A program made the position numbers and the translations under genes. The notes beneath the pieces were generated by a model. It did no database searches, was not told where the DNA came from, and was given only the letters and a program-made list of their open reading frames with translations. A DNA stretch of 64,000 bases from Niveispirillum irakense DSM 11586 (lineage in GTDB: Bacteria; Pseudomonadota; Alphaproteobacteria; Azospirillales; Azospirillaceae): NCBI RefSeq assembly GCF_000429645.1, contig NZ_AUCG01000001.1, positions 1 to 64,000 on the forward strand. Direction: 5' to 3'. Below, in pieces: positions 1 to 64,000 of this stretch (within the stretch, counting starts at the first letter, position 1; each line of letters opens with the position of its first letter).

Positions 1-640
1 TTGGCCTATAGCGGCGGCAATGGCGTCACCTATACCGGCTTCGTCAATGGCGAAACCGCCGCTATCCTCGGCGGTACGCTGACCTATGGCGGCACGGCCC
101 AGGGCGCCATCAATGCCGGCAGCTACAGCCTCACCGCTTCCGGCCTCACCGCCGGCAACTACACCCTGACCTACAACCCCGGCACACTGACCATCGACCG
201 CGCAGCCCTGTCGGTTGCGGTCAATAACGCCACCAAGACCTATGATGGCTTGGCCTATAGCGGTGGCAATGGCGTCACCTATACCGGCTTCGTCAATGGT
301 GAAACCGCCGCTATCCTCGGCGGTACGCTGGCCTATGGTGGCACGGCGCAGGGCGCCACCAATGCCGGCAGCTACAGCCTCACCGCCTCCGGCCTCACCG
401 CCGGCAATTACACCCTGACCTATAATCCTGGCACGCTGACCATCGACCGCGCAGCCCTGTCGGTTGCCGTCAATAACGCCACCAAGACCTATGATGGCTT
501 GGCCTATAGCGGCGGCAATGGCGTCACCTATACCGGCTTCGTCAATGGCGAAACCGCCGCTATCCTCGGCGGCACGCTGGCCTATGGCGGCACGGCGCAG
601 GGCGCCACCAATGCTGGCAGCTACAGCCTCACCGCTTCCG
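1..640 (+). repeat. Near-identical 249-nt tandem coding repeats
   Basis: The unit recurs with a period of 249 nt (83 codons): for example the segment starting ACCAAGACC occurs at 232 and again at 481. Copies differ by only a few, mostly synonymous, changes. The third copy diverges after about 640. The array continues upstream of the window. Confidence 0.9.
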
Positions 641-912
641 GCCTTAGCACCAGTAATTATACCATCACTTATCAGTCTGGATTGCTGATCGTGGAACCAG
701 CGGCCCCGGTCCCGCTTCCGCCCATCATAGACAATAATGGTGGTTCTATTGAACGCGAAGTTACCGATGGGGATTTGCTGGTCCTGTTGTCGGACAATAT
801 CCGCATAGCGCCGCCGCCCTCAAGCAACATGGTCGGAATTGTTGCCCGCTACCTGTCGGTCACACCTGACCATATCCGCCTGCCGGCCAACGCACCCCGT
901 GAGGAGCCCTGA
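1..912 (+). CDS. MBG-repeat surface/adhesin protein, C-terminal part (5' end outside window)
   Basis: Open from base 1 to a TGA at 910-912. The visible 303 residues are almost three copies of an 83-residue Gly/Thr/Tyr-rich repeat with the landmarks KTYDGLAYSGGNGVTYTGF, AGSYSLTASGL and NYTLTYNPGTLTI. This is the pattern of MBG domains found in filamentous-haemagglutinin-like and other large secreted adhesins. The repeats end near residue 225. A Pro-rich tail of about 75 residues follows, with no LPXTG motif or autotransporter barrel. The complete protein is probably much longer and exported, but the export signal is not in view. Role in surface adhesion is inferred from the family; the repeat architecture is directly visible. 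Confidence 0.8.
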   Translation: MAYSGGNGVTYTGFVNGETAAILGGTLTYGGTAQGAINAGSYSLTASGLTAGNYTLTYNPGTLTIDRAALSVAVNNATKTYDGLAYSGGNGVTYTGFVNGETAAILGGTLAYGGTAQGATNAGSYSLTASGLTAGNYTLTYNPGTLTIDRAALSVAVNNATKTYDGLAYSGGNGVTYTGFVNGETAAILGGTLAYGGTAQGATNAGSYSLTASGLSTSNYTITYQSGLLIVEPAAPVPLPPIIDNNGGSIEREVTDGDLLVLLSDNIRIAPPPSSNMVGIVARYLSVTPDHIRLPANAPREEP

Positions 913-943
913 ACCGGAAGGCATAGTCAGCAAATGGAGGTGA

Positions 944-3451
944 TCAGTAGATGTCACGGCGGTAGCGGCCATGCTCGACCATCGTCTCCAGCATTTCCTC
1001 GCCAAGGATCGCGCTCAAGGCGTGATGGACGGCTGGCGCCATGCCTTGGACACTGCCGCACACGAATATCGCCGCACCCTTGTTTACCAGATCCGCAATG
1101 ATCGTCGCGGAAACGGTGACCTTATCCTGAACATAGGCACGTTGATCCCCAGGTAACCGCGACCAGGCATATTCGCCCCCGGCCAGAACCCCTTTCACCT
1201 GCAGGGAAAGCAGTTCTTCGGCGTGATAATGGTCATGATCAGGATGCCGCTCCCCCCAGAACAGCCAAACCGGACCACCCCCCTCTGCTGCCCTGTAGCG
1301 CAGATGGGCAAGAAGGCCGGCAAGCCCGGTACCATTGCCAATCAGGATCAGCGGGGCATCGCTGGCTGCCGGGGGATGGAAGCCGGCATTGGCCCGGATA
1401 CGGGCCTGCACGACGCCGCCTATGGGCGCCAAAGCCGTCAACCAGCCAGACCCCAGCCCCAGAAAGCCGTCTGCCGCCCGGCATTGACGCACGATCAGTT
1501 CCACCCGTCCGGAAGACGGTATAGAGGCGACGGAATATTCACGGTGGGGCAGCGGCGGCAGTGACGTGACATCGATATCCGCGCTGACTTCCGCAGGCAG
1601 GATACGCGATGCGAGAAGATCCCTGTTCTCCGCCGTGTCGGGCAAGCCGCGGGATACCAGATAGGCGCTGAGGCGCGCGGGATCCTGGCGGGGCGCGATT
1701 TCCAGGATATCGCCCGGCAGCCAGTTTTCGGCACGGCCACCCACCGGTTCCAGCGCGATATGAAAGGTCGCCTCCCCAGCGGAGCCGGGGTTGAGCAACC
1801 GGCGCTCCACCAGCCGCCACTCCGCCATCGGGGCCGGGGCCCAATCCGGCTGGTCCGTCCGAGCACCAAGTCCGGTCAGTTGCTGTTGCCACTGGCGTTG
1901 AGCGTCAGCATCTTCCCCATCCATTTCGATAAGGTCGAACAGACGTTCCGCCCCCGCCGCGTGCAGAAAATGGTCCAGTTGATGGCCGAAGGCACAGAAA
2001 TCCGGATATTCTCTGTCGCCCAGGGCCAGAACGGCATAGCGCAGATGTGACAGGGCCGGTGTGGTGCCCAGAAAACGGCGGACAAAGCCGCGGGCAGCGT
2101 CCGGCGGCTCGCCCTCGCCATAGGTGCTGGCGATCAGCAACAGGCATTGTGCCTGGGCCAGGGCTGGCTCATCCAGCCGGGACAATGGCAGCAGGGCTGC
2201 CCCCGGCATGGCCTGTGCCGTCAACCGGGCAATCCGCTCCGCCGTGCCAGTCTGGCTGGCATAGACGATCAGCGTCCCGGCCCCATCGATCCCAGAGGGG
2301 GAAAGAGCCGGTTCGGCCACGGACATCGCGCCTTTCCGGCGCCTGCGACGGGCGAAATAAAGCAGGAAGCCGGTGATCGTGAAAAGCGGCATGGTCAAGC
2401 TGGCCAGCATGATGCCGATCCGCCCGGCAAGGCCGAAATAAGCACCGCGATGCAGCTCATAGATGCTGGTGATGATGTCCTGACCAACAGTCCGCTGCGC
2501 ATAGGGTACGTGGGAGACGACAGCGCCTGTCCTGCCATCAATCGTCAGTTCATCAGAAACACGGTCATGGCGGGCGCCCGGCAGCATGGCGCGGAATTGG
2601 ATATTATCGGCCCCCCGCACGATCAGGGTCACCGTCTCGTATCGCCGATCCGCCGTTGCCTGCCGGAAGCTTTGCCATACCTGCGTAAGGTCAGGGGGCA
2701 GCGTCTCCGCCCGGGCACGGCTGCCCCCACTGCCGCCGGCACCGACGGCGGGGGCCGGCGTTGATTTCTCACCCGTCAGGGCATAGCGCACCCCTTCCCG
2801 GTACCAATCGTAAGACCACCACAGGCCTGTCAGCCCGCTGAGCAGATAGAAGACCAGAACCCAACCGCCGATAACAGCGTGCAGCGCACGATAAAGATTG
2901 CGGCCAGTCTTCCGCAGGTCCAGGACCAGCCATGCCCGCCAATCCAGCGGGTGGCGTGGCCACCGCAGGTAAAGTCCCGACAAAGCGAAATAGATCAAGG
3001 CGATGGCGGAAAAGCCCGTGATCTGGCGACCAATACCATTTCCACCGTCCGGCAATGCCAGCCAGCGATGCAGCCGGGTAATGAAGGCGAAGAAGGCTTC
3101 GCCCTGTGCCTCCCCAAGCAGCGTACCCGTCACAGGGTCAACATAGCTGCTGCGCCGCTCCCGTTCACCTGGCGGCACAAAGCTGATCCAGGCGGTCCGC
3201 GAAGGATCGTCATGGACGATCAGCCGCACAACACGGGCACCGGGAAAATCCCGTTCAAACCCCGCGATCAGGCCGGGGGCATCCAGCACCGGCCCGCGCC
3301 TAGGGTCCGCTTGCATGATCCTGGGATTGAGCGCGGCCAGGATCTCATCCTCAAACGTCATCATGGCACCGGTCACACCCATGACCGCCAGCACAAGCCC
3401 CGCTGTAATGCCAAGGAACCAATGAAGCTGGAACAGGATGTTACGGGCCAT
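944..3451 (-). CDS. PepSY-flavodoxin-FNR fusion membrane reductase
   Basis: About 835 residues. The N-terminal ~390 residues form a PepSY-type membrane module (LHWFLGITAGLVLAVMGVTGA, later a second helix pair). A flavodoxin domain starts near residue 395 (YASQTGTAER, STYGEGEPPDA), followed by an FNR-type FAD module with RxYS-like REYSVAS near 639 and an NADPH site GNGTGLAG near 705. The family is annotated as sulfite-reductase-alpha-like or iron/siderophore reductases; it should move electrons from NADPH via FAD/FMN across the inner membrane. The start at 3451 is preferred over an upstream ATG at 3493 because AAAGAG lies just before it and the membrane segment begins there. It is last in a run with DUF2244, DUF2946, PepSY and TonB-receptor genes, which suggests ferric-siderophore reduction. 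Confidence 0.85.
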   Translation of the reverse strand: MARNILFQLHWFLGITAGLVLAVMGVTGAMMTFEDEILAALNPRIMQADPRRGPVLDAPGLIAGFERDFPGARVVRLIVHDDPSRTAWISFVPPGERERRSSYVDPVTGTLLGEAQGEAFFAFITRLHRWLALPDGGNGIGRQITGFSAIALIYFALSGLYLRWPRHPLDWRAWLVLDLRKTGRNLYRALHAVIGGWVLVFYLLSGLTGLWWSYDWYREGVRYALTGEKSTPAPAVGAGGSGGSRARAETLPPDLTQVWQSFRQATADRRYETVTLIVRGADNIQFRAMLPGARHDRVSDELTIDGRTGAVVSHVPYAQRTVGQDIITSIYELHRGAYFGLAGRIGIMLASLTMPLFTITGFLLYFARRRRRKGAMSVAEPALSPSGIDGAGTLIVYASQTGTAERIARLTAQAMPGAALLPLSRLDEPALAQAQCLLLIASTYGEGEPPDAARGFVRRFLGTTPALSHLRYAVLALGDREYPDFCAFGHQLDHFLHAAGAERLFDLIEMDGEDADAQRQWQQQLTGLGARTDQPDWAPAPMAEWRLVERRLLNPGSAGEATFHIALEPVGGRAENWLPGDILEIAPRQDPARLSAYLVSRGLPDTAENRDLLASRILPAEVSADIDVTSLPPLPHREYSVASIPSSGRVELIVRQCRAADGFLGLGSGWLTALAPIGGVVQARIRANAGFHPPAASDAPLILIGNGTGLAGLLAHLRYRAAEGGGPVWLFWGERHPDHDHYHAEELLSLQVKGVLAGGEYAWSRLPGDQRAYVQDKVTVSATIIADLVNKGAAIFVCGSVQGMAPAVHHALSAILGEEMLETMVEHGRYRRDIY

Positions 3452-3466
3452 GAACAACTCTTTCGC

Positions 3467-3497
3467 ATTTATGCAATTGCGAGGCGATTGCATAAAT
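3467..3497. promoter_or_regulatory. Perfect inverted repeat upstream of the PepSY fusion reductase (candidate operator)
   Basis: Arms ATTTATGCAAT (3467-3477) and ATTGCATAAAT (3487-3497) are exact reverse complements. The pairing extends inward by a G-T mismatch and GC/GC to a GAG loop. It lies 16 nt upstream of the preferred ATG at 3451 and is AT-rich against a GC-rich background. Position and gene context suggest an iron-type regulator site (Fur family), but the sequence is not a textbook Fur box. It is weak as a terminator because no T-run follows. Confidence 0.5.
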
Positions 3498-3572
3498 CAT
3501 TTGGCATCAAAAGCGTCAAGCCTCTGTAATTGCATCCCACCCCCGGATGCGGGGGTGGGTGCGGAAGCCTGT

Positions 3573-4106
3573 TCACGCCGCAATGATGGGCATGGCGATG
3601 CGATGGCCGGCCTTATACAGGCTGCGGCCCAAGGCGTCGGCGAACTGTTCCCGCTCCTGCGGGGTCAGGTCTGCTGCGAAGCCCAGCCGGTCATTGCGGT
3701 GATGCAGTTCCAGCCGGCGGCACAACCCGTCCGCGTCACGCACCCGGATCAGCCGCAGGCCAAACAGGGGCAGCGTGTCGCTGCTGCCCGGCTGGCCCTG
3801 CCAGCGCCGTTCCAGGCGCAGCACGCCATCGGCGACCAATACACGTTCCGACCGCGCGCGCCCCCGACGGACAGCAATGAAAGCCGCCAGCAGGAAGATC
3901 ATGTTCCCGGTCAGGAAAATCATCGCCCACCACAGGCCGCTGGCAAGAAAGGCGAGATCAATCAGACAGACAATCGCCAGTGTGATGGCCATGAACGTGG
4001 CGAACCCCTTGTTCCCCAGAGAAGCGGGGGGCGTAATAACGGCATCGAACAAGGGGGTGGCCGGCGGCTCTGTCGGCGTGGGGGCAAAGGAAATAGCTTG
4101 GTGCAT
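3573..4106 (-). CDS. DUF2244 family membrane protein
   Basis: 177 residues from an ATG at 4106 preceded by AAAGG; the frame stays open further upstream but that part looks non-coding. Two adjacent hydrophobic segments (FMAITLAIVCLIDLAFLASG and AMIFLTGNMIFLLAAFIAV) are followed by a basic, mostly beta C-terminal half ending in a PQEREQFADAL motif typical of DUF2244. The family is a small inner-membrane protein of unknown function. Here it sits between a DUF2946 gene (44 nt upstream) and the PepSY fusion reductase, all in one direction. A role linked to the membrane reductase is inference only. Confidence 0.75.
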   Translation of the reverse strand: MHQAISFAPTPTEPPATPLFDAVITPPASLGNKGFATFMAITLAIVCLIDLAFLASGLWWAMIFLTGNMIFLLAAFIAVRRGRARSERVLVADGVLRLERRWQGQPGSSDTLPLFGLRLIRVRDADGLCRRLELHHRNDRLGFAADLTPQEREQFADALGRSLYKAGHRIAMPIIAA

Positions 4107-4150
4107 GAGGACACCTTTGGCGTGAAGGGGACCAGCGGCCGGCCCCCGCC

Positions 4151-4588
4151 TTACAGCGTCACGCCGATCGCACTGATAAGGAAGACCAGACCACCAAGCG
4201 GCGGCCCCCGCGCCGACATTGCCCCCCGCATTGCAGACGGACGGGGAAAGGAAACAGCAACAGCGACACCATCCGCGAGCGGCCTTCCCGCCGGAGGTGC
4301 CAACATGGGCATGGGGCTTTCCCCCAGCACGGGCAGATGGGCAGAGGCGAAAGGACACAGGGCCTGATCGATCCCGGCCCGATGGTCCAGCGCACCTTTA
4401 TCCTGGTCACGAGTGCCCGCCACAGCGCAGATGACCAACGGCACGCCGGCCAGCATCTGGGACGCCGGGGCCGGCATCAGGCCAGGCGCCAGCATGGCCC
4501 GAAGCAGCAGGGACAGGAACAGCAGACCCGCCAAGGGGGCTGCTGCCCATCCACCGACCCTGTACCGTATCCGCTGCCGCATCATCAT
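4151..4588 (-). CDS. DUF2946 family protein (copy 1)
   Basis: 145 residues. It has an N-terminal membrane segment (LAGLLFLSLLLRAMLAPGLMP), a VICAV motif, a short charged stretch and CPFASAHLPVLG, then a second hydrophobic helix near the C-terminus (GGLVFLISAIGVTL). This layout matches DUF2946, small membrane proteins often encoded beside TonB receptors and PepSY proteins in metal-uptake loci. Three in-frame ATGs lie in a row at 4588, 4585 and 4582, so the exact start is uncertain by two residues. It lies 24 nt downstream of the PepSY protein gene, consistent with one operon. A second family member is at 8405-8812. Confidence 0.7.
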   Translation of the reverse strand: MMMRQRIRYRVGGWAAAPLAGLLFLSLLLRAMLAPGLMPAPASQMLAGVPLVICAVAGTRDQDKGALDHRAGIDQALCPFASAHLPVLGESPMPMLAPPAGRPLADGVAVAVSFPRPSAMRGAMSARGPPLGGLVFLISAIGVTL

Positions 4589-4612
4589 GCCGCTTTCATC
4601 GCATAAGCCGGC

Positions 4613-6025
4613 TCAGCCCGCTTTGCGATGCATCAAGCTGGCGGTGAGACGATCACCAATCAACACCGCCAGAAGCGATGCCCCCGCCAGGGGAAAAAGG
4701 GCCGACAGCCCGATGGTGATCATCGCCAGATTGCGGAGCTTCGCTGGCGAGGGCACAGCGGGAACGCCCAACTTGCCCTTGGGCCGGCGTTTCCACCACA
4801 TCCAGGGGCCGGTGATGCACAGCAGGACAATGCCGATGCAGGGCAACAGCATCAGCAACTGGTTCGCCAGGCCGAAATAGCGGCCCAGATGCAGTTGCAC
4901 ACCCAGTTCAACAGCCTGGGCACCCCAGCCATAATCGGCGAAGCGGGTATCGCGCAGCACGGCACCGGTATATTGGTCGAGATACAGGCTGCGCTGGCCC
5001 TGGGGCTGACCGGGATAGGTGAAGGCCAGATAAACACCCGTCTCTCCCCGTGGAGTGGAAAGGCGATAGGGCCATTCCAGCCCCTGTTCGGCAAAGATGG
5101 CGGCGGCGCGATCAATACCGATGGCGCCTTCCACCGGCCCGGTTGGGACAGCGCCGCCATGATGATGGGCATGCCCACCCCCACCCGATGGGGCCGATGG
5201 CGCCGGTGTGGAAACCGGCATCAGCGATGGCTCCAGCGTCCAGGGCACCTCCCCCACCACCTGTTTAGCGGTCAGGGTGCTGGTGGGGGCATTATAACCG
5301 CGATGACTGGCGGGATAGCCGATGCCCGCCACATCCATGGCGCCCACCAGCAGCGATCCCCAGAAGGTCGCCCAGGGCAGCCCGGTCAGGATGAGAAACA
5401 GGATCAGCAATCCAGTCCAGAAACCGACAACCCCATGCAGGTCGCGCAACAGCGCCCGCCCGCCGGAAGCCAGACGCGGCCAGAGGAAACCGCGCAGCCG
5501 CAAGGGGCCTGATGGCCACCAGAGATAAAGCCCCGTGACGGTCAGCACCGCCCCCCAGCAGGCCATCAATTCCACCAGCATATCCCCGGCATCCCCCATC
5601 AACAGGGTGCCGTGCATCTGATCGGCAAAACCCACGAGGGTCCGGCGATAATCCAGATCCCCCAGCACTGTCGCCCGATAGGGATCAATGAAGACCCGCC
5701 GGCTGCTGCCATCCGGCAAGGACAGGAAGAACTGGACCGATCGGTTGGCATCCCCTGGCGTATCCACCCTGGTGGTGACAGCCCCTGGCAGATGCGCCTC
5801 TGCCGCCGCCATCATATGGCTGAGCGGCATCGGCTGCCCCGTTGCCTCCACAAAGCGGAGATGGGGGTATGTCAGATCGTTGATTTCATCATCGAACAGA
5901 TAGATCGCACCCGTGATCGCCAGGATCAGCAGGAAGGGGGCCGTCACCAGCCCGGCATAAAAATGCCAGCGCCAGACGGCCCGATAGATCGGTCCATAAG
6001 GCTTGTTGGCGGTTTTGCTGGTCAT
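4613..6025 (-). CDS. PepSY-associated transmembrane protein
   Basis: 470 residues. The first helix follows RAVWRWHFYAGLVTAPFLLI and contains the usual start of PepSY_TM iron-regulated proteins; a periplasmic PepSY portion with ATVLGDLDY follows. Further helices occur around AWWGAVLTVTGLYLWW-like and GLLILFLILTGLPWATFWG. A His-rich GGGGHAHHHGG stretch lies mid-protein and a second PepSY pass (GAVLRDTRFADYGW) precedes the last helices. Such proteins accompany TonB receptors and are thought to help reductive release of metal from imported chelates. It starts 31 nt after the receptor stop, so it is probably cotranscribed. The His cluster could bind metal (inference). Confidence 0.85.
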   Translation of the reverse strand: MTSKTANKPYGPIYRAVWRWHFYAGLVTAPFLLILAITGAIYLFDDEINDLTYPHLRFVEATGQPMPLSHMMAAAEAHLPGAVTTRVDTPGDANRSVQFFLSLPDGSSRRVFIDPYRATVLGDLDYRRTLVGFADQMHGTLLMGDAGDMLVELMACWGAVLTVTGLYLWWPSGPLRLRGFLWPRLASGGRALLRDLHGVVGFWTGLLILFLILTGLPWATFWGSLLVGAMDVAGIGYPASHRGYNAPTSTLTAKQVVGEVPWTLEPSLMPVSTPAPSAPSGGGGHAHHHGGAVPTGPVEGAIGIDRAAAIFAEQGLEWPYRLSTPRGETGVYLAFTYPGQPQGQRSLYLDQYTGAVLRDTRFADYGWGAQAVELGVQLHLGRYFGLANQLLMLLPCIGIVLLCITGPWMWWKRRPKGKLGVPAVPSPAKLRNLAMITIGLSALFPLAGASLLAVLIGDRLTASLMHRKAG

Positions 6026-6056
6026 GGCTCCCCTCCCCTTGATCCTTAACCGCTGA

Positions 6057-8256
6057 TCAGAACCGGGCCGTCAGCGTGACATCCACGCTGCGCGGGGCGC
6101 CGATATAGATGTTGGTGCTGGGATAGCCTGAATATTCGCCATAGAAGGCGTTGGTCAGGTTGCGCCCCCGCACCGACAGGCTGACATCGTCTGTCACCGC
6201 ATAGCTGACGGAAGTGTCCACCAGCCAGTGACCGCGCACGAAGATGCTGTTCGCATTGTCGGTATAGAAGCCGCTGGCATGGCGCAGGAAACCGCCAAAG
6301 GTCACCGGCACAGCATCCAGCGTGTAAAGGGCCGAGGCATTGAACGTCGTCGTCGGCATATTGATCGGGCGGTTGCCCTTGCGGCTGGTCAGCACGCCGC
6401 TGACCAGTTCGTTCAGTTCCTCATATTCCGCATCGCTGTAGGATACCCCGGCTGACAGACGCAACTGGTCAGTCAGCGCGGCACTGGCCGTCAGTTCCAC
6501 GCCCTTGGAGGCCAGTTCGCCACCCTGGATGGACTGGGAAGGGTTATTGGGATCGCGGGTGACGATATTTTTCTGTGCGATGCGATAGACGGAACCGGTC
6601 AGACTGACCCGTCCATCCAAGGCATCAGCCTTGAAGCCGCCCTCGACCGACTTGCCCTTGGTCAGTTTGAAGGCGGTATTGGCCAGCGACAGGGTGAGCA
6701 TGGAGCCGACCGGCTGAGCCGCCGTGGTGTATTGGGCATAAAGCGTGAAGGAAGGCGTCAGATCATAGGTGGTGCCAACGCGCCAGGAGAAGGGGTCGTA
6801 ATCAGCGTCAGCACTGGTAAAGGCGCCACCCGCATTCAGGTTGGTGATGCCGCGTTCCAACTCAATCTTCTCATACCGCGCGCCGGCCAGCAGCAGCCAT
6901 TGCGGCGTCAGGTTGAAGGCATCTTCGGCAAAGACGGCCTTGGTCTTCATCTGACTGTCGAAGACGACATTCTGGCTGGTATAGACCGCATCCCCCACCG
7001 GCCAAGTGCCGACGATGGGGTTATAGGGATCGACAGCGGCGATGCCGCCCACGCTGCTCTGCTTACGCGGGTTGATGAAGTCGGTATCGTTATATTCCAC
7101 ACCCAGCGTGAAGCGGTTGCGATGACCGGCAAACTGGGTGTCGTTGGACAGGGCCAAACGCTCGTTCCAGAATTCATGATCGTGATAGATGGCCTGGGCG
7201 GAGCGGGCGAAGCTGCCATTGGGGAAGGCTGTCGTGGGGGCGGTGAAATTCTGATCCCCGCTCAACACGAAATCACGGTCGGCTGTGTACCAGATCAGGT
7301 CATTGGCCAGCGACCACCCTTCCCCGAACGCGTAATCGACGCGGGAACGCAGCGTCGTCTCGTCCGCACCGGAATAGGCACCGTCAGGATTATAATTCTT
7401 GTGGCGCAGGGCCTTGTCGATCACCAGCCCATTGGCGCTGCGCAGCGCCTTGCTGGGATTGCGGGCAACGGCGGCGGATACCAGCGGCACACCCTGATAG
7501 GAGCTGTCATATTTGTCGTTGTAATGATCGACGGCCAGCAGGACGGTCAGGTTCTGCGCCGGCTTATAAAGCAGGCTGGCGGTCAGGCCACTGGAACGGG
7601 TGCGGTTATTTTCCACATCATACAGGCTGTCAGACCGCATGCGGCTGGCATCAGCGCGCACCGCCACATCGTCTGACAGCTTCACATTGATGCCGGCTGC
7701 CGTCGTCAGCGTATCGAAGCTGCCATAGGAGAGCATGGCGTCGATATAGGTGCGGTCCAGGGTCGGCTTGCGGGTCACCTTGTTGATCACACCGGCCAGC
7801 GCACCTTCGCCGACCAGCACCGAAGCCGGGCCCTTGATCACCTCGATCCGGTCAAAATGCCAGCTATTTGCTGTCACGGGTGACCATGGTGGAGCTGGAA
7901 ACCCGCACCCCATCTTGCAGGATGGACACGGTATTGCCGGAAAAACCGCGCATCGACACCACAGCCGGATTGCCCGGCACATTACCCGCAACCGCCCCCA
8001 CCACATCGGCGAAGGCTTCGCGTGAGGTCCGCAGGCCCCGCACCTGCAGGTCTTCCTGGGTCAGCACCTCCACCGTTGCCGGGGTTTCCCGCAGGGTCAA
8101 GCCCAGGCGGCTGGCGGTATCGGTCGGCTGGTTGAGCTTTGCCGCTTCCCGGTGGCCGATCACGACCACCGTCTCATCGGCGGCATCGGGTGCGCCATAG
8201 GCAACCTGCGCCAGAGCCAGGGTGGAAACACCGGCGACGAGAAATTTCTTCAACAT
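6057..8256 (-). pseudogene. TonB-dependent siderophore-type receptor interrupted by a 1-nt frameshift
   Basis: The N-terminal reading frame starts at an ATG at 8256 (GAGG eight bases upstream) with signal peptide MLKKFLVAGVSTLALAQVAYG, then VVVIGHREAAK and a plug domain up to VSILQDGVRVSSSTMVTRDS. It hits TAG at 7864-7866. The other frame continues immediately with NSWHFDRIEVIKGPASVLVG, the conserved end of the plug, and runs through a full beta-barrel to a C-terminal Phe (VDVTLTARF). Removing one A from the AAA run (plus strand TTT 7867-7869) restores a continuous 732-residue receptor. The family imports ferric siderophores or other chelates using TonB energy. The break could be a real recent mutation, phase variation or a sequencing error; all other receptor landmarks are intact. 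Confidence 0.8.
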
Positions 8257-8404
8257 ATCAAAAGCCTCACACACCCAGGACAATGGGCGCGACAGATGGC
8301 ATCCGTGGCTGGCAGCCGTATCCGGCCGCTTCTACGGATGGTGAAAGGTCAAGGGCCCAGAGGGCCCGCACCTTCAGGGATGGTTTATTTGGATAACGCT
8401 CGCG
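8257..8404. other. Receptor upstream region with two dyads
   Basis: This stretch between the second DUF2946 gene and the receptor holds GGGCCC-AGA-GGGCCC (8353-8367), a possible weak terminator or attenuator, and CATCCGT (8300-8306) paired with ACGGATG (8334-8340). No clear -35/-10 pair was identified. Confidence 0.35.
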
Positions 8405-8812
8405 TCAGGCGAAGCAGGGAGGTGCCCTGGCGCCCGGCGGGGCGCAGAACAAGGAGCGCAGACGGGGGGTGTCGCCACGTCCCAGGCCCGTCACAAGGCG
8501 GGGAAGCACCAGAACCAGCAGGATCAGCAGCGCCAATACCGGCGCCCAGGCCCCCAGCATGGCAAAGGCGCAAAGCCCCTGCTGCTTGCTGTCCGCCTGT
8601 ATGGCCTTGTCCTTATCGTGCCCGTCCAGTTGAACGGTACGCTCACCGATGCTGGTGCAGATAACCAGGAACCCCCGCCCATCGGCCGGGTCCAGATTGG
8701 GCATATAGCCGCCGGGGATGAGACCGCGCAGCAGCAAGGCGCACAGCAGCAGCCAGCCGGCCACCTGCCGCGTCCATAAAGCTGTTAAGGTTCTGCGCCC
8801 CTGTCCCACCAT
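8405..8812 (-). CDS. DUF2946 family protein (copy 2)
   Basis: 135 residues from an ATG at 8812 with AAGGGG just upstream; a longer in-frame start at 8866 lacks this signal. It has one N-terminal helix (GWLLLCALLLRGLIPGGYMP), VICTSIGERTVQLDGHDKDK, CAFAMLGAWAP and a second helix (LALLILLVLVLPRLV), ending in a Cys/Pro-rich tail. The RGLIPGGYMPN and C-AFA positions match DUF2946, as does copy 1 at 4151-4588, but overall identity is low. It lies upstream of the TonB receptor in the same direction, so the receptor is flanked by two members of the family. The charged loop after VIC could be a metal site (inference). Confidence 0.65.
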   Translation of the reverse strand: MVGQGRRTLTALWTRQVAGWLLLCALLLRGLIPGGYMPNLDPADGRGFLVICTSIGERTVQLDGHDKDKAIQADSKQQGLCAFAMLGAWAPVLALLILLVLVLPRLVTGLGRGDTPRLRSLFCAPPGARAPPCFA

Positions 8813-8890
8813 CTGCCCCTTTTGAACGGCGGGCAGGCCTGGCGTCAACAGAAGATGGTGCGGCACGGCGTCCCGGCCCCTACAGCCGTG

Positions 8891-10141
8891 TCACCCTTCC
8901 CGGCGCGGCAAGGTGACCTGGACAACCAGCCCACCCAGGGGACCGGCGGATGCGCTGATGGTGCCGCCATGCATCTGCACCGCCCGCTGGGCAATGGACA
9001 GGCCCAGCCCCAGGCCCGGATGGCCGCCACCGCTCTCCACCCGTTTGAACGGTTCAAAAATGCTTTCCAGCATATCCGGCGGCACACCGGGACCGGCATC
9101 GGCGATGGCAAGCCGCAGACAATCGCCATCCACCCGCGCCTTGATCCGCACCTGCGTGCCGGGGTCAGTGAATTTCACGGCATTGCGCACGATATTTTCA
9201 AAGGCGCGGTAGAGCATTTCTCCGCTGACCCAGGAGACAAAGGCCGGGTCCGCCTCAAGGCTGACAGTGCATTCCTTGGCCGCGGCCTCGAAGCTGGCAT
9301 CCTCCGCGATGGCGGCCAGCAGTTCGATCAGGTCCACCCGTTCAAAAGGCAGATTATGCTGACCGGATTCCAGCCGGGCCAGGGTCAGCAATTCTTCGAT
9401 CAGTTCGTCCAGCCGCTCGCATTCCCGCTCAATCCGATCCAGCATCACATCACGCTGGTCCGGGGCTTGGCGCACCAGCCCGATGGCGGCCTGCAGGCGG
9501 GTCAGGGGAGAGCGCAATTCATGGGAGATATCATGCAGCAGCCGGCGCTGTGCGCCCAGCAACTGCTCCAGCTTGGCGGCCATCTTGTCGAATTCACGGG
9601 CAAGATCGACAATCTCATCCCGCCGCCGCCCCATCAACGGACCGACGCGGGTGGACAGCCGGCCTGAGGCAACCGCCCGCGCCGCCTCTCCCAGATGGCG
9701 CAAGGGGCGGGTCAGGTACCAGGCCAAAGCACCGCTGAACAGGATCGCCACCGCCGTGCCCACGGCGAACGGTAGCCGGTGGTTCGGTTCGCGCCAAATC
9801 TCCTGCCGGGTTTCAAGCAGATAACGCCGTCCCTCAGGATCAATCACCACGGCCCGGCGTCCCTGGTCTCCCAGATCGGCGGTCACCCCCGGCGCCAATT
9901 CATCAAGTCTGAATTGTTCGCCCTTCTGATTGGCATAGCCGATCAGTGGCAATACAGATGCCGCACCATGTTGCTCCACCATCGTAGAAATGGTGACGAA
10001 CATGGCTGTGCGCTGCAATGTGCCGCTGGAAGGGCTCAGACGTTCCTTAAATTCGAAGATGGCGACAACGACGACGAAGGACAAAGCCGTCGCCAGCCAG
10101 AAGGCCAGGAACAGTTTCCAGAACAGCCGGCTGGGTCTCAT
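8891..10141 (-). CDS. CpxA-like sensor histidine kinase
   Basis: 416 residues. A first helix (WKLFLAFWLATALSFVVVVAIF) and a second near residue 130 (VGTAVAILFSGALAWYLT) bracket a periplasmic sensor region. HAMP follows (RPLRHLGEAARAVASG), then the HisKA box HDISHELRSPLTRL with phospho-accepting His207, the N box NIVRNAVKF, the G1 box DAGPGVP and the G2 box GLGLGLSIA. It overlaps the response regulator by four bases (ATGA), so the pair is translationally coupled with the regulator first. Similarity of the regulator to CpxR and a CpxR-type box upstream make an envelope-stress role likely; this is inference. No accessory CpxP-like gene was seen. Confidence 0.9.
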   Translation of the reverse strand: MRPSRLFWKLFLAFWLATALSFVVVVAIFEFKERLSPSSGTLQRTAMFVTISTMVEQHGAASVLPLIGYANQKGEQFRLDELAPGVTADLGDQGRRAVVIDPEGRRYLLETRQEIWREPNHRLPFAVGTAVAILFSGALAWYLTRPLRHLGEAARAVASGRLSTRVGPLMGRRRDEIVDLAREFDKMAAKLEQLLGAQRRLLHDISHELRSPLTRLQAAIGLVRQAPDQRDVMLDRIERECERLDELIEELLTLARLESGQHNLPFERVDLIELLAAIAEDASFEAAAKECTVSLEADPAFVSWVSGEMLYRAFENIVRNAVKFTDPGTQVRIKARVDGDCLRLAIADAGPGVPPDMLESIFEPFKRVESGGGHPGLGLGLSIAQRAVQMHGGTISASAGPLGGLVVQVTLPRREG

Positions 10142-10824
10142 TCGCTGACCAGTTGGTAGCCCTGGCCGCGCACACTGACGATCCAGGATTGGTTGGCCCC
10201 ACGCAATCCCAGCTTCTGCCGGATGCTGCTGATATGCACATCAATCCGCCGGTCGAACCGGGTCAGCGGCCGCCCAAGCGCATTCAGGGATAGCTGCTGT
10301 TTGCTGACCAGTTGGCCCGCATGGCGAACCAGTTCCTCCAGCAAAGAGAATTCCGTGCCGGTCAGGTCCAGCGGCACCCCTTTCCAGATGGCGGTACGGG
10401 TGCCGGCATTCAAAGACAGGTCACCACAGACCAACGCCTCCTGCGCGCTTTCCTGCCGGATGGTGCCGGTACGGCGCAGGATGGCCCGCAGCCGGGCCAC
10501 CAGTTCCCCCGGTGAACTGGGCTTGGGCACATAATCATCCGCGCCCAGTTCCAGCCCGGCGATCCGGTCCACATTGTCACCGCGCGCCGTCAAGAGCAGC
10601 ACGGGGATCTGGCTGCGTGCCCGGATACGGCGCAAAACCTCGATCCCCGACAGGCGTGGCATCATCACATCCAGCACAATGATATCATACTGGCCGGACA
10701 GGGCTTCGGTCTCCCCCTGCTGGCCGTCATGCACCGCCTGGGCCTGGAACCCTTCGCGCGCCAGATATTCGGCCAGCATCGCCGTCAATTCACGGTCGTC
10801 ATCGACAAGAAGCACGCGCGTCAT
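10138..10824 (-). CDS. CpxR-like OmpR-family response regulator
   Basis: 228 residues. The start at 10824 begins MTRVLLVDDDRELTAML; the frame is open upstream to 10950 but that part is not receiver-like. The receiver has the acidic pair in VDDDRE, phospho-acceptor Asp52 in VLDVMMP, Thr in LLLTARG and Lys in YVPKP. The C-terminal winged helix carries TGTEFSLLEEL and RPLTRFDRRIDVHISSIRQK, close to the CpxR signature FDRAIDMHISNLRRKL. It is first in a two-gene operon with the kinase. A GTAAA-N5-GTAAA site lies 85 nt upstream in the gap shared with a divergent RND efflux operon, so autoregulation and control of efflux are likely. Confidence 0.88.
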   Translation of the reverse strand: MTRVLLVDDDRELTAMLAEYLAREGFQAQAVHDGQQGETEALSGQYDIIVLDVMMPRLSGIEVLRRIRARSQIPVLLLTARGDNVDRIAGLELGADDYVPKPSSPGELVARLRAILRRTGTIRQESAQEALVCGDLSLNAGTRTAIWKGVPLDLTGTEFSLLEELVRHAGQLVSKQQLSLNALGRPLTRFDRRIDVHISSIRQKLGLRGANQSWIVSVRGQGYQLVSE

Positions 10825-10908
10825 GGCCGAACCATCATTATCCAAATATCTGTACACATCCGCTGGTTTGCCTTTGTTGCGCCCGCCCGGACAGGGTGCG
10901 ACACTAAT

Positions 10909-10923
10909 TTTACCCAACTTTAC
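10909..10923 (-). promoter_or_regulatory. CpxR-type box GTAAA-N5-GTAAA
   Basis: On the minus strand two GTAAA pentamers (10919-10923 and 10909-10913) are separated by five bases, exactly the enterobacterial CpxR consensus. The box sits in the 180-bp gap between the cpxR-like gene (-) and the NodT gene (+). A further GTAAA is at 10939-10943 on the plus strand. Function is inferred from sequence and position. Confidence 0.65.
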
Positions 10924-11004
10924 CCTTCCGACACCCCAGTAAACATTCACTTCGTATAAACATGCTCACGCGGCCTCCTGTCGGCCGGCTTGGGAATGCC
11001 GTTG

Positions 11005-12384
11005 ATGAAAAGTACCCTTCCTTGCCTTGTCGGCATTGGCCTGTTTTTATCGGGCTGTACGCTGGGTCCGGATTACCGCCCGCCGGAACCCGCCCTTTCT
11101 CCCACCTGGCAAGCGCCCCTGCCCCATGGCGGCAAAGCGACAGCGTTGCTGGACTGGTGGGGCCAGTTCAACGATCCCATCCTGACCGACCTGCAAAAGC
11201 GGGCAGAAGCGGACAGCCCCACCCTGGACGCGGCTTTGGCCCAGATCGAACGGGCGCGGGCGACGCTGACCAGCAGCCGGTCCAGCCTGTTCCCCAGCCT
11301 GGATGCCAACGGCACCTATAGCCGGGCCCGTCAGGTGGTAGCGGGCAATGGCGCGATCAGTGAAAGCCGTGCCGGACGCCTGGATGCGGCCTGGGAACTG
11401 GACCTGTTCGGCAAGACACAACGCGGCGTGGAAGCGGCAAACGCGCGTATCCAGGCCAGGGTGGATGAGTGGCACGATGCCCGCATCTCCCTGGCGGCTG
11501 AGGTTGCTGATCTTTATGTCCAATATCGGGGCTGTGAATTGCTGGCCGGGGCCTATGAACAGCAGGCTGCTTCCCAGCAATCCACCATCGGCCTTGCCCG
11601 CATCGCGGAAGAGGCCGGCTTCACCGCGTCAGGCGATCTCGCTTTGTCGGAAGCCAGTGCCGCCCAGGTCAGGTCCGCTGCCACACAGCAGCGCGGCGCC
11701 TGCGACCTGCTGGTCAAAAGCCTGGTCTCCCTGACCGGCGGAACGGAGCCGGACATTCGCGCCCTGCTGACCCAGGGCAAGGACGACCTGCCCCTGACGG
11801 CCAGCCTCGCCATCCAGACCGTGCCGGCCAATCTGATCCGCCAGCGGCCCGATCTGGCAGCCATTGAACGCGAAGTGGCGGCCACCAATGCCGAAATCGG
11901 TGTGGCCGTGGCCAACCAGCTTCCCAGCCTCAGCCTTGCCGGCAGTATCGGCATCGCGGCTGCCGGCAGCGGGGGCACTGGCACCACCTGGTCCTACGGC
12001 CCGGCTTTGTCATTGCCCTTGTTTGATGCCGGCCGTCGCGCCGCCGCCGTCACCAGTGCGGAAGCCGCCTATGCCCAGGCGCTGGCCAATTACCGGCAGA
12101 AGGTGCGTGACGTGGTGCTGGAGGTGGAACAGGCCCTGGTCAATCTGGATACTGCTGACCGGCGGGAAGGCGATGCCGCCCAGGCCGCCGCCGGCTTTGA
12201 CCGCAATTTCCAGGCGGTGGATGCCGCCTGGAAGGCCGGCAGCGCCAGCCTGCTGGACCGGGAACAGGCCCGCCGCAATGCCCTGGACGCCGAAATTGCC
12301 CTGATCACCCTGCGTCAGCAGCAGGTTCGCAACTGGATCGCGCTGTACAAGGCGACCGGTGGCGGCTGGCAGGTGGAGGGTTGA
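11005..12384 (+). CDS. NodT-family outer-membrane efflux lipoprotein
   Basis: 459 residues from the ATG at 11005, with GGGA nine bases upstream; TTG at 10990 and ATG at 10996 are in-frame alternatives. The lipoprotein signal ends LFLSGC, with Cys18 to be lipidated, followed by TLGPDYRPPEP, the hallmark of NodT/OprM-type proteins. Two OEP repeats follow (WWGQFNDPILTDLQKRA and a second around ALSLPLFDAGRRAAAV). It should form the outer-membrane channel of a tripartite pump with the adaptor and RND genes immediately downstream. The stop is 2 nt before the adaptor ATG, with GGAGGG in the overlap region. It is divergent from the CpxAR-like pair. Confidence 0.9.
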   Translation: MKSTLPCLVGIGLFLSGCTLGPDYRPPEPALSPTWQAPLPHGGKATALLDWWGQFNDPILTDLQKRAEADSPTLDAALAQIERARATLTSSRSSLFPSLDANGTYSRARQVVAGNGAISESRAGRLDAAWELDLFGKTQRGVEAANARIQARVDEWHDARISLAAEVADLYVQYRGCELLAGAYEQQAASQQSTIGLARIAEEAGFTASGDLALSEASAAQVRSAATQQRGACDLLVKSLVSLTGGTEPDIRALLTQGKDDLPLTASLAIQTVPANLIRQRPDLAAIEREVAATNAEIGVAVANQLPSLSLAGSIGIAAAGSGGTGTTWSYGPALSLPLFDAGRRAAAVTSAEAAYAQALANYRQKVRDVVLEVEQALVNLDTADRREGDAAQAAAGFDRNFQAVDAAWKAGSASLLDREQARRNALDAEIALITLRQQQVRNWIALYKATGGGWQVEG

Positions 12385-12386
12385 TC

Positions 12387-13547
12387 ATGAAAGTCCCCTT
12401 TTCCCACTCCCTGTTCCCCAATGCCATCGGGCGGAGAAAGCCTGTGATATTCCCAACCTCTTCCCGTTCCGCCGCCATGGTTGCCATGGTCGCGCTTCTG
12501 GCCCTGACGGGCTGTGGCAAGCCGCCGGGGAATGGTGCCGCACCGCAGGCGGTCAGCAGCCTGACCGTTACCACCTCCCAGATCCAGCGCTTTTCCTGGC
12601 CGCGTCAGCTTAGCGCCGATGGCGCCATCGCGGCCTGGCAGGAAGTGATTATCGGCGCAGAGGTTGGTGGCCTGCGCCTGGATACGCTGAAGGCCGAGAT
12701 CGGCGATAGCGTGAAGCGCGGGGATGTGCTGGCGACCTTCGACGATGCCACGCTGGCGGCGGAGGAAAAGCGGCTGGCCGCAGCATTGGCATCCGCCAAG
12801 GCCAGTTTGGAACAGGCCACCGCCGACGCCGACCGCGCCACCAAAGTGGGCAAGAGCGGCGCGCTTTCAGCCCAGCAACTGGACCAATATCGCATCGCCA
12901 AGATGACCGCTCAGGCCAATGTCGCCTCAGCCGAGGCGCAGTTGCAAAGCGCGCGGATCAGGCTGCGGCAGGCCAAGGTGGTGGCTGCTGATGATGGCAT
13001 CGTGTCCGCCCGTTCCGCCCTGCTGGGGCAGGTGCCCACGGCGGGCACAGAGCTGTTCCGTCTGGTCCGTCAGGGCGAGATTGAATGGCAGGCGGAACTG
13101 GACAGCCGCCAGCTTGCCCAGGCGCAGGTTGGCCAGAAAGCCTTTCTCACCCTGCCGGACGGGCAGCAGGTGGAAGGCGTGGTCCGCCTCGTCTCCCCAA
13201 CCCTGAACAACAATACCAGCCGGGGCATCGTCTATGTCCGGTTGCCCAAGGATAGCCCGGCACGGGCAGGCATGTATGCCAGCGGGCATCTGGACTTGCC
13301 GGCCAGCGATGCAGCGACCCTGCCCGACACCGCCATCGTACTGCGCGACGGACGCTCCTATGTGTATCTGTTACAGGATGACATGAAAGTGCGGCAGCAG
13401 GTGGTGACTGTCGGCCGCCGCCGTGACGGGCGGGTGGAAATCCTCACCCCCCTGGACGCCACCGCACGCATTGTGACGAGCGGCGGTGCCTTCCTGAATG
13501 ATGGCACGGTCGTGCGTCTGGCCGGTGACGGAAAGGCCGTGAAATGA
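12387..13547 (+). CDS. RND efflux periplasmic adaptor (MFP) lipoprotein
   Basis: 386 residues. The ATG at 12387 has GGAGGG six bases upstream; the frame also allows a TTG at 12381. The lipobox is LLALTGC with Cys43, an unusually long leader for this family, so an internal start at Met31 or Met34 is possible. After it come a barrel-sandwich half (VIIGAEVGGLRLDTLKAEIG), a helical hairpin rich in Ala/Lys/Gln (residues ~120-195), the second lipoyl half and a beta-barrel. It links the NodT channel and the RND pump. Its TGA overlaps the RND start by four bases. Confidence 0.88.
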   Translation: MKVPFSHSLFPNAIGRRKPVIFPTSSRSAAMVAMVALLALTGCGKPPGNGAAPQAVSSLTVTTSQIQRFSWPRQLSADGAIAAWQEVIIGAEVGGLRLDTLKAEIGDSVKRGDVLATFDDATLAAEEKRLAAALASAKASLEQATADADRATKVGKSGALSAQQLDQYRIAKMTAQANVASAEAQLQSARIRLRQAKVVAADDGIVSARSALLGQVPTAGTELFRLVRQGEIEWQAELDSRQLAQAQVGQKAFLTLPDGQQVEGVVRLVSPTLNNNTSRGIVYVRLPKDSPARAGMYASGHLDLPASDAATLPDTAIVLRDGRSYVYLLQDDMKVRQQVVTVGRRRDGRVEILTPLDATARIVTSGGAFLNDGTVVRLAGDGKAVK

Positions 13548-16500
13548 ACATTTCCTCCCTTTCCATCCGCAATCCGGTACCGGCTGTCCTGCTGTTCATC
13601 CTGCTGACCGTTCTCGGTCTGCTGGGTTTTGAGCGGCTGGGGGTGCAGAATTTTCCCGATATGGACATCCCCACCGTCAATATCAGTGCCACGCTGGAAG
13701 GCGCGGCCCCTGAACAGTTGGAAACGGAGGTGGCGCGTAAGATCGAGGATCAGCTCACATCGCTCCGCCTGCTGGACCACATTACGACGACCATCAGCGA
13801 CGGCAACGTCAATATCAGCGTCAGCTTCACCATCGACAAGGACACCAACGAGGCGTTGGACGAGGTGCGCAACGCCGTAGATGGCGCCATGCCCAACCTG
13901 CCGGCTGCGCTCAACACCCCCGTCGTTTCCAAGATCACGGCGACCGGTTCTTCCCTGCTGACCTATGAAGTACGCTCGGACCGGATGGATGAGGAGGCGA
14001 TCTCCTGGTTCATCGACAATGATGTCGCCAAGGCCCTGCAATCGGTGAAGGGCGTCGCCAAGGTCGCCCGTGTGGGCGGCGTCACCCGCGAGGTGCATGT
14101 CGATCTGTCTCCCACCCTAATGGCAGGCTTGGGCATTTCCGCTGCCGATGTGGCGTCGGGCCTGCGATCCATGCAGAAGGATAATTCCGGCGGTCTGGGA
14201 GAAATCGGCAACCAGCGCCAGTCCCTGCGCACGCTGGGGGCGCTGGATGATCCGCAGCAATTACGCAATGTCACCATCCCCCTGGCGGATGGGCGCACCG
14301 TCAAGCTGGCCGATATCGCCACCATCAGCGACACCTATGCCGAGCGCAGCACCCGCGCCTTCCGCGATGGAGAACCGGTGATCGCTTTCCAGGTCACCCG
14401 CTCGCTGGGTTTCTCCGACGTTTCCATCGCCACCGATGTGCGCAACGCGGTGGAGAAATTCGCCGTCCAGCATCCGACCGTGGAAATCCACGAGGTGACC
14501 AACGGCGTCAACTCGATCATCGATGATTATCATGGCTCCATGCACCTTCTCTATGAAGGGGCGGCGCTGGCCATCATCGTGGTCTGGTGGTTCCTGCGTG
14601 ACTGGCGGGCGACGCTGATCTCCGCCACCGCGCTGCCACTTTCCATCATCCCTACCTTTGCCATCATGTATCTGTGGGGCTTCAGCCTTAATACGGTGAC
14701 GCTGTTGTCGCTGGCACTGGTGATCGGCATCCTGGTTGATGATGCCATCGTGGAAGTGGAAAATATCGCCCGTCATCTCCGCATGGGCAAAACCCCTTAT
14801 GAAGCGGCAATGGAGGCGGCGGACGAGATTGGGCTGGCCGTGATCGCCACCACCTTCACGCTTGTCGCAGTCTTCCTGCCCACCGCCTTCATGGGCGGCA
14901 TTCCCGGCAAGATTTTCCGGGAATTCGGCATCACCGCCGCTGTTTCCGTGCTGGTCTCATTGCTGGTGGCGCGGCTGCTGACACCGATGATGGCCGCCTA
15001 TTTCATGAAGGCAACCAATCACGAGGAGCGTGATGGCGCCATCATGAACCGTTATATGGGCTGGGTTCACACCTGTCTGAGGGCCCGTAAACGCACTGTG
15101 GCAGCCGCCCTGGTATTCCTGGGCGTGGCGCTGGCCTGTCTGCCGATGCTGCCGTCGGGCTTCCTGCCGGCGCAGGACCGGGGTCAGACCCGCATCAGCC
15201 TGGAACTGCCACCCGGCACGACCCTGGACCAGACCACGGCCCTGACGCACCAGGCCGCCGAGTTGCTGGACCAGGTGCCGGAAGTTGTGCAGGTCTTCAG
15301 TGCGGTGGGCAGTTCCACCAGCGGTGGGGGTTTGATTTCCAGCAGCAACAGTGATTTTGGTGCCGCCACGCTGACAGTTGACCTGCAGGCCCGTACCGAC
15401 CGGCATCGGCCGCAAAGCGAGATCGAAGCGGAAATGCGCCGGTTGCTGCGCAGTCTTCCCGGTGTGCGGGTGTCCGTTGGCGGCGCGAACAATGGCGAGA
15501 AGCTGGAAGTCGTGCTGGCCGGTGATGATGGCGGCATGCTGGAACGAACCGCCGCCGCCGTAGAGGCGGAAATTCGCCAATCCATCAAAGGTATCGGCAA
15601 TGTCACCTCCAGCGCTGCCTTGCAGCGTCCGGAAGTGCATTTCCGGCCTGATTATGCCCGCGCTGCGGCCCTTGGTGTTTCCAGCCAGAGCATCGCGGAC
15701 ATGCTGCGTGTTGCCACCTATGGTGAATATTCCGCAGCTTTGGCCAAGATCAACCTGTCGCAGCGGCAGGTGGATATCCGTGTCCGGCTGGACCCGACGG
15801 CCCGCGCCGATCTGGCCGCCATCGGCCAATTGCGGGTGAAGGGGACGGATGGCTATGTGGCGCTGGCGTCCCTGGGCGAATTGTCGATGGGCAGCGGCCC
15901 GTCACAGATCCGCCGCCTGGACCGGTCGCGCAATGTCACCCTGTCGGTGGAGTTGAATGGCCGCACGCTGGGCGAAGTGATGCAGGAAGTGCGGCGGCTG
16001 CCGACGATGGCCAACCTGCCCACGGGTATCCGCATCGTGGAACAGGGCGAGCTGCAGCGCATGGCGGAGATGATGGGCAGCTTCGGCCTTGCCATGGCGA
16101 TTGGCATCTTCTGCATCTATGCCGTGCTGGTGCTGCTGTTCCATGATTTCCTGCAGCCGGTCACCATCCTGTCGGCTTTGCCCTTGTCACTGGGCGGCGC
16201 CATCTTCGCCCTGCTCATCTGCAATATGAGCCTGTCGATGCCGACGGTGATCGGGTTGCTGATGCTGATGGGCATTGTGACCAAGAATTCCATCCTGCTG
16301 GTGGAATATGCGATCATGGCCCGTCGTGAACATGGGATGACCCGGTTCGAGGCGCTGGTGGATGCCTGCCACAAGCGCGCCCGTCCCATCCTGATGACCA
16401 CCATCGCCATGGGCGCCGGCATGCTGCCGACAGCGCTGGGCATGGGCGCCGATCCGGCCTTCCGCCAGCCGATGGCCGTGGTGGTGATCGGCGGACTTCT

Positions 16501-16603
16501 GACCTCCACCCTGCTGTCGCTGCTGGTGGTGCCGGTGATCTTCACCTATGTGGATGATTTCCTGCTCTGGCTGCGCCGATTGTTCGTGCGTCGCCCGGCA
16601 TAA
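13544..16603 (+). CDS. RND multidrug/metabolite efflux pump, HAE1-type
   Basis: 1019 residues. The protein starts IRNPVPAVLLFILLTVLGLL, with the large periplasmic loop NFPDMDIPTVNISATLEGA, a helix with LALVIGILVDDAIVEVENI carrying the paired Asp residues of the proton relay, and the MGGIPGKIFREFG stretch. The second half repeats the topology (FGLAMAIGIFCIYAVLVLLF, LLMLMGIVTKNSILLVEYA). It is a proton-driven exporter acting with the NodT and MFP proteins. Substrate cannot be read from sequence. The likely operon ends with a strong terminator at 16616-16660. Confidence 0.92.
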   Translation: MNISSLSIRNPVPAVLLFILLTVLGLLGFERLGVQNFPDMDIPTVNISATLEGAAPEQLETEVARKIEDQLTSLRLLDHITTTISDGNVNISVSFTIDKDTNEALDEVRNAVDGAMPNLPAALNTPVVSKITATGSSLLTYEVRSDRMDEEAISWFIDNDVAKALQSVKGVAKVARVGGVTREVHVDLSPTLMAGLGISAADVASGLRSMQKDNSGGLGEIGNQRQSLRTLGALDDPQQLRNVTIPLADGRTVKLADIATISDTYAERSTRAFRDGEPVIAFQVTRSLGFSDVSIATDVRNAVEKFAVQHPTVEIHEVTNGVNSIIDDYHGSMHLLYEGAALAIIVVWWFLRDWRATLISATALPLSIIPTFAIMYLWGFSLNTVTLLSLALVIGILVDDAIVEVENIARHLRMGKTPYEAAMEAADEIGLAVIATTFTLVAVFLPTAFMGGIPGKIFREFGITAAVSVLVSLLVARLLTPMMAAYFMKATNHEERDGAIMNRYMGWVHTCLRARKRTVAAALVFLGVALACLPMLPSGFLPAQDRGQTRISLELPPGTTLDQTTALTHQAAELLDQVPEVVQVFSAVGSSTSGGGLISSSNSDFGAATLTVDLQARTDRHRPQSEIEAEMRRLLRSLPGVRVSVGGANNGEKLEVVLAGDDGGMLERTAAAVEAEIRQSIKGIGNVTSSAALQRPEVHFRPDYARAAALGVSSQSIADMLRVATYGEYSAALAKINLSQRQVDIRVRLDPTARADLAAIGQLRVKGTDGYVALASLGELSMGSGPSQIRRLDRSRNVTLSVELNGRTLGEVMQEVRRLPTMANLPTGIRIVEQGELQRMAEMMGSFGLAMAIGIFCIYAVLVLLFHDFLQPVTILSALPLSLGGAIFALLICNMSLSMPTVIGLLMLMGIVTKNSILLVEYAIMARREHGMTRFEALVDACHKRARPILMTTIAMGAGMLPTALGMGADPAFRQPMAVVVIGGLLTSTLLSLLVVPVIFTYVDDFLLWLRRLFVRRPA

Positions 16604-16615
16604 TCCGGCGGCAAT

Positions 16616-16660
16616 AAAAAGCGGGCGATGGGAATGGTCCCCATCGCCCGCTTTTCTTTT
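16616..16660. terminator. Strong bidirectional-type terminator after the RND operon
   Basis: GCGGGCGATGGG (16621-16632) pairs with CCCATCGCCCGC (16640-16651), preceded by AAAAA and followed by TTTTCTTTT. It can serve both the RND operon (+) and the convergent FAD oxidoreductase (-). Confidence 0.85.
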
Positions 16661-16686
16661 ACGTTTCTTGCAAGAACTGCGGTCGG

Positions 16687-18267
16687 TTACAGGCCCAAAG
16701 CCCCCGGATTGCTGTTACTCTGGCTGTCCAGATGCGCCTTCACGGCCCCCAGCAGATTGCGGGCTGCCGGGTTCATCCCCTGGGTAACGGGGTACAGGCG
16801 CCCGACCTGCAGGTGGGCCGCCCCATGACGGTGGTAAAGCGCCACCGCATCCGCCTTCAACTGCCGCAGGAGAGCCGCCCCTTCCGGGTTGGAAGGATAA
16901 CGGGGCAGGTTTTTTGCGGCATCGGGTTCCAGGATATGATCATGGAAGACGGCCCGCTCATCCTCCCAGTAAAAGGCGATCTCGTACAGGAAGCCGTGGG
17001 TCGCGATGGTGGAGAACATGGCCGCCGCCAGCACCTTGTGCTGCTTCATCGCCTCGGCATTATCGGCATAGAGCTTTTCCAGATCGGCGCGGAAGGCGGC
17101 CACCTTGCTGAAGGGCAGAATGCCATGCACCGGCACCCAGCGTTCCCCCTTCGGTCCCAGGATATGGTTCAGCGGCGGGAACGGATATGCGCGCACCAGC
17201 GTCGGCATGGAATTCTCGATCTCCTTGCCAAAGGGTGATGCCGCCGCGCGGATACGGCGCAGCATGGAGCGTTCCTCATCCTTGTCGAACGCATCCACGG
17301 TGTAATGGGCGGAATAATTGATCCCGTCCAGGAAGCCACGGCCGGCAATGACAATCTTGGCCATCTGAACCAGGGATTCCAGCGGCCCCCGACCTGCCCG
17401 GCCAACAGCCAGCAGCATCTTTAAATCCGATTTCAGGTCGCCCATGCCGAGGCGCTGCTTTTGCAGATAGGGGTCCAGGCCGAAGGCCTCCGACGCCACC
17501 CCTTCCCGCGCCACGGCAGCCATGGCGCCCAGCATCTGGTCGAATGTCTGGAACCCGAAGGAGATGCCGGTATTGATGGGCCGGCGGCGGACCAGCCGCA
17601 GGGCAACAGCCGTCTTGATGCCGAGCGCCCCCGCATCGCCGCCAAACAGGCCCGTCAGGTCCGGACCGTAATGGCGGAAGAAGGGCGTGCTGTTTTCCCG
17701 CGCCCAGGAACCGGTGCGGACAACCGACCCATCGGCCAGCGCGACCTCAAGCCCCAGCATACTGTCCACGGCAGTGCCGTAAATACCGGTGCCATAGGTA
17801 ACGGCATTCTGCGACATGGTGCCACCCACCGTGGCGCGAATGCCGGAGAAAGGGCCCCAGAAGGCCGCGCGCAGGCCCAGGGGGGCAAGCGCCGCATCCA
17901 GCGCGGTCCAGGTCACCCCGGATTCCACAACGACATACATGTCGTTGGCATTGATCTCGATAATCCGGTCCAGGGCACCGGTATCCACCAGCACCGCGCC
18001 CGGCTTTCCCGCCAGATAGCCGCTGGAATAGGACATCCCGCCGCCACGCGGCACAATGGCGACACCCGCCCGGTTCAACAGGGCCAGCGCATCCAGCAGC
18101 ATATCCCGCGTTGCCGGACGGATCACGGCCAGCAACGGCGCCCCGGCAGAATGCACATCATGGCCATAAAAGGCCAAACTGTCTGTATCGGTCTTTATCG
18201 CATCCCGGCCCAGCAGGGCGGTCAGTTGCGGCAGAAGATCGGCGGCGGCCACAAGGGTTTCCGGCAT
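16687..18267 (-). CDS. FAD-binding PCMH/GlcD-type oxidoreductase
   Basis: 526 residues. The N-terminal PCMH FAD domain shows PRGGGMSYSSGYL (residues ~75-90), VVVESGVTWTALDAAL and TVGGTMSQNA. A long C-terminal substrate-cap domain of the VAO/GlcD type follows. There is no signal peptide or membrane segment. The family oxidizes alcohols, phenols or 2-hydroxy acids, passing electrons to oxygen, a cytochrome or quinone. The substrate here is unknown; the length is near that of 4-cresol dehydrogenase flavoproteins, but the typical PchF motifs are not clear. The start has GGAAAG nine bases upstream. It is followed by a hairpin shared with the RND operon and preceded by transporter genes, pointing to catabolism of an imported compound. 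Confidence 0.82.
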   Translation of the reverse strand: MPETLVAAADLLPQLTALLGRDAIKTDTDSLAFYGHDVHSAGAPLLAVIRPATRDMLLDALALLNRAGVAIVPRGGGMSYSSGYLAGKPGAVLVDTGALDRIIEINANDMYVVVESGVTWTALDAALAPLGLRAAFWGPFSGIRATVGGTMSQNAVTYGTGIYGTAVDSMLGLEVALADGSVVRTGSWARENSTPFFRHYGPDLTGLFGGDAGALGIKTAVALRLVRRRPINTGISFGFQTFDQMLGAMAAVAREGVASEAFGLDPYLQKQRLGMGDLKSDLKMLLAVGRAGRGPLESLVQMAKIVIAGRGFLDGINYSAHYTVDAFDKDEERSMLRRIRAAASPFGKEIENSMPTLVRAYPFPPLNHILGPKGERWVPVHGILPFSKVAAFRADLEKLYADNAEAMKQHKVLAAAMFSTIATHGFLYEIAFYWEDERAVFHDHILEPDAAKNLPRYPSNPEGAALLRQLKADAVALYHRHGAAHLQVGRLYPVTQGMNPAARNLLGAVKAHLDSQSNSNPGALGL

Positions 18268-18341
18268 GGGTCGGCTTTCCTGACGAGCGTGATTTGCCGC
18301 CAGATTGCCAGCATCCCCCGCTTATCGTCGGGCCGGACATG

Positions 18342-18368
18342 CCCCCTGTCCGGCCAGCGGACAGGGGG
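18342..18368 (-). terminator. Hairpin downstream of the first MFS gene
   Basis: CCCCCTGTCCG (18342-18352) pairs perfectly with CGGACAGGGGG (18358-18368). It is just after the stop of the MFS gene on the minus strand; no long T-run, so it may be a processing stop or weak terminator. Confidence 0.55.
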
Positions 18369-18374
18369 AGCGCC

Positions 18375-19595
18375 TTAATCGCTGAAGCGTTCCGGATAAC
18401 GGCCCAGCAGGCCGATCAATACCGCACCGACGATAAAACCGATGGCAGCCGCCAGCAGCCCCACCAGATAAGACCCTGTGGCATCATAAAGCCGCCCTAC
18501 GCCCATCGGCCCCAGCCCGGCACCCAGGGCGAAGAAACCCAACTGCCAGCCATAGATTTCCCCATAAGCGCGCATACCGAAATAACGGCTGGCGAGATAG
18601 GCCACCAGATCCACCTCTGCCCCGGCGGCCAGCCCGATCAGCACGACACAGAGCAGGGCGAGCGGCAGCCCCCCGCCCGGCACCAGCAGCAACAGGCAGG
18701 CGACGCCCGCCACCACCAGGATGCTGAAAGCCACCAGCGGCGCATAAAACCGGTCGACCAGCACACCGATGCCCAACCGCCCGGCGATAATCGCAAAGCC
18801 CAGCAGGCTGGCCGCCCAGACTGCGGATTCGCGTGCCAACCCGCCGCCGGTCAGGATGGAAACCAGATGCACGATCAGGGCAGAGACGGCGAAGGAGGCA
18901 AAAAGAAAGCCGATGCCCAGCATCCAGAATTGCCGGGTGCGCCGGGCCTGCGCAGCAGTGAACCCCGGCTGCGCGACTTTAGGCCTGTCGGGTGCCGCTG
19001 CGCTGTTGCCCCCAACCTCATGAAACAGCAGCCAGACCATCGGCAGGCCGATCACCAACACCAAAACCGCCTGCCCCAGATAAGCCGTGCGCCAGCCATG
19101 TTCGGCGATCAGCCATTGGGTAAAAGGGGGTGCCAGGATGGCGCAGACGCCCGTACCCGTGAGTGTCAGGCCAAGCGCCAGTCCCCGCGCCTTGTCGAAC
19201 CCGGCATTCACCGCGCGTGTCCAGACGATGGGCAGCGTACCCGCCCCCAGCACCATGGCAATCCCGAAAGCGAGATAAAAGCTCCAGAGGTCAGCGCCGA
19301 TCAGGCTCAACCCGCCCAACCCAAGGGCCAAGCCGATCAGCGACACCAACCCCACGCGGCGCCCACCAAACCGGTCGGCCAGCCGGCCGACCACCGGTCC
19401 CAGCAGCAGCGTGGTCAAGGTGGTCAGGATCGTGGCGCTGGCAAGCGCCGTGCGCGACCAGCCAAACTCCTGACTGAGCGGCCCGATGAAAATGCCAAGC
19501 GTATAGAATGTCAGGCCGGTGATCCCCAGCCCCACCCCCGTTGCGGCGGCCAGCACCAGTCGCCAGCCGCGCCGGAATTCCTCTGCCCGATCCAT
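18375..19595 (-). CDS. MFS transporter
   Basis: 406 residues from ATG 19595 with a GGGG run upstream; an open extension to 19628 would overlap the preceding gene. Twelve hydrophobic segments are visible, with the MFS cytoplasmic loop GRLADRFGGRRVGLVSL between helices 2 and 3 and a second loop GRLGIGVLVDRFYAP in the other half. It resembles oxalate/formate-type and monocarboxylate-type MFS proteins. It lies 19 nt after the GPH-type transporter in the same direction, so both are likely in one transcript. Uptake of the compound handled by neighbouring oxidoreductases is inferred. Confidence 0.85.
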   Translation of the reverse strand: MDRAEEFRRGWRLVLAAATGVGLGITGLTFYTLGIFIGPLSQEFGWSRTALASATILTTLTTLLLGPVVGRLADRFGGRRVGLVSLIGLALGLGGLSLIGADLWSFYLAFGIAMVLGAGTLPIVWTRAVNAGFDKARGLALGLTLTGTGVCAILAPPFTQWLIAEHGWRTAYLGQAVLVLVIGLPMVWLLFHEVGGNSAAAPDRPKVAQPGFTAAQARRTRQFWMLGIGFLFASFAVSALIVHLVSILTGGGLARESAVWAASLLGFAIIAGRLGIGVLVDRFYAPLVAFSILVVAGVACLLLLVPGGGLPLALLCVVLIGLAAGAEVDLVAYLASRYFGMRAYGEIYGWQLGFFALGAGLGPMGVGRLYDATGSYLVGLLAAAIGFIVGAVLIGLLGRYPERFSD

Positions 19596-19614
19596 GATGA
19601 TTGCCCCGTCCCCC

Positions 19615-20970
19615 TCAATGCCGGCCATACCGCCCGTAAAGGGCGGCGGCGGTGAGATTGAATAGGCCGGGCAGCACCCCGAAAGCCAGCATCACGCCGG
19701 TCAATGCTTCATCGGATTGCGGCAGGCCGGCCATGGCCCTGCCGGAATCGAAACCAAAACCGGAGAGGACGAGGCCGACCAGCAGCGTGCCGCCTAAAGC
19801 AAAGCCGATCTTGTCCACCGCAATCCAGGCGGCGGAATAAAGCCCGGCATGGGCGGGGTCATCGCCAGCAATATCCGACATCATGGAAAAGCTGAGCAGG
19901 GCCCAGCCGGAATTGAAGATGGCGGCCACGAAACAGAAACCATAGGCAACGGTCGTTCCCAGATCCGCATTCAGCGACCAGACGATGTAGGAAACGCCAT
20001 AGCCGATGGCGGACAGGATATAGACCGGCTTCTTGCCCACCCGCCTGGACAGGTTCACCCACAGCGGCTGACCGACAATGATACCCCCACAGGCGGCCAT
20101 GATCAGCCCGCCGATAAGTTGCAAGGCTCCGGCACCCTGGCCCATATTATAGGTCAGGAAATAAAGCATCGAGGCATAGGCCATGCCGGAGCCAATCAGT
20201 TGCAACAGATTGGAGCTTAGCAAAATGGAATAGCGCGGTGCTGCCAGCACAGCGACGGCGCCGCTGAAACTCAACCGCTTGTCATTGCGTATAGCCGGTG
20301 CCCTTCCCATCTGCCGCGCCGCCCGTCCCGCGCCGAAAAAGGCAATCAGCAGCGATACCGGGCAGATGATGGCCAGGATACGGGCCATGCCTTCATAACC
20401 CGGCTGGCCGCCCCCGAAGCTCTGCACCAAAGCCGGGGCCAGCGCGCCGCCAACCAGGACGCCGGCGGCGGTAAAGACCAAACGCCATGACATCAGGATC
20501 GTGCGCTGGTGCGGATCGTCCGACAATTCGCCGGCAATAGCCAGATAGGGAACGGAGAAGCTGGAGAATACCGCCATATAAAGGCTGAAAGCAGCGGCAA
20601 CATAGGCGACACGGCCCATCACCGACAGGTCGGCTGGAACATGGAACAGCAGCAGGAAGGCGGCCGGCGAGCCAATCACCCCGGCCAACAGCCACCAGCG
20701 GCGGTGGAACCGGTGCTTCCAGCGGTCGGACAGGATGCCGACAAGCATGTCGCAGCCGACACCCCACACCAGTTTCGGTACGAAAATGGCCGCCCCCGCC
20801 AGCGCCGGCTCGATCCCCAGGACCGTAGTCATGAAGAACAGCAGCAGCAGCGACGGCACATCGCGGAACACCTGTCCGGCGATCTGCCCGGTGCCATAGC
20901 CGATCTGGGCGACAAGACCCAGGCGGCCAATCCGTGCGGGCGGCGGGGCATCTGTAAGGGCGGCGGTCAT
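19615..20970 (-). CDS. GPH/MelB-type sugar:cation symporter family protein
   Basis: 451 residues with about twelve helices. The N-terminal QIGYGTGQIAGQVFRDVPS and GVGCDMLVGILSDRWKHRFHRRWW stretch is the GPH family signature (Asp-containing helix 2 plus basic loop). SRRVGKKPVYILSAI marks the second half. GPH proteins import glycosides or related polar molecules with Na+ or H+. Why two different permeases are stacked is not clear from sequence. It follows a 155-nt gap downstream of the DUF1838 gene, with two hairpins in between. Confidence 0.82.
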   Translation of the reverse strand: MTAALTDAPPPARIGRLGLVAQIGYGTGQIAGQVFRDVPSLLLLFFMTTVLGIEPALAGAAIFVPKLVWGVGCDMLVGILSDRWKHRFHRRWWLLAGVIGSPAAFLLLFHVPADLSVMGRVAYVAAAFSLYMAVFSSFSVPYLAIAGELSDDPHQRTILMSWRLVFTAAGVLVGGALAPALVQSFGGGQPGYEGMARILAIICPVSLLIAFFGAGRAARQMGRAPAIRNDKRLSFSGAVAVLAAPRYSILLSSNLLQLIGSGMAYASMLYFLTYNMGQGAGALQLIGGLIMAACGGIIVGQPLWVNLSRRVGKKPVYILSAIGYGVSYIVWSLNADLGTTVAYGFCFVAAIFNSGWALLSFSMMSDIAGDDPAHAGLYSAAWIAVDKIGFALGGTLLVGLVLSGFGFDSGRAMAGLPQSDEALTGVMLAFGVLPGLFNLTAAALYGRYGRH

Positions 20971-20994
20971 TCAGCGGTCCCTTTGGAATGGGGA

Positions 20995-21124
20995 GAAGGG
21001 CGCCACATGAACAGGGTGCGCCCTTCCTTATCGATCGGTCTGGATCATCATCCTTTGCACCTGCAAACCATGCGAATGGCAGCAGATGCAAAGGGGAAAG
21101 GCCGGAACAAAGTCCGGCCTTTCC
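20995..21124 (-). terminator. Two hairpins between DUF1838 gene and transporters
   Basis: GGAAAGGCCGGA (21095-21106) pairs perfectly with TCCGGCCTTTCC (21113-21124), directly after the DUF1838 stop on the minus strand and followed by a T-rich stretch: a good terminator. A second perfect 9-bp hairpin GAAGGGCGC/GCGCCCTTC lies at 20995-21026, just upstream of the GPH transporter start. Confidence 0.75.
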
Positions 21125-21125
21125 A

Positions 21126-22151
21126 TCACTTCTTCGGCGGCATCGCCGGCAAAGTGCGCGGCGGCGGCGGCTGGGGTGGGGTCCAGCCCGTCGGCACCGG
21201 GGCCGGTGTCTGCTCCCGTGCATAATTTTCGATGCTGGAGAGCGACGGGCCATAATCCTCCGTCGGTGAAGCCAGCCATTTCGGGTCCATGGCGCGGGCA
21301 GCTTCGCGCAAGTCAGCGGGGATTTGGTCCACGCTGTCATAGGCGCCGAAGGAGCAGAAATAGGAGATATGGCCTGGCGCCTGACCCATCAGCATCCAGG
21401 GTAGCCAAGGTGTGATACGCGACCAGGAACCGACGCACTTCACATGGGTAAGCGCCGGGTTTTCCAGATCCTTGCGCTTCACCACATAGGTGAACAGTTC
21501 CGACACGCGGTTGAACGCGCCGGAGGATTCGCGCACCCATTTGTCGGGCTGCAAGGCATTGGGATAGAACAGATGAATATCGGTGGTCAGGATCACCGTA
21601 TCATCGGGACCATAGCGCCAATCCAGCAGGAACGGCTCCGGCGGCGGCTTATCCTTGTTCAACCCGCCATAGCTGGGTGGCTGCGGCTTGAATTCGCTGA
21701 TCGTGTAGTTATAGGGATCGTTGGCGATGGGAACGACGCGCACATCCTCATTCGTATAAGGATTGTGCCAAGTCTTCATGATCTCGCCGGTCTTGGCATC
21801 CCGGTAGAAGCCAATCTCACGCAGCATGCGGCGGTACGAACCATCCTCAAGCCGCTTGGTACGGACAAAACTGAACCCGTCCAGAATGAACAGGGTGCGC
21901 ACCGGCTCATTATCGCGAACACCGTAGACATTGCCCCGGAACCAACCGATCTTCTCCTTGGTCGGATCAATATCGGCGTCCAGTCGGACATAGGTATCCC
22001 GATTCCATTTCGGATCTTTAAAATCGATCTTGGTCTGGAAGGACGGGGCCGCGGCGCGGACGACGCTGCCACCCAGGCCAACGGTGCCAACCGTTGCCGC
22101 CGCCGCCACAAGGCCAAGGCTCTGGCGCCGCGTCAATTCAGGTCCACTCAT
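21126..22151 (-). CDS. DUF1838 family protein with Tat signal
   Basis: 341 residues from ATG 22151. The leader LTRRQSLGLVAAAATVGTVG is a twin-arginine signal with cleavage near VVRAAA. The mature part is the DUF1838 family, found widely in sphingomonads and actinobacteria and of unknown biochemical function. Distinctive segments are KIGWFRGNVYGVRDNEPVR, KTWHNPYTNEDVRVVPIAND and SYFCSFGAYDSVDQIP. The C-terminus is Pro-rich. A longer frame to 22256 lacks a credible signal peptide. It has its own terminator downstream, and it is divergent from the methyltransferase gene. Periplasmic location is the firm inference; the substrate is not known. Confidence 0.85.
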   Translation of the reverse strand: MSGPELTRRQSLGLVAAAATVGTVGLGGSVVRAAAPSFQTKIDFKDPKWNRDTYVRLDADIDPTKEKIGWFRGNVYGVRDNEPVRTLFILDGFSFVRTKRLEDGSYRRMLREIGFYRDAKTGEIMKTWHNPYTNEDVRVVPIANDPYNYTISEFKPQPPSYGGLNKDKPPPEPFLLDWRYGPDDTVILTTDIHLFYPNALQPDKWVRESSGAFNRVSELFTYVVKRKDLENPALTHVKCVGSWSRITPWLPWMLMGQAPGHISYFCSFGAYDSVDQIPADLREAARAMDPKWLASPTEDYGPSLSSIENYAREQTPAPVPTGWTPPQPPPPRTLPAMPPKK

Positions 22152-22367
22152 AATCCCGTTCTCCCGTTGTTCCTTTGGGCCGGGGCGCCCTGCTCGGGGC
22201 ACCCTCGCTTGATGGTTAAAGTCTGACGCGGAAGGGTTCGGCCTGGAAACGATCAAGGCCGGTTACATCCACTAGGTGGTCATACGGGTGCGGGCACCTT
22301 TGCCCCATGCGCTTCCCACCCTTCAATGGGGATCAAGGCAACCTTAAACAGCGAACGGGTAAGGCCC

Positions 22368-23606
22368 ATGTTGAACACGTTCCAGCAACAGCCCCATCCG
22401 GCGCTGCCCAGCCAGACGCATGACGAGGCGGCACGCCAGGAATTCACCAAGAGCTTCAAGGGCTTCATCCAGCAAAAACTGCTGCCGGGCCTGACCCCGA
22501 TCTATAAGAACCGGGTGGCCCCGGCCTTTGAACGCGAGCATGGCCGGGCCCCGGCTGACCGCCGCGATATCCGCGCCGGCATGGTCCGTGATCTTTACTT
22601 CCAGCATTATGCCGCAGCCAATCGGATCGCGCAGGAATTACTTTGGGAAGCCACCAACCTGTCCGTGGACCGGGAATTGCCGGAACTGATCGAGAAGGCG
22701 GCGGAATTGTCCGCCAAGACCAAGGCCAAGCTGGAGATCCCGGAAAATTTTGAGGTTCCGCGCTATATCACAGCGCTGGACATCCATTGCATGCCTGGCG
22801 GTTACGCCACCGAGGTGACCAAGAACGATGTCAGCGTCGGCGCGCTGTATGACCGTGGCGTCTATCTTTACGCCATGGGCTATATGGGTCCGCTGAATGA
22901 TGATATGGGCCGCTCGGTCTGCAATTATCTGCAGCGCCGGATGCCGGACTTCAAGCCCAAGCGCATTTTGGACATGGGCTGCACCGTCGGCCATGCCACC
23001 CTGCCCTATAAGGAACTGTTCCCGGATGCAGAAGTCTGGGGCATCGATGTCGGCGGGCCTTGCGTGCGCTATGCCCATGCCCGCGCGGCCGGATTGGGAC
23101 TGGAAGTCAATTTCGCGCAGATGAACGCGGAAGAGACGCGCTTCCCCGACGGGCATTTCGATCTGGTCGTCAGCCATATCCTGTTGCATGAGACATCGGC
23201 CAAGGCCATGCCGCGCATCTTCAAGGAATGCCATCGCCTGCTGGCACCGGGCGGGCTGATGATCCATGCCGATCTGCCGCCGTTCGACCTGATGGATCCG
23301 TTCACCCAGTTCATCCTGGATAACGAGACCTGGTACAATAACGAGCCGTTCTGGGGCGCCATGCGCGACATGGACCAGTTCGATCTGGCGGAAAAAGCCG
23401 GTTTCGACCGGGCTGACGCCAAGTTCGACACCGCCCCCATGGCCGTCATGGAATTCGCCGCCAGCGAGGCCGCCGGCTATAGCCAAGATGCCGCCAGCGC
23501 GGTGGCCGAGCGTGAATTCACCGCCGGCGAATATGCGCCGGGCGGCGGCTGGGAAGTCTTCATCGCCCAGAAGCCCCAGACCATCGCCACCAAGGATGCC
23601 GCCTGA
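22368..23606 (+). CDS. Class I SAM-dependent methyltransferase
   Basis: 412 residues from ATG 22368 (AAGG just upstream); an in-frame ATG at 22326 has no ribosome site. The N-terminal ~190 residues are helical and not recognised (FKGFIQQKLLPGLTPIYKNR). The Rossmann core begins near residue 200: motif I ILDMGCTVGHATL, acidic loop WGIDVGG, motif II NAEETRFPDGHFDLVVSHI and post-motif LLAPGGLMIHADLPP. Substrate is unknown. The unusual N-terminal domain may set substrate or partner specificity. The stop overlaps the next ATG by one base (TGATG), so the small helical protein downstream is translationally coupled. It is divergent from the DUF1838 gene. Confidence 0.85.
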   Translation: MLNTFQQQPHPALPSQTHDEAARQEFTKSFKGFIQQKLLPGLTPIYKNRVAPAFEREHGRAPADRRDIRAGMVRDLYFQHYAAANRIAQELLWEATNLSVDRELPELIEKAAELSAKTKAKLEIPENFEVPRYITALDIHCMPGGYATEVTKNDVSVGALYDRGVYLYAMGYMGPLNDDMGRSVCNYLQRRMPDFKPKRILDMGCTVGHATLPYKELFPDAEVWGIDVGGPCVRYAHARAAGLGLEVNFAQMNAEETRFPDGHFDLVVSHILLHETSAKAMPRIFKECHRLLAPGGLMIHADLPPFDLMDPFTQFILDNETWYNNEPFWGAMRDMDQFDLAEKAGFDRADAKFDTAPMAVMEFAASEAAGYSQDAASAVAEREFTAGEYAPGGGWEVFIAQKPQTIATKDAA

Positions 23607-23968
23607 TGACCAATACCGCCGAACGCCCCCACGTCGTCAAAGACGCCAAGGGCAAGCGCCCGCAATTCTATGATGCGCCCGGTCTGGATCAGGCCATCTC
23701 AATGATCATGGTCATGGCCAACGAGATGTCTGTGCTGCACGACCGCGTCGACAGCATCGAGCGCGTGGCCAAGGAACAGGGCATCGATCTGGCCGCCGGG
23801 ATCGAAAAGCTGGTGCTGGACCAGGAAGCGCTGGAGGCCCGCGAAGCCTGGCGCCAGGATTTCCTGGAACGCCTGTTCTATCTGATGCGCAAGGAAGCCC
23901 GCGAGGCGTCCGAAGCCGACACCAAGGAACGCTATAACAGCACCATTGAAGAGATCGCGCGGGCCTGA
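23606..23968 (+). CDS. Small helical protein coupled to the methyltransferase
   Basis: 120 residues, charged and predicted helical, with a coiled-coil-like centre (SVLHDRVDSIERVAKEQGI) and an acidic/basic C-terminus (RKEAREASEADTKERYNS). There is no signal or membrane segment. I do not recognise a family. The ATG overlaps the methyltransferase stop by one base, so synthesis is coupled and a subunit or chaperone role for the methyltransferase is plausible. A terminator hairpin follows at 24031-24057. Confidence 0.7.
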   Translation: MTNTAERPHVVKDAKGKRPQFYDAPGLDQAISMIMVMANEMSVLHDRVDSIERVAKEQGIDLAAGIEKLVLDQEALEAREAWRQDFLERLFYLMRKEAREASEADTKERYNSTIEEIARA

Positions 23969-24030
23969 CGCCCGACCGATCCGGCTGGCCCTTTCCCTGT
24001 CGGCGCCTGCCGGTTTTACTGCCTCCCTGA

Positions 24031-24057
24031 CGCCACCCCGTTACCCATGGGGTGGCG
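24031..24057 (+). terminator. Terminator hairpin after the methyltransferase pair
   Basis: CGCCACCCC (24031-24039) pairs with GGGGTGGCG (24049-24057), nine perfect pairs, then CCTTTGTC. The T-run is short. Confidence 0.6.
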
Positions 24058-24098
24058 CCTTTGTCTGGGGAAGGCCCAACCACAACCCATAGTCCAAA

Positions 24099-24380
24099 AT
24101 GCAGCTTTCCCTCGACAACCATACCCTTCGACGCAGCCTGGGCGAGCCCACAAGCGTGCCCGAAGTGGTGATGATGATCCCAGCCTATTACCGGCTGTAT
24201 ATGCTGTTGCGTGGAGAGTTGCTGGGCGATGCCACGCGCGTGGTTCCGACCACGCAAAAGGGTTTGGCCGCCCATTACGGCGTGTGCCGGGGGACGGCCA
24301 GTGCAGCCTTGGCCCTGTTGAACCGGGACGGGCTGATCAAGCCCGCCCGTCGCGGTCGCCCCCGCCTACTTGACCGTTAA
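24099..24380 (+). CDS. Small winged-helix transcriptional regulator (GntR-like)
   Basis: 93 residues. The C-terminal half reads TTQKGLAAHYGVCRGTASAA, then LLNRDGLIKPARRGRP, a winged helix-turn-helix as in GntR-type regulators, but with no effector domain. The start is uncertain: ATG 24099 has no clear ribosome site, and ATG 24171 (MMIPAYYRLYMLL) is an alternative. The 3' end overlaps the convergent hydrolase gene by 15 bp. Its targets are unknown; the hydrolase and the methyltransferase operon are the nearest candidates. Confidence 0.6.
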   Translation: MQLSLDNHTLRRSLGEPTSVPEVVMMIPAYYRLYMLLRGELLGDATRVVPTTQKGLAAHYGVCRGTASAALALLNRDGLIKPARRGRPRLLDR

Positions 24381-25244
24381 GCGGGCCGGGCCGGTTTCCG
24401 ACAACCGGCCTGTCAAAGCCTGCAGGGCGGCCTTGTCACCGCCGGCATGGGCTTGCATGAACAGGACCGACAGATCGGTCGCGATGGCCAACTGGTCGGC
24501 CTGCACCGGCCCCGGCAGTTCCGGCCGACAGATGCCACCGCCGAAATAATGGTCCACCCCATCCAGCACCAGTGCGTAGCGATAGCCGCCGGGGGCTGCT
24601 TCCTCATAGGGCAGCAGGTGGCTGCGCCAGTCACCGCCGGGACCGGGGGGAACGTCCTTGTCACCAGTCTGGATCAGGGCCGGCACGGCGAGCGGTGCGT
24701 AATCCCCCGGATTGATAAAGCCCATACCGGCACCCGGCGGGGAGAAGGCCAGGACCGCCTTGGCACGCAGGTCGCGCAGCGGGGTCTTCACCTCCGGCGG
24801 CACGGCAATGGCCGACCCGCCCAGGCAGAGCGCGACCAGCCCGCCATAGGAATGGCCAGCGGCGATATAATCTCCGCCCAGATGGTCGGCCAGCGCACGC
24901 ACATCTTCAATCCGGGCTGACCAGCTTGCCATGCCCTGGAACTTGTCCCGGTCGGGATGGTCGGTTGAATCGACATGCAACGGCGCGTGGACGCTGTAGC
25001 CGGCCTTGGTCCAGGCATCGACCAGGGGCTGGTACTTCCACGGCGCCGACAAGGCACCGTGGGAGAACAGAATACGGCCCTTCTCCGGGCCCAGGGCTTT
25101 CCAGACACTGACGGGAACAGCGCGACCGGTAGAGGTCTTGACCGTCAGGTCAGCAGGACGGGGCGCAATCCCCTGGGCCAAAGCCGGCAGCGCCGCCGTG
25201 GCGGCCATGGACAGCAGCAATAAGCGGCGAGACAGCAAGGCCAT
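24366..25244 (-). CDS. Secreted alpha/beta hydrolase
   Basis: 292 residues with an N-terminal signal (LLLLSMAATAALPALAQG). The hydrolase fold shows ILFSHGALSAPWKY (oxyanion region), the nucleophile elbow GHSYGG with Ser132, an acid around QTGDKD and a C-terminal His in LDGVDHYFGG. The family includes dienelactone-hydrolase-like and cutinase-like esterases of the periplasm. Substrate unknown. Start at 25244 has GGAG nine bases upstream. Its upstream gap (25245-25498) holds a REP-like inverted repeat. Confidence 0.82.
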   Translation of the reverse strand: MALLSRRLLLLSMAATAALPALAQGIAPRPADLTVKTSTGRAVPVSVWKALGPEKGRILFSHGALSAPWKYQPLVDAWTKAGYSVHAPLHVDSTDHPDRDKFQGMASWSARIEDVRALADHLGGDYIAAGHSYGGLVALCLGGSAIAVPPEVKTPLRDLRAKAVLAFSPPGAGMGFINPGDYAPLAVPALIQTGDKDVPPGPGGDWRSHLLPYEEAAPGGYRYALVLDGVDHYFGGGICRPELPGPVQADQLAIATDLSVLFMQAHAGGDKAALQALTGRLSETGPARLTVK

Positions 25245-25345
25245 GGAGAGGCTCCGGGAGAAGGGTGGAATATTTATCAGTAACTTAAACGGTCACGCCA
25301 GTGGGGGTAAGGGCACAAACTTAGTCCCCTGGTGTAACGTGCTTT

Positions 25346-25423
25346 CCCCGCGAAAGCGGGGATCCAGGGCCAAGAGCACCAACCGTTCTTCTTGTGGCCC
25401 CTGGACCTCCGCTTTCGCGGGGG
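25346..25423. repeat. REP-like long inverted repeat
   Basis: An arm at 25346-25372 (CCCCGCGAAAGCGGGGATCC then AGGGCCA) is repeated inverted at 25395-25423 with three differences, each arm also being partly self-complementary. It lies in the 254-nt gap between the hydrolase and hyuB. The two-headed shape is typical of REP/BIME elements. Apart from it I see nothing in that gap. Confidence 0.7.
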
Positions 25424-25498
25424 AGGCAGATAGGTTCAGAGTTTTAAGTTAGGCCCCGGCCTTCACCAGAGTAACCCGATGAGGCCAGAGCCCGAAAC

Positions 25499-27370
25499 TC
25501 AAGCCGCCCAGTGACGCGGCTTCACCGGAGCCTTCGGCGCCGGCAGGCCGGTCTCAGCCAGGCTGTTGGCGCGCAGGGTTTCTATGTCGGGACCGAAATT
25601 GAAGATCTCGGTGATCGGGCCACGCGCGGTCCGCATCTTCTCCCGCAACGTCTCCGTGGCATCCACGTCGACCTTGCCGTCAACCAGTACCACACCGTAG
25701 CGCTTGGCCCCTTCCGCCGTCACCAGACCGCGCTCCAGTTCCAACTCCAGCAACTTGGGATCGCGGGCCAGCGGGTCGCCCCAGCCGCCACCGCCCCAGG
25801 TGATGAAGTGGAGCTGGTCGCCGGCTTCAACCGTCAGGTTCTCCAGCTTGTTACCGACGACAGTCTGGGTGCCGTCCGGCTTTTCCAGGACCTTGCGGGC
25901 CCGCGCTCCGGGTTCACCGCCATTCACACCCCAGGGGGAGGTGAACCAGCGGTCGTCATGGATGGCGATCACGCCCGGCTCCAGGAAGCGGTAGGTCATG
26001 ATAATGCCGTTGCCACCGCGATGCAGGCCGGCACCGCCACTGTCGGCCACCGTCTCATACCGCTCGATCACCAGCGGGAAATAGCGCTCCAGGAACTCGT
26101 TCGGCACGTTGGTGAAGCCGGGGAACAGGGAGTGCCCGTCCGGCCCATCACCCAGCGGGCGTCCGGGGATGCCGCCGAAGCCGATCTGGAACAACTGGAA
26201 CCAGCGGCCCTTGGCGTCATAGCCGGAATAGAACAGATGCGGGGAGGAGGAGAAGCCGGCCGCATTGAGGAATTCCGGCGTCTTCTGGCCCAGCAGCCCG
26301 CCCATGATGTCGAACAGGCGGCCCAGCGCGTGGGTGCGGCCCGACAGCGCCGACGGGAATTTCGGCTTCAACAGCGAGCCTTCGGGGATCTTCACCCGGA
26401 TCAGATCGTAATAGCCGTCATTGAACAGGATCTGCGGGTCGAAGACCATGATCATGTAGATGCCGAAGAACATCTTCAGCATGTTCTCGTTCAGCAGGAA
26501 ATTGATCGAGGCCTGGCTCTGCGGGTCGGTGCCCTCGAAATCCAGCACCACGATATCGCCTTCACGATGCATGGTGCAGCGGATCTTGTAGGGGCCGAAG
26601 CCCAGGCCGTCATCGCAGAGATAATCCTCGAAGCTGACCTTCTCCTCGCTGATGGAGGTGGCGATCAGATGCTTCATGGCGCGGTAATTGCGGGCCAGCA
26701 ACTCGTCAGTGGCGGCGGCAAACACATCGTCGCCAAACCGCTGGCACATCTCCACCACGCGGCGCGCGGCGACGCGGCAAGACGCGATCAGGGCGTTCAG
26801 GTCGGCCGTACACCATTCCGGCATGCGGGTCTGGGCCATGATCAGCTTGATCACGTCCTCATTATAGACGCCGTTCTTATAGATCTTCACCGGCGGGATG
26901 CGCACGCCTTCCTCGAAGATGGAGGTAGCGTCGATGGGCATGGAGCCGACGACCTTGCCGCCAATATCGGACTGGTGCCCGAACATCGAGGTATAGGCGA
27001 CCAGACGGCCATCCTTGAACACGGGCAGCAGGACAAGCCAGTCATTCAGATGGCTGATGGCGCCACCGACGGAGTAAGGGTCGGACAACATGATCATGTC
27101 GCCCTCCTCCACCGTGCCCTCATACCCGTCCAGGAAGGGGCCGATATAGGAGCCGAACTGGCCGACGATCATCTGGCCGGTACGGTCGGCGATCAGCGGG
27201 AAGGCGTCACCCTGCTCCCGGATGCCGGGCGACATGGCGGTGCGCACCAGGGTGGCATCCATCTCGATACGGGCATTGCGCAGGGCGTTCTCGATGACCT
27301 CAAGCGTCACCGGGTCGATGGTGACCTTGTTGAAGGGGGTGGTATTGGTCTGGATGATCTGTGCGGGCAT
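25499..27370 (-). CDS. Hydantoinase/oxoprolinase family, beta subunit (HyuB-type)
   Basis: 623 residues. The N-terminus (TIDPVTLEVIENALRNARIEMDATLVRTA) and the blocks SDPYSVGGAISHLNDWLVLLP and SGGAGLHRGGNGIIM are characteristic of HyuB/N-methylhydantoinase B/caprolactamase beta. The family opens cyclic amides or carboxylates acetone-like substrates, usually with ATP, together with the HyuA subunit. HyuA is encoded 15 nt upstream in the same direction, so the pair forms one enzyme. The start at 27370 has GGGGAG upstream. The neighbouring amine oxidase and cytochrome suggest that the substrate is a lactam or cyclic amide formed by amine oxidation (inference). Confidence 0.9.
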   Translation of the reverse strand: MPAQIIQTNTTPFNKVTIDPVTLEVIENALRNARIEMDATLVRTAMSPGIREQGDAFPLIADRTGQMIVGQFGSYIGPFLDGYEGTVEEGDMIMLSDPYSVGGAISHLNDWLVLLPVFKDGRLVAYTSMFGHQSDIGGKVVGSMPIDATSIFEEGVRIPPVKIYKNGVYNEDVIKLIMAQTRMPEWCTADLNALIASCRVAARRVVEMCQRFGDDVFAAATDELLARNYRAMKHLIATSISEEKVSFEDYLCDDGLGFGPYKIRCTMHREGDIVVLDFEGTDPQSQASINFLLNENMLKMFFGIYMIMVFDPQILFNDGYYDLIRVKIPEGSLLKPKFPSALSGRTHALGRLFDIMGGLLGQKTPEFLNAAGFSSSPHLFYSGYDAKGRWFQLFQIGFGGIPGRPLGDGPDGHSLFPGFTNVPNEFLERYFPLVIERYETVADSGGAGLHRGGNGIIMTYRFLEPGVIAIHDDRWFTSPWGVNGGEPGARARKVLEKPDGTQTVVGNKLENLTVEAGDQLHFITWGGGGWGDPLARDPKLLELELERGLVTAEGAKRYGVVLVDGKVDVDATETLREKMRTARGPITEIFNFGPDIETLRANSLAETGLPAPKAPVKPRHWAA

Positions 27371-27385
27371 GGATCACACTCCCCT

Positions 27386-29434
27386 TCAGCGCGGGTTGAT
27401 CAAGATATTGCCGACGCGGTCGACCAGGCCGTCACAGGCGGCTTCGATCAGCGTCGTGCTGTCCATTTCGATGACGATGGCGGGGCCCTGGATCAGGTCA
27501 CCGGCCTTCAGCTTGGACCGGTCATAGATCACGGCCGGCACCATCTTGCCGTCCATCCACAATTCATGATCGCGGATCTTGGCCGCCGATGGATCGCCAT
27601 TGCCCTGGGGCAGTTCAGCCGCCGGCAGGTCCAGCACGGGGCCCAGGGCCACGGCGCGCAGATTCACCAGTTCGTGCGCGGACTTCATGTTGAAGGTGAA
27701 CAGGCGGTGATGCTCATCGTCAAAGCGCTTGGTGACGCCGGCCAGCCCGTCGCGATGCAGCGTTTCCGGGTCGATGGACAGCGGCACCTCGAAGGCTTGG
27801 CCTTCATAGCGCACGTCAATCTCGAACAGGCTGGTGATATCCTCGTCCTTGATGCCCTCGGCCCGCAGCTCTTCCCGGGTCTGCTTGGCCATGGCATCCA
27901 GTACGGCCAGCACTTCCGCCTCATCCGTCTCATCAAACCGGCGGGAGAAAGAGCGGGCGGTCTCGGTACGCATGCGGGTCGTGGCATCACCCAGGGCGCA
28001 CAGCACGCCGGGGGAGACGGGCGACACGGCAGGCCAGGAGCCCATCAGGCGCGCCACGGCATTGACATGCAAGGGGCCGGCGCCACCAAAGCCCATCAGG
28101 GCGAAGTCGCGCGGGTCATAACCCTGCTGAACGGAGATCATGCGCAGCGCGCCGAACATGTTCTCGTTCACGATATCAATGATGCCGCGGGCGGCAGCAT
28201 AGAGATCAATGCCCAGCGTGTCAGCGATGGTCTGCACCGCCTTCTTGGCACCCTCCCGGTCCAGCTTGAAGGTGCCACCCAGCAAGGCTTCGGGCAGGTA
28301 GCCCAGCACGACATTGGCATCGGTCACGGTCGGCAGCGTGCCGCCCTTGCCATAGGCCACCGGGCCCGGCACGGCACCGGCCGATTGCGGGCCGACGCGC
28401 AGCGCCTTGGTCAGTTCCGGCACATAGGCGATGGAGCCACCACCGGCACCCACCGTCTTCACATCCAGGGAAGAGGCACGGACCGCCAGATGGCCAACCT
28501 CCGTCGTGCGCACCCGGCGCGGGTCCAGGTTTTCGATCAGGGCCACGTCGGTGGAGGTGCCGCCCACATCCAGGGTCAGGATGTTACGGATACCGCTATT
28601 GGCACCCACCCACAGCGCCCCGGTCACGCCACCAGCCGGGCCGGACATCAGCAGAGAGACGGGATGTTCTTCCGACTTTTCCGACGACATCAGCCCGCCA
28701 TCAGAACGCAGCAGCGACAGGCTGCCGGCAAAGCCACCACCACGCAGCTTTTCACGCAGGTTGCGGACATAACGGCCCACGATGGGGCGGACCGAGGCAT
28801 TGGCAACCGTGGTCAGCGTGCGCTCATATTCCTGCATCTCGGGCAGGACTTCATGGGAAAGCGACACCGGCACACCGGGCAGGATTTCTGCCGCCAGTTC
28901 ACCGACGCGCTTCTCATGCGCACCATTCAGATAGGCGTTCATCAGTGAAACGGTGACTGCCTCAACACCGCGCGCCTTCAGCTTTTCCAGGGCGGCACGG
29001 ATATCAGCATCGTCGATGGGGCGCAGTTCCTCACCATGGGCGGTCATGCGGCCCTTGATTTCGAACGTGTCTTCCAGCTTGGCCAGCGGCTCCGGCTTCG
29101 GCCAGACGATCCAGCCAGCAAGACCACCCGGCACGAAGGAGCGCGCGATCTGCATGATCTGGCGATAGCCTTCGGTGACGATCAGGCCGACCTTGGCGCC
29201 CTTGCCCTCCAGCACGGCGTTGGTGGCCACCGTCGTGCCGTGCAGGAAGAACTCCACGTCCGCCGGGGTGATGCCGGCCTTTTCGCAGATGGCCGTGACA
29301 CCGTTCAGGATGCCGACGGAACTGTCGGCGGGGGTTGAAGGGGTCTTATGGCGCCAGAAGGCCCCGGTATTGTCATTGAACAGCAGCAGGTCGGTGAAGG
29401 TGCCCCCCACATCGACGCCCAAGCGGTAACCCAT
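27386..29434 (-). CDS. Hydantoinase/oxoprolinase family, alpha subunit (HyuA-type)
   Basis: 682 residues from ATG 29434, chosen because GGGGGA lies six bases upstream; an ATG at 29446 adds four residues. The actin-like ATP-binding start is YRLGVDVGGTFTDLLLFN, followed by FLHGTTVATNAVLEGKGA, SHEVLPEMQEYERTLTTVANA, and LTLDVGGTSTDVALI in the second half. The family uses ATP to open imide and lactam rings with HyuB; relatives include 5-oxoprolinase, caprolactamase and acetone carboxylase. The acetone carboxylase third (gamma) subunit is not present nearby, favouring an amidohydrolase. Directly upstream is a 207-nt gap with two hairpins, then the cytochrome gene. Confidence 0.9.
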   Translation of the reverse strand: MGYRLGVDVGGTFTDLLLFNDNTGAFWRHKTPSTPADSSVGILNGVTAICEKAGITPADVEFFLHGTTVATNAVLEGKGAKVGLIVTEGYRQIMQIARSFVPGGLAGWIVWPKPEPLAKLEDTFEIKGRMTAHGEELRPIDDADIRAALEKLKARGVEAVTVSLMNAYLNGAHEKRVGELAAEILPGVPVSLSHEVLPEMQEYERTLTTVANASVRPIVGRYVRNLREKLRGGGFAGSLSLLRSDGGLMSSEKSEEHPVSLLMSGPAGGVTGALWVGANSGIRNILTLDVGGTSTDVALIENLDPRRVRTTEVGHLAVRASSLDVKTVGAGGGSIAYVPELTKALRVGPQSAGAVPGPVAYGKGGTLPTVTDANVVLGYLPEALLGGTFKLDREGAKKAVQTIADTLGIDLYAAARGIIDIVNENMFGALRMISVQQGYDPRDFALMGFGGAGPLHVNAVARLMGSWPAVSPVSPGVLCALGDATTRMRTETARSFSRRFDETDEAEVLAVLDAMAKQTREELRAEGIKDEDITSLFEIDVRYEGQAFEVPLSIDPETLHRDGLAGVTKRFDDEHHRLFTFNMKSAHELVNLRAVALGPVLDLPAAELPQGNGDPSAAKIRDHELWMDGKMVPAVIYDRSKLKAGDLIQGPAIVIEMDSTTLIEAACDGLVDRVGNILINPR

Positions 29435-29498
29435 CACATCCCCCATGTCTGGAAGGTCAAAATCTCTGTGTCAGCAGTAGCGGAAAGGCGCGTCGGCT

Positions 29499-29601
29499 CC
29501 ATCCTGTCAGCCCCGGCCTGACCGCTCTGCGGATGGCTTCAGGAAGACGCAGCAGCAAGGTGCAGAAACCCGTTCGCGGCCCCTGTAAACCAGGGACCGC
29601 G
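29499..29601. other. Two strong hairpins in the cytochrome-hyuA gap
   Basis: Read on the minus strand, a hairpin CGCGG-x-CCCTG / CAGGG-x-CCGCG (29575-29601) is followed by a longer stem: CCATCC/GGATGG (29499-29504 and 29531-29536) enclosing GTCAG/CTGAC (29506-29510 and 29518-29522). They lie in the leader of hyuA, or downstream of the cytochrome gene. No known riboswitch core was recognised. Confidence 0.45.
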
Positions 29602-29641
29602 CGGGGCTTAACCAGCAGGAAAAGACGAGCAGAGAGGGGAG

Positions 29642-30865
29642 TTACGGCGCTGCCGAACCCGTCTCACGCTTCAAAATGGTGATGATCGCCTTCTGTACGT
29701 CCGGATCGGTGACGTTACCGGAGGAGATGATCATCGACGTGCCGGGGGCAAACGCATCCGGGTTGTTCAAGAACTTCGCCATATTTTCATCCGTCCAGGT
29801 TTCCCCGGCCTGCCCATGGGCAGCAAGGCTGTCGCCATAAGGGAAATTTGGCACGGTGGCGATCTTCTGGCCGAAGATGCCGTACAGGTTCGGCCCCACC
29901 AGGTGGGCACCGCCCTTATTCATGGTGTGGCAGAAGGTACACCATTTGAAGGTTTCGGCCCGGACCTTCCGCTCGAATTCCGTTTCCGGCGGCAATTGCT
30001 CCACCACCAGCGGGGCGTCATGGGACGTGATGTGCGCTTCGGCTTCCACCCGCTGCCCTTGGGCCAAGGGGGAAACGCGGAACAGCATATAGGGACCATA
30101 CATGCCGACGCCGACAACGATAGCCGTTGCCAGAACCGCCGGCACCACGCCGCGCACCGCCTGCGGCTCGGCCACCTGCGTGACGCGGCCACGCCGCACC
30201 AGCCAGCCCAGACCCCAGATGGCACCGCAGATGGCCAGGAAAATGGCCACCGCCGCCGGCCCCCGCTCATAGGATTTGAACGTGGACAGCGCGAAGACGG
30301 ATGAACTGAAGCTCAACAGAATGAACAGGCCATAGCCCGGCGGGAAAGCGGCGAACAGCCCGCGACCATGGCGGAACAGGAGCCAGACGGCCGTCAGCAA
30401 AACCACCAGTTTCAGGACAAGAAGGCTGGTGCTGACACCGGAATGGAAATAGCCGGTAAACAGCCAGATATCCCGATCCTCCCCCATCAAAGCGGGGATC
30501 GGGATCGGCCCCAGATGCAGGTTCATGCCGTGGCTCCACACCACGAACACACCCAGTATCGGCGCAATGAAGAACATCAGATAGGTGGCGTTGACCAGGG
30601 TCATGGTCCAGGAACGGGCGCGGGGCGGCAGCGGGGCCTGCGGCCCCGGTGCCCTGCCCTTCAACCATTGCCAGAGGCGCATGACCGCATACAGGAACAG
30701 CGCGGTGCCCAGAAAATAATGCCAGCCGCGCAACTGCTCGCGAATAGGTGCTGCCTTATCGGCGCGCAGCAGGAACATGGTCAGCACATCATGCACCAGC
30801 ACCAGAGCCGGCAGCATATAGGCCAGGATTTTCTCCAACGGCCTGTTCGCGTCACGGTGTTCCAT
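29642..30865 (-). CDS. Cytochrome b561-like / cytochrome c fusion protein
   Basis: 407 residues. About seven helices occupy residues 10-260, with candidate haem-b His residues in LVHDVLT, GWHYFLG, VWSHGMNLH and YFHSGVS, as in cytochrome b561-type proteins. A periplasmic class I cytochrome c follows: CTFCH with Cys309 and a distal Met in APGTSM. The fusion would take electrons at the periplasmic c haem and feed the membrane quinone pool, or the reverse. It starts 31 nt after the flavin amine oxidase stop in the same direction, so the cytochrome is the likely electron acceptor of that exported flavoenzyme, as known for the nicotine oxidoreductase NicA2 with its cytochrome c. The pairing is inference. 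Confidence 0.82.
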   Translation of the reverse strand: MEHRDANRPLEKILAYMLPALVLVHDVLTMFLLRADKAAPIREQLRGWHYFLGTALFLYAVMRLWQWLKGRAPGPQAPLPPRARSWTMTLVNATYLMFFIAPILGVFVVWSHGMNLHLGPIPIPALMGEDRDIWLFTGYFHSGVSTSLLVLKLVVLLTAVWLLFRHGRGLFAAFPPGYGLFILLSFSSSVFALSTFKSYERGPAAVAIFLAICGAIWGLGWLVRRGRVTQVAEPQAVRGVVPAVLATAIVVGVGMYGPYMLFRVSPLAQGQRVEAEAHITSHDAPLVVEQLPPETEFERKVRAETFKWCTFCHTMNKGGAHLVGPNLYGIFGQKIATVPNFPYGDSLAAHGQAGETWTDENMAKFLNNPDAFAPGTSMIISSGNVTDPDVQKAIITILKRETGSAAP

Positions 30866-30896
30866 TATCTGTTACCCCTCCGCCCCGTTCGGGGTC

Positions 30897-32369
30897 TCAG
30901 ATTTTTTCCAGGATTTCCATGGCAGCAGCTTCACCGGTTTCCATGGCGCTTTCCATGCCATGTTCCAGGCGCCGCAGATGCTCACCAGCGAAGTGGATGC
31001 GTCCGGCGGGCTTGCCCATTTCGGTCGCAAAACGCTTTACCTGGCCCGGCGCATAGAAATGCTTGTTGCCGCCCACATAGGGGTTACGGCCCCAGCTATA
31101 ACCGATCTTATATTCCAGGGCGCCCGCCATGCTGGGCCGGATGCGGGCCAGTTCGGCCAGCACCAGTTCGACCTGCTTATTGGTATCCCGGTCGTCCCAG
31201 CGGGTGGCACCGTCACCATTGACCCAGACGATCATCGTGTCGATCGCGTCCGTCTCCGGATTTTTCAGCGCGAAAGCGCGCTCGAAGGAGGCGTTGCTCC
31301 AGATCGAGGGCGGCAGGCCGTCCTTTTCCCAATAGGCATTCTTGATCTTGAAATGGAACTGGGTCGTGGCGGAATAGCGCGCGCCGGCGATGGCATCAGC
31401 CTGGGCATCCGGCAGGCCGGGGGTGAAGCGAATGCGGCTGACAGCGCTGAAGGGCGCCGCCATGACCAGGAAGCGGCTGGTCAGCACATCGCCATTGCCA
31501 AGACGGGTTTTCACCTGATCGCCAGCCTGATCAATGGCGATGACAGGGCTGTTCAGACGAACCGGCAGCTTCAGCGCCGCCGCCATGGCGCGCGGCAACA
31601 TGTCGGAACCACCGACAATGTAGCTGCGATCCGACACAAGCGCGGCACCGCCATATTGCGGCTTGTTGGGGTCTTTAAACCCTTCCACCTGGGCACGGGC
31701 CATGTCACGGAAGATCGAAAGGGCCGAAACCCCTTCCAGGCTGGCCCCGTTCAGATCCACATCCGCCAGACGGATCGCCGCCTCCGAAATACCTTTGGAG
31801 CGCATCAACTCAGCAGCGGAAATGTCGAATTGCATATTCTCGGGCTGCAGCCACGCATTGGTCTGGTTGAAGGGCAGCCAGTCATGCATCAGGCGGTTTT
31901 GCAGGATATAGGGAAGGAAATCGCGTTCCTTGCCACGGGTCTGGTTGACGGGCGACTTGGCCCAGTCGGACGGCAGCACGCTGGTGCCATCGACATTCAG
32001 CAAAAACTCGGTGCCCTTGGCGCCCTTGGTGGTCAGTCCGACATTATGGCGGGCGCAGGCATCACGGACACGGCCATAGAGCGCCCCTACCTCGCTGCCA
32101 CCCAGTTCCGCCTGATAGCCTTCGGCCCGGCCGGTGCGCAAACGACCGCCAACGCGGTCGGAAGCTTCCACCACCTGCACAACCAGGCCCTGTTCCTCCA
32201 GCATCGCGGCCGCGTTCAGGCCGGCCAGACCAGCACCGACGACGACGACATCGACTTGGGCAGGGCCAGCGGCCCAGCCGCGGGAGCCAATAATCAAGGG
32301 AGCGGCAGCCATCATGCCGCCCACGACAGCGCGGCGGGACAGGATCGGCGAGGAATTCTTGAAGCTCAT
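30897..32369 (-). CDS. Tat-exported flavin amine oxidase/dehydrogenase
   Basis: 490 residues from ATG 32369. The leader SRRAVVGGMMAAAPLIIG is a twin-arginine signal ending near WAAGPA. The FAD site follows at once: VVVGAGLAGLNAAAMLEEQG, VVEASDRVGGRLRTG. The C-terminal FAD segment is GRIHFAGEHLRRLEHGMESA. This is the monoamine-oxidase/NicA2-like family, which oxidises amines or N-heterocycles to imines. The substrate is unknown; the closest functional analogy is an exported amine dehydrogenase using the neighbouring cytochrome. An upstream hairpin separates it from the TonB receptor gene, which may deliver the substrate. Confidence 0.88.
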   Translation of the reverse strand: MSFKNSSPILSRRAVVGGMMAAAPLIIGSRGWAAGPAQVDVVVVGAGLAGLNAAAMLEEQGLVVQVVEASDRVGGRLRTGRAEGYQAELGGSEVGALYGRVRDACARHNVGLTTKGAKGTEFLLNVDGTSVLPSDWAKSPVNQTRGKERDFLPYILQNRLMHDWLPFNQTNAWLQPENMQFDISAAELMRSKGISEAAIRLADVDLNGASLEGVSALSIFRDMARAQVEGFKDPNKPQYGGAALVSDRSYIVGGSDMLPRAMAAALKLPVRLNSPVIAIDQAGDQVKTRLGNGDVLTSRFLVMAAPFSAVSRIRFTPGLPDAQADAIAGARYSATTQFHFKIKNAYWEKDGLPPSIWSNASFERAFALKNPETDAIDTMIVWVNGDGATRWDDRDTNKQVELVLAELARIRPSMAGALEYKIGYSWGRNPYVGGNKHFYAPGQVKRFATEMGKPAGRIHFAGEHLRRLEHGMESAMETGEAAAMEILEKI

Positions 32370-32398
32370 GGGGCGTCTTCCAACCGTTGAAAACAAGA

Positions 32399-32423
32399 TC
32401 CCCCCGGCCGCGAGCCGGGGGGA
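32399..32423 (-). terminator. Hairpin between TonB receptor and amine oxidase
   Basis: TCCCCCCGGC (32399-32408) pairs with GCCGGGGGGA (32414-32423), ten perfect pairs directly after the receptor stop (minus strand). No T-run is present, so it may only attenuate expression of the downstream oxidase. Confidence 0.6.
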
Positions 32424-32438
32424 TGATGACGAGAAGGA

Positions 32439-34880
32439 TCAGAACTTGGCGCTTGCCGTGACGCCGAAGCGGCGGCCTTCACCCGGGTAGATTTCCATGA
32501 TGCGCTGGGTGCCGACTGAGTAGTTACGCGGCTGCTGGATGACGTTGGCGTTGTAGCGCTCGTCGGTCAGGTTCGTGACCCAGGCCGCGATGGAGTAAGT
32601 ATCGCTTTCCAGTGCCAGACGCAGGTTGGTCAGCGTACGTTCACCGAAGCTGGTGACATTCAGGCTGTTGGTGTAGCTGGGACCGGTATAGTTCACATCC
32701 ACACGGCCCGACAGGTTCCAGTCGGCGGAAACCGGCACATCAGCCGTGGCATGCACATTATACTGGAGCTTCACCGACCGGGCCGGACGATGGCCGGCGA
32801 TGGAAGCCTGCAGGCCGCGTCCCGGAACGGTGATCAGCTCGCAGGTTGTGGACGGGTTGCCGCACTGGGTCGAGTAGGCCGGATCATAGACATTCTTGCC
32901 GAACTTCGGATCGGAATAGGTCACAGAACCACCGACTGACAGGATGTCGGTCGCCTTCACTTCCGTCTGAACCTCGAGACCATTGGTCTTCATGTCACCG
33001 ACATTGGTGATGATGGCCTGGGTGACGACGGGATTGGAAGAGAAGGTGGAGATCTGCAGGTTGGTCCAGTCCACACGGAAGACCGAGGCATTCAGCATGA
33101 CGCGACGGTCGAACAGCCAGGACTTCACGCCCGCTTCATAGGTCCAGTTCTCTTCTTCCTCGAAAGTCAGTTCGCTGGCGGCCAGGCCGCCCACGGCATT
33201 GAAACCGCCCGAACGCACACCCTTGGCAGCAGACGCAAACAGGAACACGTCTTCGTTCACCTTGTAGTCGGCGGTGAAGCGGGGCGTGAAGCTTTTGAAT
33301 TCTGCCGTCAGCGGCTGACCTGCCGGACACGGCCCATAGGCGCCGAAGAAGGTGACGATGCAGCTATCGGTCTTGCGGTCGATATTGTAGCGGCCTTCCG
33401 CAGAAACCCGCAGCCCGTCCACAATCTCATAGCCAAGCGAGCCGAACACTGACTTGGTGACGTTCTGGCGATAATTGAGGCTTGAGAGAATGGTCTTGGC
33501 GGAGCTGTCCGGCACCAGCGACAGGTTGGACAGAGTGGCCAACGGGCCGGTACCGGCCGGCATGCCCGGCAACACCTGTACCAGACGCTCATTGGGCGCC
33601 AGACCCGGGGCGCTGGTGCTCGCCAGGGCTTTGGATTCCACGTTGGACTGGAAGAACAGGGCGCCGGCCAGCCACTGGAAACGGTCGCTATCCGGCGACT
33701 GGATACGCAGTTCCTGGCTCTTGGTGACCACCTCGTCATTGCTGACCAGAACGGAATTGCCATTCACCGTGCGGGTGTAACTGCCCGTAGTCGCACCGCA
33801 GGTGCTGCCCAGGGTACAGACACCATAAGGGGCACCCGCGCCCGTCACATCGGAATCACCCCAAGCCGTCACGGCGGAGGAGGTGAAGCCGGTAACACTG
33901 ACGACCGAGAAGCGGTCGAACTCATATTCCAGTTCAAGGGCCGCCTGACGGGCACGCGATGTGCTGTCGGGAATGTTGGCGGTTCCATCCGTCGGGCGAT
34001 CCGTCGGCAATTTACCGCAATAAAGGAAATAGGCCTGCGTCTGGGCATTGAAGCCGCCGCAATTATGCAGGCTGATCGGGGCCAGGGCCAGACCGGACAA
34101 TTCCATGGTGGATTTGGTGGCAAAACCCGTCAGCGTAGCCGTCAACGCTTCAGTGGGCGTGAAGACCAGTGCACCAGAGACACCGCGCTTCTCATACCCG
34201 CCCATCTTGTCGGAGGGGTTGGAGGCGTTCTTGAATTCCCCGCCATAGGTCGAGTAGCTGGCCGCGACATGGGCTGCGAGCTTGTCTTCAATGATCGGCT
34301 TGGACAGCGAAACCTTACCCCGGTAGTCGCCATTATTGCCAACAGTAACCGTCGCCTTGCCCTCTGGCTCATTGCCGGGGCGGGCGGTGGTGATGCCGAC
34401 GGCGCCTGCGAAGGTGGAGCGGCCATACAACGCGCTCTGCGGTCCCTTCACCACATCCAACTGGGCAATATCAACGGTACCCAGAACGTCTGCCGTATTA
34501 CGGCTGGTCTGATAGATGCCGTCGATGAAGATGCCGACATTGGCCTCGACATTCAAATCCTGGGAGGAATTGGCTGGCGCCAGACCACGGACATAAACGT
34601 TGGTGAACGTGCCGCCAGTGATATTGGTAACCGTGATGCCTGGCGTGGTGCTGCCGAGATCGGTCAGGCTGGTGATGTTACGCTCAGCCAGATCATCGGC
34701 GGTCAGGGCCTGAATGGAGATCGGAACCGTCTGGATGTCTTCCTTACGCTTACGCGCGGTGACGATGATCTCTTCCAGCATCAGACCGTCGTTCGCCAGT
34801 GCCACCGGCACAATGGCAGAAGCGGCGAAGGCGCCGACCAGCGCGGACGTGGTCATCGCGATTAATTTGGAACGATACAT
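32439..34880 (-). CDS. TonB-dependent outer-membrane receptor
   Basis: 813 residues from ATG 34880 (GAGGGGG upstream). Signal peptide YRSKLIAMTTSALVGAFAAS ends near PVALA; a TonB-box-like segment EEIIVTARKRKEDIQTVPIS follows. The plug (DLGSTTPGITVTNITGGTF, VDIAQLDVVKGPQSALYGRS) is intact, and the barrel ends in VTASAKF with terminal Phe. It belongs to the sphingomonad-type receptor group that imports sugars, aromatics or other nutrients rather than siderophores. Four adjacent genes (receptor, amine oxidase, cytochrome, HyuAB) share its direction, so this may be the substrate importer. Confidence 0.92.
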   Translation of the reverse strand: MYRSKLIAMTTSALVGAFAASAIVPVALANDGLMLEEIIVTARKRKEDIQTVPISIQALTADDLAERNITSLTDLGSTTPGITVTNITGGTFTNVYVRGLAPANSSQDLNVEANVGIFIDGIYQTSRNTADVLGTVDIAQLDVVKGPQSALYGRSTFAGAVGITTARPGNEPEGKATVTVGNNGDYRGKVSLSKPIIEDKLAAHVAASYSTYGGEFKNASNPSDKMGGYEKRGVSGALVFTPTEALTATLTGFATKSTMELSGLALAPISLHNCGGFNAQTQAYFLYCGKLPTDRPTDGTANIPDSTSRARQAALELEYEFDRFSVVSVTGFTSSAVTAWGDSDVTGAGAPYGVCTLGSTCGATTGSYTRTVNGNSVLVSNDEVVTKSQELRIQSPDSDRFQWLAGALFFQSNVESKALASTSAPGLAPNERLVQVLPGMPAGTGPLATLSNLSLVPDSSAKTILSSLNYRQNVTKSVFGSLGYEIVDGLRVSAEGRYNIDRKTDSCIVTFFGAYGPCPAGQPLTAEFKSFTPRFTADYKVNEDVFLFASAAKGVRSGGFNAVGGLAASELTFEEEENWTYEAGVKSWLFDRRVMLNASVFRVDWTNLQISTFSSNPVVTQAIITNVGDMKTNGLEVQTEVKATDILSVGGSVTYSDPKFGKNVYDPAYSTQCGNPSTTCELITVPGRGLQASIAGHRPARSVKLQYNVHATADVPVSADWNLSGRVDVNYTGPSYTNSLNVTSFGERTLTNLRLALESDTYSIAAWVTNLTDERYNANVIQQPRNYSVGTQRIMEIYPGEGRRFGVTASAKF

Positions 34881-35178
34881 GAAGCCCCCTCGGATTTTCA
34901 GTTTGTTTGTGTGGTTATTTTCTGGCGCCAAGTTCCCGCTTGTTGGCGACTGCACTTTATTTGGCAGACAATTCGCGAAATCTGTTAGGATTCACGAAGT
35001 CATTTCAGTTGCAGTCCGTGAGCCAGAGTTTCACCGGTCCTGTCAGCTAATTCCTTTAGCGAACTTTCCTCAACAATCCCGGCGGCGCTGTCCGTCAAGT
35101 GGACAAGGATTTTCGGAGCAGACCTGCATCCAGGCGGGTTGGGCGTATCTTGGCGTCAGACTTTTCCGGGATAGCTCA
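34881..35178. other. Divergent gap, receptor (-) and DUF3089 gene (+)
   Basis: 298 nt, noticeably AT-richer than its surroundings (runs such as CACTTTATTTGGCAG), so it probably holds divergent promoters. I found no convincing dyad or -35/-10 pair. Confidence 0.4.
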
Positions 35179-36264
35179 ATGAGACAGACCGTTTTTCTGG
35201 CGACCGCCATCCTGTTGGGAACGGCTTTTCCGGCCGCTGCCGCTGGGGGGGCACCGCCCTCCTTCGCGCAACAGCCGCCGCCGCCGGTGCCTGATTATGC
35301 GAATCCCAGCGCCTGGGCCGCCCGTCCGACGGCTCCCGGCGCCAGCGCTGCCCTGCCGACCGGCGCCGATACGACCCGTCCCGCAGCAGAAATCGACGTG
35401 TTCTACGTCCATCCCACCACCTACCGCAGCAAGGACAGGTGGAACCAGGATATTGCCGATCAGGCGACCAATGCCTGGACTGATGCCAGTGTCATCGCCC
35501 GTCAGGCGGGGGTCTTCAATGGCTGCTGCCGGGTCTATGCCCCTCGCTATCGTCAGGCATCATCCCTCTCTTTCATGGCCATGGAAGGCGATGGCGGCAA
35601 AGCCTTCGATCTGGCTTATGAGGATGTGAAGAGCGCCTTCGACTATTATCTGAAGCATGAAAATCAAGGCCGTCCATTCATTCTGGCCGGTCACAGCCAG
35701 GGCGCGCGCCACTTGATGCATCTGCTGGAAGACCGGATCGACGGGACCCCGCTGGCACGGGAAATGGTTGCCGCCTATATCGTGGGTGTGAACCTGTCGG
35801 AAGGCGATTTTCCCAAGACCTACAAGACCATCTCCATCTGCGACGAGCCCGACCAGACCCGCTGTGTCATCGCCTGGAATGCCGTCCTGCCGGAATTTAA
35901 CATCGCCATGATGGCCGCAGCCGGGGAACGGCGTTATGTGGAGCGATATGGCGATGATCCGGGGAAACGGGCCCTTTGTATCAATCCGGTCACCTTTGAC
36001 AGGGCAAAACCCGTCTCCACCGCCGAGCAGGCCCTGGGTGCCGTTCCCGGCGAGCCAGGGGAGGGGCCGATGCAGCCGCTACGCGCCAAGGCTGTCGGCG
36101 CACGATGCGAGCAAGGCTATCTGGTTGTTGAACCCGCTGCCGATCTGGACCTGACGTCCCTGCCCGGTGGCAGCATGCATTATCATGATTACGGCCTCTT
36201 CTATGCCGATATCCGGGCCAATATTCGGGTTCGGATCGACAATTTCCTGAAAGCCAAACCGTAA
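35179..36264 (+). CDS. Secreted DUF3089 alpha/beta hydrolase
   Basis: 361 residues from ATG 35179; the frame is open far upstream but that part is antisense to the receptor. Signal peptide RQTVFLATAILLGTAFPAAAA is followed by a Pro-rich linker. The DUF3089 domain shows VFYVHPTTYRSKDRWNQ, the nucleophile elbow GHSQGARH with Ser173 and a C-terminal HYHDYGLFYADI with the likely His. The family is lipase/esterase-like with unknown substrates. It stands alone on this strand, with a terminator at 36270-36301 shared with the convergent aldehyde dehydrogenase. Confidence 0.85.
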   Translation: MRQTVFLATAILLGTAFPAAAAGGAPPSFAQQPPPPVPDYANPSAWAARPTAPGASAALPTGADTTRPAAEIDVFYVHPTTYRSKDRWNQDIADQATNAWTDASVIARQAGVFNGCCRVYAPRYRQASSLSFMAMEGDGGKAFDLAYEDVKSAFDYYLKHENQGRPFILAGHSQGARHLMHLLEDRIDGTPLAREMVAAYIVGVNLSEGDFPKTYKTISICDEPDQTRCVIAWNAVLPEFNIAMMAAAGERRYVERYGDDPGKRALCINPVTFDRAKPVSTAEQALGAVPGEPGEGPMQPLRAKAVGARCEQGYLVVEPAADLDLTSLPGGSMHYHDYGLFYADIRANIRVRIDNFLKAKP

Positions 36265-36269
36265 AAGGA

Positions 36270-36301
36270 AAAGGGTCGCGGCGATGATGCTGCGACCCTT
36301 T
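36270..36301. terminator. Terminator between DUF3089 and aldehyde dehydrogenase genes
   Basis: AAAGGGTCGC (36270-36279) pairs with GCGACCCTTT (36292-36301), ten perfect pairs, extending inward with GC/GC around the loop. It sits between convergent stops. Confidence 0.75.
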
Positions 36302-36326
36302 ATGGCTGTAATTACGATGGCAAAGG

Positions 36327-37841
36327 TCACAGCCGGGCTGTGACCGCCTTCGTCTGGAGATAGGCATCCAGCCCTTCGCGACCAAATTCCCGTCCCCAGC
36401 CCGACTGTTTGTAGCCGCCGAACGGGATGTTGGTGGCGATAGCGCCGTGGCAGTTGATTGAGACCTGCCCGGACCGGATGCGCGATACCAGCTTGTGCGC
36501 GGTGGAAAGGCTGCGGGTCCATACGCTGCCGGACAGGCCATAGACGCTGTCATTGGCCATGGCCGCAATGGTGTCCACATCCTCTGTCTCGAAGCGGTGG
36601 ATGGCCATGACGGGGCCAAAAATCTCCTCCCGGAACACGGCCATGTCGGGGCTGACATCTGTCAGAATGGTCGGTGGCACAAAATGGCCGGCGCGGTCCA
36701 GCTTCTGTCCACCCAGCACGACGCGGGCACCATCGGCACGGGCGCGATCAATATGGGCCATGACGCGGGCGGCATGGGCAGCGCTGATCAGCGGCCCGAA
36801 ATTGACCGCCGGGTCCAGCCCATGGCCGAGGGTGAACCCCTTGGCGAAAGCGACGATCCGTTCAACCAGCGCATCATGGACGGCGCTATGCACGAAGATT
36901 CTTGTGCCGGCCATGCAGTTCTGGCCCTGCAGGAAAAAGGTCGCCATGGCAACGCCGGGACCCGCCAGATCAAGATCCGCATCCGGCATCACCACCACCG
37001 GGGACTTGCCCCCCAGTTCCAGTGACACTTTCTTCAGATTGCCGGCCGCTGCCTGCACAATCTTCCGCCCAACTTCCGTCGACCCGGTGAAGCTGATCTT
37101 GTCCACGTCCGGATGGGCGGAAAGGGCGGCGCCCGCCGTTTCCCCCGGACCGTTGACGATATTCACCACACCCGGCGGGAAGCCCGCCTCTATGATCAGT
37201 GCGCCGAGTGCCAGAGCCGAAAGCGGCGTTTCTTCCGCCGGCTTGACAACAACCGTACAGCCGGCGGCCAGCGCCGGGGCCAGCTTCAGCACCAGCGTGG
37301 AGACGGGCACGTTCCAGGGGACGATCAAGCCGACCACGCCCACCGCTTCGCGCAATGTATAGGTCAGCGCCTCCGCATCTGCCGTGACATGCGGCGGCGG
37401 GGTGGTTGTCACCCCTTCGATACCCAGGATGCAGCCGGCATAATAGTCGAACATCTCGACACAATTACTGACCGTCAGCCCGGCGATGAAGCGGGGCATG
37501 CCATTGTCCAGGATTTCCAGTTCCGTGAACAGGGCGGCATCCCGCTCCAGCAGGCGGGCCAGCCGGTTGATCAGCCCGGCCCGCTCCCGTGCCTTCAGCC
37601 GCGACCAGGGACCGTTGAAAGCATGCCCTGCCGCCGCCACCGCATCGTCGATATCGGCAGCACCGCCGGATGCGACGCTGGCCAAGAGCCTCTGCGTGGC
37701 CGGATCGGACGTGGTCAGGCTGTCGCCCGCGCGACCTTGCCGCCATTCGCCGTTGATCAGCAGCCCATGCCGCTTTGCCAGGAACGCCTGCGTGGCGGGG
37801 GAAACGGCATGGCCGTCAAACGGCTGGGCTTCAATCGACAT
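36327..37841 (-). CDS. NAD(P)-dependent aldehyde dehydrogenase
   Basis: 504 residues. The Rossmann and catalytic blocks are intact: LIVPWNVPVSTLVLKLAPAL, FTGSTEVGRKIVQAA, general-base Glu in LELGGKSPVVV and nucleophile Cys309 in QGQNCMAGTR, then FGPVMAI and the C-terminal FGGYKQSGWGREFG. The class oxidises aliphatic or aromatic aldehydes to acids. It ends 15 nt after the FAD monooxygenase stop on the same strand, so they are a two-gene operon under the IclR-type regulator divergently encoded at 39361. Confidence 0.92.
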   Translation of the reverse strand: MSIEAQPFDGHAVSPATQAFLAKRHGLLINGEWRQGRAGDSLTTSDPATQRLLASVASGGAADIDDAVAAAGHAFNGPWSRLKARERAGLINRLARLLERDAALFTELEILDNGMPRFIAGLTVSNCVEMFDYYAGCILGIEGVTTTPPPHVTADAEALTYTLREAVGVVGLIVPWNVPVSTLVLKLAPALAAGCTVVVKPAEETPLSALALGALIIEAGFPPGVVNIVNGPGETAGAALSAHPDVDKISFTGSTEVGRKIVQAAAGNLKKVSLELGGKSPVVVMPDADLDLAGPGVAMATFFLQGQNCMAGTRIFVHSAVHDALVERIVAFAKGFTLGHGLDPAVNFGPLISAAHAARVMAHIDRARADGARVVLGGQKLDRAGHFVPPTILTDVSPDMAVFREEIFGPVMAIHRFETEDVDTIAAMANDSVYGLSGSVWTRSLSTAHKLVSRIRSGQVSINCHGAIATNIPFGGYKQSGWGREFGREGLDAYLQTKAVTARL

Positions 37842-37856
37842 GGTAGGGTCTGATCC

Positions 37857-39005
37857 TCAAACGGCGACAGTGCGGCAATCATAATCCAGCAGGCCAAGGG
37901 AATCTTCGTTGCGAAGCCCCTCCAGACCGAACAGTTCCGTATCACGCGCCTGCATCCGGTCGGCGTTGGCGTTGGATTCCTGCTGGATGAAGGTCGCCCG
38001 TTCATGACGGGCAGCAACATAACGCTGTAGCCCATCGCCTATGCTGCTGGATGCGGAAAGCGCGCGCGACAATACGATCGCATCCTCAATCGCGCAGGCG
38101 GCCCCCTGCCCCATGAAGGGGGTCATGGCATGCGCCGCATCGCCCAGCAAGGCCACCTTATCCTCGATGATCCAGGTGGAAAGCGGCTTGCGGGCATTGA
38201 TCGCCCATTTATAGAGACGGTCTTCCGGTGCCGCCGCGATCATGGCCTGCACTTCCGGCGCCCAGCCGGCGAAGGTCTCTTCCAGGTCGGCACGCGATGC
38301 GGGAATGGTCCAGCCATCCTGCACCCAGCCTTCCTGACGGGCGAAAAACACCATGTTCAATATCTTTGATCCACGCACCGGATAGCGCACCACCATCCGG
38401 CCCGGACCGATATGCATGCCGGGGAAAGCCGCCAGTTCCGCCAACTTGCCTTCTGCCGGGGCCAGACCGCGCCAGGCCACGTGCCCGGTGAAATGGGCCT
38501 TTTCCGGTTCGAACAGCCCGCGAACGACGGACTTTAGGCCATCGGCCCCGATGACAAGGTCACCGTCGATCCGCCGGCCATCTGCCAGCAGGACAGTGGT
38601 CCCTTCAACCGCTACGGCGGCAGCCCCGGTCAACAAGGTGCATCCGCCGGCTTGGGCCGCCTCCACCAGAATGGCGTGCAGGTCGGCACGATGGATATAG
38701 ACATAGGGCGCGCCGTAGCGCTGGCGCATGTCGGCTCGGTCCATCACCACAAGGGTGCGGCCATCCTGCCAATGCTGAATGCGCTGGCGTGTGGGCTCCA
38801 CGCCAGCCGCGGCGATCCGTTCCGCCAGCCCCAGATACACATAGCCCTTCATGGCGTTGGGGGAGAGGGTCACGCCTGCTCCCACTTCCCCGAAGGCAGG
38901 AGCGGCTTCCAGCAGGGTGACGGCAAAGCCGCTTGCCTGCAGGGCAATCGCCGCCGTGAAGCCGCCGATGCCTCCACCGACGACAGTTATTCTCGCTTTG
39001 CTCAT
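37857..39005 (-). CDS. FAD-dependent aromatic monooxygenase
   Basis: 382 residues. FAD-binding GGGIGGFTAAIALQASG at the N-terminus, the DG motif VIGADGLKSVVR near residue 155 and GDAAHAMTPFMGQGAACA near 285 define the class A flavoprotein monooxygenases (salicylate/3-hydroxybenzoate hydroxylase-like). Such enzymes hydroxylate an aromatic ring with NAD(P)H and O2. The specific substrate cannot be read from sequence. It is upstream of the aldehyde dehydrogenase and diverges from an IclR regulator across a 355-nt promoter region that contains three dyads. Confidence 0.88.
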   Translation of the reverse strand: MSKARITVVGGGIGGFTAAIALQASGFAVTLLEAAPAFGEVGAGVTLSPNAMKGYVYLGLAERIAAAGVEPTRQRIQHWQDGRTLVVMDRADMRQRYGAPYVYIHRADLHAILVEAAQAGGCTLLTGAAAVAVEGTTVLLADGRRIDGDLVIGADGLKSVVRGLFEPEKAHFTGHVAWRGLAPAEGKLAELAAFPGMHIGPGRMVVRYPVRGSKILNMVFFARQEGWVQDGWTIPASRADLEETFAGWAPEVQAMIAAAPEDRLYKWAINARKPLSTWIIEDKVALLGDAAHAMTPFMGQGAACAIEDAIVLSRALSASSSIGDGLQRYVAARHERATFIQQESNANADRMQARDTELFGLEGLRNEDSLGLLDYDCRTVAV

Positions 39006-39102
39006 GGGCTTTAGGGCCTTCAGATTCGCTTGAAGCCGATCATGGAGTCGGCGCGAGATCGATTAGGCCGCGCACTCTGCCCGCTTCATAGGCGACGGCT
39101 TT

Positions 39103-39281
39103 CGCCTGTCCGCATGGCGGACGGGCGCTTAAATGTGCAAAATGTATATCTATAGAGCATTTACTGCATTTTTATCCGGCAGTCGGATAAGCGCATCTGG
39201 GAACCCGGCAGGGATATGCGTACAGAATGGGCGATATATGCCTATTCCCTTCGGTTCGTATCCGACAGGTGGACATACGAA
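39103..39281. promoter_or_regulatory. IclR-monooxygenase divergent control region with three dyads
   Basis: The 355-nt gap (39006-39360) holds a hairpin CGCCTGTCCGC/GCGGACGGGCG (39103-39127, one mismatch), a perfect TTATCCG-N5-CGGATAA (39172-39190), and TTCGTAT/ATACGAA (39255-39281) whose centre again contains TATCCG-CAG. The last two share TATCCG(G/A)CAG and are candidate operators for the IclR protein. The region between 39135 and 39175 is AT-rich and probably holds promoters. Confidence 0.5.
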
Positions 39282-39360
39282 CATATTCTAAGGTTACAGT
39301 TTTAATTCGCCGTCATGATCAATGCAGATGGCGCATGGTTGCCGTGACAGGAGGTTCTGA

Positions 39361-40206
39361 ATGGACAAGGTCAAGCCCGTACGGGCGATGCTCCGTGTAC
39401 TGGATGTTCTGCAGGTGCTGAATAGCCGCAATGGCGTGACGGTGACCGATGTCGCCAACGCCATCGACCTGCCGCGGACCACCGCCTATCGGGTGCTGGA
39501 AACCCTCTGTTCCGCCGGTTATGCGATGCGAGACGGTGCAGATGAGCGTTACCGCCTGACCGTGCTGGTCCGCGGGCTGTCCGATGGTTATGACGATGAA
39601 GCGTGGATCGGCGAGGTTGCCCAACCGATCGTGGTCCAGTTGGGCCAGAAGCTGATATGGCCGGTATCCATCAGCACCAACCAGGGCAACAGCATGCTGG
39701 TCCGGTTAACCACCGACAAGCAGAGCCCGCTGGCGCTGGAACGCTATAATGCCGGCGTGCGGTTGCCGCTGCTGAACAGCGCATCGGGCCGCACCTATCT
39801 GGCCTTCAGCCCGCCCCCGCAAAGGGCGGCTTTGCTGGATATCGCACTGGGTTCCGGTGGGGAGATGGAAGGTGCCGGCCGCCAGCGCGATATGATCGAG
39901 AAGATGCTCGGCAATATCCGTAAATCAGGCTACGCGATCACCATCCGTCAATATCGCGGTGAATCCAGCGCCGCCGTGCCCGTCTATGCCGGCACCAACC
40001 TGCTGGGCGTCGTGGGCATGCGCTTCATGGACAAGGCTGTGACGGAGCAGGTTTTTACCAGCCGATATCTTCCGGACCTGAAGCAGGCCGCCGCAGAAAT
40101 CGGTGAGGCTTATACCGACTGGCAGGGTGGCGTCATGCCCGACGCAATGCAGCAGATGCCCGCACCGCGTTGGGATTGGACCCTGGAACGCCGGGTGGAG
40201 CATTGA
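39361..40206 (+). CDS. IclR-family transcriptional regulator
   Basis: 281 residues. The N-terminal winged helix (VLDVLQVLNSRNGVTVTDVA, PRTTAYRVLETLCSAGY) is followed by the IclR effector domain (VQLGQKLIWPVSIS, LNSASGRTYLAFSPP and GEVAQPIV). It resembles IclR regulators of aromatic catabolism such as MhpR/PcaU types. The ATG has AGGAGG-like GACAGGAGG just upstream. It is divergent from the monooxygenase/aldehyde dehydrogenase operon, its probable target. Its last 94 bp are duplicated in the 281-bp tandem repeat that follows. Confidence 0.9.
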   Translation: MDKVKPVRAMLRVLDVLQVLNSRNGVTVTDVANAIDLPRTTAYRVLETLCSAGYAMRDGADERYRLTVLVRGLSDGYDDEAWIGEVAQPIVVQLGQKLIWPVSISTNQGNSMLVRLTTDKQSPLALERYNAGVRLPLLNSASGRTYLAFSPPPQRAALLDIALGSGGEMEGAGRQRDMIEKMLGNIRKSGYAITIRQYRGESSAAVPVYAGTNLLGVVGMRFMDKAVTEQVFTSRYLPDLKQAAAEIGEAYTDWQGGVMPDAMQQMPAPRWDWTLERRVEH

Positions 40207-40216
40207 GGCCAACGTC

Positions 40217-40251
40217 CCCCCCGATATCCATCATCGACGGATATCGGGGGG
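40217..40251. terminator. Terminator hairpin, copy 1
   Basis: CCCCCCGATATCC (40217-40229) pairs perfectly with GGATATCGGGGGG (40239-40251) right after the iclR stop. The same hairpin recurs 281 bp further on. Confidence 0.75.
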
Positions 40252-40302
40252 ACGGGCGCGGCAAGCATCATGTCAACGCGACGGCCAATGAAGCGGGACG
40301 GT

Positions 40303-40393
40303 TCAGTCCCCCCGCTCCCGGGTAAAGCTCTGGGAATAAACAAAACGATCAGCCGGATGCGCGGTCTCGCTGGCCAGGAACAGGTTATTCTGT
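40303..40393 (-). pseudogene. Duplicated 3' remnant of the gntR gene
   Basis: Identical to the last 91 bp of the gntR gene at 40584-40674, ending in the same stop, but cut off at the duplication junction. It has no start and is not expected to be expressed as a protein. Confidence 0.85.
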
Positions 40394-40487
40394 TACCGAC
40401 TGGCAGGGTGGCGTCATGCCCGACGCAATGCAGCAGATGCCCGCACCGCGTTGGGATTGGACCCTGGAACGCCGGGTGGAGCATTGA
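40394..40487 (+). pseudogene. Duplicated 3' remnant of the iclR gene
   Basis: Identical to iclR bases 40113-40206, encoding the tail from the TDWQGGVMPDAMQQMPAP segment to the stop. It lacks any 5' part and lies behind the gntR remnant. Confidence 0.85.
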
Positions 40488-40497
40488 GGCCAACGTC

Positions 40498-40532
40498 CCC
40501 CCCGATATCCATCATCGACGGATATCGGGGGG
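40498..40532. terminator. Terminator hairpin, copy 2
   Basis: The second exact copy of the hairpin at 40217-40251, directly downstream of the intact gntR gene on the minus strand. Confidence 0.75.
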
Positions 40533-40583
40533 ACGGGCGCGGCAAGCATCATGTCAACGCGACGGCCAATGAAGCGGGACGGT

Positions 40584-41306
40584 TCAGTCCCCCCGCTCCC
40601 GGGTAAAGCTCTGGGAATAAACAAAACGATCAGCCGGATGCGCGGTCTCGCTGGCCAGGAACAGGTTATTCTGTTCGTCATGATAAAGCCGGCGTGTTCG
40701 CAGCGCCGCAGCGCCCGGCTCTGTTCCCAGCAACTGGGCCAGGGGGGCATCCAGCACCATCGCGGTGATCTGCTGGTCAATGCGGGTAGCAACGATGCCG
40801 AACCGCGCTTCTATCGCATCGGCAATGGTGGGATGGGCCTGGATTTCAGCCCGTTCCGGCACGCAATCTGCCCGGATCAGCACACGGGTCACGCCCACCG
40901 CCTTGGGGCCGGTGCCGCGTTGTCCGCGAAGCTCCCACCAGCCCGCCGTGTCCAGCCCCATCGCCTGGGCCAGACCATCTTCCGGCGCCGGCCCATAGGT
41001 CATGATTTTCAATTGGGCGTCGCGGGCATATTGCAGCAAATCCTGGAACCCCCCCAGGGGCTGCACGAAAACCGCCGGTTCAGCGGGCGCGGTGACAATG
41101 GTACCGGCCCGGCGCTTGCGCGTTACCAACCCCGCTTCCGACAGAAGGCGCAGCGCATCGCGCGCCGTGTGGCGGGAGATGTCGTGCAGGGCGCACAATT
41201 CCTGCTCGGTGGGCAGCAGATCACCCACCTTGTAAGTGCCATTGGTAATGGCAGCGCGCAGCATCTGGGCGATCTGTTGGTAACGTGGTGCCGTCCCGGT
41301 TGCCAA
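40584..41306 (-). CDS. GntR-family regulator with UTRA effector domain (HutC type)
   Basis: 240 residues if it starts at TTG 41306, which is preceded by AAGGGGAAGG; a longer frame to 41390 has no ribosome site. The winged helix shows RYQQIAQMLRAAI, LLPTEQELCALHDISRHTAR, then DALRLLSEAGLVTRKRRAGT. The UTRA domain contains TRVLIRADCVPERAEI and the C-terminal LFLASETAHPADRFVYSQSF. HutC-type proteins usually repress catabolic genes until a pathway molecule binds. It is divergent from the PrpD/CoA-ligase/amidase operon. A palindromic site at 41482-41497 lies in the 201-nt gap and recurs upstream of the CitE operon, so it is the leading candidate regulator of both. Confidence 0.88.
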   Translation of the reverse strand: MATGTAPRYQQIAQMLRAAITNGTYKVGDLLPTEQELCALHDISRHTARDALRLLSEAGLVTRKRRAGTIVTAPAEPAVFVQPLGGFQDLLQYARDAQLKIMTYGPAPEDGLAQAMGLDTAGWWELRGQRGTGPKAVGVTRVLIRADCVPERAEIQAHPTIADAIEARFGIVATRIDQQITAMVLDAPLAQLLGTEPGAAALRTRRLYHDEQNNLFLASETAHPADRFVYSQSFTRERGD

Positions 41307-41481
41307 AACAACCTTCCCCTTTCCCTGTGCCCGGCAATAGCCTGCCGGTTCCCAAATCGGATCAAGGCCATGGCAGCCCTGGCCCGTCAAGCCCGGCGAC
41401 CTGTCCTATCCGATTTCAGCCGCTTTTTTGCACTGCATCCTCAACCGGGTCTTTCCCCATGCGGTCGGCTGTGCTAGTGAG

Positions 41482-41497
41482 ATTATGTCCGGACAAT
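41482..41497 (+). promoter_or_regulatory. Candidate operator ATTATGTCCGGACAAT (site 1)
   Basis: TGTCCGGACA is a perfect 10-bp palindrome with AT flanks, ending 10 bases before the PrpD-like gene start. GATTAT could be part of a -10. The same 15-mer occurs upstream of the CitE operon (site 2), in the same orientation relative to the gene. Confidence 0.6.
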
Positions 41498-41507
41498 TGG
41501 TGGGCCA

Positions 41508-42875
41508 ATGTCACTGATCGCTCAATTTGCCGACCATCTTCTTCGCCCCGTTCCACAGGATTTGCGGGCCAAGGCTGCACTGCATCTGCTGGATTGGGCC
41601 GGCTGTGCCACCATCGGCGCCACCATGCCGGTGGCGGATGCCCTGGCCCGTGTCTTCCTGACCGGGGAGACGGGCACCTGCACTGCCATTGGCCAGCCTG
41701 TCCCGGTTTCAGCGGAAGCGGCTGCCCGATATAACGGCGCGCTGGGCAATATTTTTGAAATGGATGATGTGGACAAGCGGGCGCGCCTGCATCCCGGTCC
41801 CGTCGTCATTCCCGCCGCCCTTGCCATGGCGCAGGCCGTGGGAGCGGATACGAAGACATTGCTAGGCGCCATCGTGCGGGGCTATGAGGCCATGGTGCGG
41901 CTGGGCCGTGCCTTGGGCGACCCGCATTACCGGGTCTGGCACAGCACGGCCAGTTGCGGCACGGTTGGCGCCGCCGCCGCCTGCGCCAGCATCCTGGGTA
42001 TGGACCGTGACGGGCTGGCGCATGCGATGGCCCTGGCCATCACCCGCACCGGCGGCTTGTGGGAAACGCGCAACGATCCTCAGTCCAATGCCAAGCAGGT
42101 CCATAATGCCCAGGCGGCAGGCGATGGATTGCTGGCGGCGCGCATGGCCGCCGCCGGTCTGCGTGGCCCCGCTCGCATCCTGGAGGGGGCGGAAGGGCTG
42201 TTCGCTGCGACCGCCGCCGGTTCCAACCCCGCTTCCATACTGGCCGATGCGACGCCACAGGGCTGGTGCCTGAGCGATATCAGCCTGAAGCCCTGGCCCG
42301 CCTGCCGCCATGCCCATCCGGCCATTGATGCGGCCCTGGCCATCCTGGCGGAATGTAAAAAGGAAAAGCTGCGCCTGTCCGACATTTCCGCCGTTGCCGT
42401 GCAGACCTATGGCGATGCGCTGCGCTTCTGCGACCGGCCAACACCGGAAACCGTGATCGAGGCGAAATTCTCTATCCAGCATGCCGTGGCTGTCACCCTG
42501 CTGGGCGGCCCGCCGCCGCTTTCGGCCTTCGACCCGCCGGCCATCGCCGATCCCACCATCGCCGCGCTGCGCGCCAAGGTGAAGGTTCTGGCAACAGAAC
42601 CCTATATCGGTGCCTATCCCAACCATTTCGGCGCCCGTCTGTGCGTCGCCCTCGCAGATGGAACTTTGCGGGTTCATGAACAGCCTGATGCGCTGGGCGA
42701 CCCGGAAAACCCGCTGCCCCATGACCGGGCCATCGACAAGGCCCGCAGCCTGATGCGATCCGCCGGGATGGCGGAAAAGGCGGCCGAAAAATTAATCACG
42801 GAATGTCTGGCCATGGCGGATGGCGGGCCAATCCCGCGTGCCTGGCCGACCCATAGCTTGCCGGGGAAGGCGTAA
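41508..42875 (+). CDS. MmgE/PrpD family protein 1
   Basis: 455 residues. Segments typical of the 2-methylcitrate dehydratase/cis-aconitate decarboxylase family include LLDWAGCATIGATMP, YNGALGNIFEMDDVDK, HPGPVVIPAALAMAQ and KPWPACRHAHPAIDA. Family members dehydrate or decarboxylate tricarboxylic acids, but many catabolic homologs have other unknown functions. It does not sit with methylcitrate synthase genes. It is first in a four-gene + strand run (PrpD, PrpD, CoA ligase, amidase), with the candidate operator in front. The next gene starts 1 nt after its stop. Confidence 0.88.
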   Translation: MSLIAQFADHLLRPVPQDLRAKAALHLLDWAGCATIGATMPVADALARVFLTGETGTCTAIGQPVPVSAEAAARYNGALGNIFEMDDVDKRARLHPGPVVIPAALAMAQAVGADTKTLLGAIVRGYEAMVRLGRALGDPHYRVWHSTASCGTVGAAAACASILGMDRDGLAHAMALAITRTGGLWETRNDPQSNAKQVHNAQAAGDGLLAARMAAAGLRGPARILEGAEGLFAATAAGSNPASILADATPQGWCLSDISLKPWPACRHAHPAIDAALAILAECKKEKLRLSDISAVAVQTYGDALRFCDRPTPETVIEAKFSIQHAVAVTLLGGPPPLSAFDPPAIADPTIAALRAKVKVLATEPYIGAYPNHFGARLCVALADGTLRVHEQPDALGDPENPLPHDRAIDKARSLMRSAGMAEKAAEKLITECLAMADGGPIPRAWPTHSLPGKA

Positions 42876-42876
42876 C

Positions 42877-44247
42877 ATGACGGCATCGGATAGGCTGGCG
42901 CGGCACGCGCTATCGGTTGAATGGGTGACCCTGCCGGAACCGGCCCGCCATGGGGTCCGCACGTTCCTGCTGGATACGCTGGGGGTCGGCATTGCCGGGG
43001 CCAAAGCCCCCTTTGCCGCCGACATCGCCCCCATGGCCACCGCCTGGGGGGGCGAGGGGGCTGCACCGGTGCTTGGCCGGGGCATGGCGCTGACCGCGCC
43101 CCAGGCCGCGTTCCTGAACGGTTACCAGATCCATGCACAGGAATTTGACTGTGTGCATGAAGCCGCGGTCGTCCATCCGTTGGCAACTGTCCTGTCCGCG
43201 CTGATGGCGGATACGGCCCGTCTCCCTGGCCTGGTCAGCGGTACGGATTTCGGGGCGGCCTTGGCCGCCGGCGTGGATATCGCGGCAACGCTGGGATTGG
43301 CCGCGACCACACCGCTGAAATTCTTCCGCCCGGCCACAGCCGGTATTTTCGGCTGTGTCGCTGCCATGGCGCGCCTGCGCCGGCTGGATGTGGAGGTCAC
43401 GCGCAGCGCCTTCGGCCATGCGCTGGCCTTTGCATCCGGCACCATGCAGGCCCATGTGGAAGGCAAGCCCGGCCTGCCCCTGCAGGTAGCCCATGCCGCA
43501 CAGGCCAGCCTGATGGCGCTGGACCTTGCCATGGCCGGGGTGCCCGGCACCGATGGCAGCATTGATGGCCCGTTCGGCTATATGGCCATGTTCGAGACAG
43601 GCACCGCCCTCGCCCCCCTGCTGGACCGACTGGGCCAGGATTGGCGGATCGCGGAGGTCAGCCACAAGCCCTTCCCCACCGGCCGCGCCGCCCATGGTGC
43701 CATTGTCGCCACCCAGGCGCTGATGCGCGACCATGGCATCACGCCGGCCAATCTGGAAAGCCTGACCTACACCGCCCCGCCGCTGATCCATCGGCTGGTC
43801 GGACGTCCCCTGCCAGCCTATCCGGCAGCGATGACGGCCAATTATGCCCGGCTTTGCTTTGCCTGGCTGGGGGCGGTGGTGCTGACGCGCGGCACCGTGG
43901 GGCTGGCTGATTTCACGCCCGGTCGCCTGACCGACCCGACCTTGCACAACCTGGGTGCCCGCATCCGCGTGGTGGCTGATGATAATCCGGACCCCGCCGC
44001 CTTCACCCCGGCCATTGCCGAAGCGGTGTTGAGCGATGGGCGCTGTGTCACCACCCGCGTGAACAGCCAGTTGGGCAGCCCGACAACGCCGCTCAGCCGG
44101 GAACAGCATCTGCGCAAATTCCGCGCCTGCCTGGATTTCGCCGGGATGACGGCGCTGGCCGACCCGCTGATCCAGGACATCGACCGGTTGGACGAACAGG
44201 ATGATATGGCGGCGCTGCTGCGCCGTGCCGGCGGTCTGCCGGGCTGA
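42877..44247 (+). CDS. MmgE/PrpD family protein 2
   Basis: 456 residues from ATG 42877, one base after the previous stop, with GGGGAAGG upstream. Family landmarks are LLDTLGVGIAGAKAP, LNGYQIHAQEFDCVHEAAVVHP and VSHKPFPTGRAAHGAI. It is clearly related to the upstream PrpD protein but diverged throughout, so this is not a recent tandem copy. A hetero-oligomer or two successive steps are possible. Translational coupling supports joint function. The substrate is unknown. Confidence 0.87.
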   Translation: MTASDRLARHALSVEWVTLPEPARHGVRTFLLDTLGVGIAGAKAPFAADIAPMATAWGGEGAAPVLGRGMALTAPQAAFLNGYQIHAQEFDCVHEAAVVHPLATVLSALMADTARLPGLVSGTDFGAALAAGVDIAATLGLAATTPLKFFRPATAGIFGCVAAMARLRRLDVEVTRSAFGHALAFASGTMQAHVEGKPGLPLQVAHAAQASLMALDLAMAGVPGTDGSIDGPFGYMAMFETGTALAPLLDRLGQDWRIAEVSHKPFPTGRAAHGAIVATQALMRDHGITPANLESLTYTAPPLIHRLVGRPLPAYPAAMTANYARLCFAWLGAVVLTRGTVGLADFTPGRLTDPTLHNLGARIRVVADDNPDPAAFTPAIAEAVLSDGRCVTTRVNSQLGSPTTPLSREQHLRKFRACLDFAGMTALADPLIQDIDRLDEQDDMAALLRRAGGLPG

Positions 44248-44269
44248 ATAAACAGGGAGAGTGTGATCT

Positions 44270-45676
44270 ATGGACGGGCATAAGACTTATTTTAACGCCG
44301 TGGATTGGGACGCCCTGCAGAAGGACCATCCGATTGGCGACGATTTCGTGCGCTTTGCCACGAAGACCAGCCGGGACGAGTTGACCACGCATCAGAACCG
44401 CCTGTTCATGCGCTGTGTCGCCCGCGCCTGGGCTACGCCCTTCTATCAGCGCCTGTGGGGCAATGCGGGGATTGAGAAGGGCGACATCCGCTCCATCGCC
44501 GATCTGCCCCGCCTGCCGACCTTCGACAAGTCGGACATCATGGCCAGCCTGGAACTGGCGCCGCCTTTCGGCGATTTCTCCGCCTTTTCCAGCTATCCGG
44601 CTGGGGAACGCCCGCCGGTCGTCTTCCACACCACCAGCGGTACGACGGGAAAGCCGCAGGTGCTGCTGTTCGGCGCCAAGGGGCGCGAGGCACAGAACCT
44701 GCTGCTGGGCCGCCTTTACCGGTTCCAGGGCATGCGCCCGGATGATGTGGTTCATTCCGTCTATGGCCATGGCATGATCAATGGCGGCCATTATGTGCGC
44801 GAAAGCGTGCTGCACTGGACCTCCTCCATCTTCATGTCGGCTGGCACGGGCGTGGAAACTCGCTCCATCCAGCAGGTGCAATTGATGAAGGAGTTTGGCG
44901 CGACGGTGATCGTCGGCTTCTCCGACTACATCAAGAAGCTGGCCGAAGTGGCGCGGGAGAACGGGATTGATCCGGTCAAGGATTTGAACATCCGCATGAT
45001 CTCCGGCCATCTGGGCAAGGAGGACAAGGCGGGCCTGTCGGCTGCCTGGGGCGGGGCGGAGTGTTTTGACTGGTACGGCGTGGGCGATACCGGCTGCATC
45101 GCCGGTGAAGGCCCGGACCGCGATGGTCTTTATGTGATGGAAGACGCCCAGTATCTGGAAGTCTGCGATATCGACACCGGAGCGCCGGTGCCTGACGGCG
45201 CGCTGGGCGACATGATCGTCACCTGTATCTACAAGGACGATATCCACCCCATCATCCGCTTCAATACCCATGACGTGACCCAGGTCCGCCCCGGCAAGTC
45301 CGGCATCGGGGTGGAGTTCAAGCGGATCGAGGGCTTCCTTGGCCGGTCGGACAATATGGTCAAGATCCGCGGCATCAACATCTTCCCCCAGGCCATCGGC
45401 CCGATGCTGAATGGCGTGGAAGGTGTGGCTGGCGAATATATTTGCAAGGCCGTGCGCGACGGGGCCGGACGTGACGAATTTATCGTCGTTGCCGAAACCA
45501 ATGCCGGCTCTGCCGACCGCCAGAGCGTGGCGGAACGCTGCCGCGCCGTGCTGAAGCAGAAGATCGGGATCGAGGTGGGCGTGGAACTGGTGGACCATCG
45601 CGCCACTGCCGGCCTGACCCAGATCGACGTGCGCCAGAAGCCGATCCGCCTGATTGACGAGCGGTTCAAGAAGTAA
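44270..45676 (+). CDS. PaaK-like acyl-/aryl-CoA ligase
   Basis: 468 residues. The ATP/AMP-binding P-loop is HTTSGTTGKPQVLLFG near residue 120, followed by GVETRSIQQVQLMKEFG, a DWYGVGDTGCIAGEG block corresponding to YGxTE, and the C-terminal FLGRSDNMVKIRGINIFP typical of phenylacetate-CoA ligases. It activates a carboxylic acid to its CoA thioester via an acyl-adenylate. The substrate is probably not phenylacetate, because no paa genes are near. The start has AGGGAGA upstream, and it lies 22 nt after the PrpD gene. Confidence 0.88.
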   Translation: MDGHKTYFNAVDWDALQKDHPIGDDFVRFATKTSRDELTTHQNRLFMRCVARAWATPFYQRLWGNAGIEKGDIRSIADLPRLPTFDKSDIMASLELAPPFGDFSAFSSYPAGERPPVVFHTTSGTTGKPQVLLFGAKGREAQNLLLGRLYRFQGMRPDDVVHSVYGHGMINGGHYVRESVLHWTSSIFMSAGTGVETRSIQQVQLMKEFGATVIVGFSDYIKKLAEVARENGIDPVKDLNIRMISGHLGKEDKAGLSAAWGGAECFDWYGVGDTGCIAGEGPDRDGLYVMEDAQYLEVCDIDTGAPVPDGALGDMIVTCIYKDDIHPIIRFNTHDVTQVRPGKSGIGVEFKRIEGFLGRSDNMVKIRGINIFPQAIGPMLNGVEGVAGEYICKAVRDGAGRDEFIVVAETNAGSADRQSVAERCRAVLKQKIGIEVGVELVDHRATAGLTQIDVRQKPIRLIDERFKK

Positions 45677-45739
45677 GGGGCGCGGGACACTCCCGCCCCG
45701 TCATAAGCACGACCTTTATCCGTCCGCGAGAGCCAAGCC

Positions 45740-47044
45740 ATGACCGACGCCCATATGCTTTATTCCGCTGGTGCCGCTGGTCTGGCCGCCCTTTACCGCA
45801 ATGGCACCACGGATCCGGTTACCGTCACGCGCCTATATCTGAACCGGATCGCGGCGCGGAATGGGCAGGTTCGGGCCTATACCCAGGTGCTGGCGGAGCC
45901 GGCACTGGCGGCAGCCATGGCATCGGCCACACGCTGGGCTGCCGGACAGCCCTTGTCGGATATGGATGGGGTGCCTGTTGCGGTTAAAGCCAACATCGCC
46001 ATTGGCGGTGCCTTCTGGCATGCGGGCATCGGCGCCTATCGTGATCGGGTAGCGGCACAGGATGCCGATTGCGTGGCCCGCCTGCGCGCAGCCGGTGCCA
46101 TCATCCTGGGTACGGTCAACATGCATGAAGGGGCGCTGGGGGCGACGACGGATAATGTCTGGTTCGGTCGCACCGAAAATCCCCTGCGCACGGGCTACAC
46201 CGCCGGCGGGTCCAGCGGCGGATCGGCGGCGGCTGTTGCCGCCGGGCTGGCGGCAGCGGCGCTGGGCTCCGACACTATGGGATCGGTGCGCATTCCTAGC
46301 GCCTATTGCGGTCTTGCCGGGTACAAGCCCGCCCGCCGCGCCATCAGCCTGGAGGGGGTGATCCCGCTTTCGACCACGCTGGACCATGTGGGTGTGCATG
46401 GCCATACGGTGGCCGATTGCGCCCTGGTGGCAGCCTATGCCGGTGTGGGAAAGGCCGAACCGGTCACCTCCCTGACGGGTCTGAAACTGGCGGTGCCGGA
46501 CTGGCATGCCCGCGTGGACGCGCCCGATTATATCTGGGCCGCACGGGACAATGCCGCCGCCGCCTTGCTGGCGCTGGGCATGGTTGCCCATGATGCCGAC
46601 ATGCCCGGCTACCAACCCGGCCAAGCCCGCCGCCTGGGCTTGCTGGTATCAGAAGTGGAAGGGTTGAACGCCCATGCCGCCAAACTGGCCGAGAGCGAAG
46701 AGGGTTTCTCAGCAGAGTTCCTGAGCCTGCTGCGCTGGGGCGGCAAGCAGCCCGCTACCAAATTGGCCGCCGCCTATCAGGGGCTGGATGCCATCAAACT
46801 GGCCGGCCAAGCCTGGCTGGATCAGGTGGATGCCGTGCTGCTGCCCACGGCACCACAGACGGCTTTCCCCTTCAGCGATCCGGTACCGCATAATCAGGCC
46901 GATTTCACGGCGCTCGCTGATTTTATCGGCTGCCCGGCGGTGGCCGTTCCGGCGGGTTTGTCACCGGATGGAATGTCGCTATCGGTTCAGGTGATCGGCC
47001 GCGATGCCAGCACGGTGCTGGCAGTGGCAGCAGCGCTGGAATAG
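45740..47044 (+). CDS. Amidase-signature family hydrolase
   Basis: 434 residues. The Ser-cisSer-Lys triad is visible: Lys83 in PVAVKANI, Ser158/159 in GGSSGGSAA and the nucleophile Ser182 in SDTMGSVRIPS, where Met replaces the usual Gly before GS. The family hydrolyses amides; the shorter than usual C-terminal half suggests a specialised substrate. It is last in the PrpD/CoA ligase run, 63 nt after the ligase. Linking it to the HyuAB/amine oxidase system, which would yield amides, is attractive but inference. Confidence 0.87.
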   Translation: MTDAHMLYSAGAAGLAALYRNGTTDPVTVTRLYLNRIAARNGQVRAYTQVLAEPALAAAMASATRWAAGQPLSDMDGVPVAVKANIAIGGAFWHAGIGAYRDRVAAQDADCVARLRAAGAIILGTVNMHEGALGATTDNVWFGRTENPLRTGYTAGGSSGGSAAAVAAGLAAAALGSDTMGSVRIPSAYCGLAGYKPARRAISLEGVIPLSTTLDHVGVHGHTVADCALVAAYAGVGKAEPVTSLTGLKLAVPDWHARVDAPDYIWAARDNAAAALLALGMVAHDADMPGYQPGQARRLGLLVSEVEGLNAHAAKLAESEEGFSAEFLSLLRWGGKQPATKLAAAYQGLDAIKLAGQAWLDQVDAVLLPTAPQTAFPFSDPVPHNQADFTALADFIGCPAVAVPAGLSPDGMSLSVQVIGRDASTVLAVAAALE

Positions 47045-47053
47045 GCCCCGTGG

Positions 47054-47746
47054 CTACACCCCGCATAGCGTATAGTCCGCCGTGCCCTCCCAGCGCAGTT
47101 CCCAACTGGCACCGGGCCGGACATTCTGAATAGCAGACGGTTCGAACGCCACTAGGCACCGTTCCCCCGGCTGGCGGACGGAGCCATAGATCAGGCCCCG
47201 GTGACCGTCGCGTTGCAGGCCCTTGGCAAAAACCTGCCCCTCAGCATAGCCGATGGCCGGATCGGGATGCAGGGCGCGGTGGCCCGGTTCATCGGTGATG
47301 TCGGGATAATCGCCGATGAAATCGGCCAGCAATTCGACATAACGGGCCGTATCGCGGTAAATCCCGATAAAGCCAAGCTCCCGCGTGCGGTGGAATGCCA
47401 CTTCGGCAACGGAGGTCAGCAGATTCCAACTGCAATACCAGGCACCCCGGCTTTCATCATTGAAGCGGTTGCCGCCAGCACGGGTATAGGTGAAGGCGGC
47501 GTTGATATGGCTCTGACCATAGATCTGCAGGTCATTCTTGCGCCGGCTCCAGGCCAATTCCCGCCGGTCGACATGCAGATTGCGTCCGCGTTCGGCCCGC
47601 AGTCGGGCGCTGGTCAAGCCCTCAATCTCCGCCAGGACTGCCATCTCATGGTCACTGTCCACCAAACCGCGCAGGCTGGGCGGCTTGTGGTAGGTGGCGG
47701 GGATCAGGCGGACCAGACCCCGGTCGGCAATAGAAACAATCCTCAC
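47054..47746 (-). CDS. RES-domain toxin
   Basis: 230 residues with the RES landmarks: RLIPATYHKPPS near the N-terminus, GGNRFNDESRGAWYCSWNLL (Arg-Phe-Asn and WY), TSVAEVAFHRT, and GLIYGSVRQPGERCLVAF. RES toxins are NAD+-degrading or ADP-ribosyl-transfer-type enzymes (ParT, MbcT). It starts within the stop codon of the antitoxin gene (4-nt overlap), giving the normal antitoxin-then-toxin order. It is inserted between the amidase and CoA-transferase operons, with no mobile element remnants visible. Confidence 0.88.
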   Translation of the reverse strand: MRIVSIADRGLVRLIPATYHKPPSLRGLVDSDHEMAVLAEIEGLTSARLRAERGRNLHVDRRELAWSRRKNDLQIYGQSHINAAFTYTRAGGNRFNDESRGAWYCSWNLLTSVAEVAFHRTRELGFIGIYRDTARYVELLADFIGDYPDITDEPGHRALHPDPAIGYAEGQVFAKGLQRDGHRGLIYGSVRQPGERCLVAFEPSAIQNVRPGASWELRWEGTADYTLCGV

Positions 47747-48132
47747 GCCCCGCCCCGCAGCGCATCCAGATAAAGACGCACTTGCAGGAACTGCGGCAGG
47801 CCATCCTGGATCATGGTGTCAACCGGTCGGGCACCACTGAATAAAGGCCCCTGGTTGGGCAGGGTGATCCAGCGGGCAGCAATTTCGTCCCCGAAGTATA
47901 AGGCCAGCGCCTTATAGATGCCGATCACCGCGCTGAGCCGCAGCATCTGGTCATGCGTCAGATCCGCGACATAGCCGGGCTTCCTCGCCCGCTTCCAGGT
48001 GCTGTCCGACATATCGGCCAGGGCCGCCGCTTCGGCCAAGGTCAGGCCCCAATGCTGCACAATGCGGCCATAGGCCTTCAGCGCAATGGCATTTCTGTCC
48101 GCTGCCGACGGGTGCTGCAGGACAACATCCAT
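47743..48132 (-). CDS. Xre/MbcA/ParS-type antitoxin (DUF2384 family)
   Basis: 129 residues. The N-terminal part (LKAYGRIVQHWGLTLAEAAA, LADMSDSTWKRARKPG) is the HTH of Xre-type antitoxins; the C-terminal part (LSAVIGIYKALALYFGDEIA) and PNQGPLFSGARPVDTMIQ-like block is the MbcA/ParS toxin-binding domain. It neutralises the RES toxin encoded immediately after it and represses the operon. A 13-bp perfect dyad over its promoter (48162-48197) fits autoregulation. Confidence 0.9.
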   Translation of the reverse strand: MDVVLQHPSAADRNAIALKAYGRIVQHWGLTLAEAAALADMSDSTWKRARKPGYVADLTHDQMLRLSAVIGIYKALALYFGDEIAARWITLPNQGPLFSGARPVDTMIQDGLPQFLQVRLYLDALRGGA

Positions 48133-48155
48133 CTATCCCTCCTGTAACAACAGGA

Positions 48156-48197
48156 AAGATAGGCTCATATGGACCTTACTTCAAGTCCATATGAGCC
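48156..48197 (-). promoter_or_regulatory. RES/Xre promoter with 13-bp perfect operator dyad
   Basis: GGCTCATATGGAC (48162-48174) and GTCCATATGAGCC (48185-48197) are exact reverse complements with a 10-nt spacer. On the minus strand TTGAAG (48179-48184) and TATCTT (48156-48161) stand 17 bp apart as -35 and -10, so the dyad covers the promoter. This is the classic layout for antitoxin autorepression. Confidence 0.8.
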
Positions 48198-48202
48198 ACC
48201 CC

Positions 48203-49315
48203 TTACAACCACCGGGCCGATTTATCCCCAAAGGCAGGCAGGTCGAAACACGGCTGGGCCGGTTCCTGCTTAAAGCGGATGGGCACGCCGATATGACGGT
48301 AGCCGTCCTTGTCGGTCAGCACCATGCCCCGTTCAGCCACGAACGGATCGTCAAACGCATCCTTCAGGCTGCGTACCGGTGCCCAGCAGCAATCCACCCC
48401 ACGCAGGAAATCCTGCCATTCGGCCAGGGTCCGGGTGGCGAAGATTTCCTTGAAGAAGGCACGCAGCGGCTCCTGCGCCGGTCCCGGCTGCTGCTTGGCA
48501 AAGGACAGCAAATCTGGCCGGCCGAGCGCCGTCAGCAGGTTTTCCGCAAACTTGACCTCTGACCCGCCCAGCACGATGAAGCAGCCATCCGCCGTTTCAT
48601 AGATATGGTACATGGCGGAGCCGCCGAAGCTGCGCATCTCCTTCACCGGCGGGTGGCTGTCTTCCGCGAAGACCGGGCCGGTGACATTGGGGGTCCAGGC
48701 CAGGGCGGCATCGAACATGGACAGGTCGATATAATCCCCCTGCCCCGTCTGCCCCCGGCGCAGCAGCGCCATCAGCACCGCCGACAGCGCCATCAGGCTG
48801 GCGGCCATGTCGGCAACCGGCATATTGGGGCTGGCGGGCTTATTGTCGGTCAGGCCCCGGTTCAGGTCCACCAGACCGGCCAGCGCCTGCACCGTCATGT
48901 CATGGGCGGGCTTCTGTGCATAGGCCCCCTCCTGCCCGAAGGCGGAGATGGAGCAATAGACAACCCCCGGATTGATGGCGCGGATAGAGTCATAATCCAC
49001 ACCCAGCCGCTTCACCACGCCAGGCCGGAACGCCTCCACCACCACATCGGCGGAGGCGGCCAGTTCCATGAAAAGGGCGTGATCGGCAGCATCCTTCAGG
49101 TTCAGCGTCACCGACCGCTTGCCACGCCCGATATTGCGGAACCAGACAGTGGTACCATCGGCCGTCTTCTGCCCGATGGCACGTGTCGGCTCGCCCTGGC
49201 CGTTGGCGGGTTCCACCATGATGACGTCGGCGCCATGGTCGGCCATCATCATGGTCATGTGCGGACCGGGCAGGAAGGCCGACAGGTCCAGAACCTTGAT
49301 CCCTTCCAGCTTCAT
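48203..49315 (-). CDS. CaiB/BaiF class III CoA-transferase 1
   Basis: 370 residues from ATG 49315, which overlaps the upstream transferase stop by one base (TGATG); a GTG three bases earlier is also possible. The family start is KVLDLSAFLPGPHMTMMMADHGADVI; the RSVTLNLKDAADHALF and AHDMTVQALAGL segments follow, the latter carrying the expected catalytic Asp. Class III enzymes swap CoA between carboxylic acids. It is directly coupled to a second family member, as in SmtAB or BbsEF, which suggests a heteromer. Confidence 0.9.
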   Translation of the reverse strand: MKLEGIKVLDLSAFLPGPHMTMMMADHGADVIMVEPANGQGEPTRAIGQKTADGTTVWFRNIGRGKRSVTLNLKDAADHALFMELAASADVVVEAFRPGVVKRLGVDYDSIRAINPGVVYCSISAFGQEGAYAQKPAHDMTVQALAGLVDLNRGLTDNKPASPNMPVADMAASLMALSAVLMALLRRGQTGQGDYIDLSMFDAALAWTPNVTGPVFAEDSHPPVKEMRSFGGSAMYHIYETADGCFIVLGGSEVKFAENLLTALGRPDLLSFAKQQPGPAQEPLRAFFKEIFATRTLAEWQDFLRGVDCCWAPVRSLKDAFDDPFVAERGMVLTDKDGYRHIGVPIRFKQEPAQPCFDLPAFGDKSARWL

Positions 49316-50442
49316 CACGCACCCTCCCCCAGCTTGGGCGCGCGCACGCCCTTGGGCCGCTGCCCATTGATGCGGATGGGCGAAGACAGAAGCCGCAAGG
49401 CCCCCCCGTCGGCATCCGGATGATCGACAGTTTCCACCATCCCCACCTCGGCCACGAAGGGATTATCCAGCGCCTGATCCAGCGTTGTAATGGGGGCGAA
49501 CGGCACATGCCCGCCCAGCAGCGCCAGCCATTCCGTCGTTGTCCGCTCCGACAGAACCGCGTCCAGCGTGTCAGACAGCAATTGCCGGTTCACGCGGCGG
49601 GCGGGAATATCCTTGAATTCCGGCCGTTCCAGCAGGTCCGGCCGTTCTGCCCGGCGGCAGAATTCCTCCCAGAATTTCGGCGTCTGGCACATCAGCATCG
49701 CCCAGCCATCCTTGGTCTTGAAGGACTGGCTGGGGGCGATGGAAGGATGGGCGCCGCGCGGCAGGCGCGTGATCTGATCGCCGGCATTCAGGTACCAGGT
49801 GGCGGGGTAGGAGAGCTGGTGCAAGGCCGTGTCGAACAGCGACACATCCACATCACAACCCACCCCCGATGCCTTGGCGCCCAGAATGGCGGAGACGGTG
49901 CCAAACGCCATCATGGTGCCGGTCATGAAATCGACCATGGAGACGCCTAACCGTGTCGGCGGTGCATCCGGTTCGCCGGAAAGCGCCATGAAACCGGCTT
50001 CCGCCTGCATCAGATAATCATAGCCGGGCCAGGCCTGCCGGCTGTTGCCCCGTCCATAGGCCGAGAGATGGGCGCAGACCAGACGCGGGTTGATCGCCTT
50101 CACCGCTTCATAGGTCAGGCCCAGCTTGGCCGGCTGGTCACCGCGCAGATTGTTGATCAGCGCATCGGCCCCTTCCAGCAGGTGGTTGAAGGCCGCCCGC
50201 CCTTCCGGGCTTTTCAGATCAATATTGGCCGATTGCTTGCCCTTGGAGAAGGTCTGGAAGAACTGGCTGTCCTGTTCGCCTAAGAAATGCGGCCCCGTGG
50301 AACGGGAGACATCCCCCCCCGTGGCGGCATTCTCCACCTTGATCACCGTGGCGCCCAGATCGGCCAGCAGCATGCTGCCATAGGGCCCGGCGCCATACTG
50401 CTCCACCGCAACGACGCGGATGCCGGAAAGGGGTCGGGTCAT
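49315..50442 (-). CDS. CaiB/BaiF class III CoA-transferase 2
   Basis: 375 residues from ATG 50442 with AAGGA upstream; TTG 50448 is an in-frame alternative. Landmarks are VVAVEQYGAGPYGSMLLADL, KQSANIDLKSPEGRAAF and GYDYLMQAEAGFM, with the likely catalytic Asp in PGYDY. It differs substantially from the downstream transferase but has the same fold. It is upstream of and coupled to transferase 1. A chain of hairpins (50488-50711) separates this pair from the acyl-CoA dehydrogenase. Confidence 0.9.
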   Translation of the reverse strand: MTRPLSGIRVVAVEQYGAGPYGSMLLADLGATVIKVENAATGGDVSRSTGPHFLGEQDSQFFQTFSKGKQSANIDLKSPEGRAAFNHLLEGADALINNLRGDQPAKLGLTYEAVKAINPRLVCAHLSAYGRGNSRQAWPGYDYLMQAEAGFMALSGEPDAPPTRLGVSMVDFMTGTMMAFGTVSAILGAKASGVGCDVDVSLFDTALHQLSYPATWYLNAGDQITRLPRGAHPSIAPSQSFKTKDGWAMLMCQTPKFWEEFCRRAERPDLLERPEFKDIPARRVNRQLLSDTLDAVLSERTTTEWLALLGGHVPFAPITTLDQALDNPFVAEVGMVETVDHPDADGGALRLLSSPIRINGQRPKGVRAPKLGEGA

Positions 50443-50487
50443 GGACAATCCTTCTCAAGGCGGGCGCGATGCTCCCATTCTCCCCCC

Positions 50488-50566
50488 GTCACCCCGGCGA
50501 AGGCCGGGGTCCAGGGTCACAGGCGTCTCGCTTTACGAACTGGACCCCGGCCTTCGCCGGGGTGAC
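50488..50566. repeat. REP-type inverted repeat with 26-bp perfect arms
   Basis: The 26-bp arms at 50488-50513 and 50541-50566 are exact reverse complements (outer end GTCACCCCGGCGAAGG), separated by 27 nt. The GTCACCCCGGC...GCCGGGGTGAC core recurs at 55451-55476. Confidence 0.85.
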
Positions 50567-50575
50567 GGTGTTAAA

Positions 50576-50711
50576 GGAGGGGGAACAACCCCTCCCTTAT
50601 ACCCTGTGCCTTTGATCTCGACGTCATCGAGCTCAAAGGCTTCGGCGGCACGAGCCGCCGCCGCGCCGGTCGGCGCAGATACCAAGGGGCATTGTCCATG
50701 CCCCTTGGTAT
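50576..50711. other. Four further consecutive hairpins, last one a terminator
   Basis: GGAGGGG/CCCCTCC (50576-50595), CCTTTGATCTCGA/TCGAGCTCAAAGG (50609-50639, one mismatch), CGGCGGC/GCCGCCG (50643-50660) and ATACCAAGGGGCAT/ATGCCCCTTGGTAT (50679-50711, 14 perfect pairs) follow the REP in direct succession. The last directly abuts the acyl-CoA dehydrogenase stop and is its likely terminator. Confidence 0.75.
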
Positions 50712-51907
50712 TACACCGGATTACGCGCGATCATCTGCTTGGCGATGATGATGCGCTGCATCTCGTTGGTGCCTTCGCCGATGCACATCAGCGGCGCGTC
50801 GCGATACAGGCGCTCAATCGGATACTCCTTGGAATAGCCGTAACCACCGAAGATGCGCATCGCTTCCAGCGTCACTTCCACGCCCGTCTCAGACGCGAAA
50901 TACTTGGCCATGCCGGCTTCCATATCGCAGCGGTCGCCACGGTCATAGGCAGCAGCGGCATCCTGGACCAGCAGTTCGGCGGCGCGGACCTTGGTGGCCA
51001 TTTCGCCCAGCTTCAACTGGATGGCCTGATGCTCCCCGATCGGCTTGCCGAAAGTCCGCCGTGTCTGGGCATAGGCCACGCTTTCCTTCAACGCACGACG
51101 GGCAATGCCCACGGCGCGCGACGCGACATTGATGCGGCCCAGTTCCAGGCCGCCGACGGCCATCAGGAAGCCCTTGCCCTCAATCCCGCCCACCAGATGG
51201 CGTTCGGCATCCAGTTCGTAATCCTCGAAGATCAGCTCGGCACTGTCGATGCCCTTATAGCCCATCTTCTCCAGCTTCTTACCGGTGCGGAATCCTTCAT
51301 AGCGCTTGCCATTGTCCGGATCGATCTTGGGCGCGATCATCATGGACATGCCGCGATGGCGCGGCTGGGCATCCGGGTCGGTCTTGACCAGCAGCGCCAC
51401 GGCTCCACCCTCGATCCCGTTGGAAATCCAGGTCTTGGTGCCGTTGATGACATAGGTGCCGCGATCAGTGCGGATAGCACGGGTGCGGATGGCCTGCAGG
51501 TCGGTGCCGGCATCAGCTTCCGTCAGGCCCAGACCGCCCCGGATTTCACCGGCGCAGAATTTCGGCAGCCAATATTCCTTCTGGGCCTCGGTGCCGAACT
51601 TCTCCACCACCGTCGCCATCATGATATGGCTGTTGAAGATGCCGGTCAGCGACATCCAGGTCTCAGAGATCAGGGCGACGATGCGGGTATAAGTCGATGC
51701 TGGCAGCCCCAGCCCGCCATATTCCGGGCTGATGGTGGCACCGAACAGGCCCAGTTCCTTCATCTGCTCGACCAGTTGGATCGGGTAGATGTCGTCATGT
51801 TCCAGCTTTTCCGCCACGGGGCGGACTTCGCGGGCCAGCCAGCGCTCGACGCTGTCCAGGATGGCGGCTTCATCATCAGGATGGATGCCGGGATGGGGCG
51901 TGGTCAT
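50711..51907 (-). CDS. Acyl-CoA dehydrogenase
   Basis: 398 residues. Typical blocks are IVALISETWMSLTGIFNSHI, LGLTEADAGTDLQAIRTRAI (FAD/substrate site), TWISNGIEGGAVAL, RRTFGKPIGEHQAIQ and the C-terminal FGGYGYSKEYPIERLYRDA, whose Glu in KEYP is the expected catalytic base. It introduces an alpha,beta double bond in a CoA ester, passing electrons to ETF. Position between MaoC hydratase and CoA-transferase genes suggests a short branched or dicarboxylic acyl-CoA as substrate. Confidence 0.92.
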   Translation of the reverse strand: MTTPHPGIHPDDEAAILDSVERWLAREVRPVAEKLEHDDIYPIQLVEQMKELGLFGATISPEYGGLGLPASTYTRIVALISETWMSLTGIFNSHIMMATVVEKFGTEAQKEYWLPKFCAGEIRGGLGLTEADAGTDLQAIRTRAIRTDRGTYVINGTKTWISNGIEGGAVALLVKTDPDAQPRHRGMSMMIAPKIDPDNGKRYEGFRTGKKLEKMGYKGIDSAELIFEDYELDAERHLVGGIEGKGFLMAVGGLELGRINVASRAVGIARRALKESVAYAQTRRTFGKPIGEHQAIQLKLGEMATKVRAAELLVQDAAAAYDRGDRCDMEAGMAKYFASETGVEVTLEAMRIFGGYGYSKEYPIERLYRDAPLMCIGEGTNEMQRIIIAKQMIARNPV

Positions 51908-51928
51908 GGGTGAAATCCCCTTGCTGGA

Positions 51929-52450
51929 TCAGTAATTTTCGACGCGGTCTTCCACGGCATGGCCGCGGAACGGGATCAGCATGTTGCGCTTGAACGAGCA
52001 GACGGTGACGCCGTTCTGGTTCTTGCCAATGGTGCGGATGGTGACGATGCCCTGGTTGGGCCGCTTTTCCGACGCGCGCTTGGCCAGCACTTCGCTTTCG
52101 CCATACAGCGTGTCGCCGGCGAAAACAGGGGCGGTGAACTTCACCTCGTCCATGCCCAGATTGGCAATCGCCTTCTGGGACACGTCGGTCACGCTCATGC
52201 CAATCAGCAGCGCCAGCGTATAGGGGCTGACCACCAGGTTCTGCTTGAACTCGCTGGCCTTGGCGAACTCCGCATCGAAATGCATCGGATGCGTGTTCAG
52301 CGTCAGCAGCGTGAACAGGTGGTTGTCATATTCGGTAACGGTCTTGGCCGGGCGATGCTCATAGATGTCGCCGACATTGAAATCTTCGAAATAACGGCCG
52401 AACGTCTCGCGATAGCGGTTCGGACCGACTTCCTTCCAATTCTGAACCAT
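51929..52450 (-). CDS. MaoC-family acyl-CoA hydratase
   Basis: 173 residues, a single hot-dog fold. FEDFNVGDIYEHRPAKTVTEYDNHL is the standard start, and LNTHPMHFDAEFAKASEF replaces the usual NPIHxD hydratase motif. C-terminal VKFTAPVFAGDTLYGESEVL is typical of MaoC. It hydrates an enoyl-CoA. Its length and motif fit the hydratases that sit beside CitE-type lyases in mesaconyl- and itaconyl-CoA pathways, but substrate is inferred. It lies 21 nt upstream of the acyl-CoA dehydrogenase in one operon. Confidence 0.88.
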   Translation of the reverse strand: MVQNWKEVGPNRYRETFGRYFEDFNVGDIYEHRPAKTVTEYDNHLFTLLTLNTHPMHFDAEFAKASEFKQNLVVSPYTLALLIGMSVTDVSQKAIANLGMDEVKFTAPVFAGDTLYGESEVLAKRASEKRPNQGIVTIRTIGKNQNGVTVCSFKRNMLIPFRGHAVEDRVENY

Positions 52451-52469
52451 GTGCTTTTCTATCCCCTCA

Positions 52470-53285
52470 TCACCCGGCAGCAGCGGCCAGCACGCGCCGG
52501 GCCGCCCGTACTACGGGAATCTCGATCAGTTTGCCGTCCAGCAGGGCAACCCCGCCGCCAGCCGCGTTGAAGGCTTCGACAATGCGATTGGCGCGGGCAA
52601 TTTCCGCTTCCGTGGGCGTGAAAACACTATTTACCACCGCCACCTGGGCCGGGTGGATACAGGCGCGGGCGGTGAAGCCCAAAGCCTTGGCCCGCGCTGT
52701 GCCGGATTGCAGCCCTTCGGCGTCCGACACATCGATATGCGGCACGTCGAACAAACCGACACCACCTTCTGCGGCTGCCGCCACCAGACTGGCGCGGGCA
52801 TGGAGCAGCGGTTCCCAATCCAGGGTGCAGCCCAATTCCACCGACAGATCAACCGCGCCAAACAACAGCGCATGCACCCGCTTGGACGTGGCGATGGCAG
52901 CGGCGTTGCGCAGGCCGACCGCCGTCTCGATCAGCGGCACGAAGCGGATGGGGCGGTCGCCCATCACTTCATCCAGCAGGGCAAGGTCGGCGGGATCGGA
53001 CAGTTTCGGCAGCATCAGCGTGGTTGGTGCCGCAGCTTTGTCCAGCACCGCCAGGATATCCGCCAGACCGGTGGCGCTGCGTACCGGGTTGATGCGCAGC
53101 CACAATCCGGCAGGTGCCCCTTGCGCGGCGATGAAGTCGATGGCCGCCGCACGGGCCGCCGCCTTGCCTTCCGGTGCTACAGAATCTTCCAGGTCGATGC
53201 AGACGATATCGGCACCGGCGGCCAGCGCTTTGCCGAACCGCTCTGGCCGCGAACCGGGCACGAACAACAAAGAGCGCTCAGCCAT
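52470..53285 (-). CDS. HpcH/HpaI (CitE-like) acyl-CoA lyase
   Basis: 271 residues from ATG 53285 (GTGGGGAC upstream); an upstream start at 53297 is weaker. Landmarks are RSLLFVPGSRPERFGKAL, VCIDLEDSVAPEGK, IRFVPLIETAVGLRNAAAI, LLFGAVDLSVELG and ARACIHPAQVAVVN. The family cleaves 3-hydroxyacyl-CoA esters such as malyl-CoA or citramalyl-CoA with Mg2+. It is first in an operon of lyase, MaoC hydratase and acyl-CoA dehydrogenase, directly behind a good promoter and operator site. Confidence 0.9.
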   Translation of the reverse strand: MAERSLLFVPGSRPERFGKALAAGADIVCIDLEDSVAPEGKAAARAAAIDFIAAQGAPAGLWLRINPVRSATGLADILAVLDKAAAPTTLMLPKLSDPADLALLDEVMGDRPIRFVPLIETAVGLRNAAAIATSKRVHALLFGAVDLSVELGCTLDWEPLLHARASLVAAAAEGGVGLFDVPHIDVSDAEGLQSGTARAKALGFTARACIHPAQVAVVNSVFTPTEAEIARANRIVEAFNAAGGGVALLDGKLIEIPVVRAARRVLAAAAG

Positions 53286-53302
53286 GCGGGTCCCCACTTT
53301 CT

Positions 53303-53344
53303 ATTTGTCCGGACATAATAGAGAGCGGGACACCGCCCGGTCAA
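53303..53344 (-). promoter_or_regulatory. CitE operon promoter and operator (site 2)
   Basis: On the minus strand TTGACC (53339-53344) and TATTAT (53315-53320) are 18 bp apart. The -10 runs into ATTATGTCCGGACAA, identical over 15 bases to site 1 at 41482. The palindrome TGTCCGGACA over the -10/start region fits a repressor. Confidence 0.7.
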
Positions 53345-53352
53345 GCCCCCCC

Positions 53353-54339
53353 TCACGGGTTCTTGAGAATCTCGTCAAAGAAATCGACGGTGGCCTGAAG
53401 CGCCTTCAGATGGGTGTCGCGGGTCGCTTCCGGCGTGGCAGACAGCCAGCCATGATTGGCGCCGGCATATTCAACCAGCCGCGCATCAACCCCGGCGCCT
53501 TTCAGCTTATCCAGCATCACCTTGGCCTGGATCAGCGGAACCGCCTGATCCACCTCCCCATGCAGCAGCAGGAAGGGGGGTGTCTTGGCATCCACATAAT
53601 TGATCGGGCCGACGGCGCGGATTTCCTCCACGCAATCCTCCGCATCCTTGCAGCCCAGGAAATCATAGATCGGCTTGAAATCTTCCGGCGGGCGCGGCTT
53701 GTCGGTGACGGTGAAATCATAGATGCCGTACCAGGGCACGGCCGCCTGCACGCAATCGCCCTTCTCTACCGCAACGGTGCGGTCGCAATCCACGGCAGCC
53801 ATGGCCGCCAGATGCCCGCCGGCACTATCGCCGAACACGCCCACACGGGTCGGGTCGATGCCATATTCATCGGCGTGGGCGCGCAGCCATCGGATGGCAG
53901 CATCCACATCCTGGGCCTGGGCCGGATAGGGTGCTTCCGATTTCAGACGGTAATTGACGGCGGCAACGGCATAGCCGCGCGCGGCCAGATCGGCCATCAC
54001 GGCTGGGAAATTGGTAAACCCGGCCAGTCCGCGGGAATCGCCCATCGCCCAGCCACCGCCATGGATATAGACAAGCAGCGGCCGCTTGCTGGCCCCCGGC
54101 TTGAAATAGACATCCAGTTTCAACGGGCGATAACCGATGATGGTGGCATAGGTCAGGTCCGGCACCGCCACCACGCCGTCGGGATAGCTGACGCGCACCT
54201 TGGGCAGCTTGTCACCCTGGTTCCAGCCGGTGCCAACCTCTGCCTGGATCGGTTTGGCGGCCTGCACGGCGGATGTCGCGGATGCCAGCAAACAGAGTGC
54301 CGACAGGATAGACGCCTGAAACAGGGACTTTGTGCGCAT
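53353..54339 (-). CDS. Secreted alpha/beta esterase (BD-FAE/HSL-like)
   Basis: 328 residues from ATG 54339, chosen for the AAGG eight bases upstream; in-frame ATGs at 54345 and 54354 add 2 and 5 residues. Signal peptide (RTKSLFQASILSALCLLASA) ends near AVQAA. The HSL-type oxyanion motif HGGGWAMGDS and nucleophile GDSAGGH with Ser172 are intact; ANHGWL near the C-terminus gives the His. The family hydrolyses acyl or carbohydrate esters in the periplasm. It has the same direction as the neighbouring polysaccharide deacetylase. Confidence 0.86.
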   Translation of the reverse strand: MRTKSLFQASILSALCLLASATSAVQAAKPIQAEVGTGWNQGDKLPKVRVSYPDGVVAVPDLTYATIIGYRPLKLDVYFKPGASKRPLLVYIHGGGWAMGDSRGLAGFTNFPAVMADLAARGYAVAAVNYRLKSEAPYPAQAQDVDAAIRWLRAHADEYGIDPTRVGVFGDSAGGHLAAMAAVDCDRTVAVEKGDCVQAAVPWYGIYDFTVTDKPRPPEDFKPIYDFLGCKDAEDCVEEIRAVGPINYVDAKTPPFLLLHGEVDQAVPLIQAKVMLDKLKGAGVDARLVEYAGANHGWLSATPEATRDTHLKALQATVDFFDEILKNP

Positions 54340-54488
54340 GGGCATGGCCTTCATCGTCAAGGGGAAGGATGTCGTCCCCAGCCCTTCATCCCTGAAAGAC
54401 TGGGGATTGCATCATTCCGCCGGATGATGGCGTGCGTCGCCGCGCACCACCCAAGACGCCCGCCAGACGGACAGGAATCCAGCCATCC

Positions 54489-55376
54489 TCAACCGGCCGT
54501 GGCAGGTACGGCGTCGGCGAAAGCCTTGGCGATATTGGCCCGGCTGGTCACCCAGACATCGGGATGCCGCTTCACATGATCCAAGAAGGTCTGGAACGCA
54601 CCGATACGACCGGGGCGGCCAATGATGCGCAGATGCAGACCCAGGCTCATCATCCGCGCGCCCTCGGTATGGGCCTCACGATACAGCCAGTCGAAACTGT
54701 CGATGGCATATTGCGCCCAGTCGCGCGGGGTCAGGGACGGGGACAGCCAGAACTTCATATCGTTGCTGTCGATGGCATAGGGCATGATGACCATGGGTTT
54801 GGTCGTGCCGTCGCTCATCGGGACATGATCCCAGAACGGAAAATCGTCGGAATAATCATCCATGTGATAGGAATAGCCCTCTTCCGCCAGCAGCCGGCGG
54901 GTAGCTTCCGTATGCAGATAGCGGGACAGCCAGCCCTGGGGCCTTGTGCCGGTGGTCTTCTCGATGGATTGCCAGCCATCACGGATGAATTGCCGCTCCC
55001 GGTCTTCCTTCATCCAGAACTGGTGCGTCCAGCGGTGGCCGTGGCAGCAGATCTCGTGCCCCTGTTCCACGATCTCCGCCGCCAGATGCGGCGCCCGCTC
55101 CAGCGCCACGGCGGCTGCGGTGAAGGTAGCTTCCACGCCATATTCCTTCAGCAGCCGCATCACGCGCGGGGCGCCGGCCTTGATGCCATACTGGTAATTG
55201 CTTTCATTGCCATGGATGCGGATGGGCTTGGCAACATGGACGGAAAGCTCGTCCACCGGCTCCGGGCCCTTGTCGCCGTCCCGGATATTCTGTTCAGCCC
55301 CCTCTTCCACATTCACGACAATGGAAAGGGCCAGCTTCGCCCCGTTGGGCCAGGTGAAATCGGCGGGTGCGGGCAT
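54489..55376 (-). CDS. NodB-type deacetylase / PuuE-like amidohydrolase
   Basis: 295 residues. The polysaccharide deacetylase fold is seen in LALSIVVNVEEGAEQNIRDG, metal ligands in CCHGHRWTH (His-x3-His) and the later SGGTRPQGWLSRYL-like block. N-terminal NVEEGAE carries acidic residues where the metal-binding Asp is expected. This variant group includes PuuE, which hydrolyses allantoin, so it may act on an amide rather than a polysaccharide. There is no signal peptide, supporting a cytoplasmic small-molecule substrate. Confidence 0.82.
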   Translation of the reverse strand: MPAPADFTWPNGAKLALSIVVNVEEGAEQNIRDGDKGPEPVDELSVHVAKPIRIHGNESNYQYGIKAGAPRVMRLLKEYGVEATFTAAAVALERAPHLAAEIVEQGHEICCHGHRWTHQFWMKEDRERQFIRDGWQSIEKTTGTRPQGWLSRYLHTEATRRLLAEEGYSYHMDDYSDDFPFWDHVPMSDGTTKPMVIMPYAIDSNDMKFWLSPSLTPRDWAQYAIDSFDWLYREAHTEGARMMSLGLHLRIIGRPGRIGAFQTFLDHVKRHPDVWVTSRANIAKAFADAVPATAG

Positions 55377-55450
55377 GGGGTGACCTCAATGGTGTAAGGG
55401 TACAAGTAGAGTCTTGGGTTCCAATAGAATTGGACGCGACTCTTACTGCC

Positions 55451-55476
55451 GTCACCCCGGCCTGCGCCGGGGTGAC
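55451..55476. repeat. REP-type palindrome
   Basis: GTCACCCCGG-CCTGCG-CCGGGGTGAC, a perfect 10-bp hairpin sharing the core of the REP at 50488-50566. It lies between the deacetylase and SDR genes. Confidence 0.8.
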
Positions 55477-55532
55477 GGTGAGGGTGATACAACCTCAACC
55501 TGACAATCTGACGGACAAAACGGAAATGTACC

Positions 55533-56378
55533 TCAATGCGGCTCTTCCCCGCCCGACACATTCATGCTTTCCGCCGTGATATAGCGGGCATCGTCGGAGC
55601 AGAGGAAAGCCACCGCACCGGCGGTATCTTCCGGCAGGCCGGGCCGGCCCATGGGGATGCGGCCCTTCATGCTGTCCAGATAGGCTTCCAGCGACAGGCC
55701 CAGCTTCTGGCTGAAATATTCATTCTGCCAGGCGCCCAGCCCCGTGGTCACATGGTTGGGGCAGACATTGTTGACCGTGATCTGATGGCGCCCCAGCTCA
55801 ATTGCCGTGGAGCGTACCAGACCGACAAGCCCATGCTTGGAGGAGCAATAACCAGCCGCAAACGGGAAGCCCGACTTGGCCGCCTGGCTGGCGATATTGA
55901 TGATGCGCCCACCCTTGGCAGCAGGGACCATGATCTCTGCTGCCGCCTTGATGCCGTTGAAGCACCCGGTCAGGTTCACATCAATCACAGCCTGCCATTC
56001 GCTGGCTTCCAGTTCCAGCAGCGGCTTCATGATATAGCCGATGCCAGCATTATTGACCCAGATATCCAGGCCGCCCAGCTTCTCCACCGCGAAGGCCGCC
56101 ATGGCCCGCATGGAGGCAAGGTCGCGCACATCGCAGGTGAAAGTCTCCACCCGCGATCCGGTATCGGCGGCGATCTCCGCCGCCAGGGCCTGCATCTCCG
56201 ACAGGCCGCCGATCATGCTGTCCGGCGTAGCGGCATCGGCGGAGCGGCCGATATCCGACAGCACAACGGATGCCCCCTCAGCCGCCAGCCGGCGGGCAAT
56301 GGCCTCGCCCAGCCCCTTGCGGCGACCGGACCCGGTGACGACCGCGACCTTGCCGGCGAAACGTTTGGAAGTGCCCAT
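55533..56378 (-). CDS. Short-chain dehydrogenase/reductase
   Basis: 281 residues if started at ATG 56378, which has AAGG seven bases upstream; ATG 56384 is two codons longer. NAD(P) motif VAVVTGSGRRKGLGEAIARR has an inserted basic RRK, and NNAGIGY and the catalytic set Ser-Tyr-Lys (INIASQ, YCSSKHG) are present. C-terminal DTAGAVAFLCSDDARYITAE is classical SDR. It reversibly oxidises alcohols. It lies 13 nt after the HapK-like gene in one operon. Confidence 0.92.
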   Translation of the reverse strand: MGTSKRFAGKVAVVTGSGRRKGLGEAIARRLAAEGASVVLSDIGRSADAATPDSMIGGLSEMQALAAEIAADTGSRVETFTCDVRDLASMRAMAAFAVEKLGGLDIWVNNAGIGYIMKPLLELEASEWQAVIDVNLTGCFNGIKAAAEIMVPAAKGGRIINIASQAAKSGFPFAAGYCSSKHGLVGLVRSTAIELGRHQITVNNVCPNHVTTGLGAWQNEYFSQKLGLSLEAYLDSMKGRIPMGRPGLPEDTAGAVAFLCSDDARYITAESMNVSGGEEPH

Positions 56379-56391
56379 ATCCATACCTTTC

Positions 56392-56703
56392 TCAGCCCAG
56401 CTTGTCGGTCAGGATAAAGGTGACATCGGCCATGTCCTGGAACTGCGCGGCGATCTTCTGCATCGTCTCCGCCGCGATATCCTTGCCGAACTGGTCCATG
56501 TCGGCCACGTCGATAATCTCGACATACTGGTAAGGCGGGGCGGCATCGCTGCCCAGCATGGCTACAGAGCGGAACACGGAAAATTCCTGGATGGAAGTCA
56601 GGCCATTGACGGTGGGAAGATCGACGCTGCGCGCCCATTCCTCATAGGCGGCCTGGTCGATGCCGGGTTTCAGGTTGAACAGGGCGACGATGCGCGTGGC
56701 CAT
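56392..56703 (-). CDS. HapK/REDY-like dimeric alpha-beta barrel protein
   Basis: 103 residues from ATG 56703 with AGGTGGAGGA just upstream. MATRIVALFNLKPGIDQAAYEEWARSVDL-type start and QEFSVFRSVAMLGS match the REDY-like/HapK family of small ferredoxin-fold proteins, first described in prodigiosin clusters but now common beside aromatic-catabolic SDR genes. A catalytic or substrate-sheltering role is inferred. It is first in a two-gene operon whose promoter carries a perfect TATAAT and a 7-bp dyad. Confidence 0.8.
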   Translation of the reverse strand: MATRIVALFNLKPGIDQAAYEEWARSVDLPTVNGLTSIQEFSVFRSVAMLGSDAAPPYQYVEIIDVADMDQFGKDIAAETMQKIAAQFQDMADVTFILTDKLG

Positions 56704-56757
56704 ACCGGTTTCCTCCACCTGTCGAAGAAGATCGAAAATGCACTTGCATAGAATGCA

Positions 56758-56775
56758 TGGTATATCATTATACCA
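56758..56775. promoter_or_regulatory. Operator dyad TGGTATA-N4-TATACCA with TATAAT
   Basis: TGGTATA (56758-56764) and TATACCA (56769-56775) are exact reverse complements. On the minus strand TATAAT (56767-56772) lies inside it, so a bound protein would block the HapK/SDR promoter. GCGACA stands 16 bp upstream as a weak -35. TGCAT-AGA-ATGCA is a second dyad nearby. It lies between the divergent HapK and MDR genes and may control both. Confidence 0.65.
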
Positions 56776-56817
56776 ATTACAAGCGGTTTGTCGCGCTCAA
56801 TCGAAGGACCCCAACGC

Positions 56818-57840
56818 ATGAACAAGCGCATCGTTCTGGCCCGTCCCGTGGGGACGTCGCCTGTGATCGAGGATTTCCGGCTGGAGGAAGTTGCCCGCCC
56901 CAGCCCCGGCCCCGATCAGGTCCTGATCAAGGTCGATCACGTCTCGCTTGATCCCTATATCGCCAGCGCGCTGCGCGGCCGGCACATGTCCGGTGCCGTT
57001 GCGGTGGAAGCTGTGGTGCCCGGTGAATCGGTGGGCACCGTAGTGGAAAGCCGCCACGCCAGCCTCGTCCCCGGTGACCGGGTGCTGTGCCGCGCCGGCT
57101 GGCAGGAATATGTGGTGGCCGATGTGCCGGCCCCCGGTGTGCCGCAAGGCCCGCTAAGCCTCGCAGCGCAGAAGATTGAGCTGCTGGAAGGCGTTCCCGC
57201 CACGGCTTTGCTGGGTGTGCTGGGCATGCCCGGCCTGACGGCCTGGGCCGGCACGGTGCGCGTGCTGAAGCCGATCCCCGGCGACACGTTCGTCGTTTCC
57301 GCCGCCACCGGCCCGGTCGGTGCCACGGCGGGCCAGTTGGCCAAGCGCATGGGGGCCCGTGTTGTCGGTATTGCTGGCGGCCCGCAGAAATGCGCCTTCG
57401 CCAAGGAAACGCTTGGTTTTGATGACTGCATCGACCATCGCGATCCGGATTGGGCCGCCAATCTGGCCAAGGCCTGCCCGAACGGGATCGACTGCTATTA
57501 TGACGGTGTGGGCGGGCGCATCCTGGAAGGCGTGATGGCCCATCTGGCCATGGGTGCACGCATCGTGCTGGTTGGCATGATGGAACAGTATAAGGCTGCT
57601 ACCCCCCTGCCCGGCCCCAATCTGGTGCCGATCATCAAGTTCCGCGCCCATATGGAAGGGCTGGTGGTTTACGATTACTGGAACGAGATCGACACGTTCC
57701 GCCGCCGTGTGGCCCCGCTGGTCCGTGACGGCCAGATCATCGTGCGGGAGGAACCGGTCAACGGTCTGGCCGCCGCACCTGAAGCCCTGGTCCGCCTGAT
57801 GGCGGGCGGCAATTTCGGCAAAATGGTCCTCAACCCGTGA
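56818..57840 (+). CDS. Zinc-free MDR family NADP-dependent oxidoreductase
   Basis: 340 residues from ATG 56818 (AAGGA upstream). MDR landmarks are RPSPGPDQVLIKVDHVSLDP, GPVGATAGQLAKRMGARVVG (Rossmann) and DGVGGRILEGVMAHL; no structural-zinc cysteines are present. It resembles prostaglandin/leukotriene-type or curcumin-type reductases that reduce alkenals or enones with NADPH. It is divergent from the HapK/SDR operon and coupled by overlap to a YCII protein gene. Substrate is not known. Confidence 0.88.
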   Translation: MNKRIVLARPVGTSPVIEDFRLEEVARPSPGPDQVLIKVDHVSLDPYIASALRGRHMSGAVAVEAVVPGESVGTVVESRHASLVPGDRVLCRAGWQEYVVADVPAPGVPQGPLSLAAQKIELLEGVPATALLGVLGMPGLTAWAGTVRVLKPIPGDTFVVSAATGPVGATAGQLAKRMGARVVGIAGGPQKCAFAKETLGFDDCIDHRDPDWAANLAKACPNGIDCYYDGVGGRILEGVMAHLAMGARIVLVGMMEQYKAATPLPGPNLVPIIKFRAHMEGLVVYDYWNEIDTFRRRVAPLVRDGQIIVREEPVNGLAAAPEALVRLMAGGNFGKMVLNP

Positions 57841-58241
57841 GCGAGAACATGAGCAACACGTGCCCCGTCGTTCCCCGCCTGGAAAGCACAACCTTCCTGG
57901 TGCTGGCCTATGACATCGCCGACACGGCCCAGGCGCTGAAGCTGCGCGATGATTTCATGGAAGGCCATCTGTCCCATACGGAAGCAAACTGGACCCGGTA
58001 TGTCACCGCCGGCCCGATGCGGACCGATGACGGCCAGGGTTTTGTCGGCTCCATGTTCCTGGTCCGCGGCACGGACAAGGCGGATGTGGAGACCCTGATG
58101 AAGGGTGATCCCTATTTCCGCTGCGGTCTTTATGGCCGGGTGGAGATTGTGCCCGCCGTTGCCGCCATCGGCACTGCCATCGGTGGCCGCATCTGGACCG
58201 ATGCCGCCCGGTTGAAGAGCAACGCCGGGGCCAAGGCCTGA
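57837..58241 (+). CDS. YCII-related protein
   Basis: 134 residues if started at GTG 57837, which overlaps the MDR stop by four bases; ATG 57849 is an in-frame alternative (four residues shorter). The ferredoxin-like fold is seen in TTFLVLAYDIADTAQALKLR and GSMFLVRGTDKADVETLMKGDPYF, the YCII signature. Such small dimeric proteins often act as lactonase or dehydrochlorinase-like enzymes. Translational coupling suggests it works with the reductase. Confidence 0.8.
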   Translation: MSENMSNTCPVVPRLESTTFLVLAYDIADTAQALKLRDDFMEGHLSHTEANWTRYVTAGPMRTDDGQGFVGSMFLVRGTDKADVETLMKGDPYFRCGLYGRVEIVPAVAAIGTAIGGRIWTDAARLKSNAGAKA

Positions 58242-58250
58242 CCTTCTCTC

Positions 58251-58274
58251 TGGCGGGGGTTCAGGCCCCCGCCA
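58251..58274. terminator. Hairpin between YCII gene and phosphatase-like gene
   Basis: TGGCGGGGG (58251-58259) pairs perfectly with CCCCCGCCA (58266-58274) between two convergent genes. No T-run is visible. Confidence 0.6.
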
Positions 58275-58318
58275 GGGTCGCGGCTTATGCCAACGGACAT
58301 AATTTCCAGCCACGGATA

Positions 58319-59584
58319 TTATTGCCAGAAGGCCGGGCAGGTGCTGGGCAGACTGGCGGTCGGGATATGTTCACAGCTATTGGCGAAGGTCAGGTTGCCA
58401 TCCTTATCGGTCGAGAGCGTCCAGACCGTGTCGTAATCCGTATAGGACCAAGCCGGCAGTTGGGCCGCAGCCTGCGGATTTTTGTAAACCGACGCGAACA
58501 GGATCTTCACCGCCTTTTCGATATTCCCATGCTCCCACCCGACCAGAATGGTGGCGCCGCTGGCGCTATGCTGGAAATAGGGTGACGCGCGGTCGAATAA
58601 GGCACGGGCCAGATCTTCGGGATCATTCCACTGGAATGGCGCCAGCGTCAGCGACAATTCGCTTTGAATGGCAAAGGGCGACACGGTCAGCGTCGGCCTT
58701 ATATAGGAACAGGCGCTACCGCAATTGATCAGTCCCGCCGGGTTGGACGTGAAGATATAGTCCGGCCGACGCTTCATGATCCGCATCAGCAGCTCATTAG
58801 CGCCCAGAGCCCGCCACTGGCCCTGGCAGACATAGTTGCCATTTTCGAAACTGTCGGTCGGGTGCGCCTCCACATGGCGGATCAGATGCACTGTTTGCGA
58901 CGTATAGGGCTTAAGGCCCGGCGGGGCCGGCGCCTTCACCGTGACAGCGGCGCTGGGGCAGCTTTTGCTCAAGGGTGGCAAGGGGATCGCCGGGTAATTG
59001 GGATTGGGACCGATCCCGTCATCATAGACGCCCAGGCTCAAAGGCAACCGGTCGCCGGCCAGAACCAGATAATCCGTGCCATCAGGCAGCGGGGCGCCAG
59101 ACCCGCCAAGCGCCAGGGCCAGTTCCCCGATCACGGCGGCAGGGGCTGCCAGGATATAGGTGCCGCGCGGCTGGTTGCCCATGATGGTCGCCACCAGTGC
59201 CGCCGAGGAATTATAGGCCGATGGATTCCCCGTCTGGACCGAGGTGACATTGATGGCCCGGTCGGTCAGGAGCGCGTAGGGCTGGATGCTCTGCAGCGGC
59301 GCCATGTCATTGGTGTCGGCTGTGCTGGTCAGCGCGTAGATTGCCTGAAGCTGACCATCCTTGCCCGTGGTCAGCCCTTTCAGCATCTGACCGAATCGCA
59401 ATGAATGGTTGAGGCCGACAACGGACAGATTGTTCGTCTTCTGGCTGGCCGGCGGCACCTCAAACGACGGCACCAGCACGAAATTCCAGTCATTAGCGTT
59501 CAACGCCGGCGTTGCGGATTGCGCCATCCCTTGCTGTGGCCAGAACAGCATGAGCGCCAGAACGGCCATAAGCACCCTTTTCAT
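58319..59584 (-). CDS. Secreted histidine-phosphatase-like protein
   Basis: 421 residues from ATG 59584; signal peptide MKRVLMAVLALMLFWPQQGM ends at AQS. The C-terminal half has VHLIRHVEAHPTDSFENGNY, an RHG-type motif where Val replaces the usual Gly, and ILVGWEHGNIEKAV for the distal His. The N-terminal half has a similar layout without a clear RHG (NNLSVVGLNHSLRFGQ), hinting at an internal duplication. Several Cys pairs suggest disulfides outside the cytoplasm. Activity on phosphate esters is possible but the changed motif leaves this open. It is divergent from the molybdoenzyme gene. Confidence 0.68.
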   Translation of the reverse strand: MKRVLMAVLALMLFWPQQGMAQSATPALNANDWNFVLVPSFEVPPASQKTNNLSVVGLNHSLRFGQMLKGLTTGKDGQLQAIYALTSTADTNDMAPLQSIQPYALLTDRAINVTSVQTGNPSAYNSSAALVATIMGNQPRGTYILAAPAAVIGELALALGGSGAPLPDGTDYLVLAGDRLPLSLGVYDDGIGPNPNYPAIPLPPLSKSCPSAAVTVKAPAPPGLKPYTSQTVHLIRHVEAHPTDSFENGNYVCQGQWRALGANELLMRIMKRRPDYIFTSNPAGLINCGSACSYIRPTLTVSPFAIQSELSLTLAPFQWNDPEDLARALFDRASPYFQHSASGATILVGWEHGNIEKAVKILFASVYKNPQAAAQLPAWSYTDYDTVWTLSTDKDGNLTFANSCEHIPTASLPSTCPAFWQ

Positions 59585-59819
59585 CGCCTGTCCCCTTTGC
59601 CCCTGGGCTGTGACGTGCGCCGGCACACCACAATGTGCAGGCACTTAAAACTTCATATTATTCTATCCAAGGTGGCATATGACCCCTTTCCGTCTCCATA
59701 AAAAAGTGTATAGGTTTAATAGTTTTTCTCTATTTAATCGTTTGCCGGACATAACATATCCCTTCCGGCGCATCCTTAACGGTCACCGCAACCCCCACGG
59801 AACCGGAGCTTTTACCGCC
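59585..59819. other. Divergent promoter region, phosphatase-like (-) and molybdoenzyme (+)
   Basis: 235 nt, clearly AT-rich between 59650 and 59760, as expected of promoters for both genes. TTTGCCGGACATAACAT at 59741-59757 partly resembles the shared operator but lacks one base of its palindrome. GGAG lies 11 bases before the ATG at 59820. Confidence 0.4.
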
Positions 59820-62800
59820 ATGGACTCCATTCTCCCCGCACAGCCCCCCTCGGAAGCCGCCGATACCCCCGACATGGTGCGGTTTTTCCTGAATGGTCAG
59901 CAGGTCATCGTGCCGGCGCCATCACCGGATTTGCTGCTGATTGATTTCCTGCGCTCCCCCGCTGTGGGCCTGATCGGGCCGAAAAAGCCGTGCGGCCAGG
60001 GTGGTTGCGGCGGCTGCACAGTGATCCTGTCGCAATGGAACGGGGAGGCGGAGAAGGTCGAACATGCGGCCATTAATTCCTGCCTGCGACCTGTGGTGGC
60101 GCTGGACGGGCTGGCCGTAACGACGATCGAGGGCACCGGCTCCGTCCGCCGGCCCAACCCGGCGCATCTGGCCCACAGCCCCACTTTCGGTCGTGCGGGT
60201 GTTCCGCTGGACCAGTATATCCCGGCGCCGGTCGTCAGCGACGCGCAGGAGGAATCGGCCGAAAAGCGTGATGCCGTTCTGGAAAGCGTGGCAGAAGCGG
60301 CGAAGGAAGGGCATTGCGGCCCCGGCTGCGGCCATGCCGGCCACCATCACGACATGAATGTGCTGCTGCGGGAGGAAGTGCCGGAGCCGCCGTCGGAAAT
60401 GAGCCATATGGGCATGAACCCGGTGGCGTGGCGTCTGGCGATGAATAACGGCACCCAGTGCGGCTATTGCACGGTGGGCTTTGTGATGAACATGTCGGAA
60501 TTCATCACCAACAACCCCAAGGCGACGAAGCGGGAGATTGAGGGGGCGCTGGACGGCAACCTGTGCCGCTGCACCGGCTATCGCGCCATCCTGACCGGTA
60601 TGAAGACCTTCGCGTCCGACTGGACGAAGGAGGATGAAGAACACCGGATGAAATGCAAGGCCGACCCGGAAACGCTGGCCCAGCGCCCGACCGGCCCCCT
60701 GGTCATCCCCTTCCCGCCGGAAGCGCGCCTGCCGCCGGAGGGGGTGAATGTTGCGGCTGATGGCCGGATCTGGCTGTCCCCGCCAGACCTGGATGCCCTC
60801 GCCGCCGCCTGGCAGAAGCACAGCGCGGACAAGCCCCGGCTGGTTGCCGGCAATACCAGCTATGGCGTCTATAAGGAGGAATATCAGGCGGCCAAGGTTC
60901 TGCTGAACCTGCATCTGATCAAGGAGTTGCGGGAAACCGCCGTGGTCGGGGAGGTTGACCTGACCGTGCCCGCCGGCATGGATTATACCGCCCTGATCGA
61001 CCTGCTGGGCGCTGTCATGGAAAAACGGGGGGAGGTGCCGCCCGTCCCGCCCGACCAGCCTTTGCCCACCGCCCTGTCCCCCCTGGGCGCGCTGCGCTTC
61101 ATGGCGGAACGCACCGCCGGACGCATCGTGCGCAACGCCGCCAGCCTGGGCGGCAACACGATGATGATGCTGGCGCATATCGCCGCTGGCACAGGCTCCC
61201 CCTTCCCGTCCGATCTGGCAACGGCCCTGGTCGCCGCCGATGTATCGGTTGATCTGGTGGATCTTGCCGTCAGCCCTGTGGCTGTGCGCACTGCGAAACT
61301 GGCCGATCTGGTGGATGCATGCGTGTCCGATGCCGACCTGCCCGGCCGCCTGCTGCTGCTGCGCTACCGCATCCCGTATGGGACAAAAAACGACCTGCTG
61401 CTGCCGCAGAAAGTGGCGCTGCGGGAAGTGAATTCCCACACCATCGTCAATGGCACCAGCCGTTTTCTGATGGGGGCGGACCGGGTGGTGACAGAGGCCG
61501 TGCTGGTTTATGGCGGGATCGCGCCCTATCCCTGGCGTGCGGCCAATACAGAAGCGGCGATGCAGGGTCAGGTGCTGCAACTGACCGATGCGCCGCGCTA
61601 TGTCGCCATCCTGGAAGAAGAAGTCCGGGCTGAACTGGCGCGGTGGGAGCCGCGTATGGCCGGCCTGCCGGATGAGGGTTTCACCAATGAATACCGCATC
61701 CAGCTTGCGTTAAGCTTCCTCTATAAAAGCATCATCAATACCCTGAACACGCTGGATGCGCCGGTACCGGAAAGTTTGCGCAGCACGGGTGACATTACCT
61801 GGGGCCGCTGGCCCGTGAGTTTTGGCACCCAATCCTATGTGATCCAGGAATGGAAACGCCCCGTCTCCCAGCCTTATATCAAATATATGGCGATGGAGCA
61901 GGCCAACGGGCAGGTCCATTACACCCATGAAATTCCGCTGCCGCCGCGCAGTGTCAATGCCTCCTTCATCCAGAGCGGTCGGGCATTGGCAAGCTGGTAT
62001 TTCTCCCTGCCGGGCAGCACGGAGAAGATCACGCCGGAGCAGTTGCGCGACCATCTTGATGTTATTTTCCCTGACTTTATCGACCTGATCACTGCCGACA
62101 ACATCCCCAAAGGCGGCATCAACCTGCAGGGTATGGGCATGGACCAGCCCGTCTTTGCCACCGGCGATCAAGTGGATTATGTCGGCCAGTCGCTGGCGCT
62201 GGCCTGTGCCGGGGATGCGGAACAAGCGGCCGCCATCGCACAATATGTTGAGGATAATTGCGTCACCTATGGTCCGGTTACGGTGCCCAAGGACGCACCG
62301 GACTGGTGGTCGCGTCCCATCCTGTCGTTGGAAGAAGCAATCCGTGTCGGCAGCATCTATCCGGACTGGCCGCAGACCGCCCCTTATGTCTCCCATATCT
62401 GGAAGATCACCCGGCCCGGCAGTAACCTGAGCTGGGCGGAACTGGCCCGCGACCCGCTGAACCGGGAAGCCTTCACCCAGTCGGTGAGCCTGAACGGCAC
62501 CTCCTGCATGCTGGTGGGCCATGCCCAGCAGGCCGGCGGGCAGATCCATTTCTATATGGAGCCACAGGCCGCCGTGGCGGAGCCAGCCGATGGCCGCCGC
62601 CTGACCATGCGGCCTTCCACCCAAAGCCCCATGGAAATGCACCAGAGCACGGCCATGGCCATTGGTGCCCAGTATAATGCCGTGGAAGTGGTGGTGCCGC
62701 CGGTTGGCGGCGGTTTTGGTGGCAAGACGGAACAGGCACGCTTCGTCACCGCCGCTGCGGCCGTTGCCGCCTACGCCATCAAGCGCCCGGTGCGCCTGAC

Positions 62801-64000
62801 CCTGACGCGGGAACAGGATACCGGCATGATCGGCAAGCGGCATGCCTATTACGGCCAATATCAGGTCGCCATCGACACAGGCGCACAGAACCCGGATACC
62901 AAAGGCATGATCCGGGGTCTGTTGAACCGGATGTGGGGCGATGGCGGCGCCTTCTATGATTGCAGTTTCATCGTCTCCAACTGCATCCAGACCCGCGCCG
63001 ATGCAGCCTATATGGTGCCTAACTTCGAAAGCCAGATCGACGTTTGCCGCACCAATACCGCACCCAGCACGGCCTTCCGCGCCTTTGGTGATATCCAGGG
63101 CAAGATCATCGTGGAAAGCGCCATCGACGATGCCGCCTTTGCCATCGGCATGCGGGCGGAGGATGTTCGGGAAAAGAACCTCTATGCCCAGGGCGATGTG
63201 ACGCCCTTCGGGCAGGCCCTGTCTTACTGCTATATCCGCGATGTGTGGAAATATCTGAAGGACACGGCCAAGTTCGAAGAACGCTACGCCGCCGTGCAGG
63301 AATTCAACCGCGCCAACCGCTGGCGCAAGCGCGGCATCGCCATGATGCCGGTCAAGTACGGTTCCGGTTACAACCTCGCCATGCTGGAACAAGCGGCCGC
63401 TCTGATTTCTATCTATCAGGGCGACGGCACCATCATGATCCACCAGAGCGGGGTGGAGATGGGCCAGGGGCTGTTGACCCAAATGCGCCAGATCGCGGCC
63501 TATATCCTGGATGTGCCGCTGGACATGATCCTGGTGCAAGCGGCCCGCACCGATGTGATGCCCAACCCCACCAGCACCGGTGGCTCCACCGGCACCGCCT
63601 ATAATGGCGAGGCGGTGAAGCGCCTGTGCCAGCAGATGCGTGCCCGCCTGCAGACCTTCGCCGATGATATGCGAGACGAGAACGGTCCTGACTGGTGCAA
63701 GCAGCAGGGCATCAATTACTGGGACTTCCCCGAAGAAGGCTGGAAGGCGGTGGTGACCACTGCCACCGGCACTGGCCGCATCTGGCAGAAGCTGGTGGCG
63801 CTGGCTTATCAATACCGGGTGGGGCTGACGGCAACCTTTACCGCCCCCATTGCCGGCGGCGACACGCCGGTGCCGGCGCTTACCTACAAGCCCGTGGATG
63901 ATCAGCCGGTCATCCCCAATTACCACACCACCGGGGCCGGTGGCGGCGCCTTCGATAATTTCGTCGGCTTCACCTATTCCGGCGCCTGCACGGTGGTGGA
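59820..64000 (+). CDS. Single-chain xanthine dehydrogenase/aldehyde oxidase-type molybdoenzyme (3' end outside window)
   Basis: Open from ATG 59820 to the window end: about 1393 residues with no stop. All three XDH modules occur in one chain. [2Fe-2S] domain 1 has Cys58, Cys63, Cys66 (CGQGGCGGC) and Cys88 (NSC). Domain 2 has Cys214/217 (QCGYC) and Cys249/251 (LCRCTGYRAI). Between them is an insert of about 85 residues not found in human XDH, with GHCGPGCGHAGHHHD at residues 164-178. The FAD domain shows VAGNTSYGVYKEE near 343 and RIVRNAASLGGN near 436. The molybdopterin domain shows GGGFGGKTEQARF near 963, APSTAFRAFG near 1080 and VEMGQGLLT. It hydroxylates a heterocycle or aldehyde using water. 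No signal peptide is seen. The final Glu region is beyond the window. Confidence 0.9.
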   Translation, partial: MDSILPAQPPSEAADTPDMVRFFLNGQQVIVPAPSPDLLLIDFLRSPAVGLIGPKKPCGQGGCGGCTVILSQWNGEAEKVEHAAINSCLRPVVALDGLAVTTIEGTGSVRRPNPAHLAHSPTFGRAGVPLDQYIPAPVVSDAQEESAEKRDAVLESVAEAAKEGHCGPGCGHAGHHHDMNVLLREEVPEPPSEMSHMGMNPVAWRLAMNNGTQCGYCTVGFVMNMSEFITNNPKATKREIEGALDGNLCRCTGYRAILTGMKTFASDWTKEDEEHRMKCKADPETLAQRPTGPLVIPFPPEARLPPEGVNVAADGRIWLSPPDLDALAAAWQKHSADKPRLVAGNTSYGVYKEEYQAAKVLLNLHLIKELRETAVVGEVDLTVPAGMDYTALIDLLGAVMEKRGEVPPVPPDQPLPTALSPLGALRFMAERTAGRIVRNAASLGGNTMMMLAHIAAGTGSPFPSDLATALVAADVSVDLVDLAVSPVAVRTAKLADLVDACVSDADLPGRLLLLRYRIPYGTKNDLLLPQKVALREVNSHTIVNGTSRFLMGADRVVTEAVLVYGGIAPYPWRAANTEAAMQGQVLQLTDAPRYVAILEEEVRAELARWEPRMAGLPDEGFTNEYRIQLALSFLYKSIINTLNTLDAPVPESLRSTGDITWGRWPVSFGTQSYVIQEWKRPVSQPYIKYMAMEQANGQVHYTHEIPLPPRSVNASFIQSGRALASWYFSLPGSTEKITPEQLRDHLDVIFPDFIDLITADNIPKGGINLQGMGMDQPVFATGDQVDYVGQSLALACAGDAEQAAAIAQYVEDNCVTYGPVTVPKDAPDWWSRPILSLEEAIRVGSIYPDWPQTAPYVSHIWKITRPGSNLSWAELARDPLNREAFTQSVSLNGTSCMLVGHAQQAGGQIHFYMEPQAAVAEPADGRRLTMRPSTQSPMEMHQSTAMAIGAQYNAVEVVVPPVGGGFGGKTEQARFVTAAAAVAAYAIKRPVRLTLTREQDTGMIGKRHAYYGQYQVAIDTGAQNPDTKGMIRGLLNRMWGDGGAFYDCSFIVSNCIQTRADAAYMVPNFESQIDVCRTNTAPSTAFRAFGDIQGKIIVESAIDDAAFAIGMRAEDVREKNLYAQGDVTPFGQALSYCYIRDVWKYLKDTAKFEERYAAVQEFNRANRWRKRGIAMMPVKYGSGYNLAMLEQAAALISIYQGDGTIMIHQSGVEMGQGLLTQMRQIAAYILDVPLDMILVQAARTDVMPNPTSTGGSTGTAYNGEAVKRLCQQMRARLQTFADDMRDENGPDWCKQQGINYWDFPEEGWKAVVTTATGTGRIWQKLVALAYQYRVGLTATFTAPIAGGDTPVPALTYKPVDDQPVIPNYHTTGAGGGAFDNFVGFTYSGACTVV

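Follow-up and report, generated by a model that had tools for sequence, protein, structure and literature searches.

A candidate exported flavoprotein oxidation and ring-opening locus in Niveispirillum irakense

Introduction

Five adjacent genes of Niveispirillum irakense DSM 11586 encode a TonB-dependent receptor (TBDR), a flavoprotein of the FAO/Amino_oxidase superfamily (AO), a membrane cytochrome (cytbc) and two subunits of a hydantoinase-type enzyme (HyuA and HyuB). They raise the question of whether AO passes its electrons to cytbc, where those electrons go next and whether HyuAB opens a ring in the same pathway.

An adjacent cytochrome c gene predicts that a Tat-exported FAO is a dehydrogenase (PMC12224317, in part). 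The same excerpts describe the lysine near flavin N5 as nearly universal in FAOs, with Glu in a few, and place it at Lys340 in NicA2; an enzyme with the Lys-to-Glu change had the lowest O2 rate of those tested. They associate clade 1 FAOs with membrane-bound dihaem c4 cytochromes and define subclade 3F by a direct FAO-cytochrome c fusion. They also state that oxidase or dehydrogenase character is not reliably readable from sequence, and call the switching of FAOs between O2 and cytochrome c an open question. In the portion of PMC12272882 consulted, O2 reactivity goes with the positioning of the N5 lysine.

Results

The locus and its gene order

The window is the whole stretch of DNA analysed, 64,000 nucleotides (64 kb) in length. 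Five ORFs were confirmed in it, all on the minus strand in the order TBDR, AO, cytbc, HyuA, HyuB (Table 1). An earlier note on this DNA had given the same set and order, and both are borne out by the ORFs, the Pfam matches and codon scoring, which calls all five ORFs genes. The gaps are 69 nt between TBDR and AO, 31 between AO and cytbc, 195 between cytbc and HyuA, 15 between HyuA and HyuB and 254 between HyuB and abH. By the gene calls, the five genes fall within a run from IclR to FADox and sit inside a catabolic cluster of roughly 24 kb.

Table 1. Genes and non-coding elements of the locus, with positions in the window.
Feature	Positions	Strand	Description
FADox	16687..18267	-	FAD_binding_4 flavoprotein; PF01565, 113.2 bits; by eye without signal peptide
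MFS2	18375..19628	-	MFS transporter; PF07690
MFS1	19615..20970	-	MFS_2-type transporter; PF13347
DUF1838	21126..22109	-	DUF1838 protein; PF08894
MT	22368..23606	+	SAM methyltransferase; PF13649
s120	23606..23968	+	120-aa protein forming a pair with MT; relatives at 16 of 26 cytbc loci
abH	24366..25244	-	Alpha/beta hydrolase; PF12697; beside the five-gene set in related loci too
HyuB	25499..27370	-	Metal-site subunit, 623 aa; PF02538 Hydantoinase_B, 496.2 bits
HyuA	27386..29446	-	ATP-binding subunit, hydantoinase/oxoprolinase family, 686 aa; Hydant_A_N, Hydantoinase_A, Hydant_A_C
HyuA upstream element	29519..29532	-	CCGCAGAGCGGTCA, piece of a conserved element
Hairpin 3' of cytbc	29569..29605 (approximate ends)	-	Strong hairpin
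cytbc	29642..30865	-	Membrane b-type domain (7 predicted helices) and C-terminal class I cytochrome c, 407 aa
AO	30897..32369	-	Tat-type flavoprotein of the FAO/Amino_oxidase superfamily, 490 aa; PF01593
Hairpin in TBDR/AO gap	32398..32424	-	Terminator-like; 12-pair stem, then T-rich tail
TBDR	32439..34880	-	TonB-dependent receptor, 813 aa from ATG; PF07715 and PF00593; GTG upstream at 34955 is a possible alternative start
DUF3089	35179..36264	+	Lipase-like protein; PF11288, 241.9 bits
ALDH	36327..37841	-	Aldehyde dehydrogenase; PF00171
FMO	37857..39005	-	Flavin aromatic/heteroaromatic hydroxylase; PF01494
IclR	39361..40206	+	IclR-type regulator, divergent to FMO-ALDH; PF09339/PF01614

The five genes are contiguous in the window and in L013 (where TBDR is cut by the contig start), L014, L015 and L036. 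Two extra genes stand between cytbc and HyuA in L016, and L032 and L029 are two halves of the set in G004. AO, cytbc and abH adjoin one another in L017/L037 and L018, with HyuAB and TBDR not adjoining. The genome of L037 contains a second locus with TBDR, AO, HyuA and HyuB and no cytbc (L052), and a third with TBDR and AO alone (L053). Among the 11 genomes of the genus (G000–G010), cytbc is full length in eight and split across two contigs in G004; G003 and G007 have c-domain matches only and no full cytbc. The order is kept in related genomes at 78–95% protein identity and is therefore not a product of chance.

In the sister genus (G011 and G035), a DUF3089 gene stands between AO and cytbc. 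In two sphingomonads (L020+L049 and L030+L050), cytbc lies about 16 kb from an AO of 61–64% identity, in one cluster. A search for the same order in other genomes, as the earlier note had suggested, thus succeeds within the genus and returns only parts beyond it. Outside the genus the exact five-gene order was not seen, and its parts are common to more groups.

Transcription units

A scan for hairpins found 11 overall, with 8.5 expected. Hairpins similar to that in the TBDR/AO gap are present in L014, L015, L016 and L036. The hairpin that follows cytbc has a TTTT tail in L015, L036 and L029; in the window and in L014 it lacks a T run. About 75–100 nt before HyuA is a conserved element, one piece of which, CCGCAGAGCGGTCA, is kept with at most one mismatch in all eight aligned HyuA upstream regions. 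The element is present in L052 too, where AO, not cytbc, precedes HyuA. Its pattern occurs once in the window at two mismatches, where about one chance match is expected, so the element is argued from conservation and not from rarity. A second conserved piece occurs twice in the window at three mismatches. A search of the window for a shared operator with these patterns did not establish a regulon site. A promoter scan of positions 24000–36500 gave one match, fewer than the 3.1 in shuffled sequences, and no promoter is therefore located.

The two hairpins and the inserted genes of L016 argue against one transcript. Together with the conserved element that HyuA has to itself, they weaken the idea of a single operon. 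Subject to transcript data, the transcription units are read as TBDR, AO-cytbc and HyuAB. HyuAB probably has a promoter of its own and belongs to the same pathway.

AO and the N5 position

AO matches PF01593 with 171.2 bits (cut-off 19.8) over profile positions 1–443 of 443. Its N-terminus carries LSRRAVVGG, a Tat-type motif, and SRRAVVGG is kept in the orthologues (by motif only). The closest solved chains are L-amino acid oxidases (LAAO) and an MAO-type chain, with E from 2e-29 to 4e-28. In pairwise comparison, AO scores higher against LAAO (105.7 bits) and the MAO-type chain 8p84 (101.5 bits) than against the NicA2 structure 7c4a (66.2 bits). An AlphaFold model of AO, made from eight sequences that are 76–93% identical, has a mean pLDDT of 33.9 and was not used.

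The AO family used here has 64 members (72 ORFs minus eight in the wrong frame). It was drawn by similarity searches with AO, is mostly from Sphingomonadaceae and is not a random set. L017 (the same place as L037), L032 (a contig fragment) and L038–L044 (duplicate places or short) were left out before alignment. The RR motif precedes the FAD motif in 62 of the 64 members under a loose pattern. Of the 64, 27 have a TBDR match no more than 500 nt from AO, and the number rises to 36 at 1.5 kb.

Gln346 of AO (499-aa ORF numbering) aligns with the LAAO lysine that is taken here to be the flavin-N5 lysine. The same Gln is present in 12 of 12 aligned sequences and in all 19 close AO orthologues. Over the 64 members, the residue is Gln in 31, Arg in nine, Phe in nine, Ile in five, Met in four and Ser in two; His, Leu, Ala and Lys occur once each, the Lys in L098. 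The residue is therefore other than Lys in 63 of 64 members, a count that at 31–37% identity depends on the MAFFT alignments, two of which agree for their common members. In the same alignment, another strong FAO of the same genome (L101) serves as a control and has Lys at this position. L101 also has an RR motif, and its gene is followed by one for a CXXCH protein. The three other PF01593 matches of the genome (L103–L105) gave no usable alignment at the N5 position.

Glu102 of AO, invariant in the 12 aligned sequences, aligns with an LAAO Arg that presumably binds the substrate carboxylate; distant AO relatives have Gln, Tyr or Thr there. AO as a plain L-amino acid oxidase was rejected, as the carboxylate Arg is not conserved. 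The same substitution weakens "amine" as the substrate class, which the earlier note had proposed. Some relatives in the FAO superfamily desaturate C–C or C–O bonds, and AO may likewise act on a non-basic substrate that is not an amine. Glu102 (given the presumed role of the Arg) and the missing N5 Lys are consistent with this reading, as are Lys445 and Gly480 at the presumed aromatic-cage positions, which were placed by the MAO B motif. It is nevertheless somewhat unlikely, since among solved structures AO is closest to amino acid and amine oxidases and it co-occurs strongly with HyuAB.

AO and neighbouring cytochromes

AO stands directly beside cytbc in 8 of the 64 members, and the two are one gene apart in L033 and L034. 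A free class I cytochrome c adjoins AO in 10 members. Nine of these are clear, with CXXCH 371–607 nt from the AO core, and L074 overlaps and is ambiguous. In 11 members a class I cytochrome c is present only about 1–4 kb from AO, and in 33 there is none on the fetched stretch, some stretches being short. About 0.1–0.5 free class I neighbours are expected by chance; the chance of 10 in 54 is 4e-17 to 3e-11, given 5–20 class I cytochromes per 3.3 Mb genome and with relatedness ignored. The cases of adjacency are spread over several branches of the FastTree phylogeny.

Among 298 Sphingomonadaceae genomes, cytbc is found in at least 8, the AO family in at least 29 and both in at least 6 (Fisher p 1.3e-5, relatedness ignored). 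These genome counts are lower bounds, with at most five AO, six cytbc and three HyuA candidates scored per genome. Three of four sphingomonad genomes with an AO of 62–64% identity are without cytbc among the matches listed. AO was sought for 9 of 20 cytbc loci. In G352, a MAG with cytbc, AO was not found at E<=1e-10, and G042 has cytbc without AO on its 16.8 kb contig. Several cytbc loci adjoin a beta-lactamase-family hydrolase and no AO. In a plasmid search, AO is present in three Novosphingobium records at 32–36% identity, unannotated in the regions viewed (two of the three records); the plasmid search for cytbc gave no match.

The Tat signal and the adjacent cytochrome c, both published predictors (PMC12224317, in part), combine with the missing N5 lysine to indicate that AO is probably an exported-type flavoenzyme that gives electrons to a cytochrome c. 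The earlier proposal of a Tat-exported flavoenzyme acting as a cytochrome-linked dehydrogenase is thus supported. Alternatively, AO may be an ordinary periplasmic oxidase that reduces O2 to H2O2, with the neighbouring cytochrome serving another enzyme. Tat FAOs without a nearby cytochrome c do react fast with O2 (PMC12224317, in part), the fetched stretch lacks a class I cytochrome c for 33 of the 64 AO relatives, and cytbc occurs without AO. This alternative is distinctly improbable, however, given that 63 of 64 members are without the N5 Lys and that cytochromes neighbour AO in several distinct branches of its tree.

The cytbc protein

The haem motif CTFCH occupies residues 309–313 of cytbc, and C309, C312, H313 and M378 are invariant in all 24 orthologues. 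The c domain matches the mitochondrial cytochrome c fold (Z 13.5, rmsd 1.9, 101 residues). By its CXXCH, distal Met and fold, the c part is a class I cytochrome c. The model of the whole protein (mean pLDDT 80) has seven predicted helices and then the c domain, and positive charges are commoner in the loops placed inside by the predicted topology. The matches shown by Foldseek and VIA for this model cover the c domain only.

The earlier note had read cytbc as a cytochrome b561/c fusion. A b-type domain fused to a class I cytochrome c is retained, but the b561 label is weak. PF01292 matches residues 28–163 of the window protein at 15.8 bits, below the cut-off of 30.1. It matches 18 of the 24 orthologues at E<=0.01 (best 2.4e-5), and the window protein is not among these 18. 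Likeness to prokaryotic cytochrome b561 consists of this weak profile match. Unlike cytochrome b561, cytbc has three more helices, a single invariant His pair and a C-terminal cytochrome c. The b561 proteins have a second haem-ligating His pair, which is not conserved in cytbc.

The b part has just two histidines that are invariant in 24 of 24 orthologues, H49 and H141. In the model they are predicted to lie at the periplasmic side, near the start of helices that enter from the periplasm, which makes a single haem b close to the c domain likely. A single invariant pair lends no support to a transmembrane electron route. Ubiquinone normally has a lower potential than class I cytochrome c, so transfer from c to b to quinone would run uphill. 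The direct route to the quinone pool that the earlier note had drawn is thus unsupported, and it is the weakest step of that first reading. The reverse direction is a real though lesser possibility: the b-type part would oxidise quinol (or superoxide), and AO and the b domain would both feed the c domain. The His pair near the periplasmic side in the predicted topology and the potential of a class I c domain relative to ubiquinone are in keeping with it, but H49 and H141 could also form a quinone-reducing site.

FADox was considered as another partner of cytbc and rejected. By eye it has no signal peptide, which would put it on the wrong side.

HyuAB and its distribution

HyuA D12 and D293, in two DxGGT motifs, correspond to CapA D11 and D295 by motif, not by alignment. 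HyuB D55, H107, D110 and H132 align with the metal-site residues D41, H99, D102 and H124 of CapB. These six CapAB residues were shown by mutation to matter in the caprolactamase of Pseudomonas jessenii (PMC8453981, in part), which thus has both ATP-site Asp and all four metal-site residues in common with HyuAB. Residue conservation supports an intact lactam-hydrolase-type active site in HyuAB. The lactam-opening type named in the earlier note agrees with these six residues and with the presence of HyuA in at least 24 of at least 29 AO genomes.

HyuAB differs from CapAB in that its scores, 541.9 and 216 bits, are far short of the NCBIfam equivalog cut-offs of 1000 each. The N-methylhydantoinase PDB 7hk5 is the best solved match of both HyuA (473.7 bits) and HyuB (219.2 bits); it differs in being one fused chain and in having Gln where HyuB has H132. 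Against the acetophenone carboxylase NCBIfam models, HyuA scores 335.3 of 1500 (ApcC) and 187.3 of 1250 (ApcA), and HyuB 129.1 of 1500 (ApcD). HyuAB as an acetophenone carboxylase was rejected on these scores, which are below the cut-offs. By eye, no further carboxylase subunit was noticed beside HyuAB.

With the HyuA subfamily defined at E<=1e-200, HyuA is present in at least 76 of the 298 sphingomonad genomes. Among the matches listed, it is found in 24 of 29 AO carriers (p 1.1e-11) and in all eight cytbc carriers (p 1.3e-5), relatedness being ignored in both. Among 59 relatives, AO is present in at least 12, HyuA in at least 12 and both in at least 11 (p 5e-10, relatedness ignored). Genomes with both genes on one contig gave 17 places for which distances were tabulated (16 AO–HyuA, one cytbc–HyuA). 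Thirteen of the 17 are within 70 kb; in G447, G494, G588 and G390 the genes are 0.6–1.3 Mb apart. Ten sphingomonad genomes, together with G011 and G028, have AO and HyuA at most 70 kb apart, a limit chosen afterwards; in L106–L109 a stretch of 20 kb contains both.

Sixteen HyuAB loci were read, eight from genomes with AO and eight from genomes without it. In the genomes with AO, a methylisocitrate-lyase-like gene stands beside HyuAB in four of eight (L106, L109, L110 and L121), and FMO, ALDH and an allantoinase-PuuE-like gene are found there in four (L106, L107, L109 and L110). The other context belongs to the AO-less genomes, where an HMG-CoA-lyase-like gene, a CoA transferase, a TBDR and a GntR-like gene (by eye) are present in eight of eight, an isochorismatase-family gene in six, and an Asp/Glu/hydantoin-racemase-family gene and SnoaL-like genes in three. 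This AO-less type of context is also seen in three of the eight genomes with AO (L108, L111 and L112). Of the representatives of the HyuAB neighbours compared with NCBIfam, none but HMGL-like, LeuC and LeuD scored above a curated cut-off. By their families, the neighbours elsewhere suggest the opening of a cyclic amide or imide, then amide hydrolysis.

HyuAB might instead be a general cyclic-amide/imide module that was acquired independently, its adjacency to AO in Niveispirillum being incidental. In line with this, 52 of the 298 sphingomonad genomes have HyuA without AO among the matches listed, the eight AO-less genomes read have other partners (HMGL-like, CoA transferase, TBDR) that recur in three of eight AO-bearing genomes, and HyuA has a separate upstream element. 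Such independence is doubtful, however, in view of the 24 of 29 AO genomes with HyuA among the matches listed and the short AO–HyuA distances given above.

Discussion

The earlier note did not recognise the combined set. The FAO-cytochrome c half is already published (PMC12224317, in part). The literature searched yielded no description of a TonB-linked group lacking the lysine, of an acceptor with the b/c fusion or of coupling to HyuAB. The arrangement is new and its parts are mostly known. AO shares the Tat signal, PF01593 and a neighbouring cytochrome c gene with NicA2/CycN (PMC9396064, in part) and with Pnao and other FAOs that use cytochrome c (PMC12224317, in part). By likeness to the NicA2/CycN type, its electrons presumably go to a cytochrome c. 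AO differs from that type in the replaced N5 Lys, the fusion of the acceptor to a membrane b-type domain and the linkage to a TBDR.

The best explanation of the whole, that exported AO gives electrons to the c domain of cytbc and that HyuAB is the ring-opening unit of the same pathway, is considered moderately probable. TBDR would bring a bulky nitrogen-containing compound into the periplasm. AO, which carries the Tat motif, would be folded with FAD, exported by Tat and dehydrogenate a C–N (possibly C–C) bond of the imported compound. Its reduced FAD would then deliver electrons singly to the class I c domain. This acceptor is inferred from the closeness of the two genes, from the published rule and from the free cytochrome c found repeatedly next to relatives, and because the N5 lysine that speeds the reaction with O2 is replaced by Gln. 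The b-type domain would tether the acceptor to the inner membrane. A terminal oxidase would most likely receive the electrons from the c domain, and the single periplasmic-side b haem may form a link to quinone in either direction. The oxidised product would enter the cytoplasm via MFS1/MFS2, where FMO, ALDH and the ATP-dependent HyuAB would act, HyuAB opening a cyclic amide or imide.

A broader joint reading is tentative and, taken whole, rather unlikely. AO and its relatives would be an undescribed alphaproteobacterial clade of exported, TonB-receptor-linked flavoenzymes that have lost the O2-activating lysine and become obligate cytochrome c dehydrogenases, the acceptor being fused to a b-type membrane protein in Niveispirillum and its sister genus. 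The pathway would lead from pyrrolic or other N-heterocyclic pigments or alkaloids via cyclic imides to substituted maleates, followed by LeuCD-like hydration and methylisocitrate-lyase-like cleavage. The idea of a tetrapyrrole or dialkylmaleimide substrate comes from the chemistry of 2,3-dimethylmaleate hydratase and 2,3-dimethylmalate lyase and is not a result.

The lysine-less AO group, with Gln, Arg, Phe, Ile, Met and others and one Lys, forms a natural test series for the switch between O2 and cytochrome c. In the b/c fusion, an FAO-type enzyme would have an acceptor bound to the membrane. The co-occurrence with HyuAB points to a nitrogen-ring pathway of which no description was found in the literature searched.

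Elsewhere in the cluster, the nearest solved chains of FMO are hydroxybenzoate-, tropone-, vanillate- and 6-hydroxynicotinate-type enzymes. A Pfam search with s120 gave no match. An MT-like gene is present in 20 of the 26 cytbc loci read, some on short contigs. The carriers of the gene set are freshwater bacteria.

Genes accompanying the fused cytochrome

The methyltransferase of the two-gene unit has a long N-terminal part, and its 120-aa partner, s120, has no Pfam match. Among the 26 loci read that carry the cytochrome b/c fusion gene (cytbc), methyltransferase-like genes are present at 20 and s120-like genes at 16, including some loci without AO, the Tat-type flavoprotein, or HyuAB. In two AO-less cytbc loci (L062 and L064), an ORF resembling another FAD-type dehydrogenase adjoins the methyltransferase and cytbc genes, as judged by eye. 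The fused cytochrome may serve several flavoenzymes.

Related flavoproteins and HyuAB loci

In the AO-family alignment, Lys occupies the flavin N5 position in a single member (L098, G525:C10; 1/64). The second Tat-type FAO of the window's genome, L101, retains this Lys, and its gene is followed by one for a CXXCH (c-type) protein. These neighbours are probably a further FAO-cytochrome dehydrogenase pair.

In a second HyuAB context (L111–L120), HMGL-like, HyuA, HyuB and CoA transferase III genes form a compact block with TonB-dependent receptor and GntR-like genes. An isochorismatase-family gene is frequent in this block, and Asp-Glu-racemase-like and SnoaL-like genes are occasional. The block is carried by sphingomonads, mostly without AO.

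Flanking genes

Judged by eye and partly by profile, the acid catabolic block encodes two MmgE/PrpD-like proteins, a PaaK-like ligase, an amidase, two CoA transferases, and MaoC-like and CitE-like proteins.

Coordinates of the additional features (window positions unless a contig is given)
Feature	Position	Remark
Methyltransferase and s120 unit	22368-23968	
Acid catabolic block	41508-55376	Separate from and adjoining the AO cluster; by eye, partly by profile
Allantoinase-PuuE-like protein	54489-55376	244.8 bits, below cut-off of 424.6
Large molybdenum-hydroxylase-like ORF	59820-63998	Continues past window edge; by eye
L101 FAO	G000:C12:41085-42452
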